The position numbers and the translations under genes were made by a program. Of a stretch of DNA of 52,264 nucleotides, positions 1-52,264 are shown in pieces; the first letter of the stretch is position 1; every line of letters starts with the position of its first letter. The stretch spans positions 1 through 52,264 of the forward strand of contig JAGAQV010000002.1 in the NCBI GenBank assembly GCA_017622555.1, written 5' to 3'. This DNA is from Clostridia bacterium. Its GTDB lineage: Bacteria > Bacillota > Clostridia > Oscillospirales > Acutalibacteraceae. The notes beneath the pieces are model-generated. The model was not told where the DNA came from. It made no database searches and was given only the letters and a program-made list of their open reading frames with translations.

Positions 1-116
1 AAAGAATAAATAATAAAGAAGAAATAAGAAAAAATGTGTGCCTACGGCACGATATATAAATCTGTCGGCAAAGCCGACACCGATTTTATTCTTTATTCTT
101 TCTTATTTATTATTTC
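1..116. repeat. MITE-like intergenic repeat (copy 1)
   Basis: AT-rich, loosely inverted ends (AAAGAATAAATAATAAAG on the left, TTATTTATTATTT on the right) enclose two hairpins: GTGCC-TAC-GGCAC at 38-50 and GTCGGC-AAA-GCCGAC at 64-78. They are separated by a GATATATAAATC spacer. The same layout of two hairpins around a GATATAAAT spacer occurs at 22909-23005 and 25363-25478. No coding capacity is seen. The left end may extend beyond the window. Confidence 0.5.
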
Positions 117-153
117 ATCGCCTCAGCGATAAACCCCAATTTCTATTATTGTC

Positions 154-182
154 AAAAAAAGCACCCCGAAGGGTGCTTTTTT
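154..182 (-). terminator. Rho-independent terminator of the propeller operon
   Basis: An A-run/GCACCC stem, CGAA loop and GGGTGC/T-run lie immediately after the stop codon of the minus-strand propeller gene. A T-run on both sides suggests it works in both directions. Confidence 0.8.
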
Positions 183-1359
183 AAATGTATTTAGATAAAT
201 CAAATTCGGCAAGGCGAATATGCTGACGGTTAACCGTGTATGACATTGCAAGCTCGCCGTTTTTATAATACTGAACAAAGGGGTAAAAACAGCTGCTTTG
301 CATTTTGGCTTGCAAAACAACTTGACTGTTTGCAAGGTTTTGGCGGTCAATTTTAATAATGCCAATATGGTCACGGTCAATTGGCGCATGGAAAAGGTAA
401 AGCTCGCCGTTATAGAAAATCATATCCCCACGGGACTGACAGTCCTCAACCTCAACAGGCTTTTCCCAACTACCATCTTTAATGTTGTAGGCGGTTAAAA
501 AGCCGCATTTGTTTTCGTTTTGCTGACGCACAAAATAAAAAATCTTGTCTTCCAGCACATAGGTTGCATTTTCCCATTTGGAATCGTTTATAAAATCGGG
601 TTGAGAAACATATTCCCAAGTAATTAAATCCTTACTTCTTATTATGGCTGTAAAGTCACCGCTGTAGGTGCCTGAATAATACCATTTTTCACCGTTTTCT
701 TCACGGCAGGAAAGCTTTTGCATAATGCCAATGTCAACATACATTTTTTTGCAGGGCACACCCTCTTTAGCAAGGGCTTTTTGAATGCCCGTCACGCTAA
801 AATCATTAACGGTGTTACCCACTTTAAAACGGTTTACCTTAATTTCGCCCAAGGTTTTTGTGGAAAGGGTAAAGGGCTGATAAAAACGGTAGTAGTTACC
901 GTCGGTTGAAGCAGTCCACATTACATAAATGGTGTCGTCGTCCTTTTGCATTAAAATGGTGTCATAAACACGGTCAATAACCCTGTCACCAACCTTGTCG
1001 CCCGTGGTTTGTAAATCCAAAAAGGTAATGTCGGTAGGACTTTCAAGCTTTGCATAGGCAAGGCGTGCGGTTTGGTCCTTAGGGTCTTCTGACGGTTCTT
1101 TCATATTAGCGTAATACGACATATAAACCGTGTCACCCACCACAACAAAGGTAGAAACGTGAGCCATTTTATCGCCCGTTCGTTCAAAATTTGCAACAAA
1201 GCGGTCTTCAATTTCCTGTGCGAAGGCATCACCCTTTTTAATGGCTTCCTCGCTTACCTCATTCGCTTTTATAACACGGGCAGGGTTTTCAATAGGGGCA
1301 CCTGGGGTTATAATAAGCTCGTTTTCGGTTATACAGTCGTTACTGAAAATTCTGTTCAT
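181..1359 (-). CDS. Sialidase/GH43-like beta-propeller protein, function unknown
   Basis: About 392 residues. The sequence has repeated beta-strand units of the kind found in five- or six-bladed glycosidase propellers: 'STFVVVGDTVYMSYYAN', 'DDTIYVMWTAS', 'TAIIRSKDLITWEYVS', 'ENATYVLEDKIFYFVR' and 'GDMIFYNGELYLFHAP'. The 'RSKDLITWE' type motif is common in GH43, GH33 and GH117-like proteins. There is no signal peptide, so it should be cytoplasmic. I chose the ATG at 1359, preceded by GGTGAT; an upstream in-frame TTG is a poorer start. It lies 24 nt downstream of the nitrilase gene in the same operon, so an intracellular glycoside or amide-substrate role is possible. No catalytic triad could be fixed, and the specific family is uncertain. 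Confidence 0.6.
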   Translation of the reverse strand: MNRIFSNDCITENELIITPGAPIENPARVIKANEVSEEAIKKGDAFAQEIEDRFVANFERTGDKMAHVSTFVVVGDTVYMSYYANMKEPSEDPKDQTARLAYAKLESPTDITFLDLQTTGDKVGDRVIDRVYDTILMQKDDDTIYVMWTASTDGNYYRFYQPFTLSTKTLGEIKVNRFKVGNTVNDFSVTGIQKALAKEGVPCKKMYVDIGIMQKLSCREENGEKWYYSGTYSGDFTAIIRSKDLITWEYVSQPDFINDSKWENATYVLEDKIFYFVRQQNENKCGFLTAYNIKDGSWEKPVEVEDCQSRGDMIFYNGELYLFHAPIDRDHIGIIKIDRQNLANSQVVLQAKMQSSCFYPFVQYYKNGELAMSYTVNRQHIRLAEFDLSKYI

Positions 1360-1383
1360 TTTTATCACCAATTAAACATAATT

Positions 1384-2181
1384 TTATTTTGTAAATACCT
1401 GTGGGCGCAAACCGTCGTTAATAAAATCATCATTTCTTACAATACCGCAACCAAAGCCTGCGGGGCGGGTGTGCTTCCACTTAATGTCAACCTCTTCGGT
1501 AATAAAGCCAATTTCCTTGCCCATATTATTTAAAATTTGACCGTCGGGCGCAACTATCATTGAATTACCGCCCTTTTCATCATCGTTCATTGAATAGGAC
1601 GAGCGTGCAACGTAGGCATTACAACGAAAAGCGGTAAGCTTTGCCTGCGCTGTTATAATGTCAGTTCGTTCGCCACGTTGATAACCGGGTATTAAAATAA
1701 CGTCGGGTCTGAAGGCTGCAATATGCTCGATTTGCTCGTTATAATAAACGTCATAGCAGGTCATAAAACCAAAGCGAATGCCGTCAATTTCACAGGTGCA
1801 GTTGCCGTCGCCATAGCTAACGTTAAGATTTACTTCGCTTGGCGGCAGGTGGATTTTATCATAAACAAAAGCAATTTCGCCATTTTTGTTGTATAAATAC
1901 GTGCTGTTTTGAAGTTTTCCGTTTCGTTTTTCAAGCACATTTACAGCAACCAAACAGCCCTTTTGCTTTGCGGTGCTTTTTGCGGCGGAAAGCATTTTTT
2001 CTGCTCGGGGCAGGGCGGCAATTTCTTTTTCAGGGTCAGAAAGCCCACCCGCATTGGAATATTCGGGCAAAACTATAAGGTCGCCTTCAGCTTCGTTAAG
2101 CTTTTCAATCAAAAAATTTGCAATAACTTCGTCGGGGCTTTCGCCCGCAAAATATGGCGGCTGAATCACTGTGATTTTCAA
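1384..2181 (-). CDS. Carbon-nitrogen hydrolase (nitrilase superfamily)
   Basis: About 265 residues of nitrilase superfamily, which hydrolyse amides or nitriles through a Glu-Lys-Cys triad. Visible triad: Glu in 'VLPEYSN', Lys in 'YDKIHLPPSE', Cys in 'MTCYDVYYNE'. No signal peptide. The upstream ATG at 2214 cannot be the start because a promoter -10 (TATAAT at 2213-2218) overlaps it. The TTG at 2181, preceded by AAAGGTGG seven bases away, begins the protein at the usual 'KITVIQPP' strand. It is the first gene of an operon with the propeller protein and is related to the N-terminal half of the fusion protein at 4227-5834. The substrate cannot be read from sequence; omega-amidase, carbamoyl or acylamide hydrolysis are all possible. 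Confidence 0.85.
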   Translation of the reverse strand: MKITVIQPPYFAGESPDEVIANFLIEKLNEAEGDLIVLPEYSNAGGLSDPEKEIAALPRAEKMLSAAKSTAKQKGCLVAVNVLEKRNGKLQNSTYLYNKNGEIAFVYDKIHLPPSEVNLNVSYGDGNCTCEIDGIRFGFMTCYDVYYNEQIEHIAAFRPDVILIPGYQRGERTDIITAQAKLTAFRCNAYVARSSYSMNDDEKGGNSMIVAPDGQILNNMGKEIGFITEEVDIKWKHTRPAGFGCGIVRNDDFINDGLRPQVFTK

Positions 2182-2212
2182 AAAAATTCCACCTTTTACT
2201 GTTGTTTTCTTC

Positions 2213-2240
2213 ATTATAGCACCTAAAAAATATTTTTCAA
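2213..2240 (-). promoter_or_regulatory. Sigma-A promoter of the nitrilase operon
   Basis: TTGAAA (2235-2240), 16 bp spacer, TATAAT (2213-2218) on the minus strand. Transcription should begin near 2206, inside the apparent ATG-started frame. This is the main argument for the internal TTG start. Confidence 0.7.
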
Positions 2241-2290
2241 TAAGGTTTAAAAAATAGTCAAAATTAACATAAAGTGACGACTTAATTATA

Positions 2291-2319
2291 TTGAAAAAAG
2301 TGTAGAAATATGCTATAAT
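2291..2319 (+). promoter_or_regulatory. Sigma-A promoter, extended -10, patatin gene
   Basis: TTGAAA (2291-2296), 17 bp spacer and TGC-TATAAT (-10 at 2314-2319), upstream of the patatin gene whose RBS is GAAAGGGG. Confidence 0.75.
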
Positions 2320-2358
2320 ATACTGTAAAACAGAAAAAGAAAGGGGTAAAGGCTTAAA

Positions 2359-3225
2359 ATGGCAAAAATCGGTGTTTTGCTTTCAGGTGCGGCAAGCAAG
2401 GGCGCTTACGAATATGGCTTTCTAAAGGCCATTGGTGAATTTTTTGAAAAAGATGAAATTAAATGTGTAAGCTCGGCTTCTATCGGTATGCTGGCGGCAC
2501 AAACCTTTGGTATTGGCAAGCCTGAGGAATTTGCGCGAATTTGGAAAAGCATTAACCCCAAAAAGCACGGTCGTTTGTTTTTGACTTATGGTGGTCCAGG
2601 CCCTATTCGTGATGAAATTTGCAAGGTTTTTTCACCCGATACAAAGCTGTTTTTTGAACATTATGTAGCCGTTTGGAATTTTACTAAATCTAAGGTAGAA
2701 TACATACCCTTTCACGAGCTTAGTTATGAACAAACCCAGCAATACATTAGGGGCGCAATTGCAATTCCTATTTTGGTTAAGGGTGAAATTATAAACGGTG
2801 ACCGCATTTTAGACGGCGCATTTGTTGATAATATACCCGCTTATCCTTTAATGGAAAAGGATTTGGACTATATCCTTTGCATTTATTTTGATAACCATAA
2901 ATATTTCTTTGAAAATGAAGCGTTTGACAGTAAAATTTTAAAGTTTTATGATTTTCCGAACGATAAACGCCTTGAAACCTTGGTTTTCACGCCCGATTCT
3001 TTTGATGAAATGGCAAAGTATGGCTATGAATATACATTAAAGGTTTTAAATGAGGTTTTCAAAACTGATGACAAGGCCGAAATTTTGGCTGCAATAAAGC
3101 GCAATAACGATTTGCAGCAGGCCGACTATAAGCCTCGCTTGACGGTTGATGTTGTGCTTAATAAAATAAACGTTATGACCCGTAAGTACGCAAAGCGTAT
3201 GTCAAATTGGGAAAAGACCGATTAA
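2359..3225 (+). CDS. Patatin-like phospholipase
   Basis: 288 residues, the usual length for a minimal bacterial patatin-family lipid acyl hydrolase. The Ser-Asp dyad is visible: oxyanion loop 'SGAASKGAYEYG' at residues 9-20, nucleophile Ser41 in 'SASIG' and Asp152 in 'LDGAFVDN'. The elbow is S-x-S-x-G rather than the standard G-x-S-x-G. There is no signal peptide, so it should act on the inner membrane face. The ATG has a good RBS. It is monocistronic, ending in its own terminator, but lies next to a HAD phosphatase and a GDPD-containing protein, suggesting phospholipid turnover. The family call is firm; the substrate is inference. Confidence 0.85.
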   Translation: MAKIGVLLSGAASKGAYEYGFLKAIGEFFEKDEIKCVSSASIGMLAAQTFGIGKPEEFARIWKSINPKKHGRLFLTYGGPGPIRDEICKVFSPDTKLFFEHYVAVWNFTKSKVEYIPFHELSYEQTQQYIRGAIAIPILVKGEIINGDRILDGAFVDNIPAYPLMEKDLDYILCIYFDNHKYFFENEAFDSKILKFYDFPNDKRLETLVFTPDSFDEMAKYGYEYTLKVLNEVFKTDDKAEILAAIKRNNDLQQADYKPRLTVDVVLNKINVMTRKYAKRMSNWEKTD

Positions 3226-3226
3226 T

Positions 3227-3252
3227 AAAAACAGCCCCAAAGGGCTGTTTTT
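3227..3252 (+). terminator. Rho-independent terminator after patatin gene
   Basis: ACAGCCC-CAAA-GGGCTGT stem followed by a T-run. Confidence 0.85.
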
Positions 3253-3272
3253 ATTTTTAATGACTGTAATTA

Positions 3273-3301
3273 TAGATTTTTAAAAAAATATATGTTATAA
3301 T
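3273..3301 (+). promoter_or_regulatory. Putative promoter with extended -10
   Basis: TGT-TATAAT (-10 at 3296-3301) with a weak -35 (TAGATT at 3273-3278, 17 bp spacer). It lies about 100 nt upstream of the HAD phosphatase gene, giving a long untranslated leader in which I see no recognisable riboswitch. Confidence 0.5.
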
Positions 3302-3401
3302 ACACACGGCTGAAATGTCTAAGTTTTAAATAAGGCTAACAGTGTGATTATAAAAGATATTGTAATGAAAATGATAACAAAAATTTAAAGGAGAATATTT
3401 T

Positions 3402-4208
3402 ATGGATGCAATTAAAAACAAAATTGGTTTTATTTGCGATATGGACGGCGTTATCTATCACGGTAACCGCATTTTAGACGGCGTGCCCGAATTTATAAAT
3501 TGGCTTCAGGCAAACAATAAAAAATTTGTTTTTTTAACAAACAGTCCTGAAAGGACACCTCACGAGCTCAGCATGAAGCTTGAAAGAATGGGACTTTCGG
3601 TATCAGCTGACCATTTTTACACCAGTGCCATGGCAACAGCGGCTTTTTTAGCAAGTCAAAAGCCCAATGCTACCGCCTATGTTATAGGTGAGGCGGCTTT
3701 AACAAAGGCTCTTTACGACAAGGGTATATATATGAATGATGTCAACCCCGACTATGTTGTGGTGGGCGAAACCCGTACCTACAGCTTTGAAAAAATTGAA
3801 AAGGCTGTAAATTTGGTGCTTAAGGGCGCAAAGCTTATTGGTACCAACCCGGATATTACAGGTCCTACCGAAAAGGGTATTATGCCGGCAACGGGTGCGC
3901 TTATTTCCCCAATTGAAATTGCAACAGGCAAAAAGGCTTATTTTGTTGGCAAGCCTAACCCGTTAATGCTTCGCCACGGATTAAGCAAGCTTGATTGTCA
4001 TAGTCAGGATATTGCCTTCGTTGGCGACAGAATGGATACCGATATTATTGCAGGTATTGAATCTAACGTGGACACTGTTTTGGTGCTTTCGGGTGTTACC
4101 GCAATTGGTGATATTGACCTTTACCCCTATCGTCCAAAATATATTTTGAATGGTGTTGGCGACATTGTTAAGAATGATCCTGTAAATATTGGTAAATTAA
4201 ATTGGTAA
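3402..4208 (+). CDS. HAD superfamily IIA phosphatase (NagD/AraL-like)
   Basis: 268 residues. HAD motif I is 'CDMDGVIYHG' (Asp13/Asp15), motif II 'FLTNSPERT', the IIA lysine region 'GKPNPLML', motif III/IV 'VGDRMDTDI'. These place it in the NagD/AraL/PGP subfamily, which dephosphorylates nucleotides, sugar phosphates or glycerol phosphate. It is cytoplasmic. The start ATG follows AAAGGAG. It is first in an operon with the nitrilase-GDPD fusion 18 nt downstream. Because a GDPD releases glycerol-3-phosphate, a glycerol-phosphate phosphatase role is an attractive but unproven guess. Confidence 0.85.
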   Translation: MDAIKNKIGFICDMDGVIYHGNRILDGVPEFINWLQANNKKFVFLTNSPERTPHELSMKLERMGLSVSADHFYTSAMATAAFLASQKPNATAYVIGEAALTKALYDKGIYMNDVNPDYVVVGETRTYSFEKIEKAVNLVLKGAKLIGTNPDITGPTEKGIMPATGALISPIEIATGKKAYFVGKPNPLMLRHGLSKLDCHSQDIAFVGDRMDTDIIAGIESNVDTVLVLSGVTAIGDIDLYPYRPKYILNGVGDIVKNDPVNIGKLNW

Positions 4209-4226
4209 TTTTAGGAAGTGTTTAGT

Positions 4227-5834
4227 GTGAAAGCTTGCGTTATACAGCCCGCTTATTCAACTGATTTTTCAAAAAGTGAAGCGTATTTTCAAAAACAGCT
4301 TGATTTACTTAACAGTTGTGATGAAAGTGTGGATATTATTGTTTTGCCCGAATCGGCAGATTGCCCCTGCCTTGCAAAAGATGAGTCGGAACGTGCAACA
4401 GCATTTAAAAAGTTTAATGAAAAAATTTTAAATACCTCGAAGGAAACGGCAAAGCGCTGTAATGCAATTGTCTTTGTTAATGCAAAGGAAAAAGCGGGCG
4501 AAAAATTTCGTAACACCACTTTTGCAATTAACAAAAATGGTGAAGTTGTAGGTAAATATTATAAACAGCACCTAACACCAAGTGAGGTTGCTGCTAATGA
4601 TATTGACAGCGACTATACATATAAATATAGTGCGCCTACAGTTTTAGAAATTGACGGGCTACGCTTTGGCTTTTTGACTTGCTATGACTTTTATTTTTAC
4701 GAATACTTTTCAACCTTGGCAAAGCTTAATCTTGATTTTATAATTGGTTGCTCGCATCAGCGAAGCGACAGTCACGATGCGACAGAAATTATAACTCGCT
4801 TTTTGGCGTACAATACTAACACCTATGTGCTTCGTGCTTCTGTTTCAATGGATGAAAGCAGTGACGTTGGCGGCGGGTCTGTTATAGTTGCGCCAAACGG
4901 TGAAATTTTGGTTAATGCCGAAAGTAAAATTGGTGCTTTTTCAGCCGTTATTGAGCCTGAAAAGAAATATTATAAGCCTGCAGGCTTTGGTAATGATGAA
5001 GCACCTCACTGGCAGTATATTGAACAGGGTCGACGCCCATGGCTTTACCGTCAGGCAGGGGGCGCAACCATACCCTATGATAAGGTTAAACCTTTTCCTC
5101 GTGTGTGTGCACACCGTGGCTTTAATACCGTTTCGCCCGAAAACACAATGCCTGCTTACGGTGCGGCTGTTGCGATGGATGCTGATGAAATTGAATTTGA
5201 TTTATGGCCCACTAAGGACGGGGAAATTGTCTCCTGTCACGACCCCAACTTAGACCGTGTTTCAAACGGTACGGGCAATGTTTTTGACTATACTTACGAA
5301 GAACTTTTAAAGTATGATTTCGGTGTCAAATTTACCGAACGCTTTGAAGGATTAAAAATAGTAAAATTTGAAGAAATTTTACAAAAATTCGGCGGTCGCA
5401 CAATTTTAAACATACATATAAAACCGTTTTTTGACCGACCATATCCCCGTGATATTATGGAAAAAATCATTGGGCTTATACGTCAGTATGACTGTGAAAA
5501 ATATGTTTATTTGATGATTGAAATTGATGCTGATATTAAGCAATTTAAAGCATATGCGCCTGATATTGCGGTGTGCATAGGTCACGACTTTAAGCGTAAT
5601 TGGGCAATTGTTGACAGGGCAATAGAATTGGGTGTTGAACGTCTGCAATTTTATAAGCCTTACTATAACCAAGAAATGCTTGATAAAGCCCATGAACACG
5701 GTATAATTTGTAATATTTGTTGGTCAAATACCCGTGAGGAAACCGAACAATTTGTTAAAATGGGTATGGACGTTATTCTTACTGACGAATTTAAGCGTGT
5801 ACAAAATTGGGTTAAAGAATTTTCACAAAAATAA
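4227..5834 (+). CDS. Fusion: nitrilase-family hydrolase + glycerophosphodiester phosphodiesterase
   Basis: About 535 residues, two full catalytic domains in one chain. Residues 1-275 are a nitrilase-family amidohydrolase with Glu42 in 'LPESADCP', Lys113 in 'YYKQHLTPSE' and Cys152 in 'LTCYDFYF'. Residues 293-535 are a GDPD TIM barrel with His296 in 'AHRGFNTVSPENT', Glu323/Asp325 in 'EIEFDLW' and His338 in 'SCHDPNLDR'. The third GDPD metal-ligand position, normally Glu in an N-I-E-I-K strand, is His397 ('ILNIHIKP'). Start: GTG at 4227, with GGAAG eight bases upstream, beginning at the natural first strand 'KACVIQPAY'; a GTG at 4218 lacks an RBS. It is cytoplasmic and co-transcribed with the upstream HAD phosphatase. 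Both family calls are firm; the joint substrate is unknown. Confidence 0.85.
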   Translation: MKACVIQPAYSTDFSKSEAYFQKQLDLLNSCDESVDIIVLPESADCPCLAKDESERATAFKKFNEKILNTSKETAKRCNAIVFVNAKEKAGEKFRNTTFAINKNGEVVGKYYKQHLTPSEVAANDIDSDYTYKYSAPTVLEIDGLRFGFLTCYDFYFYEYFSTLAKLNLDFIIGCSHQRSDSHDATEIITRFLAYNTNTYVLRASVSMDESSDVGGGSVIVAPNGEILVNAESKIGAFSAVIEPEKKYYKPAGFGNDEAPHWQYIEQGRRPWLYRQAGGATIPYDKVKPFPRVCAHRGFNTVSPENTMPAYGAAVAMDADEIEFDLWPTKDGEIVSCHDPNLDRVSNGTGNVFDYTYEELLKYDFGVKFTERFEGLKIVKFEEILQKFGGRTILNIHIKPFFDRPYPRDIMEKIIGLIRQYDCEKYVYLMIEIDADIKQFKAYAPDIAVCIGHDFKRNWAIVDRAIELGVERLQFYKPYYNQEMLDKAHEHGIICNICWSNTREETEQFVKMGMDVILTDEFKRVQNWVKEFSQK

Positions 5835-5840
5835 AAACGA

Positions 5841-5870
5841 AACTGCAGTCCAAACGGACTGCAGTTTTTT
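5841..5870 (+). terminator. Bidirectional terminator between fusion gene and GH3
   Basis: AACTGCAGTCC-AAAC-GGACTGCAGTT with T-run. It serves the plus-strand fusion gene and the converging minus-strand GH3 gene. Confidence 0.85.
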
Positions 5871-5873
5871 AAA

Positions 5874-8204
5874 TTATTTTTCAACTTTAAAATACATACT
5901 CAAAATACGTTTTGCGCAGGTCTCTAGGTGGCCACGCTTAAGTCGACCGTCTAAAAGACCGTTTTTAAGCTGTTGTGGGTAACCCTCAGGCATTGAAATA
6001 TCACAGCCGTAAAGTGCATTATATACTGTATCACCGGGAGTATGCCAGTCAGAAGTAACGGCACCATTAAAGCCCCATTCTTCACGCAAAATTGCGGTTA
6101 AAAGCTCGTAGCTTTGCATACAGCGACGATTGTTTATAATGTTATAACCGCACATTAAAAGCCAAGGGTCGGCCTCTTTAACGCAAATTTCGAAGCCTTT
6201 TAGATATATTTCACGAAGGGCGCGTTCTGAAACTCGACTATCGCTATAATAACGGTTAATTTCCTTATTGTTACAAGCAAAGTGCTTAGGGGTGGCGACA
6301 ACGCCCTGACTTTGAATACCTTTAACCTTTGCGGCGGCAAATTTACCTGAAAGTAACGGGTCTTCACTATAATATTCAAAATTTCGGCCGCAAAGAGGGT
6401 TACGGTGAATATTGAGCGCCGGGGTAAGCCATATCGGGAAAGAGTTTTCTTTACATTCCCTAGCGCCTGCTACACCTATTTGATACATAAATTCAGGCTC
6501 CCAAGTACAAGCGACTAAGGTTGCACAAGGCCAAGCGGTTGTAGCAATTCCGCTTTTAGGGGTAATTCTTAAACCGGCAGGACCGTCAGCTGTCATAAGC
6601 GGTGTAACACCAAGTCGCTTAAAGCCGCCGCCCATGCCTGCAGTATTGGCAAGTCCCACACTACTGCTGCCACCAACTATTTCAATAAGCTCGTCTATGG
6701 TTGCCTGTGCGATAAACTCGTCTAAAGAATATTCACCATCTAATACCTGGCACAACCAAACGGGATATTCGGTTTCGGGTGCTTTGCAGGGATTTATCGG
6801 CTCGGGCACCTCGTGATTGATAATTGGAAAAGATGGAAGCGTCTCAAAAGTACCGTCAGACAGCATACGTCTTTCGAGCTTATTCGGTGCGCAACGCTGT
6901 ACTAATTGTTCGGTGACGATAAATTCTTCCTTTACAGTAAATCTAAAATCAGCTTCCTTTAAATTGCGGCAGCTATTACCTACAAAGAATTTATAATCGC
7001 CTTTTTCGAGGATATAGGCCGACATTTGAAGCTTGCCCAAATCGTCGTAGCTTGCCATATCGTTCACGCTAAAGGTAAGGGTTATCTCTTCGCTTTCGTT
7101 AGGCTCTAAAAGCTTTGTTTTCTTAAAGGTGGCAAGCTCTATTGCACTTTTACCCAAAACGCCCTGCGGTGCGCTGTAATATACCTGCGCAACCTCTTTA
7201 CCCGCAACATCACCGACATTTTTAACAGTAAAGGTTACTTCAATTTTGTCGTCAAGCTGTCGGGCGACCGGCTTTGAAATTTCAAAGCTTGTGTAAGATA
7301 GACCGTAACCAAAGGGATAATTTACCTTTTCCTTTGCGCCGGGCACAGTTTCAAAATAGCGGTACCCAACGTAAATATCCTCATAATAGCAAACGTAATC
7401 GTCGCTTTCGTTAAAGGTATCGGCCGAAGGATAATCGGCAAAGGTTTTTGCGAAGGTGTCGGTTAATTTGCCCGACGGGTTTACGTCACCGCATAAAATA
7501 TCCGCAATTGCGAGACCACCCTCCATTCCGGCTTGCCAAGCAAGTAAGGCCGCGTCAATTTTCGGGTTTCGCTTAAACCATTCGGTATCTACCATACCGC
7601 CAACGTCTAAAACCGCAACACAATGCTCAAAAGCGGCAGTAACGCGGTCGACCATAGCCTGCTCTTCATCGGTTAAATAGAAGTCACCTTTTTGCGAGTG
7701 ACGGTCTAAACCTTCGGTTGAAAAGCGGTGAATTGTAATTATTGCGACATCACTTTCCTTGGCGGCGTTGTCGATTAATTCTTGAGGGAGTTCAGGCTGA
7801 CCGAAAAGAGCCTTGCCGCTGTGCTTTTCAATTAGAGGGGTAGCAAAATCAAGATAAAATTGTGTAAGAGGTTCGAAAACCTTAATTTTATCGGATTTTT
7901 CTAAAAAACCCTCGTAAATATCGCGAACGTAAGCCGAATAAACCATACCGCTTCCGCCGCCGCCTTTTACGTAGTCAACACTACCAATACCGAAAAGCGC
8001 AACGGTAGTACCCTTCTTTAGGGGTAAAATACCGTTGTTTTCGAGTAAAACCATACCCTCAGTTGCGACGCGATGAGAAAGCTCAATATGCTCTTTACAA
8101 CCCGTAACCGGTTTGCCGTCCTCGCCTAAACCTGTCGTTATTTGATATTTATACCTTGCCCAAGGCTCAGGCATAACTCTTGAATCAAAACGCTGCAGCT
8201 TCAT
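5874..8204 (-). CDS. GH3 beta-glucosidase with reversed domain order
   Basis: About 776 residues of glycoside hydrolase family 3. The order is inverted relative to most GH3 enzymes. The alpha/beta sandwich comes first ('SHRVATEGMVLLENNGILPL', 'GGGGSGMV', 'AWQAGMEGGLAIADILCGD'), then a fibronectin-III-like domain ('EVTFTVKNVGDVAGKEVAQVY'). The TIM barrel comes last ('TADGPAGLRI', 'TPKHFACNNKE', 'MCGYNIIN'), with the nucleophile Asp near residue 719 in 'VTSDWHTPGD'. This order is known from some rumen and gut clostridial beta-glucosidases. No signal peptide, so it should cleave imported oligosaccharides. The start ATG at 8204 follows AAAGGAGAG; upstream in-frame codons overlap the promoter. It is divergent from an AraC regulator that probably controls it. 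Confidence 0.9.
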   Translation of the reverse strand: MKLQRFDSRVMPEPWARYKYQITTGLGEDGKPVTGCKEHIELSHRVATEGMVLLENNGILPLKKGTTVALFGIGSVDYVKGGGGSGMVYSAYVRDIYEGFLEKSDKIKVFEPLTQFYLDFATPLIEKHSGKALFGQPELPQELIDNAAKESDVAIITIHRFSTEGLDRHSQKGDFYLTDEEQAMVDRVTAAFEHCVAVLDVGGMVDTEWFKRNPKIDAALLAWQAGMEGGLAIADILCGDVNPSGKLTDTFAKTFADYPSADTFNESDDYVCYYEDIYVGYRYFETVPGAKEKVNYPFGYGLSYTSFEISKPVARQLDDKIEVTFTVKNVGDVAGKEVAQVYYSAPQGVLGKSAIELATFKKTKLLEPNESEEITLTFSVNDMASYDDLGKLQMSAYILEKGDYKFFVGNSCRNLKEADFRFTVKEEFIVTEQLVQRCAPNKLERRMLSDGTFETLPSFPIINHEVPEPINPCKAPETEYPVWLCQVLDGEYSLDEFIAQATIDELIEIVGGSSSVGLANTAGMGGGFKRLGVTPLMTADGPAGLRITPKSGIATTAWPCATLVACTWEPEFMYQIGVAGARECKENSFPIWLTPALNIHRNPLCGRNFEYYSEDPLLSGKFAAAKVKGIQSQGVVATPKHFACNNKEINRYYSDSRVSERALREIYLKGFEICVKEADPWLLMCGYNIINNRRCMQSYELLTAILREEWGFNGAVTSDWHTPGDTVYNALYGCDISMPEGYPQQLKNGLLDGRLKRGHLETCAKRILSMYFKVEK

Positions 8205-8238
8205 AGAAGCACTCTCCTTTGAGTTATATTTCACTTGC

Positions 8239-8267
8239 ATTATAAGTAAAAATATGCTATTATTCAA
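8239..8267 (-). promoter_or_regulatory. Sigma-A promoter of the GH3 gene
   Basis: TTGAAT (8262-8267), 17 bp spacer, TATAAT (8239-8244) on the minus strand, in the GH3/AraC divergent region. Confidence 0.7.
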
Positions 8268-8313
8268 GTAAATAAATGACTATTTTAAGACAAAAAGTGC
8301 AGAGTTTTGAAAA

Positions 8314-9105
8314 ATGAAAAATATTTTTAAAGAAGTAAGAACCGAGATAAAATTTGTTCGAACAATAAACGTTGATTATTTTGCTCATATCCACGAGGAT
8401 ATAGAAATTGTTTTTGTAAAAAGAGGAAGTGTTACGGCCTTTTGCGACGGTAAAAAATACCAATTAAGCGATAATATGTGTTTTTTGACTGCCCCGTATC
8501 AGGTTCATCATTATACCGATTGTGACACCAAGGGCGAGTATATACTTTTGGTTATTAAACCCTCTCAGCTTTTGCGATACGGAGATAATTTTGCAAGCGG
8601 TGCACCCCAAACGGCAATTTATCAATTTGATGGTGATGACAACGGGGTATTGGAAGCGTTGGAAGCCGCTTTAGATGAGTTCAATACAGGGGGCACTACC
8701 GGTATTATGGACGGTTATTTTGCGGTTTTTTTTGGAAAACTTTTAAAATTTTATCAATTCGAAAAGGGGAAAACACAAAACGATACGGTAAGACAAATTA
8801 TTAAGTATTGTATAGACCATTACCGCGAAAACATTAGTATATCGGATATTGCAAACGAGCTTGGTGTTAGCCGAAGCTGTGTTTCACATATTTTTTCCAG
8901 TCGTTTTGCAATAAATTTTTGTGATTATATAAATTCACTCAGGCTTTTGGATGCCATAGAGCTTTTAAAGAATGAATCGTTATCTATAACAAGCGTTGCA
9001 CTTATGTCAGGCTTTTCGAATCTTCGTACCTTTAATCGTGCTTTTTTAAAGCAATATAGCACGACTCCTACGGCGTATCGCCGTGAAATTTTACATAAAA
9101 AATAA
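8314..9105 (+). CDS. AraC-family transcriptional regulator (cupin + HTH)
   Basis: 263 residues. The N-terminal cupin (about 1-110, with 'YFAHIHEDIEIVFVKRGSVT') is the ligand pocket. The C-terminal 100 residues hold two AraC helix-turn-helix units ('ISDIANELGVSRSCVSHIF' and 'SITSVALMSGFSNLRTFNRA'). It is probably a sugar-responsive activator of the divergent GH3 beta-glucosidase, about 110 bp away. The RBS is weak (a GAG a few bases upstream), consistent with low expression. Function from family; target from position. Confidence 0.85.
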   Translation: MKNIFKEVRTEIKFVRTINVDYFAHIHEDIEIVFVKRGSVTAFCDGKKYQLSDNMCFLTAPYQVHHYTDCDTKGEYILLVIKPSQLLRYGDNFASGAPQTAIYQFDGDDNGVLEALEAALDEFNTGGTTGIMDGYFAVFFGKLLKFYQFEKGKTQNDTVRQIIKYCIDHYRENISISDIANELGVSRSCVSHIFSSRFAINFCDYINSLRLLDAIELLKNESLSITSVALMSGFSNLRTFNRAFLKQYSTTPTAYRREILHKK

Positions 9106-9138
9106 AAGCACCAACTTAATAAGTCGGTGCTTCTTTTT
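9104..9138. terminator. Bidirectional terminator after araC-type gene
   Basis: AAGCACCAACTT/AAGTCGGTGCTT imperfect stem with T-runs on both strands. On the minus strand it sits just beyond a CCA-like end of the tRNA-derived element at 9138-9272. Confidence 0.7.
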
Positions 9139-9272
9139 GGTTAGGTAATAGGGATTATTCAGGCGCAACGCGCCTTCCGTCTCGCTTCGCTCGTTGCCCA
9201 CGGGCTTTGCAACCGTTCCCCGAAGGGTTGCAATTTGTCCTACGGCAAACCGCCCTTGTTCGAATCCCTGCA
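9138..9272. repeat. tRNA-end-derived element (degenerate)
   Basis: The left edge reads like the minus-strand 3' end of a tRNA (TGG then GGTAATAGGGATT). The right edge (TTCGAATCCCT) resembles a T-arm on the plus strand, so AGGGATT (9150-9156) and AATCCCT (9263-9269) form inverted ends. The interior is GC-richer and hairpin-rich (GGCGCAACGCGCC, CTCGCTTCGCTCG, CAACC..GGGTTG). The architecture matches those at 32469-32636, 38897-39010 and 39027-39240, although the sequence differs. No gene is seen. Confidence 0.4.
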
Positions 9273-9277
9273 GATTT

Positions 9278-9700
9278 TTACTTATAATTTAAAGTACATA
9301 CATACCTACTATAAGAAATATTAGATTTTGAAACAATTTTTTCTTTTATATGAAAACCGTATTTTTTATAAAACATAACGGCATCACTGTCGGTTTCAGC
9401 AATAATAGTTTTTTGGGTTTTGTCTTTTACATAATCTATAAGATTAGTTCCAACACCCGAATGTCTTTCTTTGATATCAACGGCTATTCCAATGATTTCT
9501 ATAACTTCATCAGTTTCTTGTGTAGAAATAACACCGATGATTTTTTCGTTTAAAAAATATCCATACACACAAACAGAAGAATTATTTTGCATTTGTTCTG
9601 TTTTAAGCTTAAATTTATCGAAAGTAGGTTCAAACATACAAGCTGAATATACATTATAGATTTCTTGAGTACATAAAATATCTTTTATGTTTTTAATCAT
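9278..9700 (-). CDS. GNAT-family N-acetyltransferase
   Basis: 140 residues. Acetyl-CoA-binding motif A is 'IAVDIKERHSGVGTNLIDYV' (R-x-x-G-x-G), followed by 'DAVMFYKKYGFHIKEKI' (motif B, N-acetyltransferase fold). The acceptor substrate is unknown. Its ATG overlaps the stop of the upstream four-helix-bundle gene by four bases (ATGA), so the two are translationally coupled. AT content is higher than in neighbouring operons, suggesting a horizontally acquired pair. Confidence 0.8.
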   Translation of the reverse strand: MIKNIKDILCTQEIYNVYSACMFEPTFDKFKLKTEQMQNNSSVCVYGYFLNEKIIGVISTQETDEVIEIIGIAVDIKERHSGVGTNLIDYVKDKTQKTIIAETDSDAVMFYKKYGFHIKEKIVSKSNISYSRYVCTLNYK

Positions 9701-10053
9701 TTGCTGTTTTCCTTTGCGGTGTTAATCGAAGAAATTAAAATTCGCTTTATTTCTAAACAATCATTAAGTAAAGAATTACTCATTTTGTCATCTATATATT
9801 TAGACATATAAAGCAATTTTATCCAATATTCCGTCTCGGCAGTTTCTTTTAAGGCGATGTGCATTTTAGAGATAAAATCAGCTTTGCTTTGACCGTAATT
9901 TGCTTCGTTTATGTTCGAACCGATACTTGTACCACTGCGAACTATTTGTTTTGATATAACTGTTTCTTTTTTGTTTTTGATTAAATGATGATGCAATTTC
10001 ACTATTCTTGCCGCAAAAGCAATAGATTTATCTATAAGTAAATTTTCTCTCAT
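9697..10053 (-). CDS. Four-helix bundle protein (23S rRNA intervening-sequence type)
   Basis: 118 residues, typical of the four-helix bundle family first seen in 23S rRNA intervening sequences and related to Avd of diversity-generating retroelements. The conserved core 'SKQIVRSGTSIGSNINEA' and the following 'KADFISKMHIALKETAETEYW' helix are present. No reverse transcriptase or variable-repeat pair is near, so it is a stand-alone copy. RBS AGGTGGTG. It is the first gene of the two-gene unit with the GNAT protein. Its biochemical role is unknown. Confidence 0.85.
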   Translation of the reverse strand: MRENLLIDKSIAFAARIVKLHHHLIKNKKETVISKQIVRSGTSIGSNINEANYGQSKADFISKMHIALKETAETEYWIKLLYMSKYIDDKMSNSLLNDCLEIKRILISSINTAKENSK

Positions 10054-10098
10054 TTAAAGCACCACCTTTTCCTATATTATAGCAGAAACTATAACCTA

Positions 10099-10115
10099 AA
10101 TGAATAGTGAATAAT
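10099..10115 (-). repeat. Solo end of the MITE-like repeat
   Basis: The 17 bp reverse complement of ATTATTCACTATTCATT, a sequence shared by the right ends of the repeats at 22909-23005 and 25363-25478. No second end or internal hairpins are present here. Confidence 0.45.
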
Positions 10116-10117
10116 AC

Positions 10118-10160
10118 AAAACGAAAATCCTGCCGACAATAATCGACAGGATTTTCGTTT
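10118..10160 (-). terminator. Terminator of tRNA-Gln
   Basis: AAACGAAAATCCTGCCGA (10118-10135) pairs with TCGACAGGATTTTCGTTT (10143-10160), directly after the CCA end of tRNA-Gln. Confidence 0.8.
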
Positions 10161-10234
10161 TGGCTGGGGAATAGGGATTCGAACCCCAACAAACAGAGTC
10201 AGAGTCTGTCGTGCTACCGTTACACAATTCCCCA
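10161..10234 (-). tRNA. tRNA-Gln (anticodon CTG)
   Basis: 74 nt including encoded CCA. Acceptor stem TGGGGAA/TTCCCCA, anticodon arm ACAGA-CTCTGAC-TCTGT, T-arm with GGTTCGAATCC. A consensus-like promoter lies upstream and a terminator directly downstream. Confidence 0.93.
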
Positions 10235-10253
10235 ATATTTGATTAACAAAATT

Positions 10254-10281
10254 ATTATAACCGATTTTTTTGCTTTGTCAA
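10254..10281 (-). promoter_or_regulatory. Sigma-A promoter of tRNA-Gln
   Basis: TTGACA (10276-10281), 16 bp spacer, TATAAT (10254-10259) on the minus strand. Confidence 0.8.
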
Positions 10282-10301
10282 GCCGATTTTTTAAAATGGG
10301 G

Positions 10302-10330
10302 TTGAAATTTTTATAAATTTATGTTACCAT
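10302..10330 (+). promoter_or_regulatory. Putative promoter of tRNA-Ala
   Basis: TTGAAA (10302-10307), 17 bp spacer, TACCAT (10325-10330), ending 12 bp before the tRNA. Confidence 0.55.
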
Positions 10331-10342
10331 ATATGCACACTT

Positions 10343-10418
10343 GGGGTTTTAGCGCAGTTGGTAGCGCACCACACTGGCAGTGTGGGGGTCAGGGGTTCGA
10401 ATCCCCTAAGCTCCACCA
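10343..10418 (+). tRNA. tRNA-Ala (anticodon GGC)
   Basis: 76 nt including encoded CCA. Acceptor GGGGTTT/AAGCTCC, anticodon arm CCACA-CTGGCAG-TGTGG, T-arm AGGGG-TTCGAAT-CCCCT. Confidence 0.94.
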
Positions 10419-10422
10419 AGTT

Positions 10423-10464
10423 AAAGGATTGTAGAATTTTAAAATTCTACAATCCTTTATTTTT
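10423..10464 (+). terminator. Terminator of tRNA-Ala (36 bp perfect palindrome)
   Basis: AAAGGATTGTAGAATTTT and its exact reverse complement abut at 10423-10458, followed by ATTTTTT. Confidence 0.85.
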
Positions 10465-10470
10465 TATAAA

Positions 10471-10501
10471 CAAACCCCCGTGCTTTTGGCACGGGGGTTT
10501 A
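10471..10501. terminator. Terminator of small membrane-protein gene
   Basis: AAACCCCCGTGC/GCACGGGGGTTT stem. It serves the minus-strand gene ending at 10515 and insulates the tRNA unit. Confidence 0.75.
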
Positions 10502-10514
10502 AGATTAATTAGAA

Positions 10515-10817
10515 TTACTTAATGATCGCTGCAGCGATGTGGTAAACACCGGGAATTTGGAAGGTTTTGCCCATAAATGCCATAATAGCGGCAATAAGAC
10601 CACAAATGCCGACATAAAGTGGAACGATAAAGGTAAGACTGAGAACAGTGCTTGCGATAGCACATATGATGATAGAAGCAAGTTCTCTCTTATCTTCAAG
10701 ATCCAAATTGTCTTTATCAACGATCCAAACAATTAATGCGGGAATCCAGCTGAGTAACCAGCAAAGACCGAAGGTAATGTTTCTTGAAAGATTACCGTTT
10801 AAATACTTCTTTTCCAT
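10515..10817 (-). CDS. Small membrane protein, DUF4870/Tic20-like
   Basis: 100 residues with about three hydrophobic segments: 14-33 ('ITFGLCWLLSWIPALIVWIV'), 47-68 ('ASIIICAIASTVLSLTFIV') and 70-84. There is a charged loop 'DKDNLDLEDKRELASII' between the first two. This resembles small DUF4870-type integral membrane proteins with no known activity. Strong RBS AAGGAGGAAG, own terminator, monocistronic. No partner can be inferred. Confidence 0.65.
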   Translation of the reverse strand: MEKKYLNGNLSRNITFGLCWLLSWIPALIVWIVDKDNLDLEDKRELASIIICAIASTVLSLTFIVPLYVGICGLIAAIMAFMGKTFQIPGVYHIAAAIIK

Positions 10818-10873
10818 TTTACTTCCTCCTTGGAAATTTATTAATTTAATTATACATTATTGTTAATAAAAAA

Positions 10874-11842
10874 TCAATTAATTTCACTTATAAAGGATGC
10901 CTCTTCACCGAAGAAATCCCGTAAAGTGTTTAAATATTTTGTTGGGTCTACGGGGTAAGAAAGGCCGTGACCTGCTTTTTCTACCGTTACAAGCATTTTT
11001 TTGCCTTTAGCCTCTTTGAAATTTTGCTCACTCATATAGCAGGGTACAAAGTCATCAGCTTCGCCGTGGTAAAATATTATGGGAACGGTTGCATTTTTTA
11101 CCGCTTCTATGGGTGGGGTTTCTTCCAAATTAAAGTGGCCGTAAAGTCTTGCGCCCAATTTAACAAAGGGGTAGGCAAGTGTTGGGGGCAGTTTCATTTG
11201 TTTAATTACAATTTTAATAATATTCTTTGCGCTGGTGTAACCGCAATCAGCCAAAACACCAATAACGTTTGGCGGTAGCGGTTTACCCGCCGCCATTAAA
11301 ACGGTTGCGGCACCCATTGAAATACCGGTTAAAATTATTTTAACCTCAGGTCCAAAATGCTTTATTGCAAAGTCGGTCCACGCAAGGCAGTCACGGTGCT
11401 CGTTAACACCAAAGGAAATAACGTTACCTTCACTTTTACCACTGGCACGCTGTTCGATAATTAAGGCGCTGCGCCCAAGTTTAAAGCAACGCTGTACCCC
11501 GCCCGATAAATCACGCTCGGCACAGCCACGGTAGCCGTGAAACATAATTTCCATTGGTGCGCCTTTTTCATATTCATAAAACTTGCCGTAAAGCTTTAAG
11601 CCGTCAAAGGACGTAATGCAAAATTCCTCATGGGGAAGCTTACGGGTTTCAAATGTCCATTTTTCAATTTTTTCACGAAATTGCTCATAAATTTCGCCTT
11701 CGGGCATTTCAATGTGGTTTTCATCCTCGTTTGGCTTGCGGTCAGGCTCATAAAATGCCATTCTGAAGCATATGTAAGCGATAATCAGTACTGCCGCAAC
11801 AAGTAAAGCCAAAATAAGCAAGGGTATCCATAAATATTCCAT
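10874..11842 (-). CDS. Membrane-anchored alpha/beta hydrolase
   Basis: About 322 residues: a single N-terminal transmembrane anchor (residues 3-29), then an alpha/beta hydrolase fold. Visible catalytic elements: oxyanion 'FHGYRG', nucleophile elbow 'LTGISMGAATVLMA' (Ser), Asp in 'HGEADDFVP', His in 'KAGHGLSYP'. It resembles the YqkD/FrsA-like serine hydrolases; the substrate is unknown. Start at the second ATG (11842), preceded by GGTGAT; an in-frame TTG four codons upstream has no RBS. Monocistronic. Confidence 0.85.
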   Translation of the reverse strand: MEYLWIPLLILALLVAAVLIIAYICFRMAFYEPDRKPNEDENHIEMPEGEIYEQFREKIEKWTFETRKLPHEEFCITSFDGLKLYGKFYEYEKGAPMEIMFHGYRGCAERDLSGGVQRCFKLGRSALIIEQRASGKSEGNVISFGVNEHRDCLAWTDFAIKHFGPEVKIILTGISMGAATVLMAAGKPLPPNVIGVLADCGYTSAKNIIKIVIKQMKLPPTLAYPFVKLGARLYGHFNLEETPPIEAVKNATVPIIFYHGEADDFVPCYMSEQNFKEAKGKKMLVTVEKAGHGLSYPVDPTKYLNTLRDFFGEEASFISEIN

Positions 11843-11949
11843 TTTTATCACCAAATATATTTTATCACCGTTTAAAAATCTTTCAACCTTTTTGGCGAAA
11901 TTGTTTTCTTGCTTTTATATTATAGTGAAAAAGCCTAATAAAAAATTAA

Positions 11950-11977
11950 AGAGCGACCTTTTAAAAGGTCGCTTTTG
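11950..11977 (-). terminator. Terminator of XRE gene
   Basis: AGCGACCTTTT/AAAAGGTCGCT perfect stem with flanking T-run, downstream of the minus-strand XRE gene. Confidence 0.75.
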
Positions 11978-12000
11978 TTGTCTGGTTTAAATTATAGTTA

Positions 12001-12222
12001 TTACTTATGTGCTCTTGGATAGGGCTTTTTCTCATCAGTAAGACCTGCTAAATAATCCATACTTGTATTAAGGGCAATTGCTACCTTGCGGCATTGTTCA
12101 AAGGTTAAATATCTTTTATCGTTTTCAATTTTTGAATAATCGCTTTGATCAATACCTGTTAAATGCTGCATTTTAATTTGTGTATATCCACGTTCAATTC
12201 TTAATTCTTTAATTCTATTCAT
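12001..12222 (-). CDS. XRE-family HTH regulator, small
   Basis: About 73 residues, essentially one Cro/C1-type helix-turn-helix: 'MNRIKELRIERGYTQIKMQ' then recognition region 'TGIDQSDYSKIENDKRYLTF'. Start placed at the internal ATG (12222) after GGTGG, giving the canonical N terminus; an ATG four codons earlier is the alternative. It is divergent from a second, broken XRE gene and shares with it an 82 bp spacer carrying two AAATTGACCTAT direct repeats, which are candidate operators. It probably represses its own region. Confidence 0.75.
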   Translation of the reverse strand: MNRIKELRIERGYTQIKMQHLTGIDQSDYSKIENDKRYLTFEQCRKVAIALNTSMDYLAGLTDEKKPYPRAHK

Positions 12223-12246
12223 AATACCACCCATTTATATTATGGC

Positions 12247-12286
12247 AAATTGACCTATTGAAATTAGGGTGAAATTGACCTATAAT
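12247..12286 (+). promoter_or_regulatory. Promoter with two direct-repeat candidate operators
   Basis: TTGAAA (12258-12263), 17 bp spacer, TATAAT (12281-12286). AAATTGACCTAT occurs exactly twice, at 12247-12258 and 12272-12283, 25 bp apart. The copies touch the -35 and the -10, as expected for repressor sites. Confidence 0.55.
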
Positions 12287-12304
12287 GTATTGCGAGGTGG
12301 TAAT

Positions 12305-12652
12305 ATGAACAAAGTTAATAAACGAGTACACAAAATAAGAAAACAAGCAAAGTATAGCCAAGCCGAAATCGGCAAAGTGCTCAATTTGAAAACAAGCACC
12401 TATTCGTAAAAGGAACGCGAAGGAAAATTCAGCGGGGAAGAACTGCTAGTACTTGCTGATTTTTTCAAAATAGATGTTCGGGAATTTTTATATGATGATA
12501 TTCCAAAAATTGAACCGATTGTTATTATTCCTGAAGAATGTTATTTATTAAATCGCCGTGAAGCCGAATTGCTAACCTTGTATAGAAATTTATCCATACC
12601 AAAACAGAAGGAATTATTTGCATTTGCGTATAATATTTTTAAAAATAAATAA
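12305..12652 (+). pseudogene. XRE-family regulator with an in-frame stop
   Basis: Reads from ATG 12305 as an HTH protein ('NKRVHKIRKQAKYSQAEIG', 'VLNLKTSTYS') but meets TAA at 12407-12409, codon 35, in the recognition-helix region. The same frame then continues open to 12652 ('KEREGKFSGEELLVLADFFK ... KQKELFAFAYNIFKN'). A CAA-to-TAA change would explain it. Promoter and RBS (GAGGTGG) are intact. The long intact tail suggests a recent loss, stop-codon readthrough, or a sequencing error. Confidence 0.7.
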
Positions 12653-12736
12653 TTTCAAATTATAGTTTATCGGGGACGCTAGCCCCTATGAATATACAAT
12701 TAAATTGTTGTATAATTACGAATTACGCATTACGAA
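12653..12736. repeat. Short repeat-rich spacer
   Basis: Contains GGGG..CCCC and ATACAATT..TTGTTGTAT hairpins and tandem 'ATTACGAATTACGCATTACG' units. These units run into the last codons of gerKB (Asn-Ala repeats), suggesting that an inserted repeat reset the 3' end of that gene. Confidence 0.4.
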
Positions 12737-13564
12737 TTATGCATTTGCGTTAGCGTTAATCCCCCCAATTTGCCTTTTAACCACTTCAACACAAACCGTA
12801 ATTTTAATAATTGCGGTTACAAAATATATAAAATATGAAAAACCGTCAAGACGAGAAAATAAATTTCCAAAGGTTACGGTGCTTATTGCATTGGCGTAAG
12901 GGTATGAAAGCTCGCCCGCCATTTCGGCGCCGAAAAGCAAAATCGAATTTAAAATGCTTATTACCAAAAGCGCCGCCCCCACCAAAACACCCGAAAAGGT
13001 AACAACTGCGCCAATGTTATTTTGTTTGGCAAAAAGGGTTAAAACGAGTATTGGCAGAGTGACGGTTTTAATATACGGCACCGTTTGGTGAAACAGGTTT
13101 TTAACACTTGGAAAGGAATAAATATAAATATTTTTGAAATCAAAATCTTTAAAGGTGGCAAAAAAGAAAAATATTAAAAGCAAGGCACAAACCAAGCCGC
13201 AAATTAGCGAAAAATTAAAAATTTCGGGTGGCTTTCTAAAGCAAAAGTATATTAGTGGCAGTACAAAAAGCAGTAATATCCAAAAGTTTTGACCTTTTCC
13301 GAGTAATGTGTCTTCAATAAATTTTAAAAACACCACAAGCGTGTCGGCGGCCAAATAAAGTGCTATAAGCATAACGGGAAGCTTTAAAAAATTTGTTTTT
13401 AGTACTGCAAAAACAAGTGGAATAGATACTACAAAAGCAATTAAAAAGCCCAAAAAGGTTAGTTTGTTGGCAAAGGTAAAAGGTAAATTTATAATTCCGC
13501 TTCCTAAAATAAATAGACAGGAAAGCCATACATAATGGTGTGAAAAAGGCTTTAGCTTATTCAA
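12737..13564 (-). CDS. gerKB: Spore germination permease GerKB-like (GerAB family)
   Basis: 275 residues, nearly all hydrophobic, about 8-9 transmembrane helices. It belongs to the amino acid permease-like GerAB/GerKB family of the germinant receptor in the spore inner membrane. Family members are usually about 360 residues, so this copy is short; the C terminus ends in an 'INANANA' tail encoded by flanking repeat DNA. Its start overlaps the end of gerKC by 8 bp. Last gene of the gerKA-gerKC-gerKB operon. Confidence 0.75.
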   Translation of the reverse strand: MNKLKPFSHHYVWLSCLFILGSGIINLPFTFANKLTFLGFLIAFVVSIPLVFAVLKTNFLKLPVMLIALYLAADTLVVFLKFIEDTLLGKGQNFWILLLFVLPLIYFCFRKPPEIFNFSLICGLVCALLLIFFFFATFKDFDFKNIYIYSFPSVKNLFHQTVPYIKTVTLPILVLTLFAKQNNIGAVVTFSGVLVGAALLVISILNSILLFGAEMAGELSYPYANAISTVTFGNLFSRLDGFSYFIYFVTAIIKITVCVEVVKRQIGGINANANA

Positions 13565-14105
13565 AATAATACCCCTTTTCAGTTAAACTAAGCTTTGGTA
13601 AAACAGGACTTGGGTTTTTATAAATTTCAAAAAGGCGGTTTTTAAAATTTGTCTTTTGCGTCCTTATAAGACTAACTAAATCATATCCAACACTGATAGA
13701 TGAAATGGGTTCGGTTTTTAAAAGCTTTTCGGGGTTGTTCGTACGTAAAAACTGTACCGAAAGGGTTATATCACGGTTTTCCTTGCAATATTTCATAATA
13801 CCTAAAAGCTTTGTTCGTGTGATACCATTTCCCACGGCCACAATACCGCAATGTGACATTAAAAGGGGCAGCGTGGCCTGTCTTTCAATCTTTTCAACAG
13901 CTTCTAAGAGAGTTCTTCCGCCGGCGGTTAAAATTTCACGTTTTTGACCTGAAGTTTCGGTGTTAATTATTACTGCTTCATAGTAAAGTGTATAAAGCCC
14001 GCCGTTATAATCAGCAGCAATGGCGGTTATTAAATATTCCTGCGGTCTTTGGTTGCAGCCGCACAAAAGCAAGGGGCACAAAAGTATAATAAACAATTTT
14101 TTCAT
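13557..14105 (-). CDS. gerKC: Spore germination lipoprotein GerKC-like, short
   Basis: 182 residues. Lipoprotein signal 'MKKLFIILLCPLLLCGC' with the modified Cys at position 17. The rest matches the N-terminal domain of GerAC/GerKC proteins ('LITAIAADYNGGLYTLYYEA', 'HCGIVAVGNGI'). Full-length members are about 350-400 residues, so the C-terminal domain is missing. The ATG overlaps the gerKA stop (ATGA). It may be a reduced receptor subunit or a decaying one. Confidence 0.75.
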   Translation of the reverse strand: MKKLFIILLCPLLLCGCNQRPQEYLITAIAADYNGGLYTLYYEAVIINTETSGQKREILTAGGRTLLEAVEKIERQATLPLLMSHCGIVAVGNGITRTKLLGIMKYCKENRDITLSVQFLRTNNPEKLLKTEPISSISVGYDLVSLIRTQKTNFKNRLFEIYKNPSPVLPKLSLTEKGYYFE

Positions 14106-15586
14106 TTTCGCTTCTGCCTTATTATATTTTTATTAAAAAGAGGACGATTAAGCATAATTTTCCAAGGGGCACGCCAAACACTGTCCTTAAACGACTGAAT
14201 ACTTATCTTGTTAAGCGCAAGTGTATATTCGGTGTCATAGCTTTTAAGTGAAATTATATACATTAAAAGCAAAATTGCGCCTGCAAATAAGCCGTAAAGC
14301 CCGAAAAAAGCGGCAAGAATTATAAAAATGAGTCGCAAAAAGAACACTGCCGCACGAAGACGGGGTAGCATAAGCCCCGCAATACCTGAAAGGGCAACAA
14401 TTATAAGGGTGGGTGCGCTTATAATTTTGGCCTCAACCGCCGCTTGTCCCACCACCAAGCCGCCCACAATTGAAAGAGCAGGACCAATGTTTTGGGGCAT
14501 TCGCACACCTGTTTCCTTTAAAATTTCAAAAATTAAAACCATGCCTAAGGTTTCGCTTACAATTGAAAAGGGCACAGCCGCCCGTTGTTCTAAAACCGTT
14601 ATTACAAAGCTTGTTGGAAGAAATTCGGGATGCAGAGTGGTTATTGCAACAAAAAGGGCAGGGGTAAGAATTGAAAGGGAAAAACAAAAATACCGCATAA
14701 TACGGCCAAGCGACCCAAGCCAAAAGCTTTGGTAATAGTCTTCGTCCGACTGAAAGTTTTCCGAAAATAAATACGGCAGGGTCATAACCATAGGTGTGCC
14801 GTCAACAATAACGGCAATTCGACCCTCTAAAAGTCTGGCGGCCACAACGTCGGGGCGTTCGGTAGTGCCTGCAGTTTTGAAAAGTGAAAGCGGGTGCGGT
14901 GAAATTTCTTCAATAATATAATTAGTATCCAAAATACCGTCAATATTAATTTTTGAAAGACTGTCTTTTATTTTTCGCAAAGTTTTGCGGTTTACAAGCT
15001 CACCCAAATAGCAAATGAAAACCGCTGTGTTTGTGCGCCTGCCCACACGGGTAAGCTCAATGCACAAATCGGGAGTTTGCAGCTTTCGGCGTAGCATTGC
15101 AAGGTTTAAAAGTGCGGCCTCCTCAAAGCCCTCGCGTGGGCCTTGAATTATTCTTTCGTTTTCGGGTTCGTTAATACCTCTTGTCCGCCAACCCTTAACG
15201 TCCAGCATAAGCGCAGTTTTACTTTCGTTTATAAGCAAAAGCGCTTCACCGTATAAAATACCCTCCAAAATTTTCGCAAATTCATTTTGGGGTTTAACGT
15301 CCCTTGCAAAAATCAGTTGTTTTTCAACGTAATCTGCCAAATTGTCATAACACTTTTCGACGTCCATTTCCATAAGCGGCTCAATTACCGCTTCATTAAG
15401 CTGGTTTGAATCTACCATACCATCTATATATATAAGTGCGGCATCAAAATTTACGCCCTTTCGTGCAGATATTTGCTTTACACGAAGGGTTGCATCATTT
15501 TTAAAAATATCCTTAAAGGCTTTAATATCTTGCGCAAGGTTACCGCTTATAAATTTGTTTCGGTAATCGCTTAAATTTCCCGCCAT
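14102..15586 (-). CDS. gerKA: Spore germination protein GerKA-like (GerAA family)
   Basis: 494 residues, normal length. A soluble N-terminal region (about 1-280) carries the family signature 'LLEGRIAVIVDGTPMVMTLP', followed by about five transmembrane helices including 'GGLVVGQAAVEAKIISAPTL'. It is a subunit of the nutrient germinant receptor in the spore inner membrane. ATG with RBS AGGTGAT. A candidate sigma-G/F promoter lies just upstream. Confidence 0.92.
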   Translation of the reverse strand: MAGNLSDYRNKFISGNLAQDIKAFKDIFKNDATLRVKQISARKGVNFDAALIYIDGMVDSNQLNEAVIEPLMEMDVEKCYDNLADYVEKQLIFARDVKPQNEFAKILEGILYGEALLLINESKTALMLDVKGWRTRGINEPENERIIQGPREGFEEAALLNLAMLRRKLQTPDLCIELTRVGRRTNTAVFICYLGELVNRKTLRKIKDSLSKINIDGILDTNYIIEEISPHPLSLFKTAGTTERPDVVAARLLEGRIAVIVDGTPMVMTLPYLFSENFQSDEDYYQSFWLGSLGRIMRYFCFSLSILTPALFVAITTLHPEFLPTSFVITVLEQRAAVPFSIVSETLGMVLIFEILKETGVRMPQNIGPALSIVGGLVVGQAAVEAKIISAPTLIIVALSGIAGLMLPRLRAAVFFLRLIFIILAAFFGLYGLFAGAILLLMYIISLKSYDTEYTLALNKISIQSFKDSVWRAPWKIMLNRPLFNKNIIRQKRK

Positions 15587-15605
15587 ATAATCACCTCAAT
15601 AAATT

Positions 15606-15634
15606 TATTATGGCTGGAAAATTTATATAAATAC
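15606..15634 (-). promoter_or_regulatory. Candidate forespore (sigma-G/F) promoter of gerK operon
   Basis: On the minus strand GTATT (15630-15634), 17 bp, CATAATA (15606-15612), close to the sigma-G pattern GMATR-N18-CATWMTA. No good sigma-A promoter is seen there. Confidence 0.45.
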
Positions 15635-15641
15635 GCAAATA

Positions 15642-15671
15642 AAAAAGAGGTAGGAATTTCCTACCTCTTTT
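15642..15671 (-). terminator. Terminator of lepA-vanY
   Basis: AAAGAGGTAGG-AATTT-CCTACCTCTTT stem with flanking T-run, two bases after the vanY-like stop. Confidence 0.85.
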
Positions 15672-15673
15672 GT

Positions 15674-16540
15674 TTAATAAATATAATCGCCAATGCCTTT
15701 ATACTGGCAATATTCTTCGTAGCACATATCAAGGGCGTTCATTTCCTTGGCTATATTTATGCCAACGAAACGCCAATGCCACGGCTCATAAATAATACCG
15801 CCTGTTATGTCCATCTTTTCCTTTTCGTAGCGCATAATAAAGCCGTAATTTTCAGCGTTTTCCCGAAGCCACGCGAACGCTTTTGTGTTTTCAAATGAGG
15901 TTTGGGTTGCATTAAAGTCAACCGCCAATCCTGAGTGATGCTCGCTTGTGCCCGGCACAGCCACACGGGACGACGCTTCCTTAATGGCATCTTCTTCAGA
16001 ATAGCCTTTGTCCTTCCACTTTTTAATTTGGGCATCATAAAGCGTTTTTTGTGTGCCGTAATCACGCCAAGCCGAAATTATACCAATATCTATACCATCG
16101 GCTCTTGCGGCGTCCATCATAGCCTTGAGATATGGCCAAATATCCTTATCAATTTTACGGTAAACCTCTGCCTGAGAATACCATTTGTATTCACTTGGAA
16201 AGACCATCATATTTGCCTTGTAATCGTGGTCCTGCGGTAAAGGGTTTTTGTTGTTTACCAAAATTGTTTTTGTAAAGTTTGCATCACCCTGAAAATCGCC
16301 AAGCTGTACCGGCTGTGGTGTTGTGTCAAGCGGCTTTTTGGTTTCAGCTTCACTTGAGGTGTTATCCGTTGATTCGTTTTGACTTGGTGTAGGGCTTTGA
16401 TTGTTTGTATCACTGTCACTAAGCCCTGATGCTACAACCCAAGCAATAAGCACGATAGCGGCAATGAGTACTAAGCTTACACTGCCTAAAAATATGTTAC
16501 GCTTTAAAATTGCTTGCTGTCTTTTGCTTTTGCTAGCCAT
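15674..16540 (-). CDS. D-alanyl-D-alanine carboxypeptidase, VanY family
   Basis: 288 residues: N-terminal membrane anchor (about 15-39), a Ser/Thr/Asn/Gln-rich linker (40-75), and a C-terminal VanY/DacB zinc peptidase. The zinc and catalytic motifs are visible: 'GTSEHHSGLAVDFN' (His and Asp ligands) and 'EPWHWRFVG' (Glu base and His ligand). It trims terminal D-Ala from peptidoglycan stem peptides outside the membrane. It lies 8 bp after lepA in the same transcript. No vanHAX-type resistance genes are near, so it is a housekeeping wall enzyme. Confidence 0.9.
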   Translation of the reverse strand: MASKSKRQQAILKRNIFLGSVSLVLIAAIVLIAWVVASGLSDSDTNNQSPTPSQNESTDNTSSEAETKKPLDTTPQPVQLGDFQGDANFTKTILVNNKNPLPQDHDYKANMMVFPSEYKWYSQAEVYRKIDKDIWPYLKAMMDAARADGIDIGIISAWRDYGTQKTLYDAQIKKWKDKGYSEEDAIKEASSRVAVPGTSEHHSGLAVDFNATQTSFENTKAFAWLRENAENYGFIMRYEKEKMDITGGIIYEPWHWRFVGINIAKEMNALDMCYEEYCQYKGIGDYIY

Positions 16541-16548
16541 TTTGTCAC

Positions 16549-18354
16549 CTATTCATCTAATTTTAATACTGCCATAAAGGCTTCTTGCGGAACTTCAACA
16601 TTACCTAAGCGGCGCATACGTTTTTTACCCTCTTTTTGTTTTTCAAGCAGCTTTTTCTTACGGGTAATATCACCGCCGTAGCATTTGGCAAGCACGTCTT
16701 TACGCATTGCCTTTACAGTTTCACGTGCTATAACCTTGCCCGAAACCGCAACCTGAACGGGCACCTCAAACAACTGTCTTGGTATAAATTCCTTAAGCTT
16801 TTCGGCAATTTTACGGGCACGTGCGTAAGCATTGTCGCTGTGAACAATAAATGAAAGCGCATCTACCATATCGCCCGCAAGTAAAACATCCAGTTTTACA
16901 AGCTTTGACTTTTCATAGCCTTTCATTTCATAATCGTAGCTTGCATAGCCCTTTGTACGAGATTTAAGCGCATCAAAGAAGTCGTAAACAATTTCGCCCA
17001 TAGGCATAATATAGTGAATATCTACACGGTCACCCATATATTTCATATCGGTGTAAACGCCGCGGCGTTCCTCGCAAAGCTGCATAATTGTACCCACAAA
17101 GCCGCTTGGAGAATAAATATGAACATCTGCCACAGGCTCAAGCGCATCAACAATAATTGCAGGGTCGGGGTAGTTGGTGGGGTTATCTACCGTTATGGTT
17201 TCACCCGTTGCAAGTGTGAATTTATATTCAACGCTTGGGGCGGTGGTTACAAGGTCTAAATTATATTCACGCTCTAGGCGTTCTTGAATAATTTCCATAT
17301 GCAAAAGACCTAAAAAGCCACATCTAAAACCAAAGCCCAATGCGTTCGAGGATTCAGGCTCAAACAAAAGGGAAGCATCATTTAGCTGAAGCTTGTCTAA
17401 AGCGTCACGCAAATCGGGATATTTTGCGCCGTCAGCAGGGTAAATACCACAGAAAACAACGGGGTTTACTTTGCGATAGCCTTCAAGTGCAGTTGGCGTG
17501 GGATTATCAGCCAAAGTGATGGTGTCGCCAACACGGGCCTCACTTACCGTTTTAATTGAAGCTGCCAAATAACCAACCTCACCCGCTTCCAAAACGTCAC
17601 AGGGCTCAAGCGAGGTTGCACGCTTACGGCCAAGCTCAACAATGTCAAACTGGGCGCCGGTTGCCATCATTTTAATAGCGTCTCCGCTTTTGATTTTGCC
17701 GCTTACCACACGGAAATATACAATAACACCCTTATAAGAATCATAATAAGAGTCAAAAATAAGTGCTGAAAGGGGAGCCTCACGGTCGCCCTTGGGTGCG
17801 GGAATTTCGGTAACGATTTTTTCTAAAACCTCTTCAATATTTATGCCCGTTTTAGCTGAAATTAAGGGGGCGTTGTCGGCAGGAATACCGATAATATCTT
17901 CAATTTCGCTTTTAATTCTTTCAGGCTCGGCAGAGGGCAGGTCAATTTTATTAATAACGGGTAAAATTTCAAGCCCGTGGTCAGCCGCCAAATAAGTGTT
18001 GGCAAGGGTTTGGGCTTCAATGCCTTGACTTGCATCAACTATAAGCACGGCGCCCTCGCAGGCCGCAAGGGAACGGGATACCTCGTAATTAAAGTCAACG
18101 TGACCGGGGGTGTCAATTAAGTTAAGCTCGTACCTTTCTCCGTCGTTGGCGTCATAATAAAGTGTAACGGCGTGGGCTTTAATAGTAATACCACGCTCTC
18201 TTTCCAAATCCATACTGTCAAGAATTTGTTCTTCCATATCACGAACTGCTACCGATTGGGTGTGTTCTAGTAAGCGGTCGGCCAAGGTAGATTTGCCGTG
18301 GTCTATATGTGCAACAATGCAAAAATTTCTAATTTTATCAAGCGGAAATGACAC
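16549..18354 (-). CDS. lepA: Elongation factor 4 (LepA), back-translocating GTPase
   Basis: 601 residues, full family length. GTPase motifs: P-loop region '[14 protein letters not shown]', '[11 protein letters not shown]', '[11 protein letters not shown]'. The LepA-specific C-terminal region with '[17 protein letters not shown]' is present. It binds ribosomes and assists translation. Start is GTG at 18354, with AAGGAG eight bases upstream; it gives the standard '[10 protein letters not shown]' N terminus. First gene of the lepA-vanY unit, divergent from the pyr operon. Confidence 0.97.
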
Positions 18355-18443
18355 TTACATTTCTCCTTAAATCTCAGTTTGCTTTATTGTAACACAAAAT
18401 AATTTATTTTACAATTTATTTCTTCAAATAGGCGGTAATTTTC

Positions 18444-18472
18444 TTGACAATATATATATACTATGATAAAAT
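18444..18472 (+). promoter_or_regulatory. Sigma-A promoter of the pyr operon
   Basis: TTGACA (18444-18449), 17 bp spacer, TAAAAT (18467-18472). Transcription should start near 18479, leaving only about 30 nt of leader before the pyrC start. There is no room for a PyrR-type attenuator. Confidence 0.8.
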
Positions 18473-18510
18473 ATATTGAAATTTGGGCATTTTTCTAAGG
18501 AGTGTTAATA

Positions 18511-19701
18511 GTGGCTGTTAAAAACGCAAAGGTTTACGAAAATAAACAATTCGTTTTAAGGGAATTTTCATTCCCTAACGGCACTATTATTTCTAATTTT
18601 AATAATTTGGTTGTTTTACCGGCTTTTTGTGATGTACACGTACATTTACGGGAGCCGGGTTTTTCATATAAGGAAACTATTTTTTCGGGCAGTCGCGCGG
18701 CGGCACGTGGGGGATACAGCGATGTTTGCTCCATGCCAAACCTTAGCCCCGTGCCCGACACTGCTGAAAATTTGCAGCAGCAGTTGGATATAATAAAGCG
18801 AGATGCCGTTATAAACGTTCACCCATACGCTTCAATAACAATGGGGCAAAAGGGTGAGAAATTGGTTGATTTTGAAAAGCTTTCCCACGCATTTGCTTTT
18901 TCGGATGACGGAAAAGGCGTACAAAGTGAGGATTTGATGCGACAGGCAATGATAAATGCTAAACGTTTAGGCAAAATTATTGTTGCTCACTGTGAAGAAA
19001 ATTCACTGCTTCGCGGTGGCTATATTCATGACGGCGAATATGCTAAGCTTCACAATCATAAGGGAATTTGCAGTGAAAGTGAATGGGTACCTATTGAGCG
19101 TGACTTAAGGCTTGCAAAGGAAATTGGCTGTAAATATCACGTGTGCCACATTTCCACTAAGGAAAGTGTTGATCTTATAAGGAAAGCCAAGGCTGACGGG
19201 GTAGATGTGACTTGTGAAACAGCGCCACATTACCTTGTGTTTAACGATATGGATTTAAAGGAAGAGGGGCGCTTTAAGATGAACCCGCCTATTCGTTCCG
19301 AAGCCGACCGATTGGCGCTTGTTGAGGGTATTAAGGACGGTACAATTGATATGATAGCTACCGACCACGCGCCTCATAGTGAGGAAGAAAAATCAAAGGG
19401 ACTCGAAAAAAGCGCCTTTGGTGTGGTGGGAATTGAAACCGCTTTCCCCGTTATGTATACACACCTTGTAAAAACGGGCATAATTACCTTGGAAAAGCTG
19501 GTAGAAATTATGTCATTAAACCCACGAAGCCGTTTTGGCATTGCTGACAGCGGGTACACCGTGTGGGATTTGGATAAAGAAATAACAGTTAACAGCGATG
19601 ACTTTTTGTCACTCGGAAAGGCCACACCTTTTGAAAATGCGAAGCTGTTTGGTGAATGTTTGCTTACCGTGTGTGGCGGCAAGATTGTTTACGAAAAATA
19701 A
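18511..19701 (+). CDS. pyrC: Dihydroorotase
   Basis: 396 residues. It closes carbamoyl-aspartate to dihydroorotate, step 3 of pyrimidine synthesis. Bacterial class I type: '[10 protein letters not shown]' (zinc ligands His43, His45), bridging Asp in 'FSDDGKGV' in place of the carboxylated Lys of class II, 'VAHCEE', 'CHISTKES' and catalytic Asp285 in 'ATDHAPH'. The GTG at 18511 has AAGGAG with an 8 base spacer; the GTG at 18502 overlaps that RBS and is rejected. First gene of the pyr operon. Confidence 0.95.
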
Positions 19702-19715
19702 TTGGGGGAATTATT

Positions 19716-22700
19716 ATGGCAAAAAGAAAAGATTTAAAGAAAATTTTAATTATCGGCTCGGGTCCTATTGTTATTGGTCAGGCCGCTGAATTTGACTATG
19801 CAGGCACACAGGCCTGTCTTGCTTTAAAGGAGGAGGGCTACGAGGTTGTGCTTTGCAACTCGAACCCTGCTACCATTATGACCGACACTACTATTGCCGA
19901 CAAGGTTTATATGGAGCCCTTAACCCTTGAATTTGTAGCAAAGGTTATCCGTTATGAACGCCCTGATGCCATTGTTCCCGGCATTGGCGGTCAGACAGGT
20001 CTTAACCTTGCAATGCAGCTAGAGGAAAAAGGCATTTTAAAGGAATGCGGCGTTGAGCTGCTTGGCACCTGCAGCGAAAGTATTCAGCGTGCTGAAGACC
20101 GTGAAATGTTTAAGGACCTTTGCCAGTCGATTGGTGAGCCTACAATTCCCTCTGAAATCACATATAATTTAGAAGAAGCTAAAAAGGCTGCACAAAAAAT
20201 CGGTTACCCGGTTGTTTTGCGTCCTGCATTTACACTTGGTGGTACAGGCGGCGGCTTTGCTTATAATGAAGAAGAATTAATTGAGGTTGGTCTTAACGCA
20301 TTTAAGTTATCCCCCGTGCATCAGGTTTTAATTGAAAAAAGCGTTAAAGGCTATAAGGAAATTGAGTTCGAGGTTATGCGTGACAGCAGTGATAAGGCCA
20401 TTACCATTTGCGGTATGGAAAATATTGACCCCGTTGGTGTGCATACGGGTGACTCTATCGTTGTGGCACCCATTATGACACTTAGCGACCACGACCTTAA
20501 AATGCTTAACGACAGCGCAATTAAAATTATTCGTGAATTAAAAATCGAGGGAGGTTGTAACGTTCAGTTTGCATTAAACCCCGAAAGCAGCGAATATTAT
20601 CTTATTGAGGTTAATCCCCGTGTTTCACGTTCATCTGCTTTGGCTTCAAAGGCTAGTGGTTACCCAATTGCACGTGTTACTGCTAAAATCGCGGTTGGTA
20701 TGACCCTTGACGAAATTAAAATTGCTAACACCACCGCCGCATTTGAGCCCAAGCTTGATTATATAATTGCAAAATTGCCCCGTTTCCCGTTTGACAAGTT
20801 TACTGCCGCTTCAAATCTTCTCGGTACACAAATGAAGGCAACAGGCGAGGTTATGGGCATTGGCTCTACCTTGGAAGAAAGTCTTTTAAAGGGCACACGT
20901 TCTCTTGAAATTGGTGTAAATCACCTTTATCACCACAAGTTTGACAATATGACCGATGCCGAGCTTTATGAATATATCGGTCAGTTTAGGGATGACAATT
21001 TATTTGCTATTGCCGAGCTTCTTTACCGCGGTGCCACTGTTGAGGAAATTCACAACATTACAAAAATTACTGCATTCTTCCTTGAAGCAATTAAAAATAT
21101 AATTGATATGGAACGCAAGCTTAAGGAAAATAACTTTAACCTTGAGGTTTTAACCGCCGCAAAGAAAATGGGCTTTTCTGATAAGTACGTTGCAAGAATG
21201 TGGTCTTGTTCGGAAATAGAGGTTTACAACTTCCGTAAAGAGAATAAGCTTTTGCCTGTGTTCCGCATGGTTGATACCTGCCATACAGGTGCATATATTC
21301 CTTACTTCTATTCTTCATATACTGGCGAAAACACTTCACGCCTTACTGATAAAAAGAAGATTGTTGTTTTAGGCGCAGGTCCTATCCGTATAGGACAAGG
21401 TGTTGAATTTGACTATTCAACCGTTCACGCTGTTTCTACAATTAAAAAGTCGGGTTATGAAGCAATTATTATTAACAATAATCCCGAAACTGTTTCGACC
21501 GACTATACAACAGCTGATAAACTTTATTTTGAGCCCCTTACCCCCGAAGACGTTATGAATATTATTGATTTCGAACAGCCAGAGGGTGTTATCGCATCTC
21601 TTGGCGGTCAGACTGCAATTAACTTAGCTGAACCGTTAAGGGACCGTGGTGTTAAGATTATCGGTACCGACTGTGACGCTATTGAACGCGCCGAAAACCG
21701 TGACAGCTTTGAAAAAATTCTTAAGGATCTCAACATTCCTCAGCCTCAGGGTAAGGCAGTAACCAAAATTGAGGACGGTATTGCCGCCGCTAAGGAAATC
21801 GGTTACCCTGTGCTTGTGCGACCCTCTTTCGTTTTGGGCGGCCGTGCAATGCAAATTGTTGCGGACGAAAATCAGCTTCGCCATTACCTTAAAACCGCAG
21901 TTGAAATTGACGAGGACAAGCCCGTTTTGGTTGATAAGTACATTTCGGGTAAAGAGGTTGAGGTTGACGCCATTTGCGACGGCATAGACGTGTTCATCCC
22001 CGGTATTATGGAGCTTGTTGAAAGAACAGGTATCCATTCGGGTGACTCAATAAGCGTATATCCCACCTTCAGCATTTCCGATAAGGTAAAGGGTACAATT
22101 TTACAATATGCTAAAATGCTGGGCCGTGGTATAGGCATTGTTGGTCTTTATAACATTCAGTTTATTGTTGATAAGAATGACGACGTTTATATAATTGAGG
22201 TTAACCCCCGTTCATCACGTACGGTGCCCTTCCTTTCAAAAGCAACAGGCTACAGCCTTGCCGATATTGCAACCGAGGTTATTCTCGGCAAATCACTTAA
22301 AGAACAGGGCATTTTCGGTATTTACCCCGAAGAAAAGAACCGTTATTACGTAAAGGTTCCTGTGTTTTCATTTAATAAAATTCGCGGTTTGGACGCTTAC
22401 CTCTCACCCGAAATGAAGTCAACAGGTGAAGCCATCGGTTATGACGATAAGTTGACCCGCGCGCTTTACAAGGCGCTTCAGGCAAGCGGTATGAAGGTGC
22501 AAAATTACGGTACAATTTTGGCAACCATTGCCGACTGTGATAAGGAAGAGGCATTACCTCTTATCCGCCGTTTCTATAATCTTGGCTTTAATATTGAAGC
22601 TACTAAGGGCACTGCCGAATTTTTAAAGAAAAACGGCATTCGCACCCACGTGCTTCATAAAATAGGTGAGGGTAGTGACGAAATTCCCGAAGCAATCCGT

Positions 22701-22889
22701 CAGGGTCATATTGCATATATCATTAATACACGTGATATAAATTCTAAGGGCCCTGTTACTGACGGTCACGAAATTCGCCTTTGCGCAACCGAAAACAACG
22801 TAACCTTGTTTACTGCGCTTGACACCGTTCGTGTGCTTTTGGATGTTTTAGAGGAAACCACACTTACAATTTCTACAATTGACGCATAA
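19716..22889 (+). CDS. carB: Carbamoyl-phosphate synthase large subunit
   Basis: 1057 residues, full length. Two homologous ATP-grasp halves ('[20 protein letters not shown]' and '[20 protein letters not shown]') make carboxyphosphate and carbamoyl phosphate. A C-terminal allosteric domain (about 930-1057) follows. ATG at 19716 after GGGGG. Lies 14 bp after pyrC. The glutaminase subunit gene carA is not in the window and must be elsewhere for glutamine-dependent activity. Confidence 0.97.
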
Positions 22890-22908
22890 AAACACATACC
22901 GTGTTTTT
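22889..22908 (+). terminator. Weak hairpin after carB
   Basis: AAAACAC-ATACC-GTGTTTT directly after the carB stop. The stem is short, so it probably causes partial termination or 3' end stabilisation inside the pyr operon rather than a full stop. Confidence 0.35.
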
Positions 22909-23005
22909 AATTAATAATGAAAAATTATTGTATTTTCGCTTTGCGAAAACGGATATAAATTGTGCCTTAAGGCACACATTAATTATTCACTATTCATTGT
23001 TTATG
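22909..23005. repeat. MITE-like repeat inside pyr operon (copy 2)
   Basis: Ends read TTAATTAATAATG...AATTATTCACTATTCATT. Two internal hairpins, TTTTCGC-TTT-GCGAAAA and TGTGCCTTAAGGCACA, flank a GGATATAAAT spacer. It separates carB from pyrK, and its right edge abuts the pyrK RBS (TGAGG). Confidence 0.6.
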
Positions 23006-23016
23006 AGGTAATTATT

Positions 23017-23748
23017 ATGGTAAAGCAGGGAATTTATAAAATTCTTTATAATTATGCACTTACCGACACGGTTTACAGCATGGTGCTTGAGGGTGACACC
23101 TCAGCACTTATTGCACCGGGTCAGTTTGTTAATATTAAATTAGACGGCAAGTTTTTGCGTCGTCCCATTTCGGTGTGCGATTATAACGATAAAACCATAA
23201 CCTTAATTTACAAGGTTGTGGGGGAAGGCACCGAACAAATGTCAAAAATGAAGCAGGGCGAAATGCTTGATCTTCTTACAGGTCTTGGCAACGGCTTTAA
23301 CCCTGAAGTGCCCTGCGAAAAGCCGCTTTTAATTGGTGGTGGCGTTGGTATTCCACCGCTTTTCAACCTTTGTAAAGAGCTTATAAAATTGGGTAAAACA
23401 CCAACCGTTATACTTGGCTTTAATACAAAAAGTGAAATTTTTTATGACAAGGCTTTTGAAATGCTTGGCGTTAAGGTAATTATTACTACGGTTGACGGCA
23501 GCGCAGGCGTCAAAGGCTTTGTAACCGACGCTATGGGTGACGATTACGACTATTTTTTTACTTGTGGACCAATGCCTATGTTTAAAGCAATAGAAAAGGT
23601 TGCAAAAACAAGCGGTCAGTATAGTTTTGAAGAACGTATGGGCTGTGGCTTTGGCGCTTGTATGGGCTGTAGCTGTAAAACAAAGTACGGTAACAAGCGT
23701 ATTTGTAAGGACGGCCCCGTGCTTTACAGGGAGGAGATTATATGGTAA
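23017..23748 (+). CDS. pyrK: Dihydroorotate dehydrogenase electron-transfer subunit
   Basis: 243 residues. Ferredoxin-reductase-like: FAD site 'KFLRRPISVCDYN', NAD-binding 'LIGGGVGIPPLFNL', and a C-terminal [2Fe-2S] site with Cys in 'MGCGFGACMGCSCK' and 'RICKDGPV'. It passes electrons from PyrD to NAD+. ATG at 23017 (weak GAGG RBS); an upstream in-frame extension would be encoded by the repeat and is rejected. Overlaps pyrD by 7 bp. Confidence 0.95.
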   Translation: MVKQGIYKILYNYALTDTVYSMVLEGDTSALIAPGQFVNIKLDGKFLRRPISVCDYNDKTITLIYKVVGEGTEQMSKMKQGEMLDLLTGLGNGFNPEVPCEKPLLIGGGVGIPPLFNLCKELIKLGKTPTVILGFNTKSEIFYDKAFEMLGVKVIITTVDGSAGVKGFVTDAMGDDYDYFFTCGPMPMFKAIEKVAKTSGQYSFEERMGCGFGACMGCSCKTKYGNKRICKDGPVLYREEIIW

Positions 23749-24653
23749 ACACAAAAGTTGATCTTTGCGGTATTACACTTGATAATCCCATAATCCCAGC
23801 AAGCGGAACATTTGGTTTCGGTTACGAATTTGCCGACCTTTACGACATTAACCGTCTTGGCACATTTTCGTTTAAGGGCACCACTAAGGATGCCCGTTTT
23901 GGTAATCCTACACCTCGTATTGCCGAGGTAGAAGCAGGTATGATTAATTCGGTAGGTCTTCAAAACCCCGGTGTTGATGCTGTAATTGCTAATGAATTAC
24001 CAAAGCTTAAAGAATGCTTTAGCAAAAAGGTTATGGCAAACGTTAGCGGTTTTTCGGTTGACGATTACGTTTACACCTGTGAAAAGCTAAACGGTGAAGA
24101 CCAGATCGGTTGGTTTGAGGTCAACATTTCCTGTCCAAACGTACACGGTGGCGGTTTAGCCTTTGGCACAAGCTCTGAAAATGCGGCGGCTGTTACCAGG
24201 GCGGTTAAAAAGGTTACCGATAAGCCCGTAATTATAAAGTTATCCCCCAACGTTACCGACATTGTGAAAATCGCAAAGGCTTGCGAGGCTGAGGGTGCTG
24301 ACGGTATAAGCCTTATTAACACCCTTTTGGGTATGAAAATTGATTTAAAAACCAAAAAGCCTGTTGTGGCAAATAAAATGGGTGGTTTTTCGGGCCCTGC
24401 CATTAAGCCTGTAGCGGTTAGAATGGTTTATCAGGTTTATGATGCAGTAAAAATTCCTATCGTTGGTATGGGGGGCATCACAACTGCTGAGGACGTTATT
24501 GAATTCATGCTTGCAGGTGCTACTGCAGTGCAGGTGGGTGCGGCAAACCTTGTTAACCCCTTTGCCTGCCGTGACATTATAAATATGCTACCTAAAACAA
24601 TGGAAAAATATGGAATTAAGGACTTGAATGATATTATAGGAGGCGCTCACTAA
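23742..24653 (+). CDS. pyrD: Dihydroorotate dehydrogenase, class 1B catalytic subunit
   Basis: 303 residues. FMN TIM barrel with class 1 features: '[12 protein letters not shown]', catalytic Cys in '[12 protein letters not shown]', phosphate loop '[15 protein letters not shown]'. Works as a heterotetramer with PyrK and reduces NAD+. RBS AGGGAGGAG lies within pyrK. Its stop overlaps the pyrF start (TAATG). Confidence 0.96.
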
Positions 24654-25351
24654 TGGGTAAGGACGTAATTATTGCTTGCGATTTTGCAAGTAAGGAACAG
24701 GTTTTAACTTTTTTGGACAAATTTACAGGCAGAAAGCCTTTTGTTAAAATCGGTATGGAGCTTTTCTACGCTGAGGGTCCCGAAATTGTTCGCGAAATTA
24801 AGGCAAGAGGTCACAAAATTTTCTTAGACTTAAAGCTTCACGATATTCCTAACACTGTTAAAAAGTCAATGGCGGTTTTGTCACGCCTTGACGTTGATAT
24901 GACAAATCTTCACGCCGCAGGCACTGTTAATATGATGCAAGCCGCCCTTGAAGGTCTTACCCGTGAGGACGGCACCCGCCCAATGCTTATTGCGGTGACA
25001 CAGCTTACTTCAACCGACCAGCAGGCAATGGAAAATGACCTTTTAATTAACCAGCCTATTGATGAGGTTGTAATGCACTATGCTGCAAATGCTGCAAAGG
25101 CCGGTCTTGACGGTGTTGTTTGCTCACCTTTAGAAGCCGGTAAGGTACACGACCGTTGCGGTAAAAACTTTGTTACCGTTACCCCAGGTGTACGCTTTGC
25201 TGACGGTGACGTTGGTGACCAAAAGCGCGTTATGACACCTGCCGCCGCGAAGGAAATTGGTAGTGATTACATTGTTGTAGGTCGTCCCATTACCGCTGCC
25301 GCTGACCCCGTTGCAGCGTATGAAAGATGCTGTGCTGAATTTATTGGATAA
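24653..25351 (+). CDS. pyrF: Orotidine 5'-phosphate decarboxylase
   Basis: 232 residues. Converts OMP to UMP, the last step of the pathway. Catalytic D-x-K-x-x-D is present in '[13 protein letters not shown]'; the phosphate-binding end 'YIVVGRPIT' is normal. Translationally coupled to pyrD. Confidence 0.96.
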
Positions 25352-25362
25352 ATTCTTCACAA

Positions 25363-25478
25363 ATGAAAAATGAAGAATGAATAATTAATGTGTTTTCGGC
25401 TTGCCGAAAACTGATATAAATCCGTGCCGAAAACGGCACACCGAAATTATTCACTATTCATTATTCATCATTAATTAC
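25363..25478. repeat. MITE-like repeat inside pyr operon (copy 3)
   Basis: Inverted ends (ATGAAAAATGAAGAATGAAT; ATTCACTATTCATTATTCAT) enclose GTTTTCGGC-TT-GCCGAAAAC (25392-25411) and GTGCCG-AAAA-CGGCAC (25424-25439) around a TGATATAAATC spacer. It shares an exact 18 nt (AATTATTCACTATTCATT) with copy 2. Lies between pyrF and pyrE. Confidence 0.65.
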
Positions 25479-25501
25479 TATAAATATAAAGGAGAAGAAA
25501 A

Positions 25502-26155
25502 ATGGAAGGCTATAAGAGAGAGTTTATTGAGTTTTTAGAAAATGCAGGCGTTTTAAAGTTTGGCGATTTTACTGCAAAATCAGGCCGTAAAATTCCTTAT
25601 TTTATAAATGCAGGCGACATTAAAACGGGTGACCAAATTTCAAAATTGGGTGAATTTTATGCAAAGGCATATTTTGAAAAAATCGGCAACAAAAAAACCG
25701 TGCTTTACGGCCCCGCTTACAAGGGTATTCCCATTGTTGTTTCGGTTGCTTGTGCACTTTCTAAACAAGGTCTTGATGTTCCGTTTTTCTTTAACAGAAA
25801 AGAAGAAAAAGACCATGGCGAAGGCGGCGTATTTGTAGGCTATAAGCCTCAGGGCGAAGATATCGTAATTGTTGAAGACGTTATCACCGCAGGTACCGCT
25901 ATTCGTGAAAGCATGGAGATTTTATCACCCCTTAAGGACAGCAAGGTTGCCGCCGTTTTTGTAATGGTTGACCGCAAGGAAAAGGGCAAAACCGAAAAAT
26001 CCGCAATGGCTGAGGTTGGTGAGGAATTTGGCTTCCCTGTATATTCAGTTGTTGACGTTTATGACATTATTGAATATTTAAGCGAAGACGAAAAGAACGC
26101 TGAAAACGTAGAAAGAATTAAAAATTATCTTGCTATAAATGGTGCAAAGGAATAA
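25502..26155 (+). CDS. pyrE: Orotate phosphoribosyltransferase
   Basis: 217 residues. Joins orotate to PRPP to give OMP. The PRPP motif '[13 protein letters not shown]' and '[10 protein letters not shown]' are present. ATG follows AAAGGAG. Separated from pyrF by the MITE-like repeat but in the same direction with no terminator. Confidence 0.95.
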
Positions 26156-26160
26156 TTAAA

Positions 26161-27072
26161 ATGAGAAGTTTAATTGATATTGCCGAGCTATCACTAAGCG
26201 AAATTGATTCGCTTTTAAACACAGCGAACGATATTATTGAAAATCCTGCAAAATATGCCGAAAAATGTAAGGGCAAAAAGCTTGCAACTCTATTTTTTGA
26301 GCCGTCCACCCGTACAAGACTAAGCTTTGAGGCCGCCATGTACGAGCTTGGCGGTAACGTGCTTGGCTTTTCCGAAGCCCAAAGCTCATCCTCGGCAAAG
26401 GGCGAAAGTGTGGCTGACACGGCAAAAACTGTTTCCTGCTATGCTGACATAATTGCAATGCGCCATCCAAAAGAAGGCGCACCGCTTGTGGCATCTATGA
26501 ATGCTACTGTTCCTGTAATAAATGCGGGTGACGGCGGTCATAACCACCCAACCCAAACTCTTGCTGATTTGCTTACCATTAAGCGTGAAAAGGGTGGGTT
26601 TGATAATTTGACCGTTGGCTTTTGCGGTGACCTCAAATTTGGCAGAACCGTGCATTCGCTTATAACCGCGCTTCGCCGTTATAACAACGTAAAATTTATT
26701 TTTATTTCACCTAACGAATTAAGGGTGCCCGAATATATAAGGGAATCCTTAAAGCAGGACAACTTTGAGGTTTTTGAAACCACCGATTTGGAAGCAGTTA
26801 TGGCTGACCTTGACGTTTTGTATATGACCCGTGTTCAGCGTGAACGCTTCTTTAATGAGGAGGAATATTTGCGCCTTAAAGACAGCTATATTCTAACCCC
26901 TGAAAAGCTTGAAACTGCAAAGCAAAGTCTTTCGGTTATGCACCCGCTACCTCGTGTTAACGAAATAAGCGTTGCAATTGACAGTGACCCCCGTGCTTGC
27001 TACTTTAAGCAGGTATTAAACGGAAAATATATGCGAATGGCGCTTATATTGATGCTCTTGGAGGTTAAGTAA
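26161..27072 (+). CDS. pyrB: Aspartate carbamoyltransferase catalytic chain
   Basis: 303 residues. Carbamoyl-phosphate site '[13 protein letters not shown]' and 'HPTQTLADL', aspartate site 'RVQRERF' and 'HPLPRVNEI'. Step 2 of pyrimidine synthesis. Starts 5 bp after pyrE and abuts pyrI. Confidence 0.96.
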
Positions 27073-27489
27073 ATGACAGTTGATACAATTAAAAACGGTA
27101 TTGTTATTGACCATATTACCGCAGGGCTTGGAATGAAGATTTATTCACTTTTAAGGCTTGATGAGCTTGACTGCTCGGTTGCATTTATTAAAAATGCGCC
27201 CAGTAGAAAAATGGGCAAAAAGGATATTATTAAAATTGATGCCGATATTGATTTAAAGGCTGATATTTTGGGCTATATTGACCCTGATGTTACCGTTAAT
27301 ATAATAAAAGACGGCAATATAATTGAAAAGAAGCAAATTGCTTTGCCCCAAAAGCTTGAAAACGTAATTGTTTGTAAAAACCCCAGGTGCATTACTACCA
27401 CCGAACAGGAATTACCTCAGGTTTTCAAGCTTACCGATAAGGAAAAGCGTGTTTACCGCTGTATTTATTGCGAAAGTAAAGCAAAATAA
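27073..27489 (+). CDS. pyrI: Aspartate carbamoyltransferase regulatory chain
   Basis: 138 residues. N-terminal nucleotide-binding domain, then a zinc domain with Cys in 'CKNPRC' and 'YRCIYCESK' (C-x4-C...C-x2-C). Binds PyrB and confers CTP/ATP control. Its start is directly after the pyrB stop, with the RBS in the pyrB 3' end. Its presence implies feedback control at the enzyme level, consistent with the lack of a leader attenuator. Confidence 0.94.
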   Translation: MTVDTIKNGIVIDHITAGLGMKIYSLLRLDELDCSVAFIKNAPSRKMGKKDIIKIDADIDLKADILGYIDPDVTVNIIKDGNIIEKKQIALPQKLENVIVCKNPRCITTTEQELPQVFKLTDKEKRVYRCIYCESKAK

Positions 27490-27504
27490 AGGGGGATTTT
27501 TAAG

Positions 27505-29853
27505 ATGTATCTTAAAACCGATTTTAAGTTTAAAAAATTTGAACTTGATACTATAGATGAAAACGTTTTTGCGGCTGATTTTGACGATAGCGATTGGCGC
27601 ACGGTACGCATACCGCATGACTGGGCAGTAGAAGGTGATTTTTCTGCCGAAAACGATCCTACCGAAAGTCAAATTATTGAAGACGGTATGAAAAAAGCGC
27701 AAATAATTACCGGTTGGACAGGCGGACTTCCAATGGTGGGCGCAGGGGTTTATCGCAAATGGGTTAAAATTGAAAAAACCGACAAGGTGTTTTTAGAATT
27801 TGACGGCGTTATGTGGAACAGTCGTATTTACATAAACGGAAAACAGGCAGGTCAAAACCATTTTGGCTATAAATCCTTCTCGGTTGATATTACTGATTTT
27901 GTGAATTTCGGCGAAGAAAATTTAATTGCAGTTTATGCTGAAGTGCGTGAAAACAGCGGCCGCTGGTATTCGGGCGCAGGTATTTACCGCAATATTCGCC
28001 TTGTATCCAAGCCTGAAGCACACATTGCTTATAACGGCGTTTGGGTAAGACAAAGCTATTTGGATGACAATATGGCTTTAATGGATATTTCGGTCGAGCT
28101 TGTAAACACTTCGGGCTTTACCGCAAAAATAACTGCACCCGACGGGCAGGAATTTGAGCTTACAACAAAGGGTAATGCCGTTTTATTAGAACTTGAAAAT
28201 CCTATACTTTGGGATGTCGACTCACCAAAGCTTTACACTGCTGAAATTACACTTGAAAATGGTTACAGCGAAAGTGTGAAATTTGGTATTCGCAAGTGTG
28301 AATTTACAAGGCAGGGCTTCTTCCTTAACGGTCGTTATCTTAAAATGAACGGTGTTTGTATGCACCATGATTTAGGCGCTATCGGTGCGGCTGTCAACGT
28401 TTCGGCTATTAAGCGTCAAATTGAAATTATGAAGGGCATGGGCGTTAATGCTTGGCGCACAAGCCACAACCCACCCACACCCGAGCTTTTACAGCTTTGT
28501 GATGAAATGGGCATTCTTGTAATGGACGAATTCTTTGATGAATGGCGTCTTGAAAAGGTTAAAAACGGCTATGCAAAAACCTTTGATGAACACGCTAAGC
28601 AGGACGTAATTGACATTATTAAGCGTGACCGCAACCACCCGTGTGTTATTATGTGGTCTACGGGTAATGAAATCCGTGAACAGTGGTGGGAAGAGGGCTG
28701 GATAACAGCTCGTGATCTTTACGATACGGTAAAGGCTACTGACCCCACCCGACCCGTAACTGCAGGTCTTTCGGCTTATCCTGACTGCTATACAAAGCAC
28801 ATTGCATTCTATACCGATATCGTCGGCTTAAACTATAAGCCACATACATACACAACCAACTATAATAAATATACCGATCAGGTTCTTTTGGGCAGTGAAA
28901 CCGAATCCTGTATTTCAAGCCGTGGCATTTATCACTTCCCGGCTGAAATTCGTATAGGTCAATACCGTTCGGACGACCTTGCTGTTTCGGACTATGGTCT
29001 TGAAGCACCGCCATGGGCTTGTTATGCCGAGCGTGAAATTGCCGCCCAAAAGGATAATCCGTTTGTTATGGGCGAATTTATTTGGACGGGGTTTGACTAT
29101 CTTGGTGAGCCTACACCTTATTATACCGAATGGCCTTCACGCAGCAGTTATTTTGGTGTGGTGGATTTGGCGGGGCTTCCTAAAAATCGCTATTACCTTT
29201 ATCGCAGTGTTTGGACAGACATTCCTACTCTTCATATTTTCCCACACTGGAACTGGGAAAACAAAATTGGTGAAAATGTGCCCGTGCATGTTTATACCAA
29301 TTTTGACGAGGTGGAGTTGTTTGTAAACGGTGTATCACAAGGTAAGCGCACCTTTGCAGAAAAGAAGACCGAATTTGCTGACCGTCAGGATGAATGGCGA
29401 AATCAGATTGAACGTTTCCGTCTTATGTGGGACAACGTGGTTTACGAGCCTGGTGAAATTACCGCCGTTGCTTATAAGGACGGTAAGGAAGCTATGCGCA
29501 AAACCGTTAAAACGGCAGGTGCACCCCACAGCATAAGGCTATCGGCCTACAGCCAGAGCATTGCGGCAGATGGTGAAGCCTTGAACTTTATCACAGCGGA
29601 GGTTGTTGATAAGGATGGTAATATTTGTCCCAATGCTGATAACCGCATAACCTTTACGGCAACAGGTGCTGAGGTTTATGCAACCGATGCCGGTGACCAG
29701 CGCGAAACCGAAACTTTCTTGCGCCCTGACAAAAAGGCAATGTCAGGTATGCTTGTTGCGGTTGTTCGTTCAACTGAGACTGTAGGCGAAGCAACTGTTA
29801 CAGCCACCGCTGACGGACTTCAGTCGGGTACAATTTCATTTAAGTGTGAATAA
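27505..29853 (+). CDS. GH2 glycosidase, beta-galactosidase-like
   Basis: 782 residues. Sugar-binding domain 1-165 ('WRTVRIPHDWAVEGDF', 'GAGIYRNIRL'), immunoglobulin-like domain, TIM barrel about 270-540, then C-terminal Ig-like domains. Acid/base Glu389 in 'STGNEIREQ', probable nucleophile Glu465 in 'LLGSETES' as in the BgaA/DUF4982 branch, and 'GEFIWTGFDYLGEPTPYY'. No signal peptide, so cytoplasmic. It starts 15 bp after pyrI with RBS GGGGG and no terminator between, so it appears to be the last gene of the pyr transcript. Beta-galactosidase is most likely; other GH2 specificities are possible. Confidence 0.88.
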   Translation: MYLKTDFKFKKFELDTIDENVFAADFDDSDWRTVRIPHDWAVEGDFSAENDPTESQIIEDGMKKAQIITGWTGGLPMVGAGVYRKWVKIEKTDKVFLEFDGVMWNSRIYINGKQAGQNHFGYKSFSVDITDFVNFGEENLIAVYAEVRENSGRWYSGAGIYRNIRLVSKPEAHIAYNGVWVRQSYLDDNMALMDISVELVNTSGFTAKITAPDGQEFELTTKGNAVLLELENPILWDVDSPKLYTAEITLENGYSESVKFGIRKCEFTRQGFFLNGRYLKMNGVCMHHDLGAIGAAVNVSAIKRQIEIMKGMGVNAWRTSHNPPTPELLQLCDEMGILVMDEFFDEWRLEKVKNGYAKTFDEHAKQDVIDIIKRDRNHPCVIMWSTGNEIREQWWEEGWITARDLYDTVKATDPTRPVTAGLSAYPDCYTKHIAFYTDIVGLNYKPHTYTTNYNKYTDQVLLGSETESCISSRGIYHFPAEIRIGQYRSDDLAVSDYGLEAPPWACYAEREIAAQKDNPFVMGEFIWTGFDYLGEPTPYYTEWPSRSSYFGVVDLAGLPKNRYYLYRSVWTDIPTLHIFPHWNWENKIGENVPVHVYTNFDEVELFVNGVSQGKRTFAEKKTEFADRQDEWRNQIERFRLMWDNVVYEPGEITAVAYKDGKEAMRKTVKTAGAPHSIRLSAYSQSIAADGEALNFITAEVVDKDGNICPNADNRITFTATGAEVYATDAGDQRETETFLRPDKKAMSGMLVAVVRSTETVGEATVTATADGLQSGTISFKCE

Positions 29854-29854
29854 A

Positions 29855-29887
29855 AAAACAAGGAACGGCTTGCCGTTCCTTGTTTTT
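29855..29887 (+). terminator. Terminator of pyr-GH2 operon
   Basis: AACAAGGAACGGC-TT-GCCGTTCCTTGTT with T-run. Confidence 0.88.
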
Positions 29888-29903
29888 GGTTTAAAATGTT
29901 ATA

Positions 29904-29932
29904 TTGCGTTATGCTGTAAATTTATTTATAAT
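29904..29932 (+). promoter_or_regulatory. Putative promoter of GH78 gene
   Basis: TTGCGT (29904-29909), 17 bp spacer, TATAAT (29927-29932). Confidence 0.6.
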
Positions 29933-29954
29933 AAAATGTAAAGGCGGTGTGCTT

Positions 29955-32087
29955 ATGAAAAATGCAAACTTTATTTGTAATGAAAACTACAAGGGAGAGG
30001 TATGCTCTGTATTCTTGCGTGAATTTAAGGCGCTAAAGCCGTTGAAAAGCGCACGGCTTTTTATCACCGCACGTGGTGTTTATGAGGCGGTTTTAAATGG
30101 TAAACGTGTTGGCGATTTTATTATGGCGCCGGGATGGACATCATATGAAAATCGCTTACAAGTACAGGTGTATGATATCACTAATTTGCTTTGCGACAGC
30201 AATCGTCTTGAAGTAACGCTTTCAAATGGTTGGTTTGCGGGGGTGAAAAATCGCCCGCTGAATTTGGAACGGGTAGCACTTATTGCAAAAATTTTAATTG
30301 AATATGTCGATAACACCAACGAAGAAATAGTAACTGATGAAAGCTGGCTTGTGGGAGAAGGACCACTTCGCTTTTGTGATATTTATGACGGTCAGATTTA
30401 TGATGCTACCGTTAAACCACAATTTAATAAAAACGCAGTCATTTGCAGTGATAATGACAAATCGGTTCTGGTAGAACAAATAGGTGAAGCTGTTACCGAA
30501 CAGGAACGTCTTACCCCTGTGGATATTTTTAAAACTCCAAAGGGCGAAACGGTAATTGATTTCGGTCAAAACCTTGTGGGTTATCTTGAAATAAAACTTA
30601 ATGCTGTTGTGGGGGACATTGCTGAATTTTCCTTTGCCGAGGTTTTGGATAATAACGGTAATTTTTACAATGCAAATTACCGTGGCGCAAAATGTATTTA
30701 TAAATATATTTGTAAGGATGGCTATCAAGTTTTTAAGCCCATTAACACATTTTACGGTTTTCGTTATGTGCGGGTGGACAGCTTTCCCGACCAAATAACT
30801 GCAGAAAAATTTGTTGCAGTTGTTGTTCACAGTAATATGAAAAGAACAGGAAAAATTGAAACTGCTAACCCACTTTTAAATAGGCTTTACAGTAATATTA
30901 TATGGTCGCAAAAGGGTAATTTTTTAGACGTCCCGACCGACTGTCCTCAAAGGGATGAACGCCTTGGCTGGCTTGGCGATGCTATGGTTTTTATGCGCAC
31001 TGCCTGCTTAAATTTTGACGCACGCAAATTTTTTAAAAAATGGCTTTTGGATATGAAGTCCGAACAGTTTGAAAACGGCGCTGTAAAGGTTGTTGTGCCA
31101 CGGTCTGCCCACAAGGACTGGTTTAGAAACGATGCTGCCGGTTGGAGCGACGCCATAACGGTTTGCCCGTGGGAATATTACCAAATTTACGGCGATGTTG
31201 AAATTTTAAAAACTATGTTTGACCCAATGAAAAAATGGGTAAATCATATTGCTGATATAACCGAAAAGCCAAATTTGTGGTTTGGCGGTTTTCAGTATGG
31301 CGACTGGCTTGAGCTTGGTGCAAACGAGGGTGAATTCAAGGGCGACACAAGGGATAATCTTGTAGCTTCGGCGTTTTATGCCAATTCGGTTAATATTGTT
31401 TGCAAGGTGGGTAAAATTTTAGGTGAGGACGTTTCACATTATGAAAAACTTTACCAAAGTATTGTGACTGCCTTTAAGACCGAATTTAACGATAAATTTA
31501 AAACCCAAACCGAGCATATTTTATCGCTGCAGTTTGGGCTGTGTGTTGATGCTGTGGGTGTTGCAAATTCTCTTACAGAGCTTATACACCGTAATGGCGA
31601 TAAGCTTCAAACGGGCTTTTTGGGCACGCCCTACGCCTTAAATGTTTTAAGTAACTATGGATATACCGATTTAGCTTATACGTTATTACTTCGTGAAAAT
31701 TATCCGTCGTGGTTATACCCTGTTACAAAGGGGGCGACTACTATTTGGGAACATTGGGACGGAATAAAGCCTGACGGCAGTATGTGGAGTGATGAAATGA
31801 ATTCCTTTAATCATTACGCTTACGGTGCGGTGGGCGACTGGCTTTACAGCGTGGCAGGTGGAATAACAGCGGCTGAGCCGGGCTTTAAAAATGTGCATTT
31901 TTGTCCAAGACCTGATCAACGAATAGGATGGTTTAAGACCGAGCTTTACACTGCTCACGGCACCATAAAATCACATTGGTACTATAAAAATGGAAAGCCT
32001 CGTTATGAGTTTGAAACTCCTGTGGACGCCACAGCAGAGATAAACGGAACGTTTTATGAGCTAAAAAAGGGTAAATATAAATTTTAA
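29955..32087 (+). CDS. GH78 alpha-L-rhamnosidase
   Basis: About 710 residues. N-terminal beta-sandwich domains ('ARLFITARGVYEAVLNGKRV', 'VIDFGQNLVGY') followed by an (alpha/alpha)6 barrel with the GH78 hallmark 'DVPTDCPQRDERLGWLGDA' and 'TTIWEHWDG', then a C-terminal beta domain. It removes terminal L-rhamnose from plant glycosides or pectin. No signal peptide, so intracellular. ATG at 29955 with a GGCGG-type RBS; a longer upstream reading crosses the promoter and is rejected. It converges on the ASCH gene with a 4 bp overlap. Confidence 0.9.
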   Translation: MKNANFICNENYKGEVCSVFLREFKALKPLKSARLFITARGVYEAVLNGKRVGDFIMAPGWTSYENRLQVQVYDITNLLCDSNRLEVTLSNGWFAGVKNRPLNLERVALIAKILIEYVDNTNEEIVTDESWLVGEGPLRFCDIYDGQIYDATVKPQFNKNAVICSDNDKSVLVEQIGEAVTEQERLTPVDIFKTPKGETVIDFGQNLVGYLEIKLNAVVGDIAEFSFAEVLDNNGNFYNANYRGAKCIYKYICKDGYQVFKPINTFYGFRYVRVDSFPDQITAEKFVAVVVHSNMKRTGKIETANPLLNRLYSNIIWSQKGNFLDVPTDCPQRDERLGWLGDAMVFMRTACLNFDARKFFKKWLLDMKSEQFENGAVKVVVPRSAHKDWFRNDAAGWSDAITVCPWEYYQIYGDVEILKTMFDPMKKWVNHIADITEKPNLWFGGFQYGDWLELGANEGEFKGDTRDNLVASAFYANSVNIVCKVGKILGEDVSHYEKLYQSIVTAFKTEFNDKFKTQTEHILSLQFGLCVDAVGVANSLTELIHRNGDKLQTGFLGTPYALNVLSNYGYTDLAYTLLLRENYPSWLYPVTKGATTIWEHWDGIKPDGSMWSDEMNSFNHYAYGAVGDWLYSVAGGITAAEPGFKNVHFCPRPDQRIGWFKTELYTAHGTIKSHWYYKNGKPRYEFETPVDATAEINGTFYELKKGKYKF

Positions 32088-32419
32088 AGCAAAGTGATTT
32101 CTATTCCTACAACACCGTATTGTTGCTGTTTTTCGGGTGGGTAGTATTCGTTCATATCATCAGCCTTTGCGGTGTCAAGCTCTTCGGGCAAATAGCCGCA
32201 CTTTAAAAGGTTAAGCGAATTATAAAGTGCTTCGTAATTCTCAAAACGGTGAAGCGCTAAAACCTTTGCGGTTATGGTTTCTTCACCGCAGCTAAAAACA
32301 ATTTCATCATTTATTTTTATAAGGCTTCGCTTTTCATCCCAAAGCCGTAGTTCAATTGTCTTTTGTCCGCTTTTAATCATTTGAAAAGGGCGGCAATTCA
32401 AGTTCATATAATGGGTCAT
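32084..32419 (-). CDS. ASCH-domain protein
   Basis: 111 residues. The ASCH (PUA-like beta-barrel) domain covers the whole protein: 'FQMIKSGQKTIELRLWDEKR' and 'DEIVFSCGEETITAKVLALH' are typical. Such small ASCH proteins are thought to bind RNA or modified nucleobases; some are N4-acetylcytidine amidohydrolases (YqfB). ATG at 32419 with RBS GAGGTG; the longer reading upstream enters repeat DNA and is rejected. Confidence 0.85.
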   Translation of the reverse strand: MTHYMNLNCRPFQMIKSGQKTIELRLWDEKRSLIKINDEIVFSCGEETITAKVLALHRFENYEALYNSLNLLKCGYLPEELDTAKADDMNEYYPPEKQQQYGVVGIEITLL

Positions 32420-32468
32420 ATATGTCACCTCTATTTGTATTATACCATAGCGGTTATACTGTAGCAAT

Positions 32469-32636
32469 AAAAAATCCAAACCCAACCAAAAGGTTGAATT
32501 TGGATTTTGGTGCGAGTGATGGGTGAGGTTGTGAGCGCATCCGGTGGACGAAGCAGCGAGCAAAACGAACCGCAAGAGTGAAAGAACCGAAGGTTCAAGT
32601 CCTATGCATGTCAATAAGACCGTACAAAACAAAAAA
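32469..32636. repeat. tRNA-Leu-end repeat, copy A
   Basis: About 168 bp. Starts with a terminator-like hairpin (AAATCCAAACCCAACC/GGTTGAATTTGGATTT), then TTGGTGCGAGTGATGGG, identical to the minus-strand 3' end plus CCA of tRNA-Leu at 39268. A GC-rich interior follows, ending in GGTTCAAGTCCTATG and ACCGTACAAAAC. It is almost identical to copy B at 39027-39240, which has an extra ~47 bp. The two copies flank the sugar-importer/malQ module. Confidence 0.75.
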
Positions 32637-32640
32637 CGCA

Positions 32641-32685
32641 CCCAAGGGAGACACTCCATAAGGAAGTTGTCTCCCTTGGGCTTTT
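32641..32685 (+). terminator. Strong terminator beside copy A
   Basis: CCCAAGGGAGACA/TGTCTCCCTTGGG with a 14 nt loop, then CTTTT. Faces right. No complete gene lies just upstream on the plus strand, so its transcript is unclear. Confidence 0.65.
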
Positions 32686-32746
32686 GTAGTCAGCCAGAAT
32701 GATTGAATTGTAAGGATAATTTAATTCATAACGGAGGATTACGAAA

Positions 32747-32847
32747 ATGACAAACTTTATTGAAGAATTTTAACACAGGCAATTTAGATCCACAAGCCCG
32801 CAGTACAGGAAACGAAGATATTGTTCTGTGCGGGGTGTTGTTAAAAT
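32747..32847 (+). pseudogene. Remnant of a small ORF, frameshifted and truncated
   Basis: GGAGG RBS, ATG at 32747, reads 'MTNFIEEF' then stop. A shift into the next frame gives 'NTGNLDPQARSTGNEDIVL', together resembling the start of small clostridial proteins with an 'ELYxGNxxPxxR' N terminus (DUF6809-like, from memory). It collides with the 3' end of malQ. It could instead be chance. Confidence 0.35.
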
Positions 32848-34347
32848 TTAACGATTATAAAGCTTTGTTAAATATGCTATTTTATCGCTTAAACCGTATG
32901 GAATTTGGTCGGGTAGCATTCTCCAACGCCAATTACCCTCTTGTGTGCCTGGAATATTGATTCTTGCCTCGTTAGAAAGCTCGAGATAATCCTGCATTTG
33001 CGCCACAAAAAGTCGAGCAACGCTGCTCATACCGCCACGGATAGTTCCCCAAACATACCCTTCGCGTTCATTAAGACCAAGATAATCCTCGGCCTTTTTT
33101 AAATCACTGGGGGTTAATTGTGAAAGCCAACCCTTTATGGTGTCATTATCGTGAGTGCCTGTATAACAAACACAGTTTTTATTATAAGCGTGTGGAAGGT
33201 AAACGCTGTCTTCATTAGCGCCAAATGCAAATTCCAACACCTTCATACCGGGAAATTCAGAATCCTTTAAAAGCTGTACTACCTCTTGTGATGGATACCC
33301 CAAATCCTCAGCAATAAAGCTTATGCTTGGGAGGCGGTTTTTAAGAGTGGATATAAGTGACATACCCGGACCCTTTACCCAACGGCCGTTCATTGCGGTT
33401 TTTTCGCCGTAAGGCACTGCCCAAAAGCTTTCGAAACCACGGAAATGGTCAATGCGAACAACATCATAAAGCTTTGCCGCACCTTCGATACGCTTTACCC
33501 ACCATTCATAGCCGTTTTGCTGCATAACATCATAAGCATAAAGCGGATTCCCCCACAGCTGACCATCGGCTGTGAATTGGTCGGGCGGTACACCCGCAAC
33601 CTCGGTAGGAAAGCCCTTTTCATCCAACTGAAAGCATTCGGGTGAAGCCCAAACATCAACCGAATCAAGTGCAACATAAATAGGTAAATCACCTATAATT
33701 CCAACCGAATGCTCGTGCGCGTATTCGCGCAGCGCATTCCACTGATTAAAGAAAAGAAACTGTATATAGGTAAAAAGGCGGATATCGTCTGCCAATTTCT
33801 CAGTGTAAAATTTTATTGCTTCCGGCTTTCTGAGGCGGATGTCCTCATCAGGCCATTCAAGCCACGAAAGCATATTAAAATGCCTTTTAAGCGCCATAAA
33901 AAGTGCATAATCTAAAAGCCAATACGAATTCGCACTTTTAAATGCTTCAATGCGGTCAAAATCCCTGTCCCAGCCGCGCTCACACACTTTTTGCAAAAGG
34001 GTGTAGCGGTTTTCATACAGCGCACCATAATCAACAAGGCAAGGGTTATCGCCCCAAAACAGCTCATCAATTTCCGACTGTTCTAAAAGACCATCCTCTA
34101 CCAAAATATCAAGGTCGATAAAATAAGGGTTACCCGCATGGGTGGAGGGACTTTGATAGGGCGAATCGCCATAGCTTGTGGGACCCACAGGCAAAATTTG
34201 CCACCAAGACTGATTAGATGCCTGTAAAAAGTTTATAAAATCGCGCGATGCCTTACCCAATGTACCAATGCCATAAGGTGATGGTAGGGTGAAAATCGGC
34301 ATTAAAATGCCACTGCTTCTTTTGATTTCGTTATCCTTTAACAGCAC
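32848..34347 (-). CDS. malQ: 4-alpha-glucanotransferase (amylomaltase, GH77)
   Basis: 499 residues. GH77 landmarks: 'RSSGILMPIFTLPSPYGIGT', 'PTSYGDSPYQS', nucleophile Asp in 'VVRIDHFRGFESFW', acid/base Glu in 'FIAEDLG', Asp in 'TGTHDNDT'. Transfers maltodextrin segments between alpha-glucans in the cytoplasm. The start lies inside the 3' end of the permease gene: GTG at 34347 has GGGGG nine bases upstream, whereas the TTG at 34356 touches that RBS. It suggests that the co-transcribed importer takes up maltodextrins or related alpha-glucans. Confidence 0.93.
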   Translation of the reverse strand: MLLKDNEIKRSSGILMPIFTLPSPYGIGTLGKASRDFINFLQASNQSWWQILPVGPTSYGDSPYQSPSTHAGNPYFIDLDILVEDGLLEQSEIDELFWGDNPCLVDYGALYENRYTLLQKVCERGWDRDFDRIEAFKSANSYWLLDYALFMALKRHFNMLSWLEWPDEDIRLRKPEAIKFYTEKLADDIRLFTYIQFLFFNQWNALREYAHEHSVGIIGDLPIYVALDSVDVWASPECFQLDEKGFPTEVAGVPPDQFTADGQLWGNPLYAYDVMQQNGYEWWVKRIEGAAKLYDVVRIDHFRGFESFWAVPYGEKTAMNGRWVKGPGMSLISTLKNRLPSISFIAEDLGYPSQEVVQLLKDSEFPGMKVLEFAFGANEDSVYLPHAYNKNCVCYTGTHDNDTIKGWLSQLTPSDLKKAEDYLGLNEREGYVWGTIRGGMSSVARLFVAQMQDYLELSNEARINIPGTQEGNWRWRMLPDQIPYGLSDKIAYLTKLYNR

Positions 34348-35191
34348 CTGCGGCAACCCCCTTTATGATGTGCTTTTGACAAAGCAGATAGAATATAACA
34401 ACGGGGATAATGCTTAAAAGAATCAATGCCATTGTTGCACCCAAATCTACCGTGCCATAGCTGCCTTTTAGATATTGAATATGTATCGGAATAGTTTTAT
34501 ATTCATTGATATCAAGTGATAAATAAGGCAAGAGGTAGTCGTTCCAAACCCACATTATTTCCAAAATACCTACCGATATTAAGGTGGGCTTCATCATAGG
34601 AAGCACAACTGCAAAAAAGGTATAAGGCGGGTTGCAGCCGTCTATCGCGGCGGCTTCTTCAATTTCCAAGGGAATAGACTTTACAAAGCCCGAGAACATA
34701 AACACTGCAAGACCTGCGCCGAAGCCGAGGTAAATAACAGGAATGGTCCAAGGTGTATTAAGGCCTAATCTATCCGCGGTTTTAGAAAGAGGATACATTA
34801 CCATTTGAAAAGGAACCACCATTGAAAAAACGCAAAGGAAGTAAATAGTGCGACAAACTATGGTATCACGTCTTGTAATATACCAAGCCGCCATTGATGT
34901 AAATAAAAGAATCAAGAAGGTGGAAAGCACAGTTATAACCACACTGTATAAAACGCTTTTTGCAAATGGATAGTTACCAAAGGTCATACCCTTAATAAAA
35001 TTTGCAAAACCAACAAAGGATTCAGCATTAGGCAAAGCAAAGGTATCGGTTTTAACAAATGTGTTAGCTTTAAATGAGTTAATTACAACTGCCACAACGG
35101 GCAAAATATAAATAATACTGATAACAGACATTATCGCCGTTAAAATATTTTTGCCAAGTGAATTATTAACGCCTAATTTCTTATTAGCCAT
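34331..35191 (-). CDS. ABC sugar transporter permease (MalG/CUT1 type)
   Basis: 286 residues, six transmembrane helices. The EAA loop that docks the ATPase is 'EEAAAIDGCNPPYTFFAVVL'. Second permease of a CUT1 importer; its start overlaps the preceding permease stop by one base. C terminus 'GVAAGAVKG' is typical of MalG proteins. No ATPase gene is in the cluster, so a shared MsmX/MsmK-type ATPase elsewhere is expected. Confidence 0.92.
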   Translation of the reverse strand: MANKKLGVNNSLGKNILTAIMSVISIIYILPVVAVVINSFKANTFVKTDTFALPNAESFVGFANFIKGMTFGNYPFAKSVLYSVVITVLSTFLILLFTSMAAWYITRRDTIVCRTIYFLCVFSMVVPFQMVMYPLSKTADRLGLNTPWTIPVIYLGFGAGLAVFMFSGFVKSIPLEIEEAAAIDGCNPPYTFFAVVLPMMKPTLISVGILEIMWVWNDYLLPYLSLDINEYKTIPIHIQYLKGSYGTVDLGATMALILLSIIPVVIFYLLCQKHIIKGVAAGAVKG

Positions 35192-36093
35192 TATTGCTGC
35201 ACCTCCCTCTTTCTTGTGAAGGACAGCTGCAATAAACCAAGAGCCGCAACAAGTATAAAGAATATAACAGCTTTAGCTTGTGCATAGCCGGGAGCCGAAG
35301 CACCTTGACCGTAGAAGGTAGAATAAATGTTAAGAGCCAGCATTTCAGTAGTTTTAATAGCAGAGCCATCGGGTTGAATAATGAACGGCTGACCTCCGGT
35401 TAAAGCGAGGTTTTGGTCGAATAGCTTAAATCCGTTTGTCAACGACAGGAAGGTACAAATTGTAATGCTTGGCATAACATTGGGAATAATTACACGGAAA
35501 AGGGTTTGTGCACCGCTGGCACCATCAATTTTTGCCGCTTCAAGCATATCACCCGGTACCGACTGCAAGCCCGCAATATAAATTATCATCATATAACCTA
35601 TTTGCTGCCAGCAAAGCAATATTATCAGTCCCCAAAAGCCCCAAGTTGATTCTTGAAGGATAGATGTGTCAAATTGGGACAAAATACCGTCAAATATCAT
35701 AGACCAAATATAGCCCAAAACAATGCCGCCGATAAGGTTTGGCATAAAGAATACTGTTCTAAAAATATTAGAGCCCTTGATTTCAAGAGTAAGCACATAA
35801 GCCACCATAAAAGCAAGAACATTTATAATTGCTAAGCTAACAACAGCAAATACTGCGGTATAGCCAAACGAGCGCATAAAGTTTGTATCCTGAAATACGC
35901 TTATATAATTTTTGAGTCCTACCCATTTCGCATCGGAAATAAGACGGAATTCACAAAATGAAAGATATATACCCTGTAAAAACGGCCACACAAAGCCAAT
36001 AGCAAAAGCTGAAACCATTGGAAGCAGGAAAAACCAGCTCCAACGAACCATAGGCCTTTGAAGAGCGTTTTGGGAACGGCGCCTATTTTTCAT
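35191..36093 (-). CDS. ABC sugar transporter permease (MalF/CUT1 type)
   Basis: 300 residues, six transmembrane helices, EAA loop 'LEAAKIDGASGAQTLFRVII'. Pairs with the MalG-type permease. Good RBS (AAGGAG). The gene lies about 105 bp after the binding-protein gene, with a strong hairpin in between. Confidence 0.92.
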   Translation of the reverse strand: MKNRRRSQNALQRPMVRWSWFFLLPMVSAFAIGFVWPFLQGIYLSFCEFRLISDAKWVGLKNYISVFQDTNFMRSFGYTAVFAVVSLAIINVLAFMVAYVLTLEIKGSNIFRTVFFMPNLIGGIVLGYIWSMIFDGILSQFDTSILQESTWGFWGLIILLCWQQIGYMMIIYIAGLQSVPGDMLEAAKIDGASGAQTLFRVIIPNVMPSITICTFLSLTNGFKLFDQNLALTGGQPFIIQPDGSAIKTTEMLALNIYSTFYGQGASAPGYAQAKAVIFFILVAALGLLQLSFTRKREVQQ

Positions 36094-36135
36094 TTATAAT
36101 TCTCCTTTTTGATTTTTTCGAAGGAAAGAAAGGAA

Positions 36136-36166
36136 GCGAGACAGGCGAAATCTTCGCCCGCCTCGC
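36136..36166 (-). other. Intercistronic hairpin after binding-protein gene
   Basis: GCGAG/CTCGC and GGCGAA/TTCGCC stems around a small internal loop. No T-run follows, so it is more likely an mRNA stabiliser that raises binding-protein over permease levels than a terminator. Confidence 0.5.
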
Positions 36167-36199
36167 CTTGCGTGGTTTATAACAATTCAATTATCGTTA

Positions 36200-37471
36200 T
36201 TATTTGTTGATTTGCTTATACTGGTAAGCCCAACCGTCTACGAAAGCGGTCTTAACCTTTGCCCAGTTAGCTTCGGTCTGATTAGCATTGTATGCATTAA
36301 GAGCAGATACTAAAGCTTTACGATATTCATCAACATTGGGTTGATAGTTAGTAGCCCAATCCATTACATAGCAACCATCAGCTGAGTACTTGTTAGCAGC
36401 AGCAAGGAAGCCGTTGGTGGATTCAGCAGCAGATTTATAAGGCATTACGCCGAAGGTATCAACCAATTTGCGAGAAGCTTCTTCGTTAGTTACGCACCAT
36501 ACCATAAAGTCCATAGTAGCTTTTTGGTCTGCCTTGCTAACCTTAGAGTTGATTGCCCAGTAGTTTTCAGTACCGCAGTTGAGACCGGCTTTTTCTTCGC
36601 CCTCAACACCTGCATAGTAAGGAATCATAGTAGCGTTCGGAACTGCTTCAGCAACTGCTGAATATTCCCAAGAACCGTTTACATAGAAAGCGGCTTTGCC
36701 GGTTTTGAATTGGTTCTGAGCATCGTGACCGCCGGTAGCTAATTCTTTAGCAGGGGTCATGCTGTTGTTGATGCAAAGGTCATAAAGGTTCTTGAAGTTT
36801 TCCATATATGTACCCTTGATTTCAGCGGGGCATTCCTTCCAACCGCCTGCATCGCGAGATTCATAATAGTATTCAAGGTTAGCCATGTGACCTGTGAAAC
36901 GCCATGAAGATGAATCGTCCATATCAGATGCGCTGAAAGCATCGAAGCCCAATTCCTTAGCGCGCTTGTGGATATCTTCAGCAACCTTCTTTAAACCTTC
37001 AAAGTTTTTAAGGTCGTCCATCTTATATCCGGCTTTTTCAATAAGGGTGGGGTTAACAATGATGCCATAGCATTCATAGCAGTAACCGATAGAAACAAGG
37101 TTACCGTCTGCGTCATACATATTGTATGCATCTGTGTTAAGCTCTTTTGCAATTGCAGAATCTTTAAGATTTAAAGCATAATCTTTCCATTCTTTAACTG
37201 CATTCTGGTTACCGATAACAAACAAAGTAGGAGCTTCTGCTTTGTCCATTTCAGCAAGCAAGGTTTGGTTGTATGTACCTGAAGCAGCGGTGAGAACTTT
37301 AACCTCAACACCTGTTTCTTCTGTGTACATTTTTGCAACTTCTTGGAGAACCTCATCAGATTCAGGCTTGAAGTTTAGCCAGTAAACACGGCCTTTTTCG
37401 CCACCTGCGCAGCCTGCAAACAAGCCGACACAAAGGATGGCTATTAATAATAGGGATAGCGCTTTTTTCAT
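36200..37471 (-). CDS. ABC sugar-binding lipoprotein (extracellular, family 1)
   Basis: 423 residues. Lipoprotein signal 'LLIAILCVGLFAGCAGG' with lipidated Cys about position 21, followed by a two-lobe binding fold ('FVIGNQNAVKEWKDYALNL', 'KTGKAAFYVNGSWEYSAVAE', 'NCGTENYWAIN'). Delivers sugar to the MalF/MalG pair. RBS AAGGAGG. It is downstream of lacI in the same transcript. The sugar is not certain; maltodextrin is suggested by malQ. Confidence 0.92.
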   Translation of the reverse strand: MKKALSLLLIAILCVGLFAGCAGGEKGRVYWLNFKPESDEVLQEVAKMYTEETGVEVKVLTAASGTYNQTLLAEMDKAEAPTLFVIGNQNAVKEWKDYALNLKDSAIAKELNTDAYNMYDADGNLVSIGYCYECYGIIVNPTLIEKAGYKMDDLKNFEGLKKVAEDIHKRAKELGFDAFSASDMDDSSSWRFTGHMANLEYYYESRDAGGWKECPAEIKGTYMENFKNLYDLCINNSMTPAKELATGGHDAQNQFKTGKAAFYVNGSWEYSAVAEAVPNATMIPYYAGVEGEEKAGLNCGTENYWAINSKVSKADQKATMDFMVWCVTNEEASRKLVDTFGVMPYKSAAESTNGFLAAANKYSADGCYVMDWATNYQPNVDEYRKALVSALNAYNANQTEANWAKVKTAFVDGWAYQYKQINK

Positions 37472-37550
37472 TTAAATTTCCTCCTTCGAAAATTTCCGCA
37501 CAAAGTGCGTTTTTTAAAATAATTTATTTCCACACCAAGTGGTGTAAAAA

Positions 37551-38567
37551 TCAAGCTTTAGGTTTTGCAAGGGTGCCACCCTCACGCAAAGCTGTTTCAA
37601 GCTTCAGCTGACAGCTGCCGCACTCATCCTTAAGGACATTAAGCAAAACCTCTACCGCGCGTGTGCCCATCTGCTTACTGGGCTGCACAAGGGTTGTAAG
37701 TGTGGGGATAGTATATTTTGAAACCTGAATACCGTCTATCGCAATTAAAGAACAGTCGTCAGGCACATTTAGTCCCACAGTATGAAGCGCCTTTATCGCC
37801 GCAATTCCCATAGCATCCGCAATGGAAAAAATAGCAGTGAAATCCTTACCCTTTTTTAGAAAGCTTTCGGCAGCTTTAAAGGCGTCGTCTATATTAAAGC
37901 TTTTGGCCTCAATAATAAGGTCTTTATCTAATACTATACCGGCACTTTTAAGGGCATCACAATAACCCTTAAAACGAAGCTCACTTATCGAGTGGTCGTC
38001 GGTTGTACCAAGTAAAACAGCAATTTTTTTATGACCTAAATCGGTCAGTGTTTTTACTGCACGAAAGGCCTCGGCATAGTCGTCAATATAAACCGAAGAA
38101 TATGCCGTTTTTTTAAGACTGCCAAAGGTGTTTGTATATGTACAGCAGACAAACGGAACACCCAATGTGGCAATTTGCTCGGGTGTGTAATCAAACCGCC
38201 CGCCAAGAAAGATAAGTCCCTTCAATCTTTTAGACCTTACTAACGATGCGCCCTCGGCAAGCTCATCTTCGTTTGAACCGATTTGATGCATCACCATCGA
38301 ATAATCTGCCCGGCTCACCTCTTTTTCAATCGCATGTAAAACCGAATTTAAAAAAGGGTTTCCAACACCGCGCACCACAACGCCGATAGTGTCGGTTTGC
38401 ATTTTGCCCAAGTCCCTTGCGCTGCTGTTTGGGACATAGTGCAGCTCTTCAATAGCTTTTAACACCTTGGCGCGCACCTCTTCACGCACGTCGGGGTGAT
38501 TATTCAAAACACGGGAAATGGTGGTTATTGAAACACCACTGTATTTTGCAACGTCTTTAATGGTCAT
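37551..38567 (-). CDS. LacI-family repressor
   Basis: 338 residues. N-terminal HTH and hinge 'TIKDVAKYSGVSITTISRVL' and 'LHYVPNSSARDLGKM', then a periplasmic-binding-like effector domain. A 26 bp perfect palindrome lies 52 bp upstream, so it likely represses itself and the importer/malQ genes behind it. The effector is probably the imported sugar or a metabolite. Confidence 0.92.
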   Translation of the reverse strand: MTIKDVAKYSGVSITTISRVLNNHPDVREEVRAKVLKAIEELHYVPNSSARDLGKMQTDTIGVVVRGVGNPFLNSVLHAIEKEVSRADYSMVMHQIGSNEDELAEGASLVRSKRLKGLIFLGGRFDYTPEQIATLGVPFVCCTYTNTFGSLKKTAYSSVYIDDYAEAFRAVKTLTDLGHKKIAVLLGTTDDHSISELRFKGYCDALKSAGIVLDKDLIIEAKSFNIDDAFKAAESFLKKGKDFTAIFSIADAMGIAAIKALHTVGLNVPDDCSLIAIDGIQVSKYTIPTLTTLVQPSKQMGTRAVEVLLNVLKDECGSCQLKLETALREGGTLAKPKA

Positions 38568-38618
38568 TGTGTTGTTCCTTTTTGTTCAAAAAAAAACGGT
38601 GAAAAACGTGTAAAAAAG

Positions 38619-38644
38619 GAAAACTGAAAACGTTTTCAGTTTTC
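38619..38644. promoter_or_regulatory. LacI-family operator, 26 bp perfect palindrome
   Basis: Core TGAAAACGTTTTCA centred at 38631/38632 with the central CG of LacI/CcpA-family sites; symmetry extends perfectly to 13 bp per arm. It lies just downstream of the predicted transcription start of lacI. Confidence 0.85.
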
Positions 38645-38654
38645 TGACAAGTAT

Positions 38655-38683
38655 ATTTAACCATATTTTTCATTAAATGTCAA
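38655..38683 (-). promoter_or_regulatory. Putative promoter of lacI-importer-malQ operon
   Basis: TTGACA (38678-38683), 17 bp spacer, TTAAAT (38655-38660) on the minus strand. The operator is about 10-35 bp downstream of the -10, so a bound repressor would block initiation or early elongation. Confidence 0.6.
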
Positions 38684-38860
38684 TAACTTTTATCGTTTTT
38701 GGCAGAAATAACACGAAATTGTGTGTTGCTTTTGTGCAATACTTACAATTTAAAGGCATTCAAAATTTTTGCAAATATGAACACTTTTACAAATTATTGT
38801 ATAGAATTTTTAAAAAACAAAATTATAAAACGCTTTTGACCGGCAAAATGTAAAATAAAA
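38684..38860. other. AT-rich spacer with no recognisable gene
   Basis: No ORF with an RBS, no RNA fold and no repeat could be recognised in this part of the 38568-39525 intergenic region. Confidence 0.5.
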
Positions 38861-38896
38861 AAATCCCCAACAAAGCAAATACCTTGTTGGGAATTT
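38861..38896 (-). terminator. Terminator beside tRNA-end remnant
   Basis: CCCAACAA/TTGTTGGG stem with a T-run on the minus strand, directly downstream of a CCA-like end at 38897. Confidence 0.6.
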
Positions 38897-39010
38897 TGGT
38901 GCACCTGACAGGACACATCTTGCCTTTGGCAATCTGCATTGCTCGTTAAAAAACATCTACCGGACTGTTTTTCTTAACACTCTCATCCCTCTTAGGCTTC
39001 AAGTTCCATC
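38897..39010. repeat. tRNA-end-derived element (degenerate)
   Basis: The left edge TGGTGCACCTGACAGGA reads on the minus strand like a tRNA 3' end with CCA. The right edge has TTCAAGTTCC, a T-arm-like sequence on the plus strand. Same plan as the repeats at 32469 and 39027 but different sequence. Confidence 0.4.
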
Positions 39011-39026
39011 ACAAATTAACAAAATA

Positions 39027-39240
39027 AAAAAATCCAAACCCAACCAAAAGGTTGAATTTGGATTTTGGTGCGAGTGATGGGTGAGGTTGCGAGCGCGTCC
39101 GGTGGACGAAGCAGCGAGCAAAACGAAGCGCCGCGGTCGACAAGCGAGATACGGTAGTATCGAGTCGTCGGGAACCGCAAGAGTGAAAGAACCGAAGGTT
39201 CAAGTCCTATGTATGTCAATAAGACCGTACAAAACAAAAA
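39027..39240. repeat. tRNA-Leu-end repeat, copy B
   Basis: Nearly identical to copy A (32469-32636) over about 165 bp, plus a ~47 bp insert containing GATACGGTAGTATC within CGAC..GTCG inverted arms. Includes the tRNA-Leu 3' end (TTGGTGCGAGTGATGGG). Lies immediately downstream of the real tRNA-Leu and its terminator on the minus strand. Confidence 0.8.
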
Positions 39241-39264
39241 GACCTACCTAAAGGTAAGTCTTTT
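39236..39264 (-). terminator. Terminator of tRNA-Leu
   Basis: AAGACCTACC/GGTAAGTCTT stem (one mismatch) with T-run on the minus strand. Confidence 0.7.
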
Positions 39265-39267
39265 ACT

Positions 39268-39352
39268 TGGTGCGAGTGATGGGACTTGAACCCATACGTC
39301 GGTTGACACACGCCCCTCAAACGTGCCTGTCTGCCTGTTCCAGCACACTCGC
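39268..39352 (-). tRNA. tRNA-Leu (anticodon GAG)
   Basis: 85 nt including encoded CCA. Acceptor GCGAGTG/CACTCGC, long variable arm, anticodon arm CACGT-TTGAGGG-GCGTG, T-arm GGGTTCAAGTCCC. A perfect-consensus promoter lies upstream. Confidence 0.93.
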
Positions 39353-39383
39353 AAATATTCTTTTTTCCTAAGAACGCCATATC

Positions 39384-39412
39384 ATTATATCAAAGAGAGG
39401 TGCTGTTGTCAA
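39384..39412 (-). promoter_or_regulatory. Perfect-consensus promoter of tRNA-Leu
   Basis: TTGACA (39407-39412), 17 bp spacer, TATAAT (39384-39389) on the minus strand. Confidence 0.88.
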
Positions 39413-39496
39413 CAAAAAAATTATTTATTTTAAAAAATGTTTAATTAAAATTTTTTTGCTGTAAAAATTTCTTTTGTTAAGCTAAAAATAGGGATA

Positions 39497-39527
39497 CAAA
39501 AACGCACCCGTGTGGGTGCGTTTTTTT
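39497..39527 (-). terminator. Terminator of araC-type gene
   Basis: AACGCACCC-GTGT-GGGTGCGTT with T-run, overlapping the stop of the minus-strand regulator. Confidence 0.85.
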
Positions 39528-40359
39528 AATTAACCTTTTCAATCTCGTTTTGTAAGTATTTATTTGGAGATATACCACAAAACTTTTTAAAGGTCTTACT
39601 AAAGTGGTAAATGTCTGAAAACCTAAGTTCTTCAGCAATTTCGCCAATGGTATAATGTTCGTCTGAAAGGAGCAGCTGCTTTGCTTTTTCAATGCGGTGC
39701 TTTTGGCGGAAATTCATAGGGCTTTCGCCGCTGTATTCTTGGAAAAGCCGTCTGAAATAGCATTCACTGACACCACATTGTTCGGCAATTTCTGCTATTG
39801 ACAAATTGCTGTCTTGCTCTAAAAGCTCAATGCCTTTTCGTATGCAGGAAAACTTTTTACGTGTAACGCGCCTTTTTTGTTTTTGACAAACTGTTGCCAT
39901 TAGCTGATAAACTATTGAAATAACTTCAGGAATACAAACAATATTTTTGCGGAATTCTTCACAAAGCAAATCTAGATTTACGGCAATGGCGGGGTCAACA
40001 TTTTTAATACAAATTATAGGCTTTAAAATAGGGGCGATATCTTCTCCATCTCCGTCGGTCATTTGAAAATGCACAACTACAGTATCCTCTATACCGGTGT
40101 TTGTATCGTGAAATTCAACCGTATATTCCAACCCCTTTGCCATATAAGCCAGTTGGTTTTGTTCGGCCTTTAAAACGGTGCCGTCCTTGGAAGTTATAGT
40201 TGCGCTGCAGTTTTTAAACCACAATAAAGTATGTGAAATTTTGGGCTTGCCTATAGCGGAATAATAATTTCCTCTTGGTGCCCAATATTGCGTTTTAGCA
40301 ATTGGCTGGGTTATATAGAATTCGGTATTATACAGTTTTTCAAAGGAAATTATCTTCAT
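39526..40359 (-). CDS. AraC-family regulator of the adjacent catabolic operon
   Basis: About 277 residues. N-terminal cupin-like sensor (about 1-140) and a C-terminal double HTH ('LSIAEIAEQCGVSECYFRRL', 'YTIGEIAEELRFSDIYHFSK'). Start placed at the ATG 40359 with GAGGTG upstream; an earlier in-frame GTG lies within that RBS. Its promoter has an extended -10 (TGATATAAT on the minus strand). Divergent from the ten-gene operon, which it probably activates. Confidence 0.88.
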   Translation of the reverse strand: MKIISFEKLYNTEFYITQPIAKTQYWAPRGNYYSAIGKPKISHTLLWFKNCSATITSKDGTVLKAEQNQLAYMAKGLEYTVEFHDTNTGIEDTVVVHFQMTDGDGEDIAPILKPIICIKNVDPAIAVNLDLLCEEFRKNIVCIPEVISIVYQLMATVCQKQKRRVTRKKFSCIRKGIELLEQDSNLSIAEIAEQCGVSECYFRRLFQEYSGESPMNFRQKHRIEKAKQLLLSDEHYTIGEIAEELRFSDIYHFSKTFKKFCGISPNKYLQNEIEKVN

Positions 40360-40374
40360 ACAAATTTGCACCTC

Positions 40375-40426
40375 TTTTGTATTCGTTAAAACTATTATAT
40401 CACATATTTGCGACTTTTGTATCGTT
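40375..40426. promoter_or_regulatory. Candidate AraC-type direct repeats
   Basis: TTTTGTATTCGTT (40375-40387) and TTTTGTATCGTT (40415-40426) lie 40 bp apart, about four helical turns, in the divergent region between regulator and operon. Confidence 0.4.
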
Positions 40427-40474
40427 TTTTACAAAAAATATTACTTTTTTGACATTTTAAATAAAAAGCGAGTG

Positions 40475-40483
40475 TGCTAAAAT
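40475..40483 (+). promoter_or_regulatory. Extended -10 of the ten-gene operon
   Basis: TGC-TAAAAT with no fitting -35: a TTGACA at 40449-40454 is 23 bp away, too far. This is the usual look of an activator-dependent promoter. A strong RBS (AAAGGAGGG) precedes the first gene. Confidence 0.4.
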
Positions 40484-40512
40484 AGTAATGTGAACAAAAA
40501 GGAGGGCGAATT

Positions 40513-41922
40513 ATGCTCGATTACAAGGTTAAAATTGGCTTGGTTGCGATGCGACGCAACACTACCGACCGTCCGCGCGGAACATTTCTTACTTGGTATT
40601 CCGCCGAACAGCGTGGCAAAAAATTTGTAAATTATATTGAAGAAAATTTTACAAATGATATTGTTTCCTTTGTGGATAACAAGGGTATCGGCCACGAGGA
40701 TTTAGTTTTTGATGACAAATCTGCAGAAGAGGTTATTGAACGCTTTAAGGCTGAAAAGGTTGATGCAGTTATGATTATTAACTGCAACTTCGGTAATGAA
40801 GAAGCCGCAGCCGATATTGTTAAAGCTTTAGGTAAGCCTGCACTTTTGTGGGCGCCGCTTGATGATGAATATTATGTTGACGGTATGCGCCCAACCGATT
40901 CACAGTGTGGTCTTTTTGGCGTATCACGTCAGATGCAGCGTTATCATTTGCCCTTTTCACATCTTCCTTGCTGTAGGGTTGAAAGTGATGAATTTAAAGA
41001 GGGCTTTGAAAGCTTTGTGCGTGTAGCTTGCATGGTTAAAAACTTTACAGGCCTTCGTATTGGTCAAATTGGTAGCCGTCCTTATCCCTTCTTCTCGGTT
41101 ATCTGGAACGAGGGCGAGCTTATGGAAAAGTTTGGGGTAAAAATTACTGCCCTTAACTTTGCACACATTCAGGACCGAATGAAAACGGCCGCTGAAAAAT
41201 ACCCAGAAGAAATTAAGTATTATGAAGAATACATACTTAAAAATTACACCCTTGATGACCTTACCCCTAAATATGTAAACGGTATGGCAACAATGGTTGT
41301 AATGTATAAGAAGTTGTTTGAAGAATATAACCTTGACGTTATTTCGGCTGAGTGTTGGACAGCTACTCCCGTTATGTTCGACGGTTTAGCACCCTGCACC
41401 GTTTACGGTATTCTTAATGACCTTGGTTATATGATTTCTTGCGAAAGTGATATGCACTGCGCAATGACTATGGTGCTTTTAAAGTCTGCAACTCTTGGTA
41501 AAGGTAAGCCCTTGTTTGGTGAATTTACCGTTCGTCACCCCGAAAACAAAAATGCCGAGCTTTTATGGCATTGCGGTCCGTTCCCACTTTCCCAAAAGGC
41601 TAAAAGCGGAATTGATTCAACTGCACGTCTTGTTAATCAGCGTTCTTGGTTTAGGGCTAAAGATGGCACTTACACCGTTGCCCGTATGGACCAAGAAAGC
41701 GGCGATTATATGATTTTACCGCTTATTTGTAAAACAACCGAAGGTCCCCAAACCCACGGCACATATATTTGGGGCGAATTCGAAGATTTACAAAAGGTTG
41801 AAGACCGACTTATTGATGGCCCATACATTCACCATTTTGTTGAGATGGAAGGTGACTACAGAAAGGAAATTAACGAATTCTGTAAATACTTCCCCAACTT
41901 AAAAGTAGACAAAAATATTTAA
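40513..41922 (+). CDS. L-fucose/L-arabinose isomerase superfamily protein
   Basis: 469 residues. Shows the Rossmann-like N-terminal domains and C-terminal barrel of FucI/AraA-type metal-dependent aldose-ketose isomerases. Candidate metal ligands are Glu280 in 'VISAECWTATP' and Glu311/Asp313 in 'SCESDMHCAM', plus late histidines ('IHHFVEMEGD'). It is shorter than FucI (about 590), closer to the small uncharacterised branch. Expected to interconvert an aldose and ketose in the cytoplasm. First gene of an operon whose other members are oxidase, aldolase, kinases and NagA/NagB-like enzymes; substrate unknown. Confidence 0.75.
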   Translation: MLDYKVKIGLVAMRRNTTDRPRGTFLTWYSAEQRGKKFVNYIEENFTNDIVSFVDNKGIGHEDLVFDDKSAEEVIERFKAEKVDAVMIINCNFGNEEAAADIVKALGKPALLWAPLDDEYYVDGMRPTDSQCGLFGVSRQMQRYHLPFSHLPCCRVESDEFKEGFESFVRVACMVKNFTGLRIGQIGSRPYPFFSVIWNEGELMEKFGVKITALNFAHIQDRMKTAAEKYPEEIKYYEEYILKNYTLDDLTPKYVNGMATMVVMYKKLFEEYNLDVISAECWTATPVMFDGLAPCTVYGILNDLGYMISCESDMHCAMTMVLLKSATLGKGKPLFGEFTVRHPENKNAELLWHCGPFPLSQKAKSGIDSTARLVNQRSWFRAKDGTYTVARMDQESGDYMILPLICKTTEGPQTHGTYIWGEFEDLQKVEDRLIDGPYIHHFVEMEGDYRKEINEFCKYFPNLKVDKNI

Positions 41923-41936
41923 AAGGAGATTTAAAA

Positions 41937-43373
41937 ATGCAAATCCAAATGAACGAATTTTTATTCGCAATGATCTTAACCGAGCTTGAGGATGCGGTAG
42001 GCGTTGAAAACTGTTCTACCCGTGCAATTGATAAGGTTACACACAGTGTTGACTATTATTGGCTTTCACGTATGTGGGCAGACCGTGGTTGCCGTATGCC
42101 TGAAGCACAGTATGTTGTTTGTCCTAAGGACGCAACCGAGGTTTCAAAGGTTTTGAAAATTGCTAACTACTACAAGCTTCCTGTTACCACTTGGGGCGCA
42201 GGCGGCGGCACACAGGGTGGCGCTATTCCTGTTTGCGGTGGTATTATTCTTGATACTAAGAGAATGAACAAAATTTACGAGGTTAACACCGAAGGTATGT
42301 ACATAGAATGCGGTACAGGTGCTATTTATAAGCATATTGAATGGGCTGCAAATGAAGTTGGCAAGGCAACCATGCACTATCCCTCTTCGCTTACCTGCTC
42401 AACCGTTGGCGGCTTCTTGGCTCACCGCGGTATTGGTGTTGTTTCTACCAAATACGGTAAAATTGATGATATGGTGCTTAAAATGGAGGTTGTTCTTCCT
42501 AATGGCGATATCATTGAAACCTGTTCTGCTCCTAAGCATGCGGCAGGTCCTGACCTCAACCAAATTTTTATCGGCTCTGAAGGTACTTTAGGTATTATTA
42601 CAAAAGCCCAGATTCGTATTTTTGACCAACCTGAAGAACGCCGCTTCCGTGGTTTCTTATTCCAGGATATGAATGGCGCATTTAAGGCAAGCCGTGAGCT
42701 TTTACAAAAATTCAAGCCCTCGGTTATGCGTCTTTATGATGAGGCCGAAACTGCTTCGCTCATTAAGAAAATCGTTGGCGTTGAACGCAAGGGTGCGTTT
42801 ATGAACGTTGCTTATGAGGGTGTTCGGGAAATGGTAGAGGTTGAAGAAAAGATTCTTCTTGAAACCTTTGCAAAATACGGCGCAGAAGACCTTGGAAGCG
42901 AATACGGTGAAAAATGGTGGAAGGAAAAGATTACCTTCTTCTATCCCGGTCATATGATGGACATTCCCCAGTGCTTCGGTACAATGGATACTATCGCACC
43001 TTACGGCAAGATTGAAGAAATTTACTGGGCAATGAAGGAAGCAATTGAAACCAACTTCCCGCAAGCTAAATTTATTGCTCACTTCTCACACTGGTATGAA
43101 TGGGGCGCAATGGTTTACGACCGCTTTATTGTTGATGGTAAGGACGTGCCTCAGGACCCCGTTGAAGCACTTCGTTTGCACCAGGCAATTTGGACCTGCG
43201 GTGTTCGTACCGCTCTTGCACACGGCGGTGTTGTTAACGACCACCACGGCGTTGGTATTAAGCTTGGCCGTCTTATGAAGGAACAGTATGGCCCTGCAAT
43301 GCAGGTATTTGAAGGTATTAAGAAACAGTTAGACCCTAACGGCATTATGAATCCGTTCAAGCTTGGTCTTTAA
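41937..43373 (+). CDS. FAD-linked oxidase, GlcD/D-lactate dehydrogenase-like
   Basis: 478 residues of the VAO family. FAD-binding region: 'PVTTWGAGGGTQGGAIPVCG' (82-101), 'PSSLTCSTVGGFLAHRGIG' and 'IGSEGTLGII'. A C-terminal FAD-oxidase_C domain ends in 'HGGVVNDHHGVG', matching the metal-binding His region of lactate/glycolate oxidases. Oxidises a 2-hydroxy acid or similar alcohol. Followed by a GlcF-like FeS protein, with an Etf fusion at the end of the operon, suggesting a multi-subunit dehydrogenase rather than an oxygen-using oxidase. Confidence 0.88.
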   Translation: MQIQMNEFLFAMILTELEDAVGVENCSTRAIDKVTHSVDYYWLSRMWADRGCRMPEAQYVVCPKDATEVSKVLKIANYYKLPVTTWGAGGGTQGGAIPVCGGIILDTKRMNKIYEVNTEGMYIECGTGAIYKHIEWAANEVGKATMHYPSSLTCSTVGGFLAHRGIGVVSTKYGKIDDMVLKMEVVLPNGDIIETCSAPKHAAGPDLNQIFIGSEGTLGIITKAQIRIFDQPEERRFRGFLFQDMNGAFKASRELLQKFKPSVMRLYDEAETASLIKKIVGVERKGAFMNVAYEGVREMVEVEEKILLETFAKYGAEDLGSEYGEKWWKEKITFFYPGHMMDIPQCFGTMDTIAPYGKIEEIYWAMKEAIETNFPQAKFIAHFSHWYEWGAMVYDRFIVDGKDVPQDPVEALRLHQAIWTCGVRTALAHGGVVNDHHGVGIKLGRLMKEQYGPAMQVFEGIKKQLDPNGIMNPFKLGL

Positions 43374-43390
43374 TAGGAGGGTATAAAGTT

Positions 43391-44476
43391 ATGATAATGT
43401 CAGAAAAATGCAAACAACACGTTGATTCCTGCCGTTTTTGCTGGATGTGTCACCATATTTGCCCTATCGGTAATGCTACCGGTCAGGAAAGAAATACAGC
43501 CCGTGCACGCGCACTTGGTATTTCACTTGTAAACCGTGACGCTATGGAATTATCTGAAATTATGGATAATATTTACGAATGCTGCACCTGTGGCGCTTGC
43601 GTTCACGACTGCATCACCGGTTGGGATCCTGTAATGTTCACAAAGGAAACACGTTTACAGGCAGCCTTAGAAGGCGCAACTCCTGATTATATCAATGTTT
43701 TAATTGATAACTGCTTAGAAACCGGTAATGCTTACGGCAAGACCGCTACCTGCGAAACCCTTACTGCAGCAATTAAAGCACACGCTGATAAAAAGGACAC
43801 CCTTTTACTTTTGGGTGTTGACGCCAAGTTTATGGCTTGTAAACAGGCGCTTAAAGCAATTCAGGTGCTTGAAAAGGCAGGCGTTGATTTTAGCGTTTTA
43901 GAAAACGAAGCACCTACAGGCGCTCAGCTCGACTTCCTTATCGGTGCCGCAAACGAAACTAAAGAACAAATGGCAGCTTGCGCTAAAGTGCTTGATGATT
44001 ATAAAACTGTTGTTGTTTATGACCCGAATGATGCAAAGGCAATTAAGCAGCTTTATAAGGAATACGGTATTGAAACCAAGGCTAACGTTGTTACATACAC
44101 CTCTTTTGTTGCTTCTCTTTTGCGTGACGGCAAGCTTGAGGCTGTAAACAGCGGAAAGGCTGTTGTTTTCCAAGACCCTTATCAGCTTTCTCGCGATTTA
44201 GAGGAAACCGAAGAAGCACGTGAAATCATTATGTCTTATGCAGTTCTTGGTGAAATGCTCTTGAACCGTGCCGAAACTGTTTGGGCAGGTAACATTTTAA
44301 TGGCTCAGTATAAGCCCGAAGTAATTAAGCTTGTTGCTGAAAGAAGAATCTTTAACGCAACCTCTATTGGAGCAGACACAATCGTTACGGCTTGTGTTGG
44401 CGAATACGTTGCACTTAATAACGTGGAACAAGACAAGGTTAAGATTATTTCTATTGAAGACCTTATTTTAGGTTAA
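43391..44476 (+). CDS. GlcF-like iron-sulfur protein with degenerate CCG domain
   Basis: 361 residues. Two [4Fe-4S] sites at the N terminus: C14-x2-C17-x2-C20-x3-C24 ('CRFCWMCHHIC') and C64-x2-C67-x2-C70-x3-C74. The C-terminal part has the outline of a cysteine-rich CCG domain, but the cysteines are lost: 'DPYQLSR' stands where DPCHLGR is usual, 'VWAGNILM' where CCG is usual. Only 'VTACVGEYVAL' keeps one Cys. It probably relays electrons between the FAD oxidase and the Etf fusion. RBS AGGAGGG; second in-frame ATG at 43397 is possible. Confidence 0.82.
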   Translation: MIMSEKCKQHVDSCRFCWMCHHICPIGNATGQERNTARARALGISLVNRDAMELSEIMDNIYECCTCGACVHDCITGWDPVMFTKETRLQAALEGATPDYINVLIDNCLETGNAYGKTATCETLTAAIKAHADKKDTLLLLGVDAKFMACKQALKAIQVLEKAGVDFSVLENEAPTGAQLDFLIGAANETKEQMAACAKVLDDYKTVVVYDPNDAKAIKQLYKEYGIETKANVVTYTSFVASLLRDGKLEAVNSGKAVVFQDPYQLSRDLEETEEAREIIMSYAVLGEMLLNRAETVWAGNILMAQYKPEVIKLVAERRIFNATSIGADTIVTACVGEYVALNNVEQDKVKIISIEDLILG

Positions 44477-44488
44477 GAGGTATAAAAA

Positions 44489-45328
44489 ATGTTAGTAAAT
44501 TTAAAACAAATTATAGGTATGGCAGAGGAAGGCGGCTATTGTATTCCGGCTTTCAACGTTTACAATATTGAAACCGTTATGGGTGTTATTAAGGCTGCTG
44601 AAGAAGAAAAGGCACCTGTTATTATTCAGGTTTACCCCCGTCTTATAAATGAAGAGGTTGGTTATTATTTGGCACCTGTAGTTCTTGCGGCAGCTAAAAA
44701 GGCAAGCGTTCCTGTTTGCTTCCACCTTGACCACGGCCCCTCTGAAGCAGAGGTACAAAAAATTCTTTATTGGGGCGCTACCGGCATTATGTATGACGGT
44801 TCGGTTCATCCATTTGAAGAAAACATTAAAAATACAAAGCACATTGTTGATATTTGCAACGCTATTGATGTTGGTGTTGAAGGCGAGCTTGGTCATATTG
44901 GCAGTGTTAACGATGACGCTATGGAAGAATATACTGACCCCGCTGAAGCCGGTGAATTTGTAAAGAAAACAGGCGTTTGCTGTTTGGCAGTTTTAATCGG
45001 TAATGCGCACGGTCACTATAAAAAGACACCTTGCCTTGATATTGAGAGAGTAAAGGCTATTCGTGAAGCTACAGGCGGAACACCGCTTGTTTTACACGGC
45101 GGCTCAGGCATTCCTGACGATCAGGTTAAAGCCGCAATAAAGGCGGGTATCCGTAAAATGAACATCGGTACCGACGTTTGCTGTGCTTTTGCCGAGGGTA
45201 CTCTTGAAACCTTGCAAGACCCAAATCGTTCTCTTGCAATTGACTTATTTATGAAAAAGCCGATTGATACCGTTAAAGCACTTGCTATTGAAAAAATACG
45301 TCTTGTTGGTGCGAACGGTAAAGCTTAA
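44489..45328 (+). CDS. Class II (zinc) ketose-bisphosphate aldolase, IolJ/GatY/FbaA-like
   Basis: 279 residues. Catalytic/zinc residues: Asp81-His82 in 'FHLDHGPS', Glu131 in 'VEGELG', His in 'GNAHGHYK', His203 in 'LHGGSG', phosphate loop 'KMNIGTD'. Cleaves a phosphorylated ketose to DHAP plus an aldehyde. Its position before a PfkB kinase and IolB-like protein recalls IolJ (DKGP aldolase), but fuculose-, tagatose- or fructose-phosphate specificity cannot be excluded. Confidence 0.88.
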   Translation: MLVNLKQIIGMAEEGGYCIPAFNVYNIETVMGVIKAAEEEKAPVIIQVYPRLINEEVGYYLAPVVLAAAKKASVPVCFHLDHGPSEAEVQKILYWGATGIMYDGSVHPFEENIKNTKHIVDICNAIDVGVEGELGHIGSVNDDAMEEYTDPAEAGEFVKKTGVCCLAVLIGNAHGHYKKTPCLDIERVKAIREATGGTPLVLHGGSGIPDDQVKAAIKAGIRKMNIGTDVCCAFAEGTLETLQDPNRSLAIDLFMKKPIDTVKALAIEKIRLVGANGKA

Positions 45329-45335
45329 TTAAATT

Positions 45336-45366
45336 ATACAACACCGTCTTTTTAGGCGGTGTTGTA
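45336..45366 (+). other. Intercistronic hairpin
   Basis: ACAACACCG/GCGGTGTTGT stem between aldolase and PfkB genes, with no T-run after it. Likely an mRNA processing or stability element within the operon. Confidence 0.45.
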
Positions 45367-45389
45367 ATCGCACAGAAAGGACAGTTGTT

Positions 45390-46301
45390 ATGTCTAAAAT
45401 TGTTGGTATAGGTGCAAATGTATTTGATACCCTCTATAATATTCCTACCTACCCGACTGAAGATACTAAAATGAGAGCCACTTCCAGCAAAACTGCAGGC
45501 GGCGGTCCTGTTGCAACGGGACTTGTTGCGGCACAAAAGCTTGGTGAGGACACTGCATATATCGGTGTTTTATCGGATGATAACGGCGGTAAATTTTTAA
45601 AAGAAGATTTTATAAAGTACGGTGTTAATACCGATTTAATTGAAGTGAAATCGGGTTACCGTTCCTTTGCATCGGTTTTATGGCTTTGTGCTGACACAGC
45701 AACCCGTACCTGTGTTTTTGATAAGGGCGATTTGCCGCCATTGGTATTGAATAATGAACAAAAAAAGGCTATAATGGAAGCGGAAATTTTAATGGTTGAT
45801 GGCAACGAAATGTCGGCAGCGGTTGAAGGCGCTAAAATTGCCAAGGAAAACGGCACCAAGGTGCTTTATGACTGTGGTGGTTTGTATGAAGGCGTTGAAA
45901 GGCTTTTGGCGCTTACCGATATTATGATTCCGTCTGAAGAATTTTCCCTCGGTCATACAGGCTGTAAAACAGCCGAAGAGGCTGCTAAAAAGTTATACGA
46001 AACCTATTCGCCTGAAGTAGTGGTTATCACACAGGGCAAAAAGGGCGGTATAATTTACGACGGTGAAAAGATTACCGCTTATCCCATTTATCCTGCAGTT
46101 GTGGTTGATTCTAACGGCTCTGGCGATGTGTTCCACGGCGCATTTGCTGCGGCGGTAGTAAAGGGATATAATTATCTTAAATGCTGTCATTTTTCAAGTG
46201 CCGTTTCGGGACTTAAGTGTACAGGTATCGGTGCTCGTGAAAGTGTGCCTAATTTCGAAACCACAAAAAACTATTTAAAGGAGAACGGTTATGAGTTATA
46301 A
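45390..46301 (+). CDS. PfkB-family sugar kinase, IolC-like position
   Basis: 303 residues of the ribokinase/PfkB family. N-terminal glycine motif 'TAGGGPVATGLVAAQKLG' and C-terminal signature 'DSNGSGDVFHGAF' with catalytic Asp246. Phosphorylates a sugar or sugar acid with ATP. Located between an IolJ-like aldolase and an IolB-like isomerase, so a 2-deoxy-5-keto-gluconate-type substrate is suggested by context only. Overlaps the next gene by 11 bp. Confidence 0.88.
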   Translation: MSKIVGIGANVFDTLYNIPTYPTEDTKMRATSSKTAGGGPVATGLVAAQKLGEDTAYIGVLSDDNGGKFLKEDFIKYGVNTDLIEVKSGYRSFASVLWLCADTATRTCVFDKGDLPPLVLNNEQKKAIMEAEILMVDGNEMSAAVEGAKIAKENGTKVLYDCGGLYEGVERLLALTDIMIPSEEFSLGHTGCKTAEEAAKKLYETYSPEVVVITQGKKGGIIYDGEKITAYPIYPAVVVDSNGSGDVFHGAFAAAVVKGYNYLKCCHFSSAVSGLKCTGIGARESVPNFETTKNYLKENGYEL

Positions 46302-47091
46302 TTATAAAAAGGCTTATGTTTCTGCAAAGGGATATACCCCCATTTGTAAAATTGGTGAATGCTCACTTAAAAAACTCGAATTTGGTATTATTGAACTATC
46401 CAAAGGCGAAAGCCTTTCCTTTGATACAAAGGATAAGGAAACCGCATTTATTATGCTTCAGGGTCACTGCGACGTTAAAACAGGTGATTTAAAATGGGAA
46501 AATGTTGGTAACAGAATGACCGTTTTTGAAAACCGCAAGGCTGAAAGCTTTTATATGCCAATAGAAACTGTTTGCGAAATTACAGCTCTTGACGATATTA
46601 AAATTGCTGTTTGCGCAACACCCGTTAAGGAAAAAACCGAGCCGCAGGTGCTTCGTGAAGACCACGTTGTATTAAAGGTTTTAGGTGAAGTGCCTTTTCA
46701 GCGTGAAACCAGCTTTATTATTGACGGCAACTCTAATGCAAAAATTCTCACCATTGGTGAATGTTACTGTACCGAAGGTAACTGGGCAGGTTTCCCACCT
46801 CACAAGCATGATGAGGACAATATGCCTACCGAATGTATTGCCGAGGAAATTTATTACTTCCTTTTCGACCCCAAGCAAGGCTTTGCAGTTCAGTGCCTTT
46901 ATACCGCTGACGGTGAAATAGATGAGGCTTACAGAGTTAAAAACGACGAGCTTGTAGAGTTCCCCATAGGTTATCACACCACCGTTGCTACCCCCGGCTA
47001 TCAGACCTATTTCTTGTGGCTTATGGCAGGCGATTATCAGGGCTTTAACAGAAGCAACGACCCCGAACACGACTGGATAGCAAATAGATAA
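46291..47091 (+). CDS. IolB-like 5-deoxy-glucuronate isomerase family protein
   Basis: 266 residues, bicupin. IolB hallmarks: 'EGNWAGFPPHKHDEDN' (metal His), 'AEEIYYFLFDPKQGFAVQCL', 'FPIGYHTTVATPGYQTYFLW' and the C-terminal 'NDPEHDWI'. IolB converts 5-deoxy-glucuronate to 2-deoxy-5-keto-gluconate. IolG, IolE and IolD are not in the window, so its true substrate may be a related uronate. Translationally coupled to the kinase. Confidence 0.87.
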   Translation: MSYNYKKAYVSAKGYTPICKIGECSLKKLEFGIIELSKGESLSFDTKDKETAFIMLQGHCDVKTGDLKWENVGNRMTVFENRKAESFYMPIETVCEITALDDIKIAVCATPVKEKTEPQVLREDHVVLKVLGEVPFQRETSFIIDGNSNAKILTIGECYCTEGNWAGFPPHKHDEDNMPTECIAEEIYYFLFDPKQGFAVQCLYTADGEIDEAYRVKNDELVEFPIGYHTTVATPGYQTYFLWLMAGDYQGFNRSNDPEHDWIANR

Positions 47092-47107
47092 TAAAGGAAA
47101 GAAACCT

Positions 47108-48577
47108 ATGAAATATCTTTTGGGAATTGACTTTGGTGGCGGCGCCTCGAAAGCTACCTTGATTGATGAAAAGGGTAATATTATTGCTGAAAATACGGTT
47201 GAATATCCTACCCTTTACCCCGAAAATGGTGCTTGTGAACAAAATCCACAGGATTGGATAAACGCGCTGTGTGAAAACAGCAAGGCGTTACTTTCAAAAA
47301 GTGGCATAAATGCCTGTGATATTCTTGCAATTGCGCTTGATTCAGCAACCCATACCTCACTTGTTTGTGATAAGGATTTTAAACCCTTACATAATGCAAT
47401 GCATTGGACAGATACCCGTTCCCGTAAAGAAGCTGATGCTTTAAGGGAAAGTGAAGGGGAAGAAATTTTCAAAAAAACCTTTCACAAGCCTGACACTATC
47501 TGGACTCTCCCTCAGCTTATTTGGCTTAAAACCAACAAGCCCGAAATTTTCAGTAAAACAAGGTACATTTTCTTTGAAAAGGATTATGTCCGTTACTTTT
47601 TAACCGACGTTTTCTGCACCGATTATATCGAAGCACAGGGAAGTATGCTTTATGACTGTGTTAATGGCTGCTGGGACAGAAAACTTTGTGAAATGGCAGG
47701 TATAACGGTTGATATGCTGCCGCCCATAAAAAACCCGACCGATATTATAGGCAAGGTTACCGAAAAGGCAGCAAAGGAAACAGGATTAGCAGTTGAAACA
47801 CCTGTTATTTGTGGCACGACCGACACGGTAATGGAGGTTTTTGCTTCGGGTGCGGTTAAAAAGGGCGATGTTACGGTTAAGCTTGCAACTGCAGGTCGCA
47901 TTTGTGTTATAACCGATAAGCCCTATCCTGACAGGCATTTGGTTAATTATTCGCATATTTCAAACGGACTTTGGTACCCTGGCACAGCGACAAAATCCTG
48001 CGCGGCATCATATAGATGGTATCGTGATACCTTTGGCGGCGAATATAAGGATTTGGACGATGGCGCAAAGGAAATTCCAATTGGTTGTGACGGGCTGATT
48101 TTCCATCCATATTTAAACGGTGAATTAACCCCTTACGCTGACCCTATGCTTTGCGGAAGCTTTACGGGGGTACGCGCAACACATACTAAGGCGCACTTTA
48201 CCCGTGCCGTTTTAGAGGGTGTTGCATACTCACTTCTTGATAGCAAAGCTTATCTTGATTCGCTGAATATTCCTTATAATACAGTTGCAACCGCAATTGG
48301 CGGTGGCACCAAGGGTACGCTTTGGCGTCAAATGATTGCTGACGCACTTGGCATTGCACTTAAAACCGTTAAAAGCAGCGATTCGTCCTTTGGCTCGGCA
48401 ATGCTTGCGGGTATTGCAGTGGGTGTGTTTAAGGATGCTGGAGATGCAGTAGAAAAATGCGTTAGGGAAGTGGATATAACATATCCCAACCCCGAAAATA
48501 CTCAAAAATACCGTAAAGTATTTGAAGATTATAAAAGAATTCACGATGCATTAGCATCGATATATCAAAACCGATAA
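47108..48577 (+). CDS. FGGY-family carbohydrate kinase
   Basis: 489 residues, normal for xylulokinase/fuculokinase/gluconokinase relatives. N-terminal ATPase fold 'YLLGIDFGGGASKATLIDE', 'HWTDTRSRKEAD', and C-terminal 'AIGGGTKGTLWRQMIADALG'. Phosphorylates a polyol or ketose. It is the second kinase of the operon, implying either two phosphorylatable parts of the substrate or two substrates. Confidence 0.87.
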   Translation: MKYLLGIDFGGGASKATLIDEKGNIIAENTVEYPTLYPENGACEQNPQDWINALCENSKALLSKSGINACDILAIALDSATHTSLVCDKDFKPLHNAMHWTDTRSRKEADALRESEGEEIFKKTFHKPDTIWTLPQLIWLKTNKPEIFSKTRYIFFEKDYVRYFLTDVFCTDYIEAQGSMLYDCVNGCWDRKLCEMAGITVDMLPPIKNPTDIIGKVTEKAAKETGLAVETPVICGTTDTVMEVFASGAVKKGDVTVKLATAGRICVITDKPYPDRHLVNYSHISNGLWYPGTATKSCAASYRWYRDTFGGEYKDLDDGAKEIPIGCDGLIFHPYLNGELTPYADPMLCGSFTGVRATHTKAHFTRAVLEGVAYSLLDSKAYLDSLNIPYNTVATAIGGGTKGTLWRQMIADALGIALKTVKSSDSSFGSAMLAGIAVGVFKDAGDAVEKCVREVDITYPNPENTQKYRKVFEDYKRIHDALASIYQNR

Positions 48578-48591
48578 AGGAGAAAATGAAA

Positions 48592-49440
48592 ATGGATATC
48601 AATTTAATTCCCCCCGAAGAATTAGGAAAAGGCAGTAACATCAAGCTTAACGTGTGTGAACACGAGGTTGATATGTACTGGAAAGTGGCTATTGAAGTCC
48701 TTGAACTAATCGAGGAAAATAACCGCAAGGGCGAGCCTACCGTTATGGTTGTACCTTATGGCCCTATCGGTCCTTACGCACGTATGGCTGAGCTCGTTAA
48801 TAAATACCGCATTTCACTTAAAAACTGCGTATTTATGAATATGGACGAATACCTTGATGAAAACGGTAAGTATATTGATTATAATCATCCGCTTTCTTTC
48901 CGTGGCGGAATGGACCGCACCTTCTATTCAAAGGTTGATGATGAGCTTAACGTTCTTCCTGAAAACCGCATTTTCCCCGACCCCGAAAATCCAGGTAAAA
49001 TAATGGAAACAATTGAAAAGTATGGCAAGCTAGATATGGTATTCGGTGGCGTTGGTATTAACGGTCACTACGCCTTTAACGAACCGCCTGAAGCATGGGA
49101 AAAGGTTACCCCTGAAGAGTTTGCTAACCGCCCCACACGTGTGCTTAAAATTGCCCGTGAAACCCGCACAATTAACGCATTTATGAATTGCGGCGCCAAT
49201 ATTGAAGCTATTCCCGAAAACTGCATTACTGTTGGTATGAAGGAAATTTTTAAGGCAAAGAAAATTCGTATGTGTATGCCAAGAGACTGGAATGCTGCAG
49301 CACTTCGCAAGGTTTTACACGGTCCTGTTACAGCATCAGTTCCTTGTTCACTTTTCCAAAATCATCCTGACGCACTTTTGTATGCTGCGGCAGTTGCTAC
49401 AAAATGTCCCGTTTCGGAAATTCGAGTTTACAATAAATAA
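48592..49440 (+). CDS. NagB-like (glucosamine-6-phosphate deaminase family), altered active site
   Basis: 282 residues. Retains 'MNMDEYLD' (Asp85, matching E. coli Asp72) and 'GVGINGHYAFNEP'. In that motif the catalytic Asp141 of NagB is Asn157, while His159 and Glu164 are kept. The phosphate loop G-x-T-G-G-T-P is replaced by 'VPYGPIGPYARM'. It is therefore unlikely to be a standard GlcN6P deaminase; it may act on a different amino or keto sugar. Start at the second ATG (48592), spaced 9 nt from GGAG. Stop overlaps the nagA-like start. Confidence 0.8.
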   Translation: MDINLIPPEELGKGSNIKLNVCEHEVDMYWKVAIEVLELIEENNRKGEPTVMVVPYGPIGPYARMAELVNKYRISLKNCVFMNMDEYLDENGKYIDYNHPLSFRGGMDRTFYSKVDDELNVLPENRIFPDPENPGKIMETIEKYGKLDMVFGGVGINGHYAFNEPPEAWEKVTPEEFANRPTRVLKIARETRTINAFMNCGANIEAIPENCITVGMKEIFKAKKIRMCMPRDWNAAALRKVLHGPVTASVPCSLFQNHPDALLYAAAVATKCPVSEIRVYNK

Positions 49441-50627
49441 TGAAAACCTTAATTAAAAATGCCGCCGTCGTTTTATGCGACGGCGTGCGCACATCTGATG
49501 TGTTGATTGAAGGCAGTAAAATTGCTGATATAAATTATAACGGCGAAATTACTGCGGATATGGAAATTATAAACGCCGACGGAAATTATCTACTCGCCGG
49601 CTTTGTTGATTTGCACGTTCACGGAGGTGGAGGTGCGGATTTTATGGATGCTACCACCGACGCCTTTGAAACGGCAGTTAAAGCGCATTTAAAGCACGGC
49701 ACGACCTTGCTTTATCCGACTGCGGTAGCTGCAAGCTATGACGATTTGTGCGACTTTTTAAACGCTTATAACCAGTTTAAAGCCACAAGTGAATATGCCG
49801 CTTTGACCGACGGTGTTCACCTTGAAGGACCCTACTTTTTCGGCGCAACACAGCTAAGCCGTGGGGCGCAAAAGGCGGACGTTTTGCGACTTCCCGATAT
49901 GGACGAGGTTGAAAAGCTGCTAAAGGTTGCAAATGGTAGCATTGCCCGTTGGGATGCATCTCCCGAACTTGAAGGGGCTTGCGAATTTGCCGAAAAAATG
50001 CGTGATAACGGTATTGTTTGTGCCGTAGCACACACCGACGCCACCGCACCCGAAGCCCTTAAGGGCTTCCAGCACGGTTTTAGCCATGTTACTCATTTTT
50101 ATAATGCAACAAGTCTTCACCGCAAGCGTGAGCAAACCGTTTACGCAGGTGTTGTTGAAGCAACTTATCTTGATGATAACGTTACGGTTGAGCTTATTGG
50201 CGATGGTTGTCATATTCCTAAGGAAACCTTTTTATTAACCCTTAAAATTAAGGGTAAGGATAAGCTTTCGGTTATAACTGACGGTATGCGAATTGCGGGT
50301 ACAAATATGCAAAGCGGCAAGCTTGGCAGCCTTAAAAACGGTAGCGAGGTTATAGTTGACAGCGGTGTTGCAAAACTCAGCGATAAAGTGTCCTTTGCGG
50401 GCAGTATTGCCACAATGGACAGGTGCCTTCGTGTGCTTTGTAACGATTTTGGAATGGACCTGCCCACTGCATCATGTATGCTGTCTCTCACCCCTGCAAA
50501 GCGTATGGGTGCGGATAAAGCAAAGGGAAGTATTGCTGTTGGCAAGGATGCCGATTTGGTTATAGTCGATAAAGGCCTTAATGTAAAGCAGGTTATATTC
50601 GGCGGTAAAATTATTGGAGAAAACTAA
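49440..50627 (+). CDS. NagA-like N-acetylglucosamine-6-phosphate deacetylase family
   Basis: 395 residues of the amidohydrolase superfamily. Metal and catalytic residues: His59/His61 in 'DLHVHGGGG', Glu129 in 'HLEGPYF', His198 in 'AHTDAT', His219 in 'THFYNAT', catalytic Asp281 in 'VITDGMR'. Removes acetyl from an N-acetyl amino sugar phosphate. The substrate-contact loop after HLEGP differs from NagA (no G-A-H). Coupled to the NagB-like gene (TAATG). Confidence 0.88.
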   Translation: MKTLIKNAAVVLCDGVRTSDVLIEGSKIADINYNGEITADMEIINADGNYLLAGFVDLHVHGGGGADFMDATTDAFETAVKAHLKHGTTLLYPTAVAASYDDLCDFLNAYNQFKATSEYAALTDGVHLEGPYFFGATQLSRGAQKADVLRLPDMDEVEKLLKVANGSIARWDASPELEGACEFAEKMRDNGIVCAVAHTDATAPEALKGFQHGFSHVTHFYNATSLHRKREQTVYAGVVEATYLDDNVTVELIGDGCHIPKETFLLTLKIKGKDKLSVITDGMRIAGTNMQSGKLGSLKNGSEVIVDSGVAKLSDKVSFAGSIATMDRCLRVLCNDFGMDLPTASCMLSLTPAKRMGADKAKGSIAVGKDADLVIVDKGLNVKQVIFGGKIIGEN

Positions 50628-50630
50628 CGT

Positions 50631-52016
50631 ATGAAAATAGTTGTTTGCATTCGGCAAGGGCTTGATGGAGAAATCAACCCATTTGATGCTTGTGCTTATG
50701 AGGAAGCGCTTAAAATTGGCGGCGAAATTACCCTTTTAAGTATGGGCCCTTTAACCGCAAGGGACTTTTTGTTAAGACTTACCCGTTTGGGTGCAAAAAA
50801 GGCAATACTTTTGTCTGACAAGGCTTTTGCCGGCGCGGACACCCTTGCAACCGCTTATACCTTGGCGCTTGCAATAGAAAAATTGAAGCCAGATTATATT
50901 TTTTGCGGTCGCCAAACCTTAGTTGGTGATACCGCTCAAACAGGACCTATGCTGTCGGTTTATGCAAAAACCAATATAATTACCAATGTAATGGGTGTTT
51001 TAGCGGCAAATGAAAGCGAAATCACTTGTAAAACACGTGATTATGGTGAAATAACCGCAACTGTGCCGGCACTTTTAACGGTTGAGCGCATTAATAATTT
51101 GCGGCTTCCATCAATCCGTTCCAAAATGGGTGAAGTCGAGGTTTGGACAGCAAAGGATATAAATGCCGATTTAAACCGCACAGGTCTTACAGGTTCACCT
51201 ACAAGGGTTCTTGAAACTAAAGAAAATTTGTCAGGCAGGCGTAGGTGCAAATATATAACTGCGGATGAATTATCCACCGTTATTTCCGAATCACTTAAGA
51301 AAAGCACTGAAAAGGTTGTAGAAAATACGACGGACGGCGAAAAGCTTAAAAAGGTTTTTTGTGTTGGTCAAGCACCGCTTGAATATGCTAAAGCCGTGTG
51401 CGAAAATCCTACCGTTATTTCGCTTGATACGGTTGATAAAATGGCCGAATTTATAAAAAACGAAAAGCCCGATGCTGTAATTTGGGGTTCGGACAGTCTT
51501 TCAAAGCAAATCTCCGCACAGGTGGCGGCAATGCTTAATTTGGGCCTTTGTGCCGACTGCACGTCACTTCAAACTGATGGCCAGATTTTATATATGGTAC
51601 GCCCCGCACTTGCGGGCAGTGTGGTTGCAAAAATCAAGAGTATTACCACACCCGCAATGGCAACTGTGCGTACAACTCAAAATGATATGGCAAATATTCT
51701 TGTTGCCGCAGGCTTTGGTGTAAAAGAAAACCTTGACAAAGTAAAAACATTTGCCGAAAGCATTGGCGCCGATTTAGTAACAACACGAAAAATGGTTGAT
51801 AACGACTTTTTTCCTTATGAAAAACAGGTTGGCCTTACAGGTAAGACTGTTGCCCCCTCGGTTTATATTGCATTGGGCGTAGCAGGTGTTGTACACCACA
51901 TTGTTGGTATGCAGCGTGCTGGTACGGTTATTGCTATTAATCCCGATAAAGATGCACCTATTTTCGATTATGCCGATTACGGTATAATTGCGAATTTTGA
52001 GGATATTAAGTTTTAA
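50631..52016 (+). CDS. Single-chain electron transfer flavoprotein (EtfB-EtfA fusion)
   Basis: 461 residues. Residues 1-200 are EtfB: 'CIRQGLDGEINPFDACAYEE' and the nucleotide/FAD loop 'CGRQTLVGDTAQTGP' (92-106). Residues 240-461 are EtfA with a shortened N-terminal domain: 'ADCTSL', 'RPALAGSV' (324-331), FAD motif 'QVGLTGK' (399-405) and 'AINPDKDAPIFDYADYG'. Normal EtfB plus EtfA total about 580-650 residues, so it is compact. Starts 3 bp after the nagA-like stop. Probably takes electrons from the GlcD/GlcF-like pair encoded upstream. Confidence 0.88.
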   Translation: MKIVVCIRQGLDGEINPFDACAYEEALKIGGEITLLSMGPLTARDFLLRLTRLGAKKAILLSDKAFAGADTLATAYTLALAIEKLKPDYIFCGRQTLVGDTAQTGPMLSVYAKTNIITNVMGVLAANESEITCKTRDYGEITATVPALLTVERINNLRLPSIRSKMGEVEVWTAKDINADLNRTGLTGSPTRVLETKENLSGRRRCKYITADELSTVISESLKKSTEKVVENTTDGEKLKKVFCVGQAPLEYAKAVCENPTVISLDTVDKMAEFIKNEKPDAVIWGSDSLSKQISAQVAAMLNLGLCADCTSLQTDGQILYMVRPALAGSVVAKIKSITTPAMATVRTTQNDMANILVAAGFGVKENLDKVKTFAESIGADLVTTRKMVDNDFFPYEKQVGLTGKTVAPSVYIALGVAGVVHHIVGMQRAGTVIAINPDKDAPIFDYADYGIIANFEDIKF

Positions 52017-52040
52017 AAAGCACCCTTTTGGGTGCTTTTT
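52015..52040 (+). terminator. Terminator of the ten-gene operon
   Basis: AAAAGCACCC-TTTT-GGGTGCTTTT stem and T-run directly after the Etf fusion. Confidence 0.88.
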
Positions 52041-52080
52041 AAAATAATGGAAAATATATATTGCTGGTGTTAATTATAAA

Positions 52081-52109
52081 TTGACAAAATAAAATGTAAA
52101 TGGTATAAT
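52081..52109 (+). promoter_or_regulatory. Perfect-consensus promoter for an RNA gene
   Basis: TTGACA (52081-52086), 17 bp spacer, TATAAT (52104-52109). No RBS or ORF follows; the transcript begins with tRNA-like sequence. Confidence 0.88.
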
Positions 52110-52130
52110 GTGCCTACAATTTAATATTTG

Positions 52131-52264
52131 CCTCCTTAGTTAAATGGATATAGGAACCTCACCCATTAGCAAAATCAAAGATTTTGAATGGGTACCGAGA
52201 ACCCTGCGGCTATCGCCGAATAAACCCGTTTGATGTTTCGGGTAAAAACAACTTTTAAGATATA
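52131..52264 (+). ncRNA. tRNA-Arg-like 5' fragment running into a structured RNA, incomplete at window edge
   Basis: The first 23 nt (52131-52153) match the acceptor and D-loop start of clostridial tRNA-Arg: GCCTCCT, TA, GTTAAATGGATATA. The D-stem closing sequence is then missing. What follows is ACCCATT...AATGGGT around AAAATC/GATTTT, CGGC-TATC-GCCG and ACCCG...CGGGT hairpins. A consensus promoter precedes it. It may be an interrupted tRNA gene, a tRNA-derived RNA, or a fragment; the window ends before the 3' part. Confidence 0.4.

Follow-up and report, generated by a model that had tools for sequence, protein, structure and literature searches.

A conserved seven-gene core in a catabolic operon of Clostridia and its tentative reading as a sugar-breakdown route with exchangeable entrances

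Several described systems share parts with the operon reported here. The tagatose/N-acetylgalactosamine (Aga/Kba, Gat) pathway likewise combines a deacetylase, a deaminase, a PfkB kinase, and a class II ketose-bisphosphate aldolase within a single operon. The sulfo-EMP2 pathway (SqvD, SqvB, SqiK, SqiA) has in common with it a FucI-family isomerase, a class II aldolase, and the DUF4867 protein found in relatives of the operon, and the lower myo-inositol pathway (IolB, IolC, IolJ) has an adjoining IolB/KduI-family cupin, PfkB kinase, and class II aldolase. A PfkB kinase also accompanies a class II aldolase in the ydj cluster of E. coli (YdjH, YdjI). Alkyl-DHAP synthase (ADPS) and LctD/Etf-type dehydrogenases resemble the operon's flavoprotein, which is of the FAD_binding_4/FAD-oxidase_C type and carries the HHG motif of ADPS. 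Like Etf-linked dehydrogenases, the flavoprotein has FeS and Etf partners; ADPS works without FeS/Etf. Apiose-linked FucI-transketolase-FGGY clusters of Listeria and Monoglobus contain a relative of the isomerase (32%) near an FGGY kinase.

In the window (the whole stretch of DNA that was analyzed, 52,264 nucleotides), 10 tightly spaced genes occupy positions 40513 to 52016 of the plus strand and are associated with a divergent AraC regulator. An earlier note had described these genes as a catabolic operon, and the comparisons below confirm that it is real and conserved. The features are as follows:

39526..40371, minus strand: AraC-family regulator, divergent (HTH_18, 77 bits)
40513..41922, plus strand: AraA/FucI-fold aldose-ketose isomerase, putative input module 1
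41937..43373, plus strand: alkyl-DHAP-synthase-like FAD dehydrogenase, core (best PDB matches ADPS, LDHD, LctD)
43391..44476, plus strand: 2x[4Fe-4S] protein, C-terminal part without CCG motifs, core (Fer4_8, Fer4_17)
44489..45328, plus strand: class II ketose-phosphate aldolase, core (PF01116, 296 bits; above the TIGR00167 cutoff)
45390..46301, plus strand: PfkB-family ketose kinase, core (best PDB match sulfofructose kinase)
46291..47091, plus strand: IolB/KduI-family cupin isomerase, core (PF04962, 237 bits; TIGR04378, 228 bits)
47108..48577, plus strand: FGGY carbohydrate kinase, XylB-like, core (FGGY_N, 206 bits)
48586..49440, plus strand: NagB-fold amino-sugar deaminase without phosphate site, putative input module 2 (fold match to NagB structures)
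49440..50627, plus strand: NagA-like N-acetyl sugar deacetylase, putative input module 2 (TIGR00221, 247 bits)
50631..52016, plus strand: EtfB-EtfA fusion, core (ETF, 176 bits; ETF_alpha, 82 bits)
52017..52042, plus strand: terminator-like hairpin and T run directly 3' of the operon (read by eye)

The hairpin is absent from the output of an automated scan. As the earlier note had said, the window's copy of the operon has no transporter gene, and it matches no pathway for which a description was found when one open-access library was searched for the gene combination and for parts of it. Taken as a whole, the interpretation given there is partly supported. We tentatively read the operon as an undescribed anaerobic route of sugar breakdown with exchangeable entrances, in which galactose-type sugars or N-acetylgalactosamine (GalNAc) would be converted to tagatose (probability of about 0.36).

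Seven genes form a nearly constant core: those for the flavoprotein, the 2x[4Fe-4S] protein, the class II aldolase, the PfkB kinase, the IolB-like cupin, the FGGY kinase, and the Etf fusion. All seven are present in 47 of the 50 loci whose sequence was long enough (from a wider set of 80), and a wider sample of the class has the full core in eight of ten loci with a flavoprotein of at least 83%. The flavoprotein is found in all 50 loci by construction because the search was built on it. The FeS protein, the FGGY kinase, and the cupin (two sequence classes counted together) are also present in all 50; the aldolase and the PfkB kinase are each present in 48. The Etf fusion, in 49, belongs to the core, which agrees with an earlier suggestion of oxidation coupled to Etf. 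Around this core the isomerase (32 loci), the NagB-like protein (7), and the NagA-like protein (7) come and go. The expectation that the 10 families are kept together thus held for the seven-gene core and failed for these three.

Loci differ in other ways as well. Neither the isomerase nor NagAB is present in 11 of 50 loci; for one of these (L073, genome G052) the isomerase is located elsewhere in the genome, together with NagA, NagB, and a GH123 gene some 66–71 kb from the core. Genome G025 (97% complete) has the core, its best NagB reaches only 43%, and a search for the isomerase gave no match. NagAB occurs without the isomerase in the available stretch of seven loci (L075, L081, L102, L107, L109, L195, and L211). 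In one of them, variant L195, Gfo/Idh and TIM-barrel genes are in the isomerase's place, and variant L196 carries a TRAP transporter, a type typical of acids. DUF4867 is present in 23 of 50 loci and an AraC homolog is detectable in 13. Unannotated minus-strand proteins of ∼280 aa make up another cluster, seen in 39 of the 80 loci.

These patterns bear on whether the operon could combine two pathways, a tagatose-type route (isomerase or NagAB, FGGY, PfkB, and aldolase) and an unrelated oxidation (flavoprotein, FeS protein, Etf, and cupin). A simple tagatose route requires the first set alone, and two of the 50 loci lack both the aldolase and the PfkB kinase, whose roles general glycolytic enzymes might fill. 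However, the FGGY kinase, cupin, flavoprotein, FeS protein, and Etf fusion occur all together in 49 of 50 loci, and in Mesorhizobium the FGGY kinase and flavoprotein adjoin without other core genes. Both findings tie the FGGY kinase to the oxidation, and a coincidence of two pathways is unlikely.

The protein earlier called an FAD oxidase is, by its matches and motifs, an alkyl-DHAP-synthase-type flavoprotein. Its best PDB matches are ADPS (138 bits), LDHD (121 bits), and LctD (104 bits), and HxSH and HHG motifs are present in 101 of 101 sequences. Of the ADPS HHH active-site motif, all 101 keep the second and third H, and the first position holds D (90 sequences), H (8), or E (3). Assignment as a GlcD/D-hydroxyacid dehydrogenase was rejected, with a score of 191 against a cutoff of 568 bits and absence of the GDGN and EHG motifs of E. 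coli GlcD. The FeS protein keeps eight cluster cysteines in 92–93 of 93 sequences and, unlike E. coli GlcF, has no CCG motif; the Etf fusion was assigned by Pfam/NCBIfam models only. Across families the flavoprotein is 83–88% identical, compared with 69–74% for LepA. Recent horizontal transfer is unlikely to be the cause because its fourfold-degenerate sites are strongly diverged, being only 28–54% identical in eight loci of other families (26–52% for neighboring genes). The mean at these sites is about 41% for the flavoprotein and about 34% for the FeS and Etf genes, and this slightly greater likeness may reflect an older exchange of the flavoprotein gene.

The NagB-like protein has, judged by alignment, lost its phosphate-binding residues. 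Of the positions we take to bind phosphate in NagB, the G43-T44 loop is absent from all 13 sequences, and another residue stands in place of K208 in all 13 and of R172 in 12. The catalytic D72, H143, and E148 are kept in all 13; at D141 every sequence has N, a feature shared with AgaI. The NagA-like protein exceeds the TIGR00221 cutoff (247 vs. 226 bits) and keeps E131, H195, H216, and the catalytic D273 in 13 of 13 sequences. At R227 of REPG, presumably phosphate-binding in NagA, R is aligned in 9 of 13; H251 is present in all 13, and the PG of REPG is lost in all 13. GH123 adjoins NagB-NagA in eight of nine NagB loci fetched from relatives, and NagB-NagA with GH123 is also beside the core of genome G042. 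The loss of phosphate residues from NagB and the frequent adjacency to GH123 point to unphosphorylated GalNAc as a probable input of this module, in line with the earlier proposal of an N-acetyl amino sugar. No PTS gene is among the ten proteins annotated around the NagB-NagA/GH123 loci, which include one ABC permease. A NagB of at least 66% is present in 14 of 149 relatives. Of these 14, 12 carry the flavoprotein, compared with 15 of the remaining 135 (Fisher p = 8e-9, ignoring kinship of genomes).

Beside the core, no glycoside hydrolase family is widely recurrent. GH4 accounts for 2 of 92 flanking proteins, and clusters of other hydrolases are few (GH2 in 4 of 80 loci; GH20, GH36, and GH3 in 2 of 80 each). 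No common polysaccharide system was found among the 25 commonest families listed, the commonest having 4 of the 92 proteins. These 92 were hand-trimmed, with removal of short and some already annotated proteins, from a random draw of 144 among 183 collected proteins of 140–800 aa, so that hydrolases longer than 800 aa fall outside the scan.

The cupin, PfkB kinase, and aldolase had been taken for the IolB-IolC-IolJ lower block, with an IolB-type intermediate. An inositol-type pathway through 5-deoxyglucuronate or 2-deoxy-5-ketogluconate to malonate semialdehyde is consistent with the score of the cupin, which is above the cutoff of the IolB model TIGR04378 (228.5 vs. 205 bits). But the cupin has QC..YT and YFLW where two inositol-operon IolBs have QR..YT and YYLN, and core cupins fall outside those references in a tree of modest support in which few branches are fully supported, the inositol-operon IolBs number only two, and KduI and L196 form long branches. 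The PfkB kinase scores 88 bits against the IolC model TIGR04382 (cutoff 300). It is 29% identical to the sulfofructose kinase YihV, 24% to YdjH, and 24% to an IolC, and its best PDB match is sulfofructose kinase (110.7 bits vs. 54.7 for a putative IolC-type protein). The aldolase is nearest to E. coli YdjI (42%; 35% to KbaY) among four references that included no IolJ. Nor does the operon offer a source of the deoxy group. An inositol-type route is very improbable, and the residues and scores of the cupin and kinase do not support the earlier assignment of an Iol lower block and intermediate.

Some of the same comparisons are compatible with a uronate-type route, in which the cupin would turn a hexuronate, or an amino-hexuronate once NagA/NagB had acted, into a keto-acid, the PfkB kinase would phosphorylate C1, and the aldolase would yield DHAP and tartronate semialdehyde. 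The nearest of four cupin references (36%) is an IolB-like protein beside tagaturonate reductase and altronate dehydratase, and W243 of the cupin is common to that protein and KduI, but the tree does not group the cupin with this reference. Of four main-class cupins compared, three have I, F, or Y at the K/R position of the RGYHP motif and one, L130, has R, which disfavors the route. The annotation of YdjI as an octuluronate-1-phosphate aldolase, the TRAP transporter of L196, and a UxaC gene a few kb from GH123-NagBA on the same contig in two genomes favor it. On the other hand, UxaC is already present in the window's genome, which also weakens galacturonate as sole substrate, and such a route explains neither the isomerase nor the FGGY kinase nor the linkage to GH123. 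We consider a uronate route doubtful. The aldolase is also 36% and 38% identical to two other aldolases of the window's genome, and it has R51 in 80 of 82 sequences where the four references have G, G, G, and V.

The PfkB kinase resembles sulfofructose kinase and has K27 in 75 of 76 sequences, which raises the possibility of a sulfo-EMP2-type pathway for sulfoquinovose, sulfofucose, or a similar sulfosugar. It would comprise an SqvD-like isomerase, an SqvB-like DUF4867, a sulfofructose-type kinase, and a class II aldolase; the flavoprotein would oxidize the C3 sulfonate. At the positions that we take to bind sulfonate in sulfofructose kinase, however, the operon's kinase has D111 or V109, depending on alignment, for N109 and N139 for R138. 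The isomerase matches the AraA/FucI superfamily fold over its full length; VIA-align was run for this protein only, disregarding a long tail of unrelated Rossmann-like chains, and AlphaFold models of the isomerase and the NagB-like protein confirm their folds but not their specificities. The isomerase's substrate cannot be read from a fold match of 13–16% identity, and its only NCBIfam match is the sulfoquinovose isomerase model NF048012 (SqvD/SftI), with 107 bits where the cutoff is 700. The core genes include neither a sulfoquinovosidase nor a sulfolactaldehyde enzyme, and NagA/NagB do not fit. DUF4867, common beside the operon, occurs in sulfo-TAL/EMP2/TK clusters according to PMC11968277 and PMC9594981; PMC11968277 also assigns most of the largest DUF4867 group to FucI-FGGY contexts that have no assigned substrate. 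Altogether, a sulfosugar pathway is quite improbable.

In the tagatose model that we prefer, the substrate and order of steps are inferred from the observed gene content, conservation, family membership, residue losses, and GH123 linkage. The isomerase, in relatives often accompanied by DUF4867 and a mutarotase, would convert an unphosphorylated aldose, perhaps D-galactose, to a ketose. The NagA-like deacetylase and NagB-like deaminase would convert unphosphorylated GalNAc to D-tagatose, acetate, and ammonia, so that both entrances would converge on the same ketose, D-tagatose. The FGGY kinase, which scores just below the cutoff of the XylB model TIGR01312 (372.7 vs. 380.25 bits), is predicted to phosphorylate it. 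The ADPS-type flavoprotein would oxidize a phosphorylated sugar intermediate and pass electrons to the 2x[4Fe-4S] protein and then to the Etf fusion, the cupin would move a carbonyl, the PfkB kinase would add a second phosphate, and the aldolase would split the product into DHAP and a C3 unit. The points at which oxidation and cupin isomerization take place are the most inferential part of the model. A specific version, possible if somewhat doubtful, has unphosphorylated galactose-type sugars and GalNAc feeding in, the ketose phosphate made by FGGY oxidized by the flavoprotein, FeS protein, and Etf, and the cupin isomerizing the resulting dicarbonyl sugar before aldol cleavage.

Counted in favor of the tagatose model are the core linkage, the NagB co-occurrence, the GH123 linkage, the loss of the NagB phosphate site, the lack of PTS genes around the NagB-NagA/GH123 loci, the seven loci with NagAB and no isomerase, the remote input genes of G052, the joint loss of aldolase and PfkB kinase, the ADPS type of the flavoprotein, and the Mesorhizobium pair. 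Counted against it are the 11 input-less loci, genome G025, the arginine (9 of 13 sequences) and H251 that NagA retains, the L196 (TRAP) and L195 variants, and the lack of a widely recurrent glycoside hydrolase. Moreover, breakdown through tagatose could by itself dispense with the cupin and the flavin/FeS/Etf set, although these genes are some of the least variable across loci. Lack of a Leloir pathway as an explanation of the operon found no support; a gene resembling galactokinase occurs, scoring below the model cutoff (147 vs. 227 bits).

The core flavoprotein is present at an identity of at least 82% in 26 of 391 genomes across the class, including the window's own, a Clostridia genome related to herbivore-gut bacteria. 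Counted by titles, about 47 of 80 named records are from ruminant or rabbit samples. A pathway with no assigned function may thus carry real carbon flux in the guts of herbivores. It would give context to the FucI-DUF4867-FGGY clusters that PMC11968277 notes with no substrate and to a flavoprotein of alkyl-DHAP-synthase type whose conservation exceeds that of LepA, and it offers a testable, unphosphorylated way to use GalNAc. If oxidation does follow the FGGY kinase, Clostridia would gain redox energy, possibly through electron confurcation, from a hexose before glycolysis.

Relative to the closest known systems, the operon differs both in parts that are absent and in parts that are extra. Compared with the Aga/Kba and Gat pathways, it has no PTS and its deaminase has no phosphate site, while an FGGY kinase, an isomerase, a cupin, and the flavin/FeS/Etf set are extra. 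Unlike in sulfo-EMP2, the isomerase is far below the model cutoff, the core is without SQase and sulfolactaldehyde enzymes, and NagAB inputs and a redox set are present; the PfkB kinase is nearest to the sulfofructose kinase of sulfo-EMP, not of sulfo-EMP2. The cupin and kinase fall outside their Iol counterparts by residues, tree, or score, and IolG/E/D/A are lacking. With the ydj cluster, the kinase is only 24% identical and other ydj genes have no counterpart in the core. In contrast to ADPS and LctD, the flavoprotein is without hydroxyacid motifs and the first H of HHH is replaced, mostly by D. Finally, where the apiose-linked clusters have a transketolase and apiosidase-like genes, the operon has an aldolase, a cupin, and a redox set.

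The earlier note described a ten-gene, one-strand operon with a divergent AraC regulator, and this arrangement is present in the window; its gene labels are broadly backed by Pfam and NCBIfam.

40513-52016, + strand: ten ORFs, spaced -11 to +61 nt in the window sequence
141 nt upstream of the operon, divergent: AraC gene
past the stop of the last operon gene: terminator-like hairpin

No description of this cluster was found in one open-access library, with preprints and most subscription papers outside the scope of the search. The region upstream of the operon, 27505-38567, encodes GH2 and rhamnosidase-type proteins, a GH77 amylomaltase alongside an ABC sugar importer and, by eye, a LacI-like regulator. 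At 52081-52264, a perfect TTGACA-17-TATAAT promoter match, with TG preceding the second hexamer, reads into a stretch at the window edge, where tRNA and Rfam searches gave no match.

Conservation centers on seven genes. A flavoprotein alignment (A1) served as the query against named genomes, and the best 80 of 279 relatives were kept; about 47 of these 80 have record titles naming ruminant or rabbit samples (counted by eye). Fifty loci extend 9.5 kb or more past the flavoprotein gene on its downstream side (the other 30 were excluded as too short). All 50 have the FeS protein, cupin, and FGGY kinase; 49 have Etf, 48 have aldolase and PfkB, and the set is complete in 47. The exceptions are L061 and L126, without aldolase and PfkB, and L078, without Etf, but the L078 stretch stops within FGGY. 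By tblastn matches anywhere in the locus, the isomerase is in 32 of 50, DUF4867 in 23, a mutarotase in 14, NagB and NagA in seven each, and an AEC transporter in four; isomerase and NagAB are both absent from 11. Of the proposed co-occurrence of ten families, the seven-gene core therefore stands, and the constancy of isomerase, NagB, and NagA does not. We consider it unlikely that the operon is split between two routes that merely share it.

In a class sample of 391 genomes, 26, counting the window's, have the flavoprotein at ≥82% identity and three more have matches of 33-53%. Ten of the high-identity loci were fetched, and eight of them carry the full seven-gene set; the stretch of L212 stops early, and L205, judged by its gene order, duplicates the record L126 and has neither aldolase nor PfkB. 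In the phylum sample, 8 of 398 match; besides the window's, two do so at 57-70% and five at 33-37%. In the close relative G064 (L055 and L034), aldolase residues 1-218 continue in frame into FGGY residues 197-489 with PfkB and cupin absent between, either a deletion or an assembly error. Upstream of the operon, two genomes carry a gene for a protein of 980 aa (L083:5940-8885 and L090:5956-8898), possibly a defence gene; in L083 its N terminus matches a ThsB/TIR-like domain (31 bits).

Among solved structures, the flavoprotein matches alkyl-DHAP synthases best (138 bits), ahead of LDHD (121) and LctD (104). HxSH and HHG are in 101/101 sequences; E. coli GlcD's GDGN/EHG motifs are missing. Compared with the window's copy, the flavoprotein of ten genomes from other families has 83-88% identity, versus 69-74% for LepA of the same genomes (70% and 61% in G160). 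Fourfold-degenerate sites in eight other-family loci are 28-54% identical in its gene and 26-52% in neighboring genes, whose proteins are 38-82% identical. Because these sites are nearly as diverged as those of its neighbors, the flavoprotein seems strongly constrained and not a recent arrival by transfer; it may have been exchanged at an older date. On a Mesorhizobium plasmid, FGGY (38%) and flavoprotein (41%) genes adjoin with the other core genes absent, which would tie the oxidation to the kinase product.

The input genes vary. NagB-NagA occurs without an isomerase in the stretch in L075, L081, L102, L107, L109, L195, and L211, and with one in the window, L055, L057, L122, and L206. NagB of ≥66% identity is found in 14 of 149 relatives, 12 of which carry the flavoprotein, as do 15 of the 135 relatives lacking such a NagB (P = 8e-9, a statistic that ignores relatedness). 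GH123, a beta-N-acetylgalactosaminidase family, directly adjoins NagB-NagA in eight of nine fetched NagB loci (L226, L227, and L229-L234, not L228), a set that omits L235 and L236 (43-45% NagB homologs), G018, and G030. GH123 identity rests on Pfam in two cases and on 45-50% identity to the L038 copy in the others. In G042, NagB-NagA and GH123 adjoin the core; in the window and in G064, a near relative, the pair lies within the core without GH123; in G052, isomerase, NagA, NagB, and GH123 cluster some 66-71 kb away. Genome G025 (97% complete) counts against a simple picture of input modules, since it has the core, a NagB of 43% only, and no match in an isomerase search.

A second isomerase paralog (69-70%) at G000:C26:16000-28245 (L032) neighbors DUF4867, SDR, PIG3-type reductase, EamA transporter, Gfo/Idh, and amidohydrolase genes, and in G001 (L047) the core is immediately preceded by homologs of most of this gene set. 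More distant isomerase relatives (32%) in Monoglobus and Listeria plasmid records (L163, L164) have a split transketolase, an FGGY kinase, and apiosidase-like genes as neighbors, which suggests that a FucI-type isomerase takes part in an apiose route there.

The gene set fits a route in which an unphosphorylated aldose or GalNAc would be converted to a ketose, phosphorylated twice, and cleaved by the aldolase, with an oxidation and carbonyl shift somewhere between ketose formation and cleavage. With every enzyme specificity predicted, we put its probability at slightly above one in three. PfkB is 29% identical to sulfofructose kinase and 24% to both YdjH and an IolC; the aldolase, with R51 in 80/82 sequences, is 42% identical to YdjI and 35-38% to KbaY and the genome's two other aldolases. 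A sulfosugar pathway of the sulfo-EMP2 type is, in our view, quite improbable. The cupin, of the IolB/KduI family, comes in two classes within the same operon type, one 74-97% and the other 31-41% identical to the window's copy, so its step seems to be required and the protein itself replaceable. A uronate-type route is the strongest alternative, yet a doubtful one. On a Priestia megaterium plasmid (L166), an IolB-like gene accompanies tagaturonate reductase and altronate dehydratase, and UxaC is absent from the annotation of that 12.8-kb stretch; its product is a candidate cupin-type galacturonate isomerase.

The NagB-like proteins keep D72, H143, and E148, which are catalytic in NagB, and lack G43-T44 (13/13), R172 (12/13), and K208 (13/13), which form its phosphate site. 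The NagA-like proteins keep E131, H195, H216, and D273; the PG of REPG is gone, but an R aligns with R227 in 9/13, so these proteins may still bind phosphate. Their positions 59 and 61 are H, where E. coli NagA has Q and N, and E. coli AgaI, unlike the NagB-like proteins, keeps a TGAT loop and has lysines at 172 and 208.
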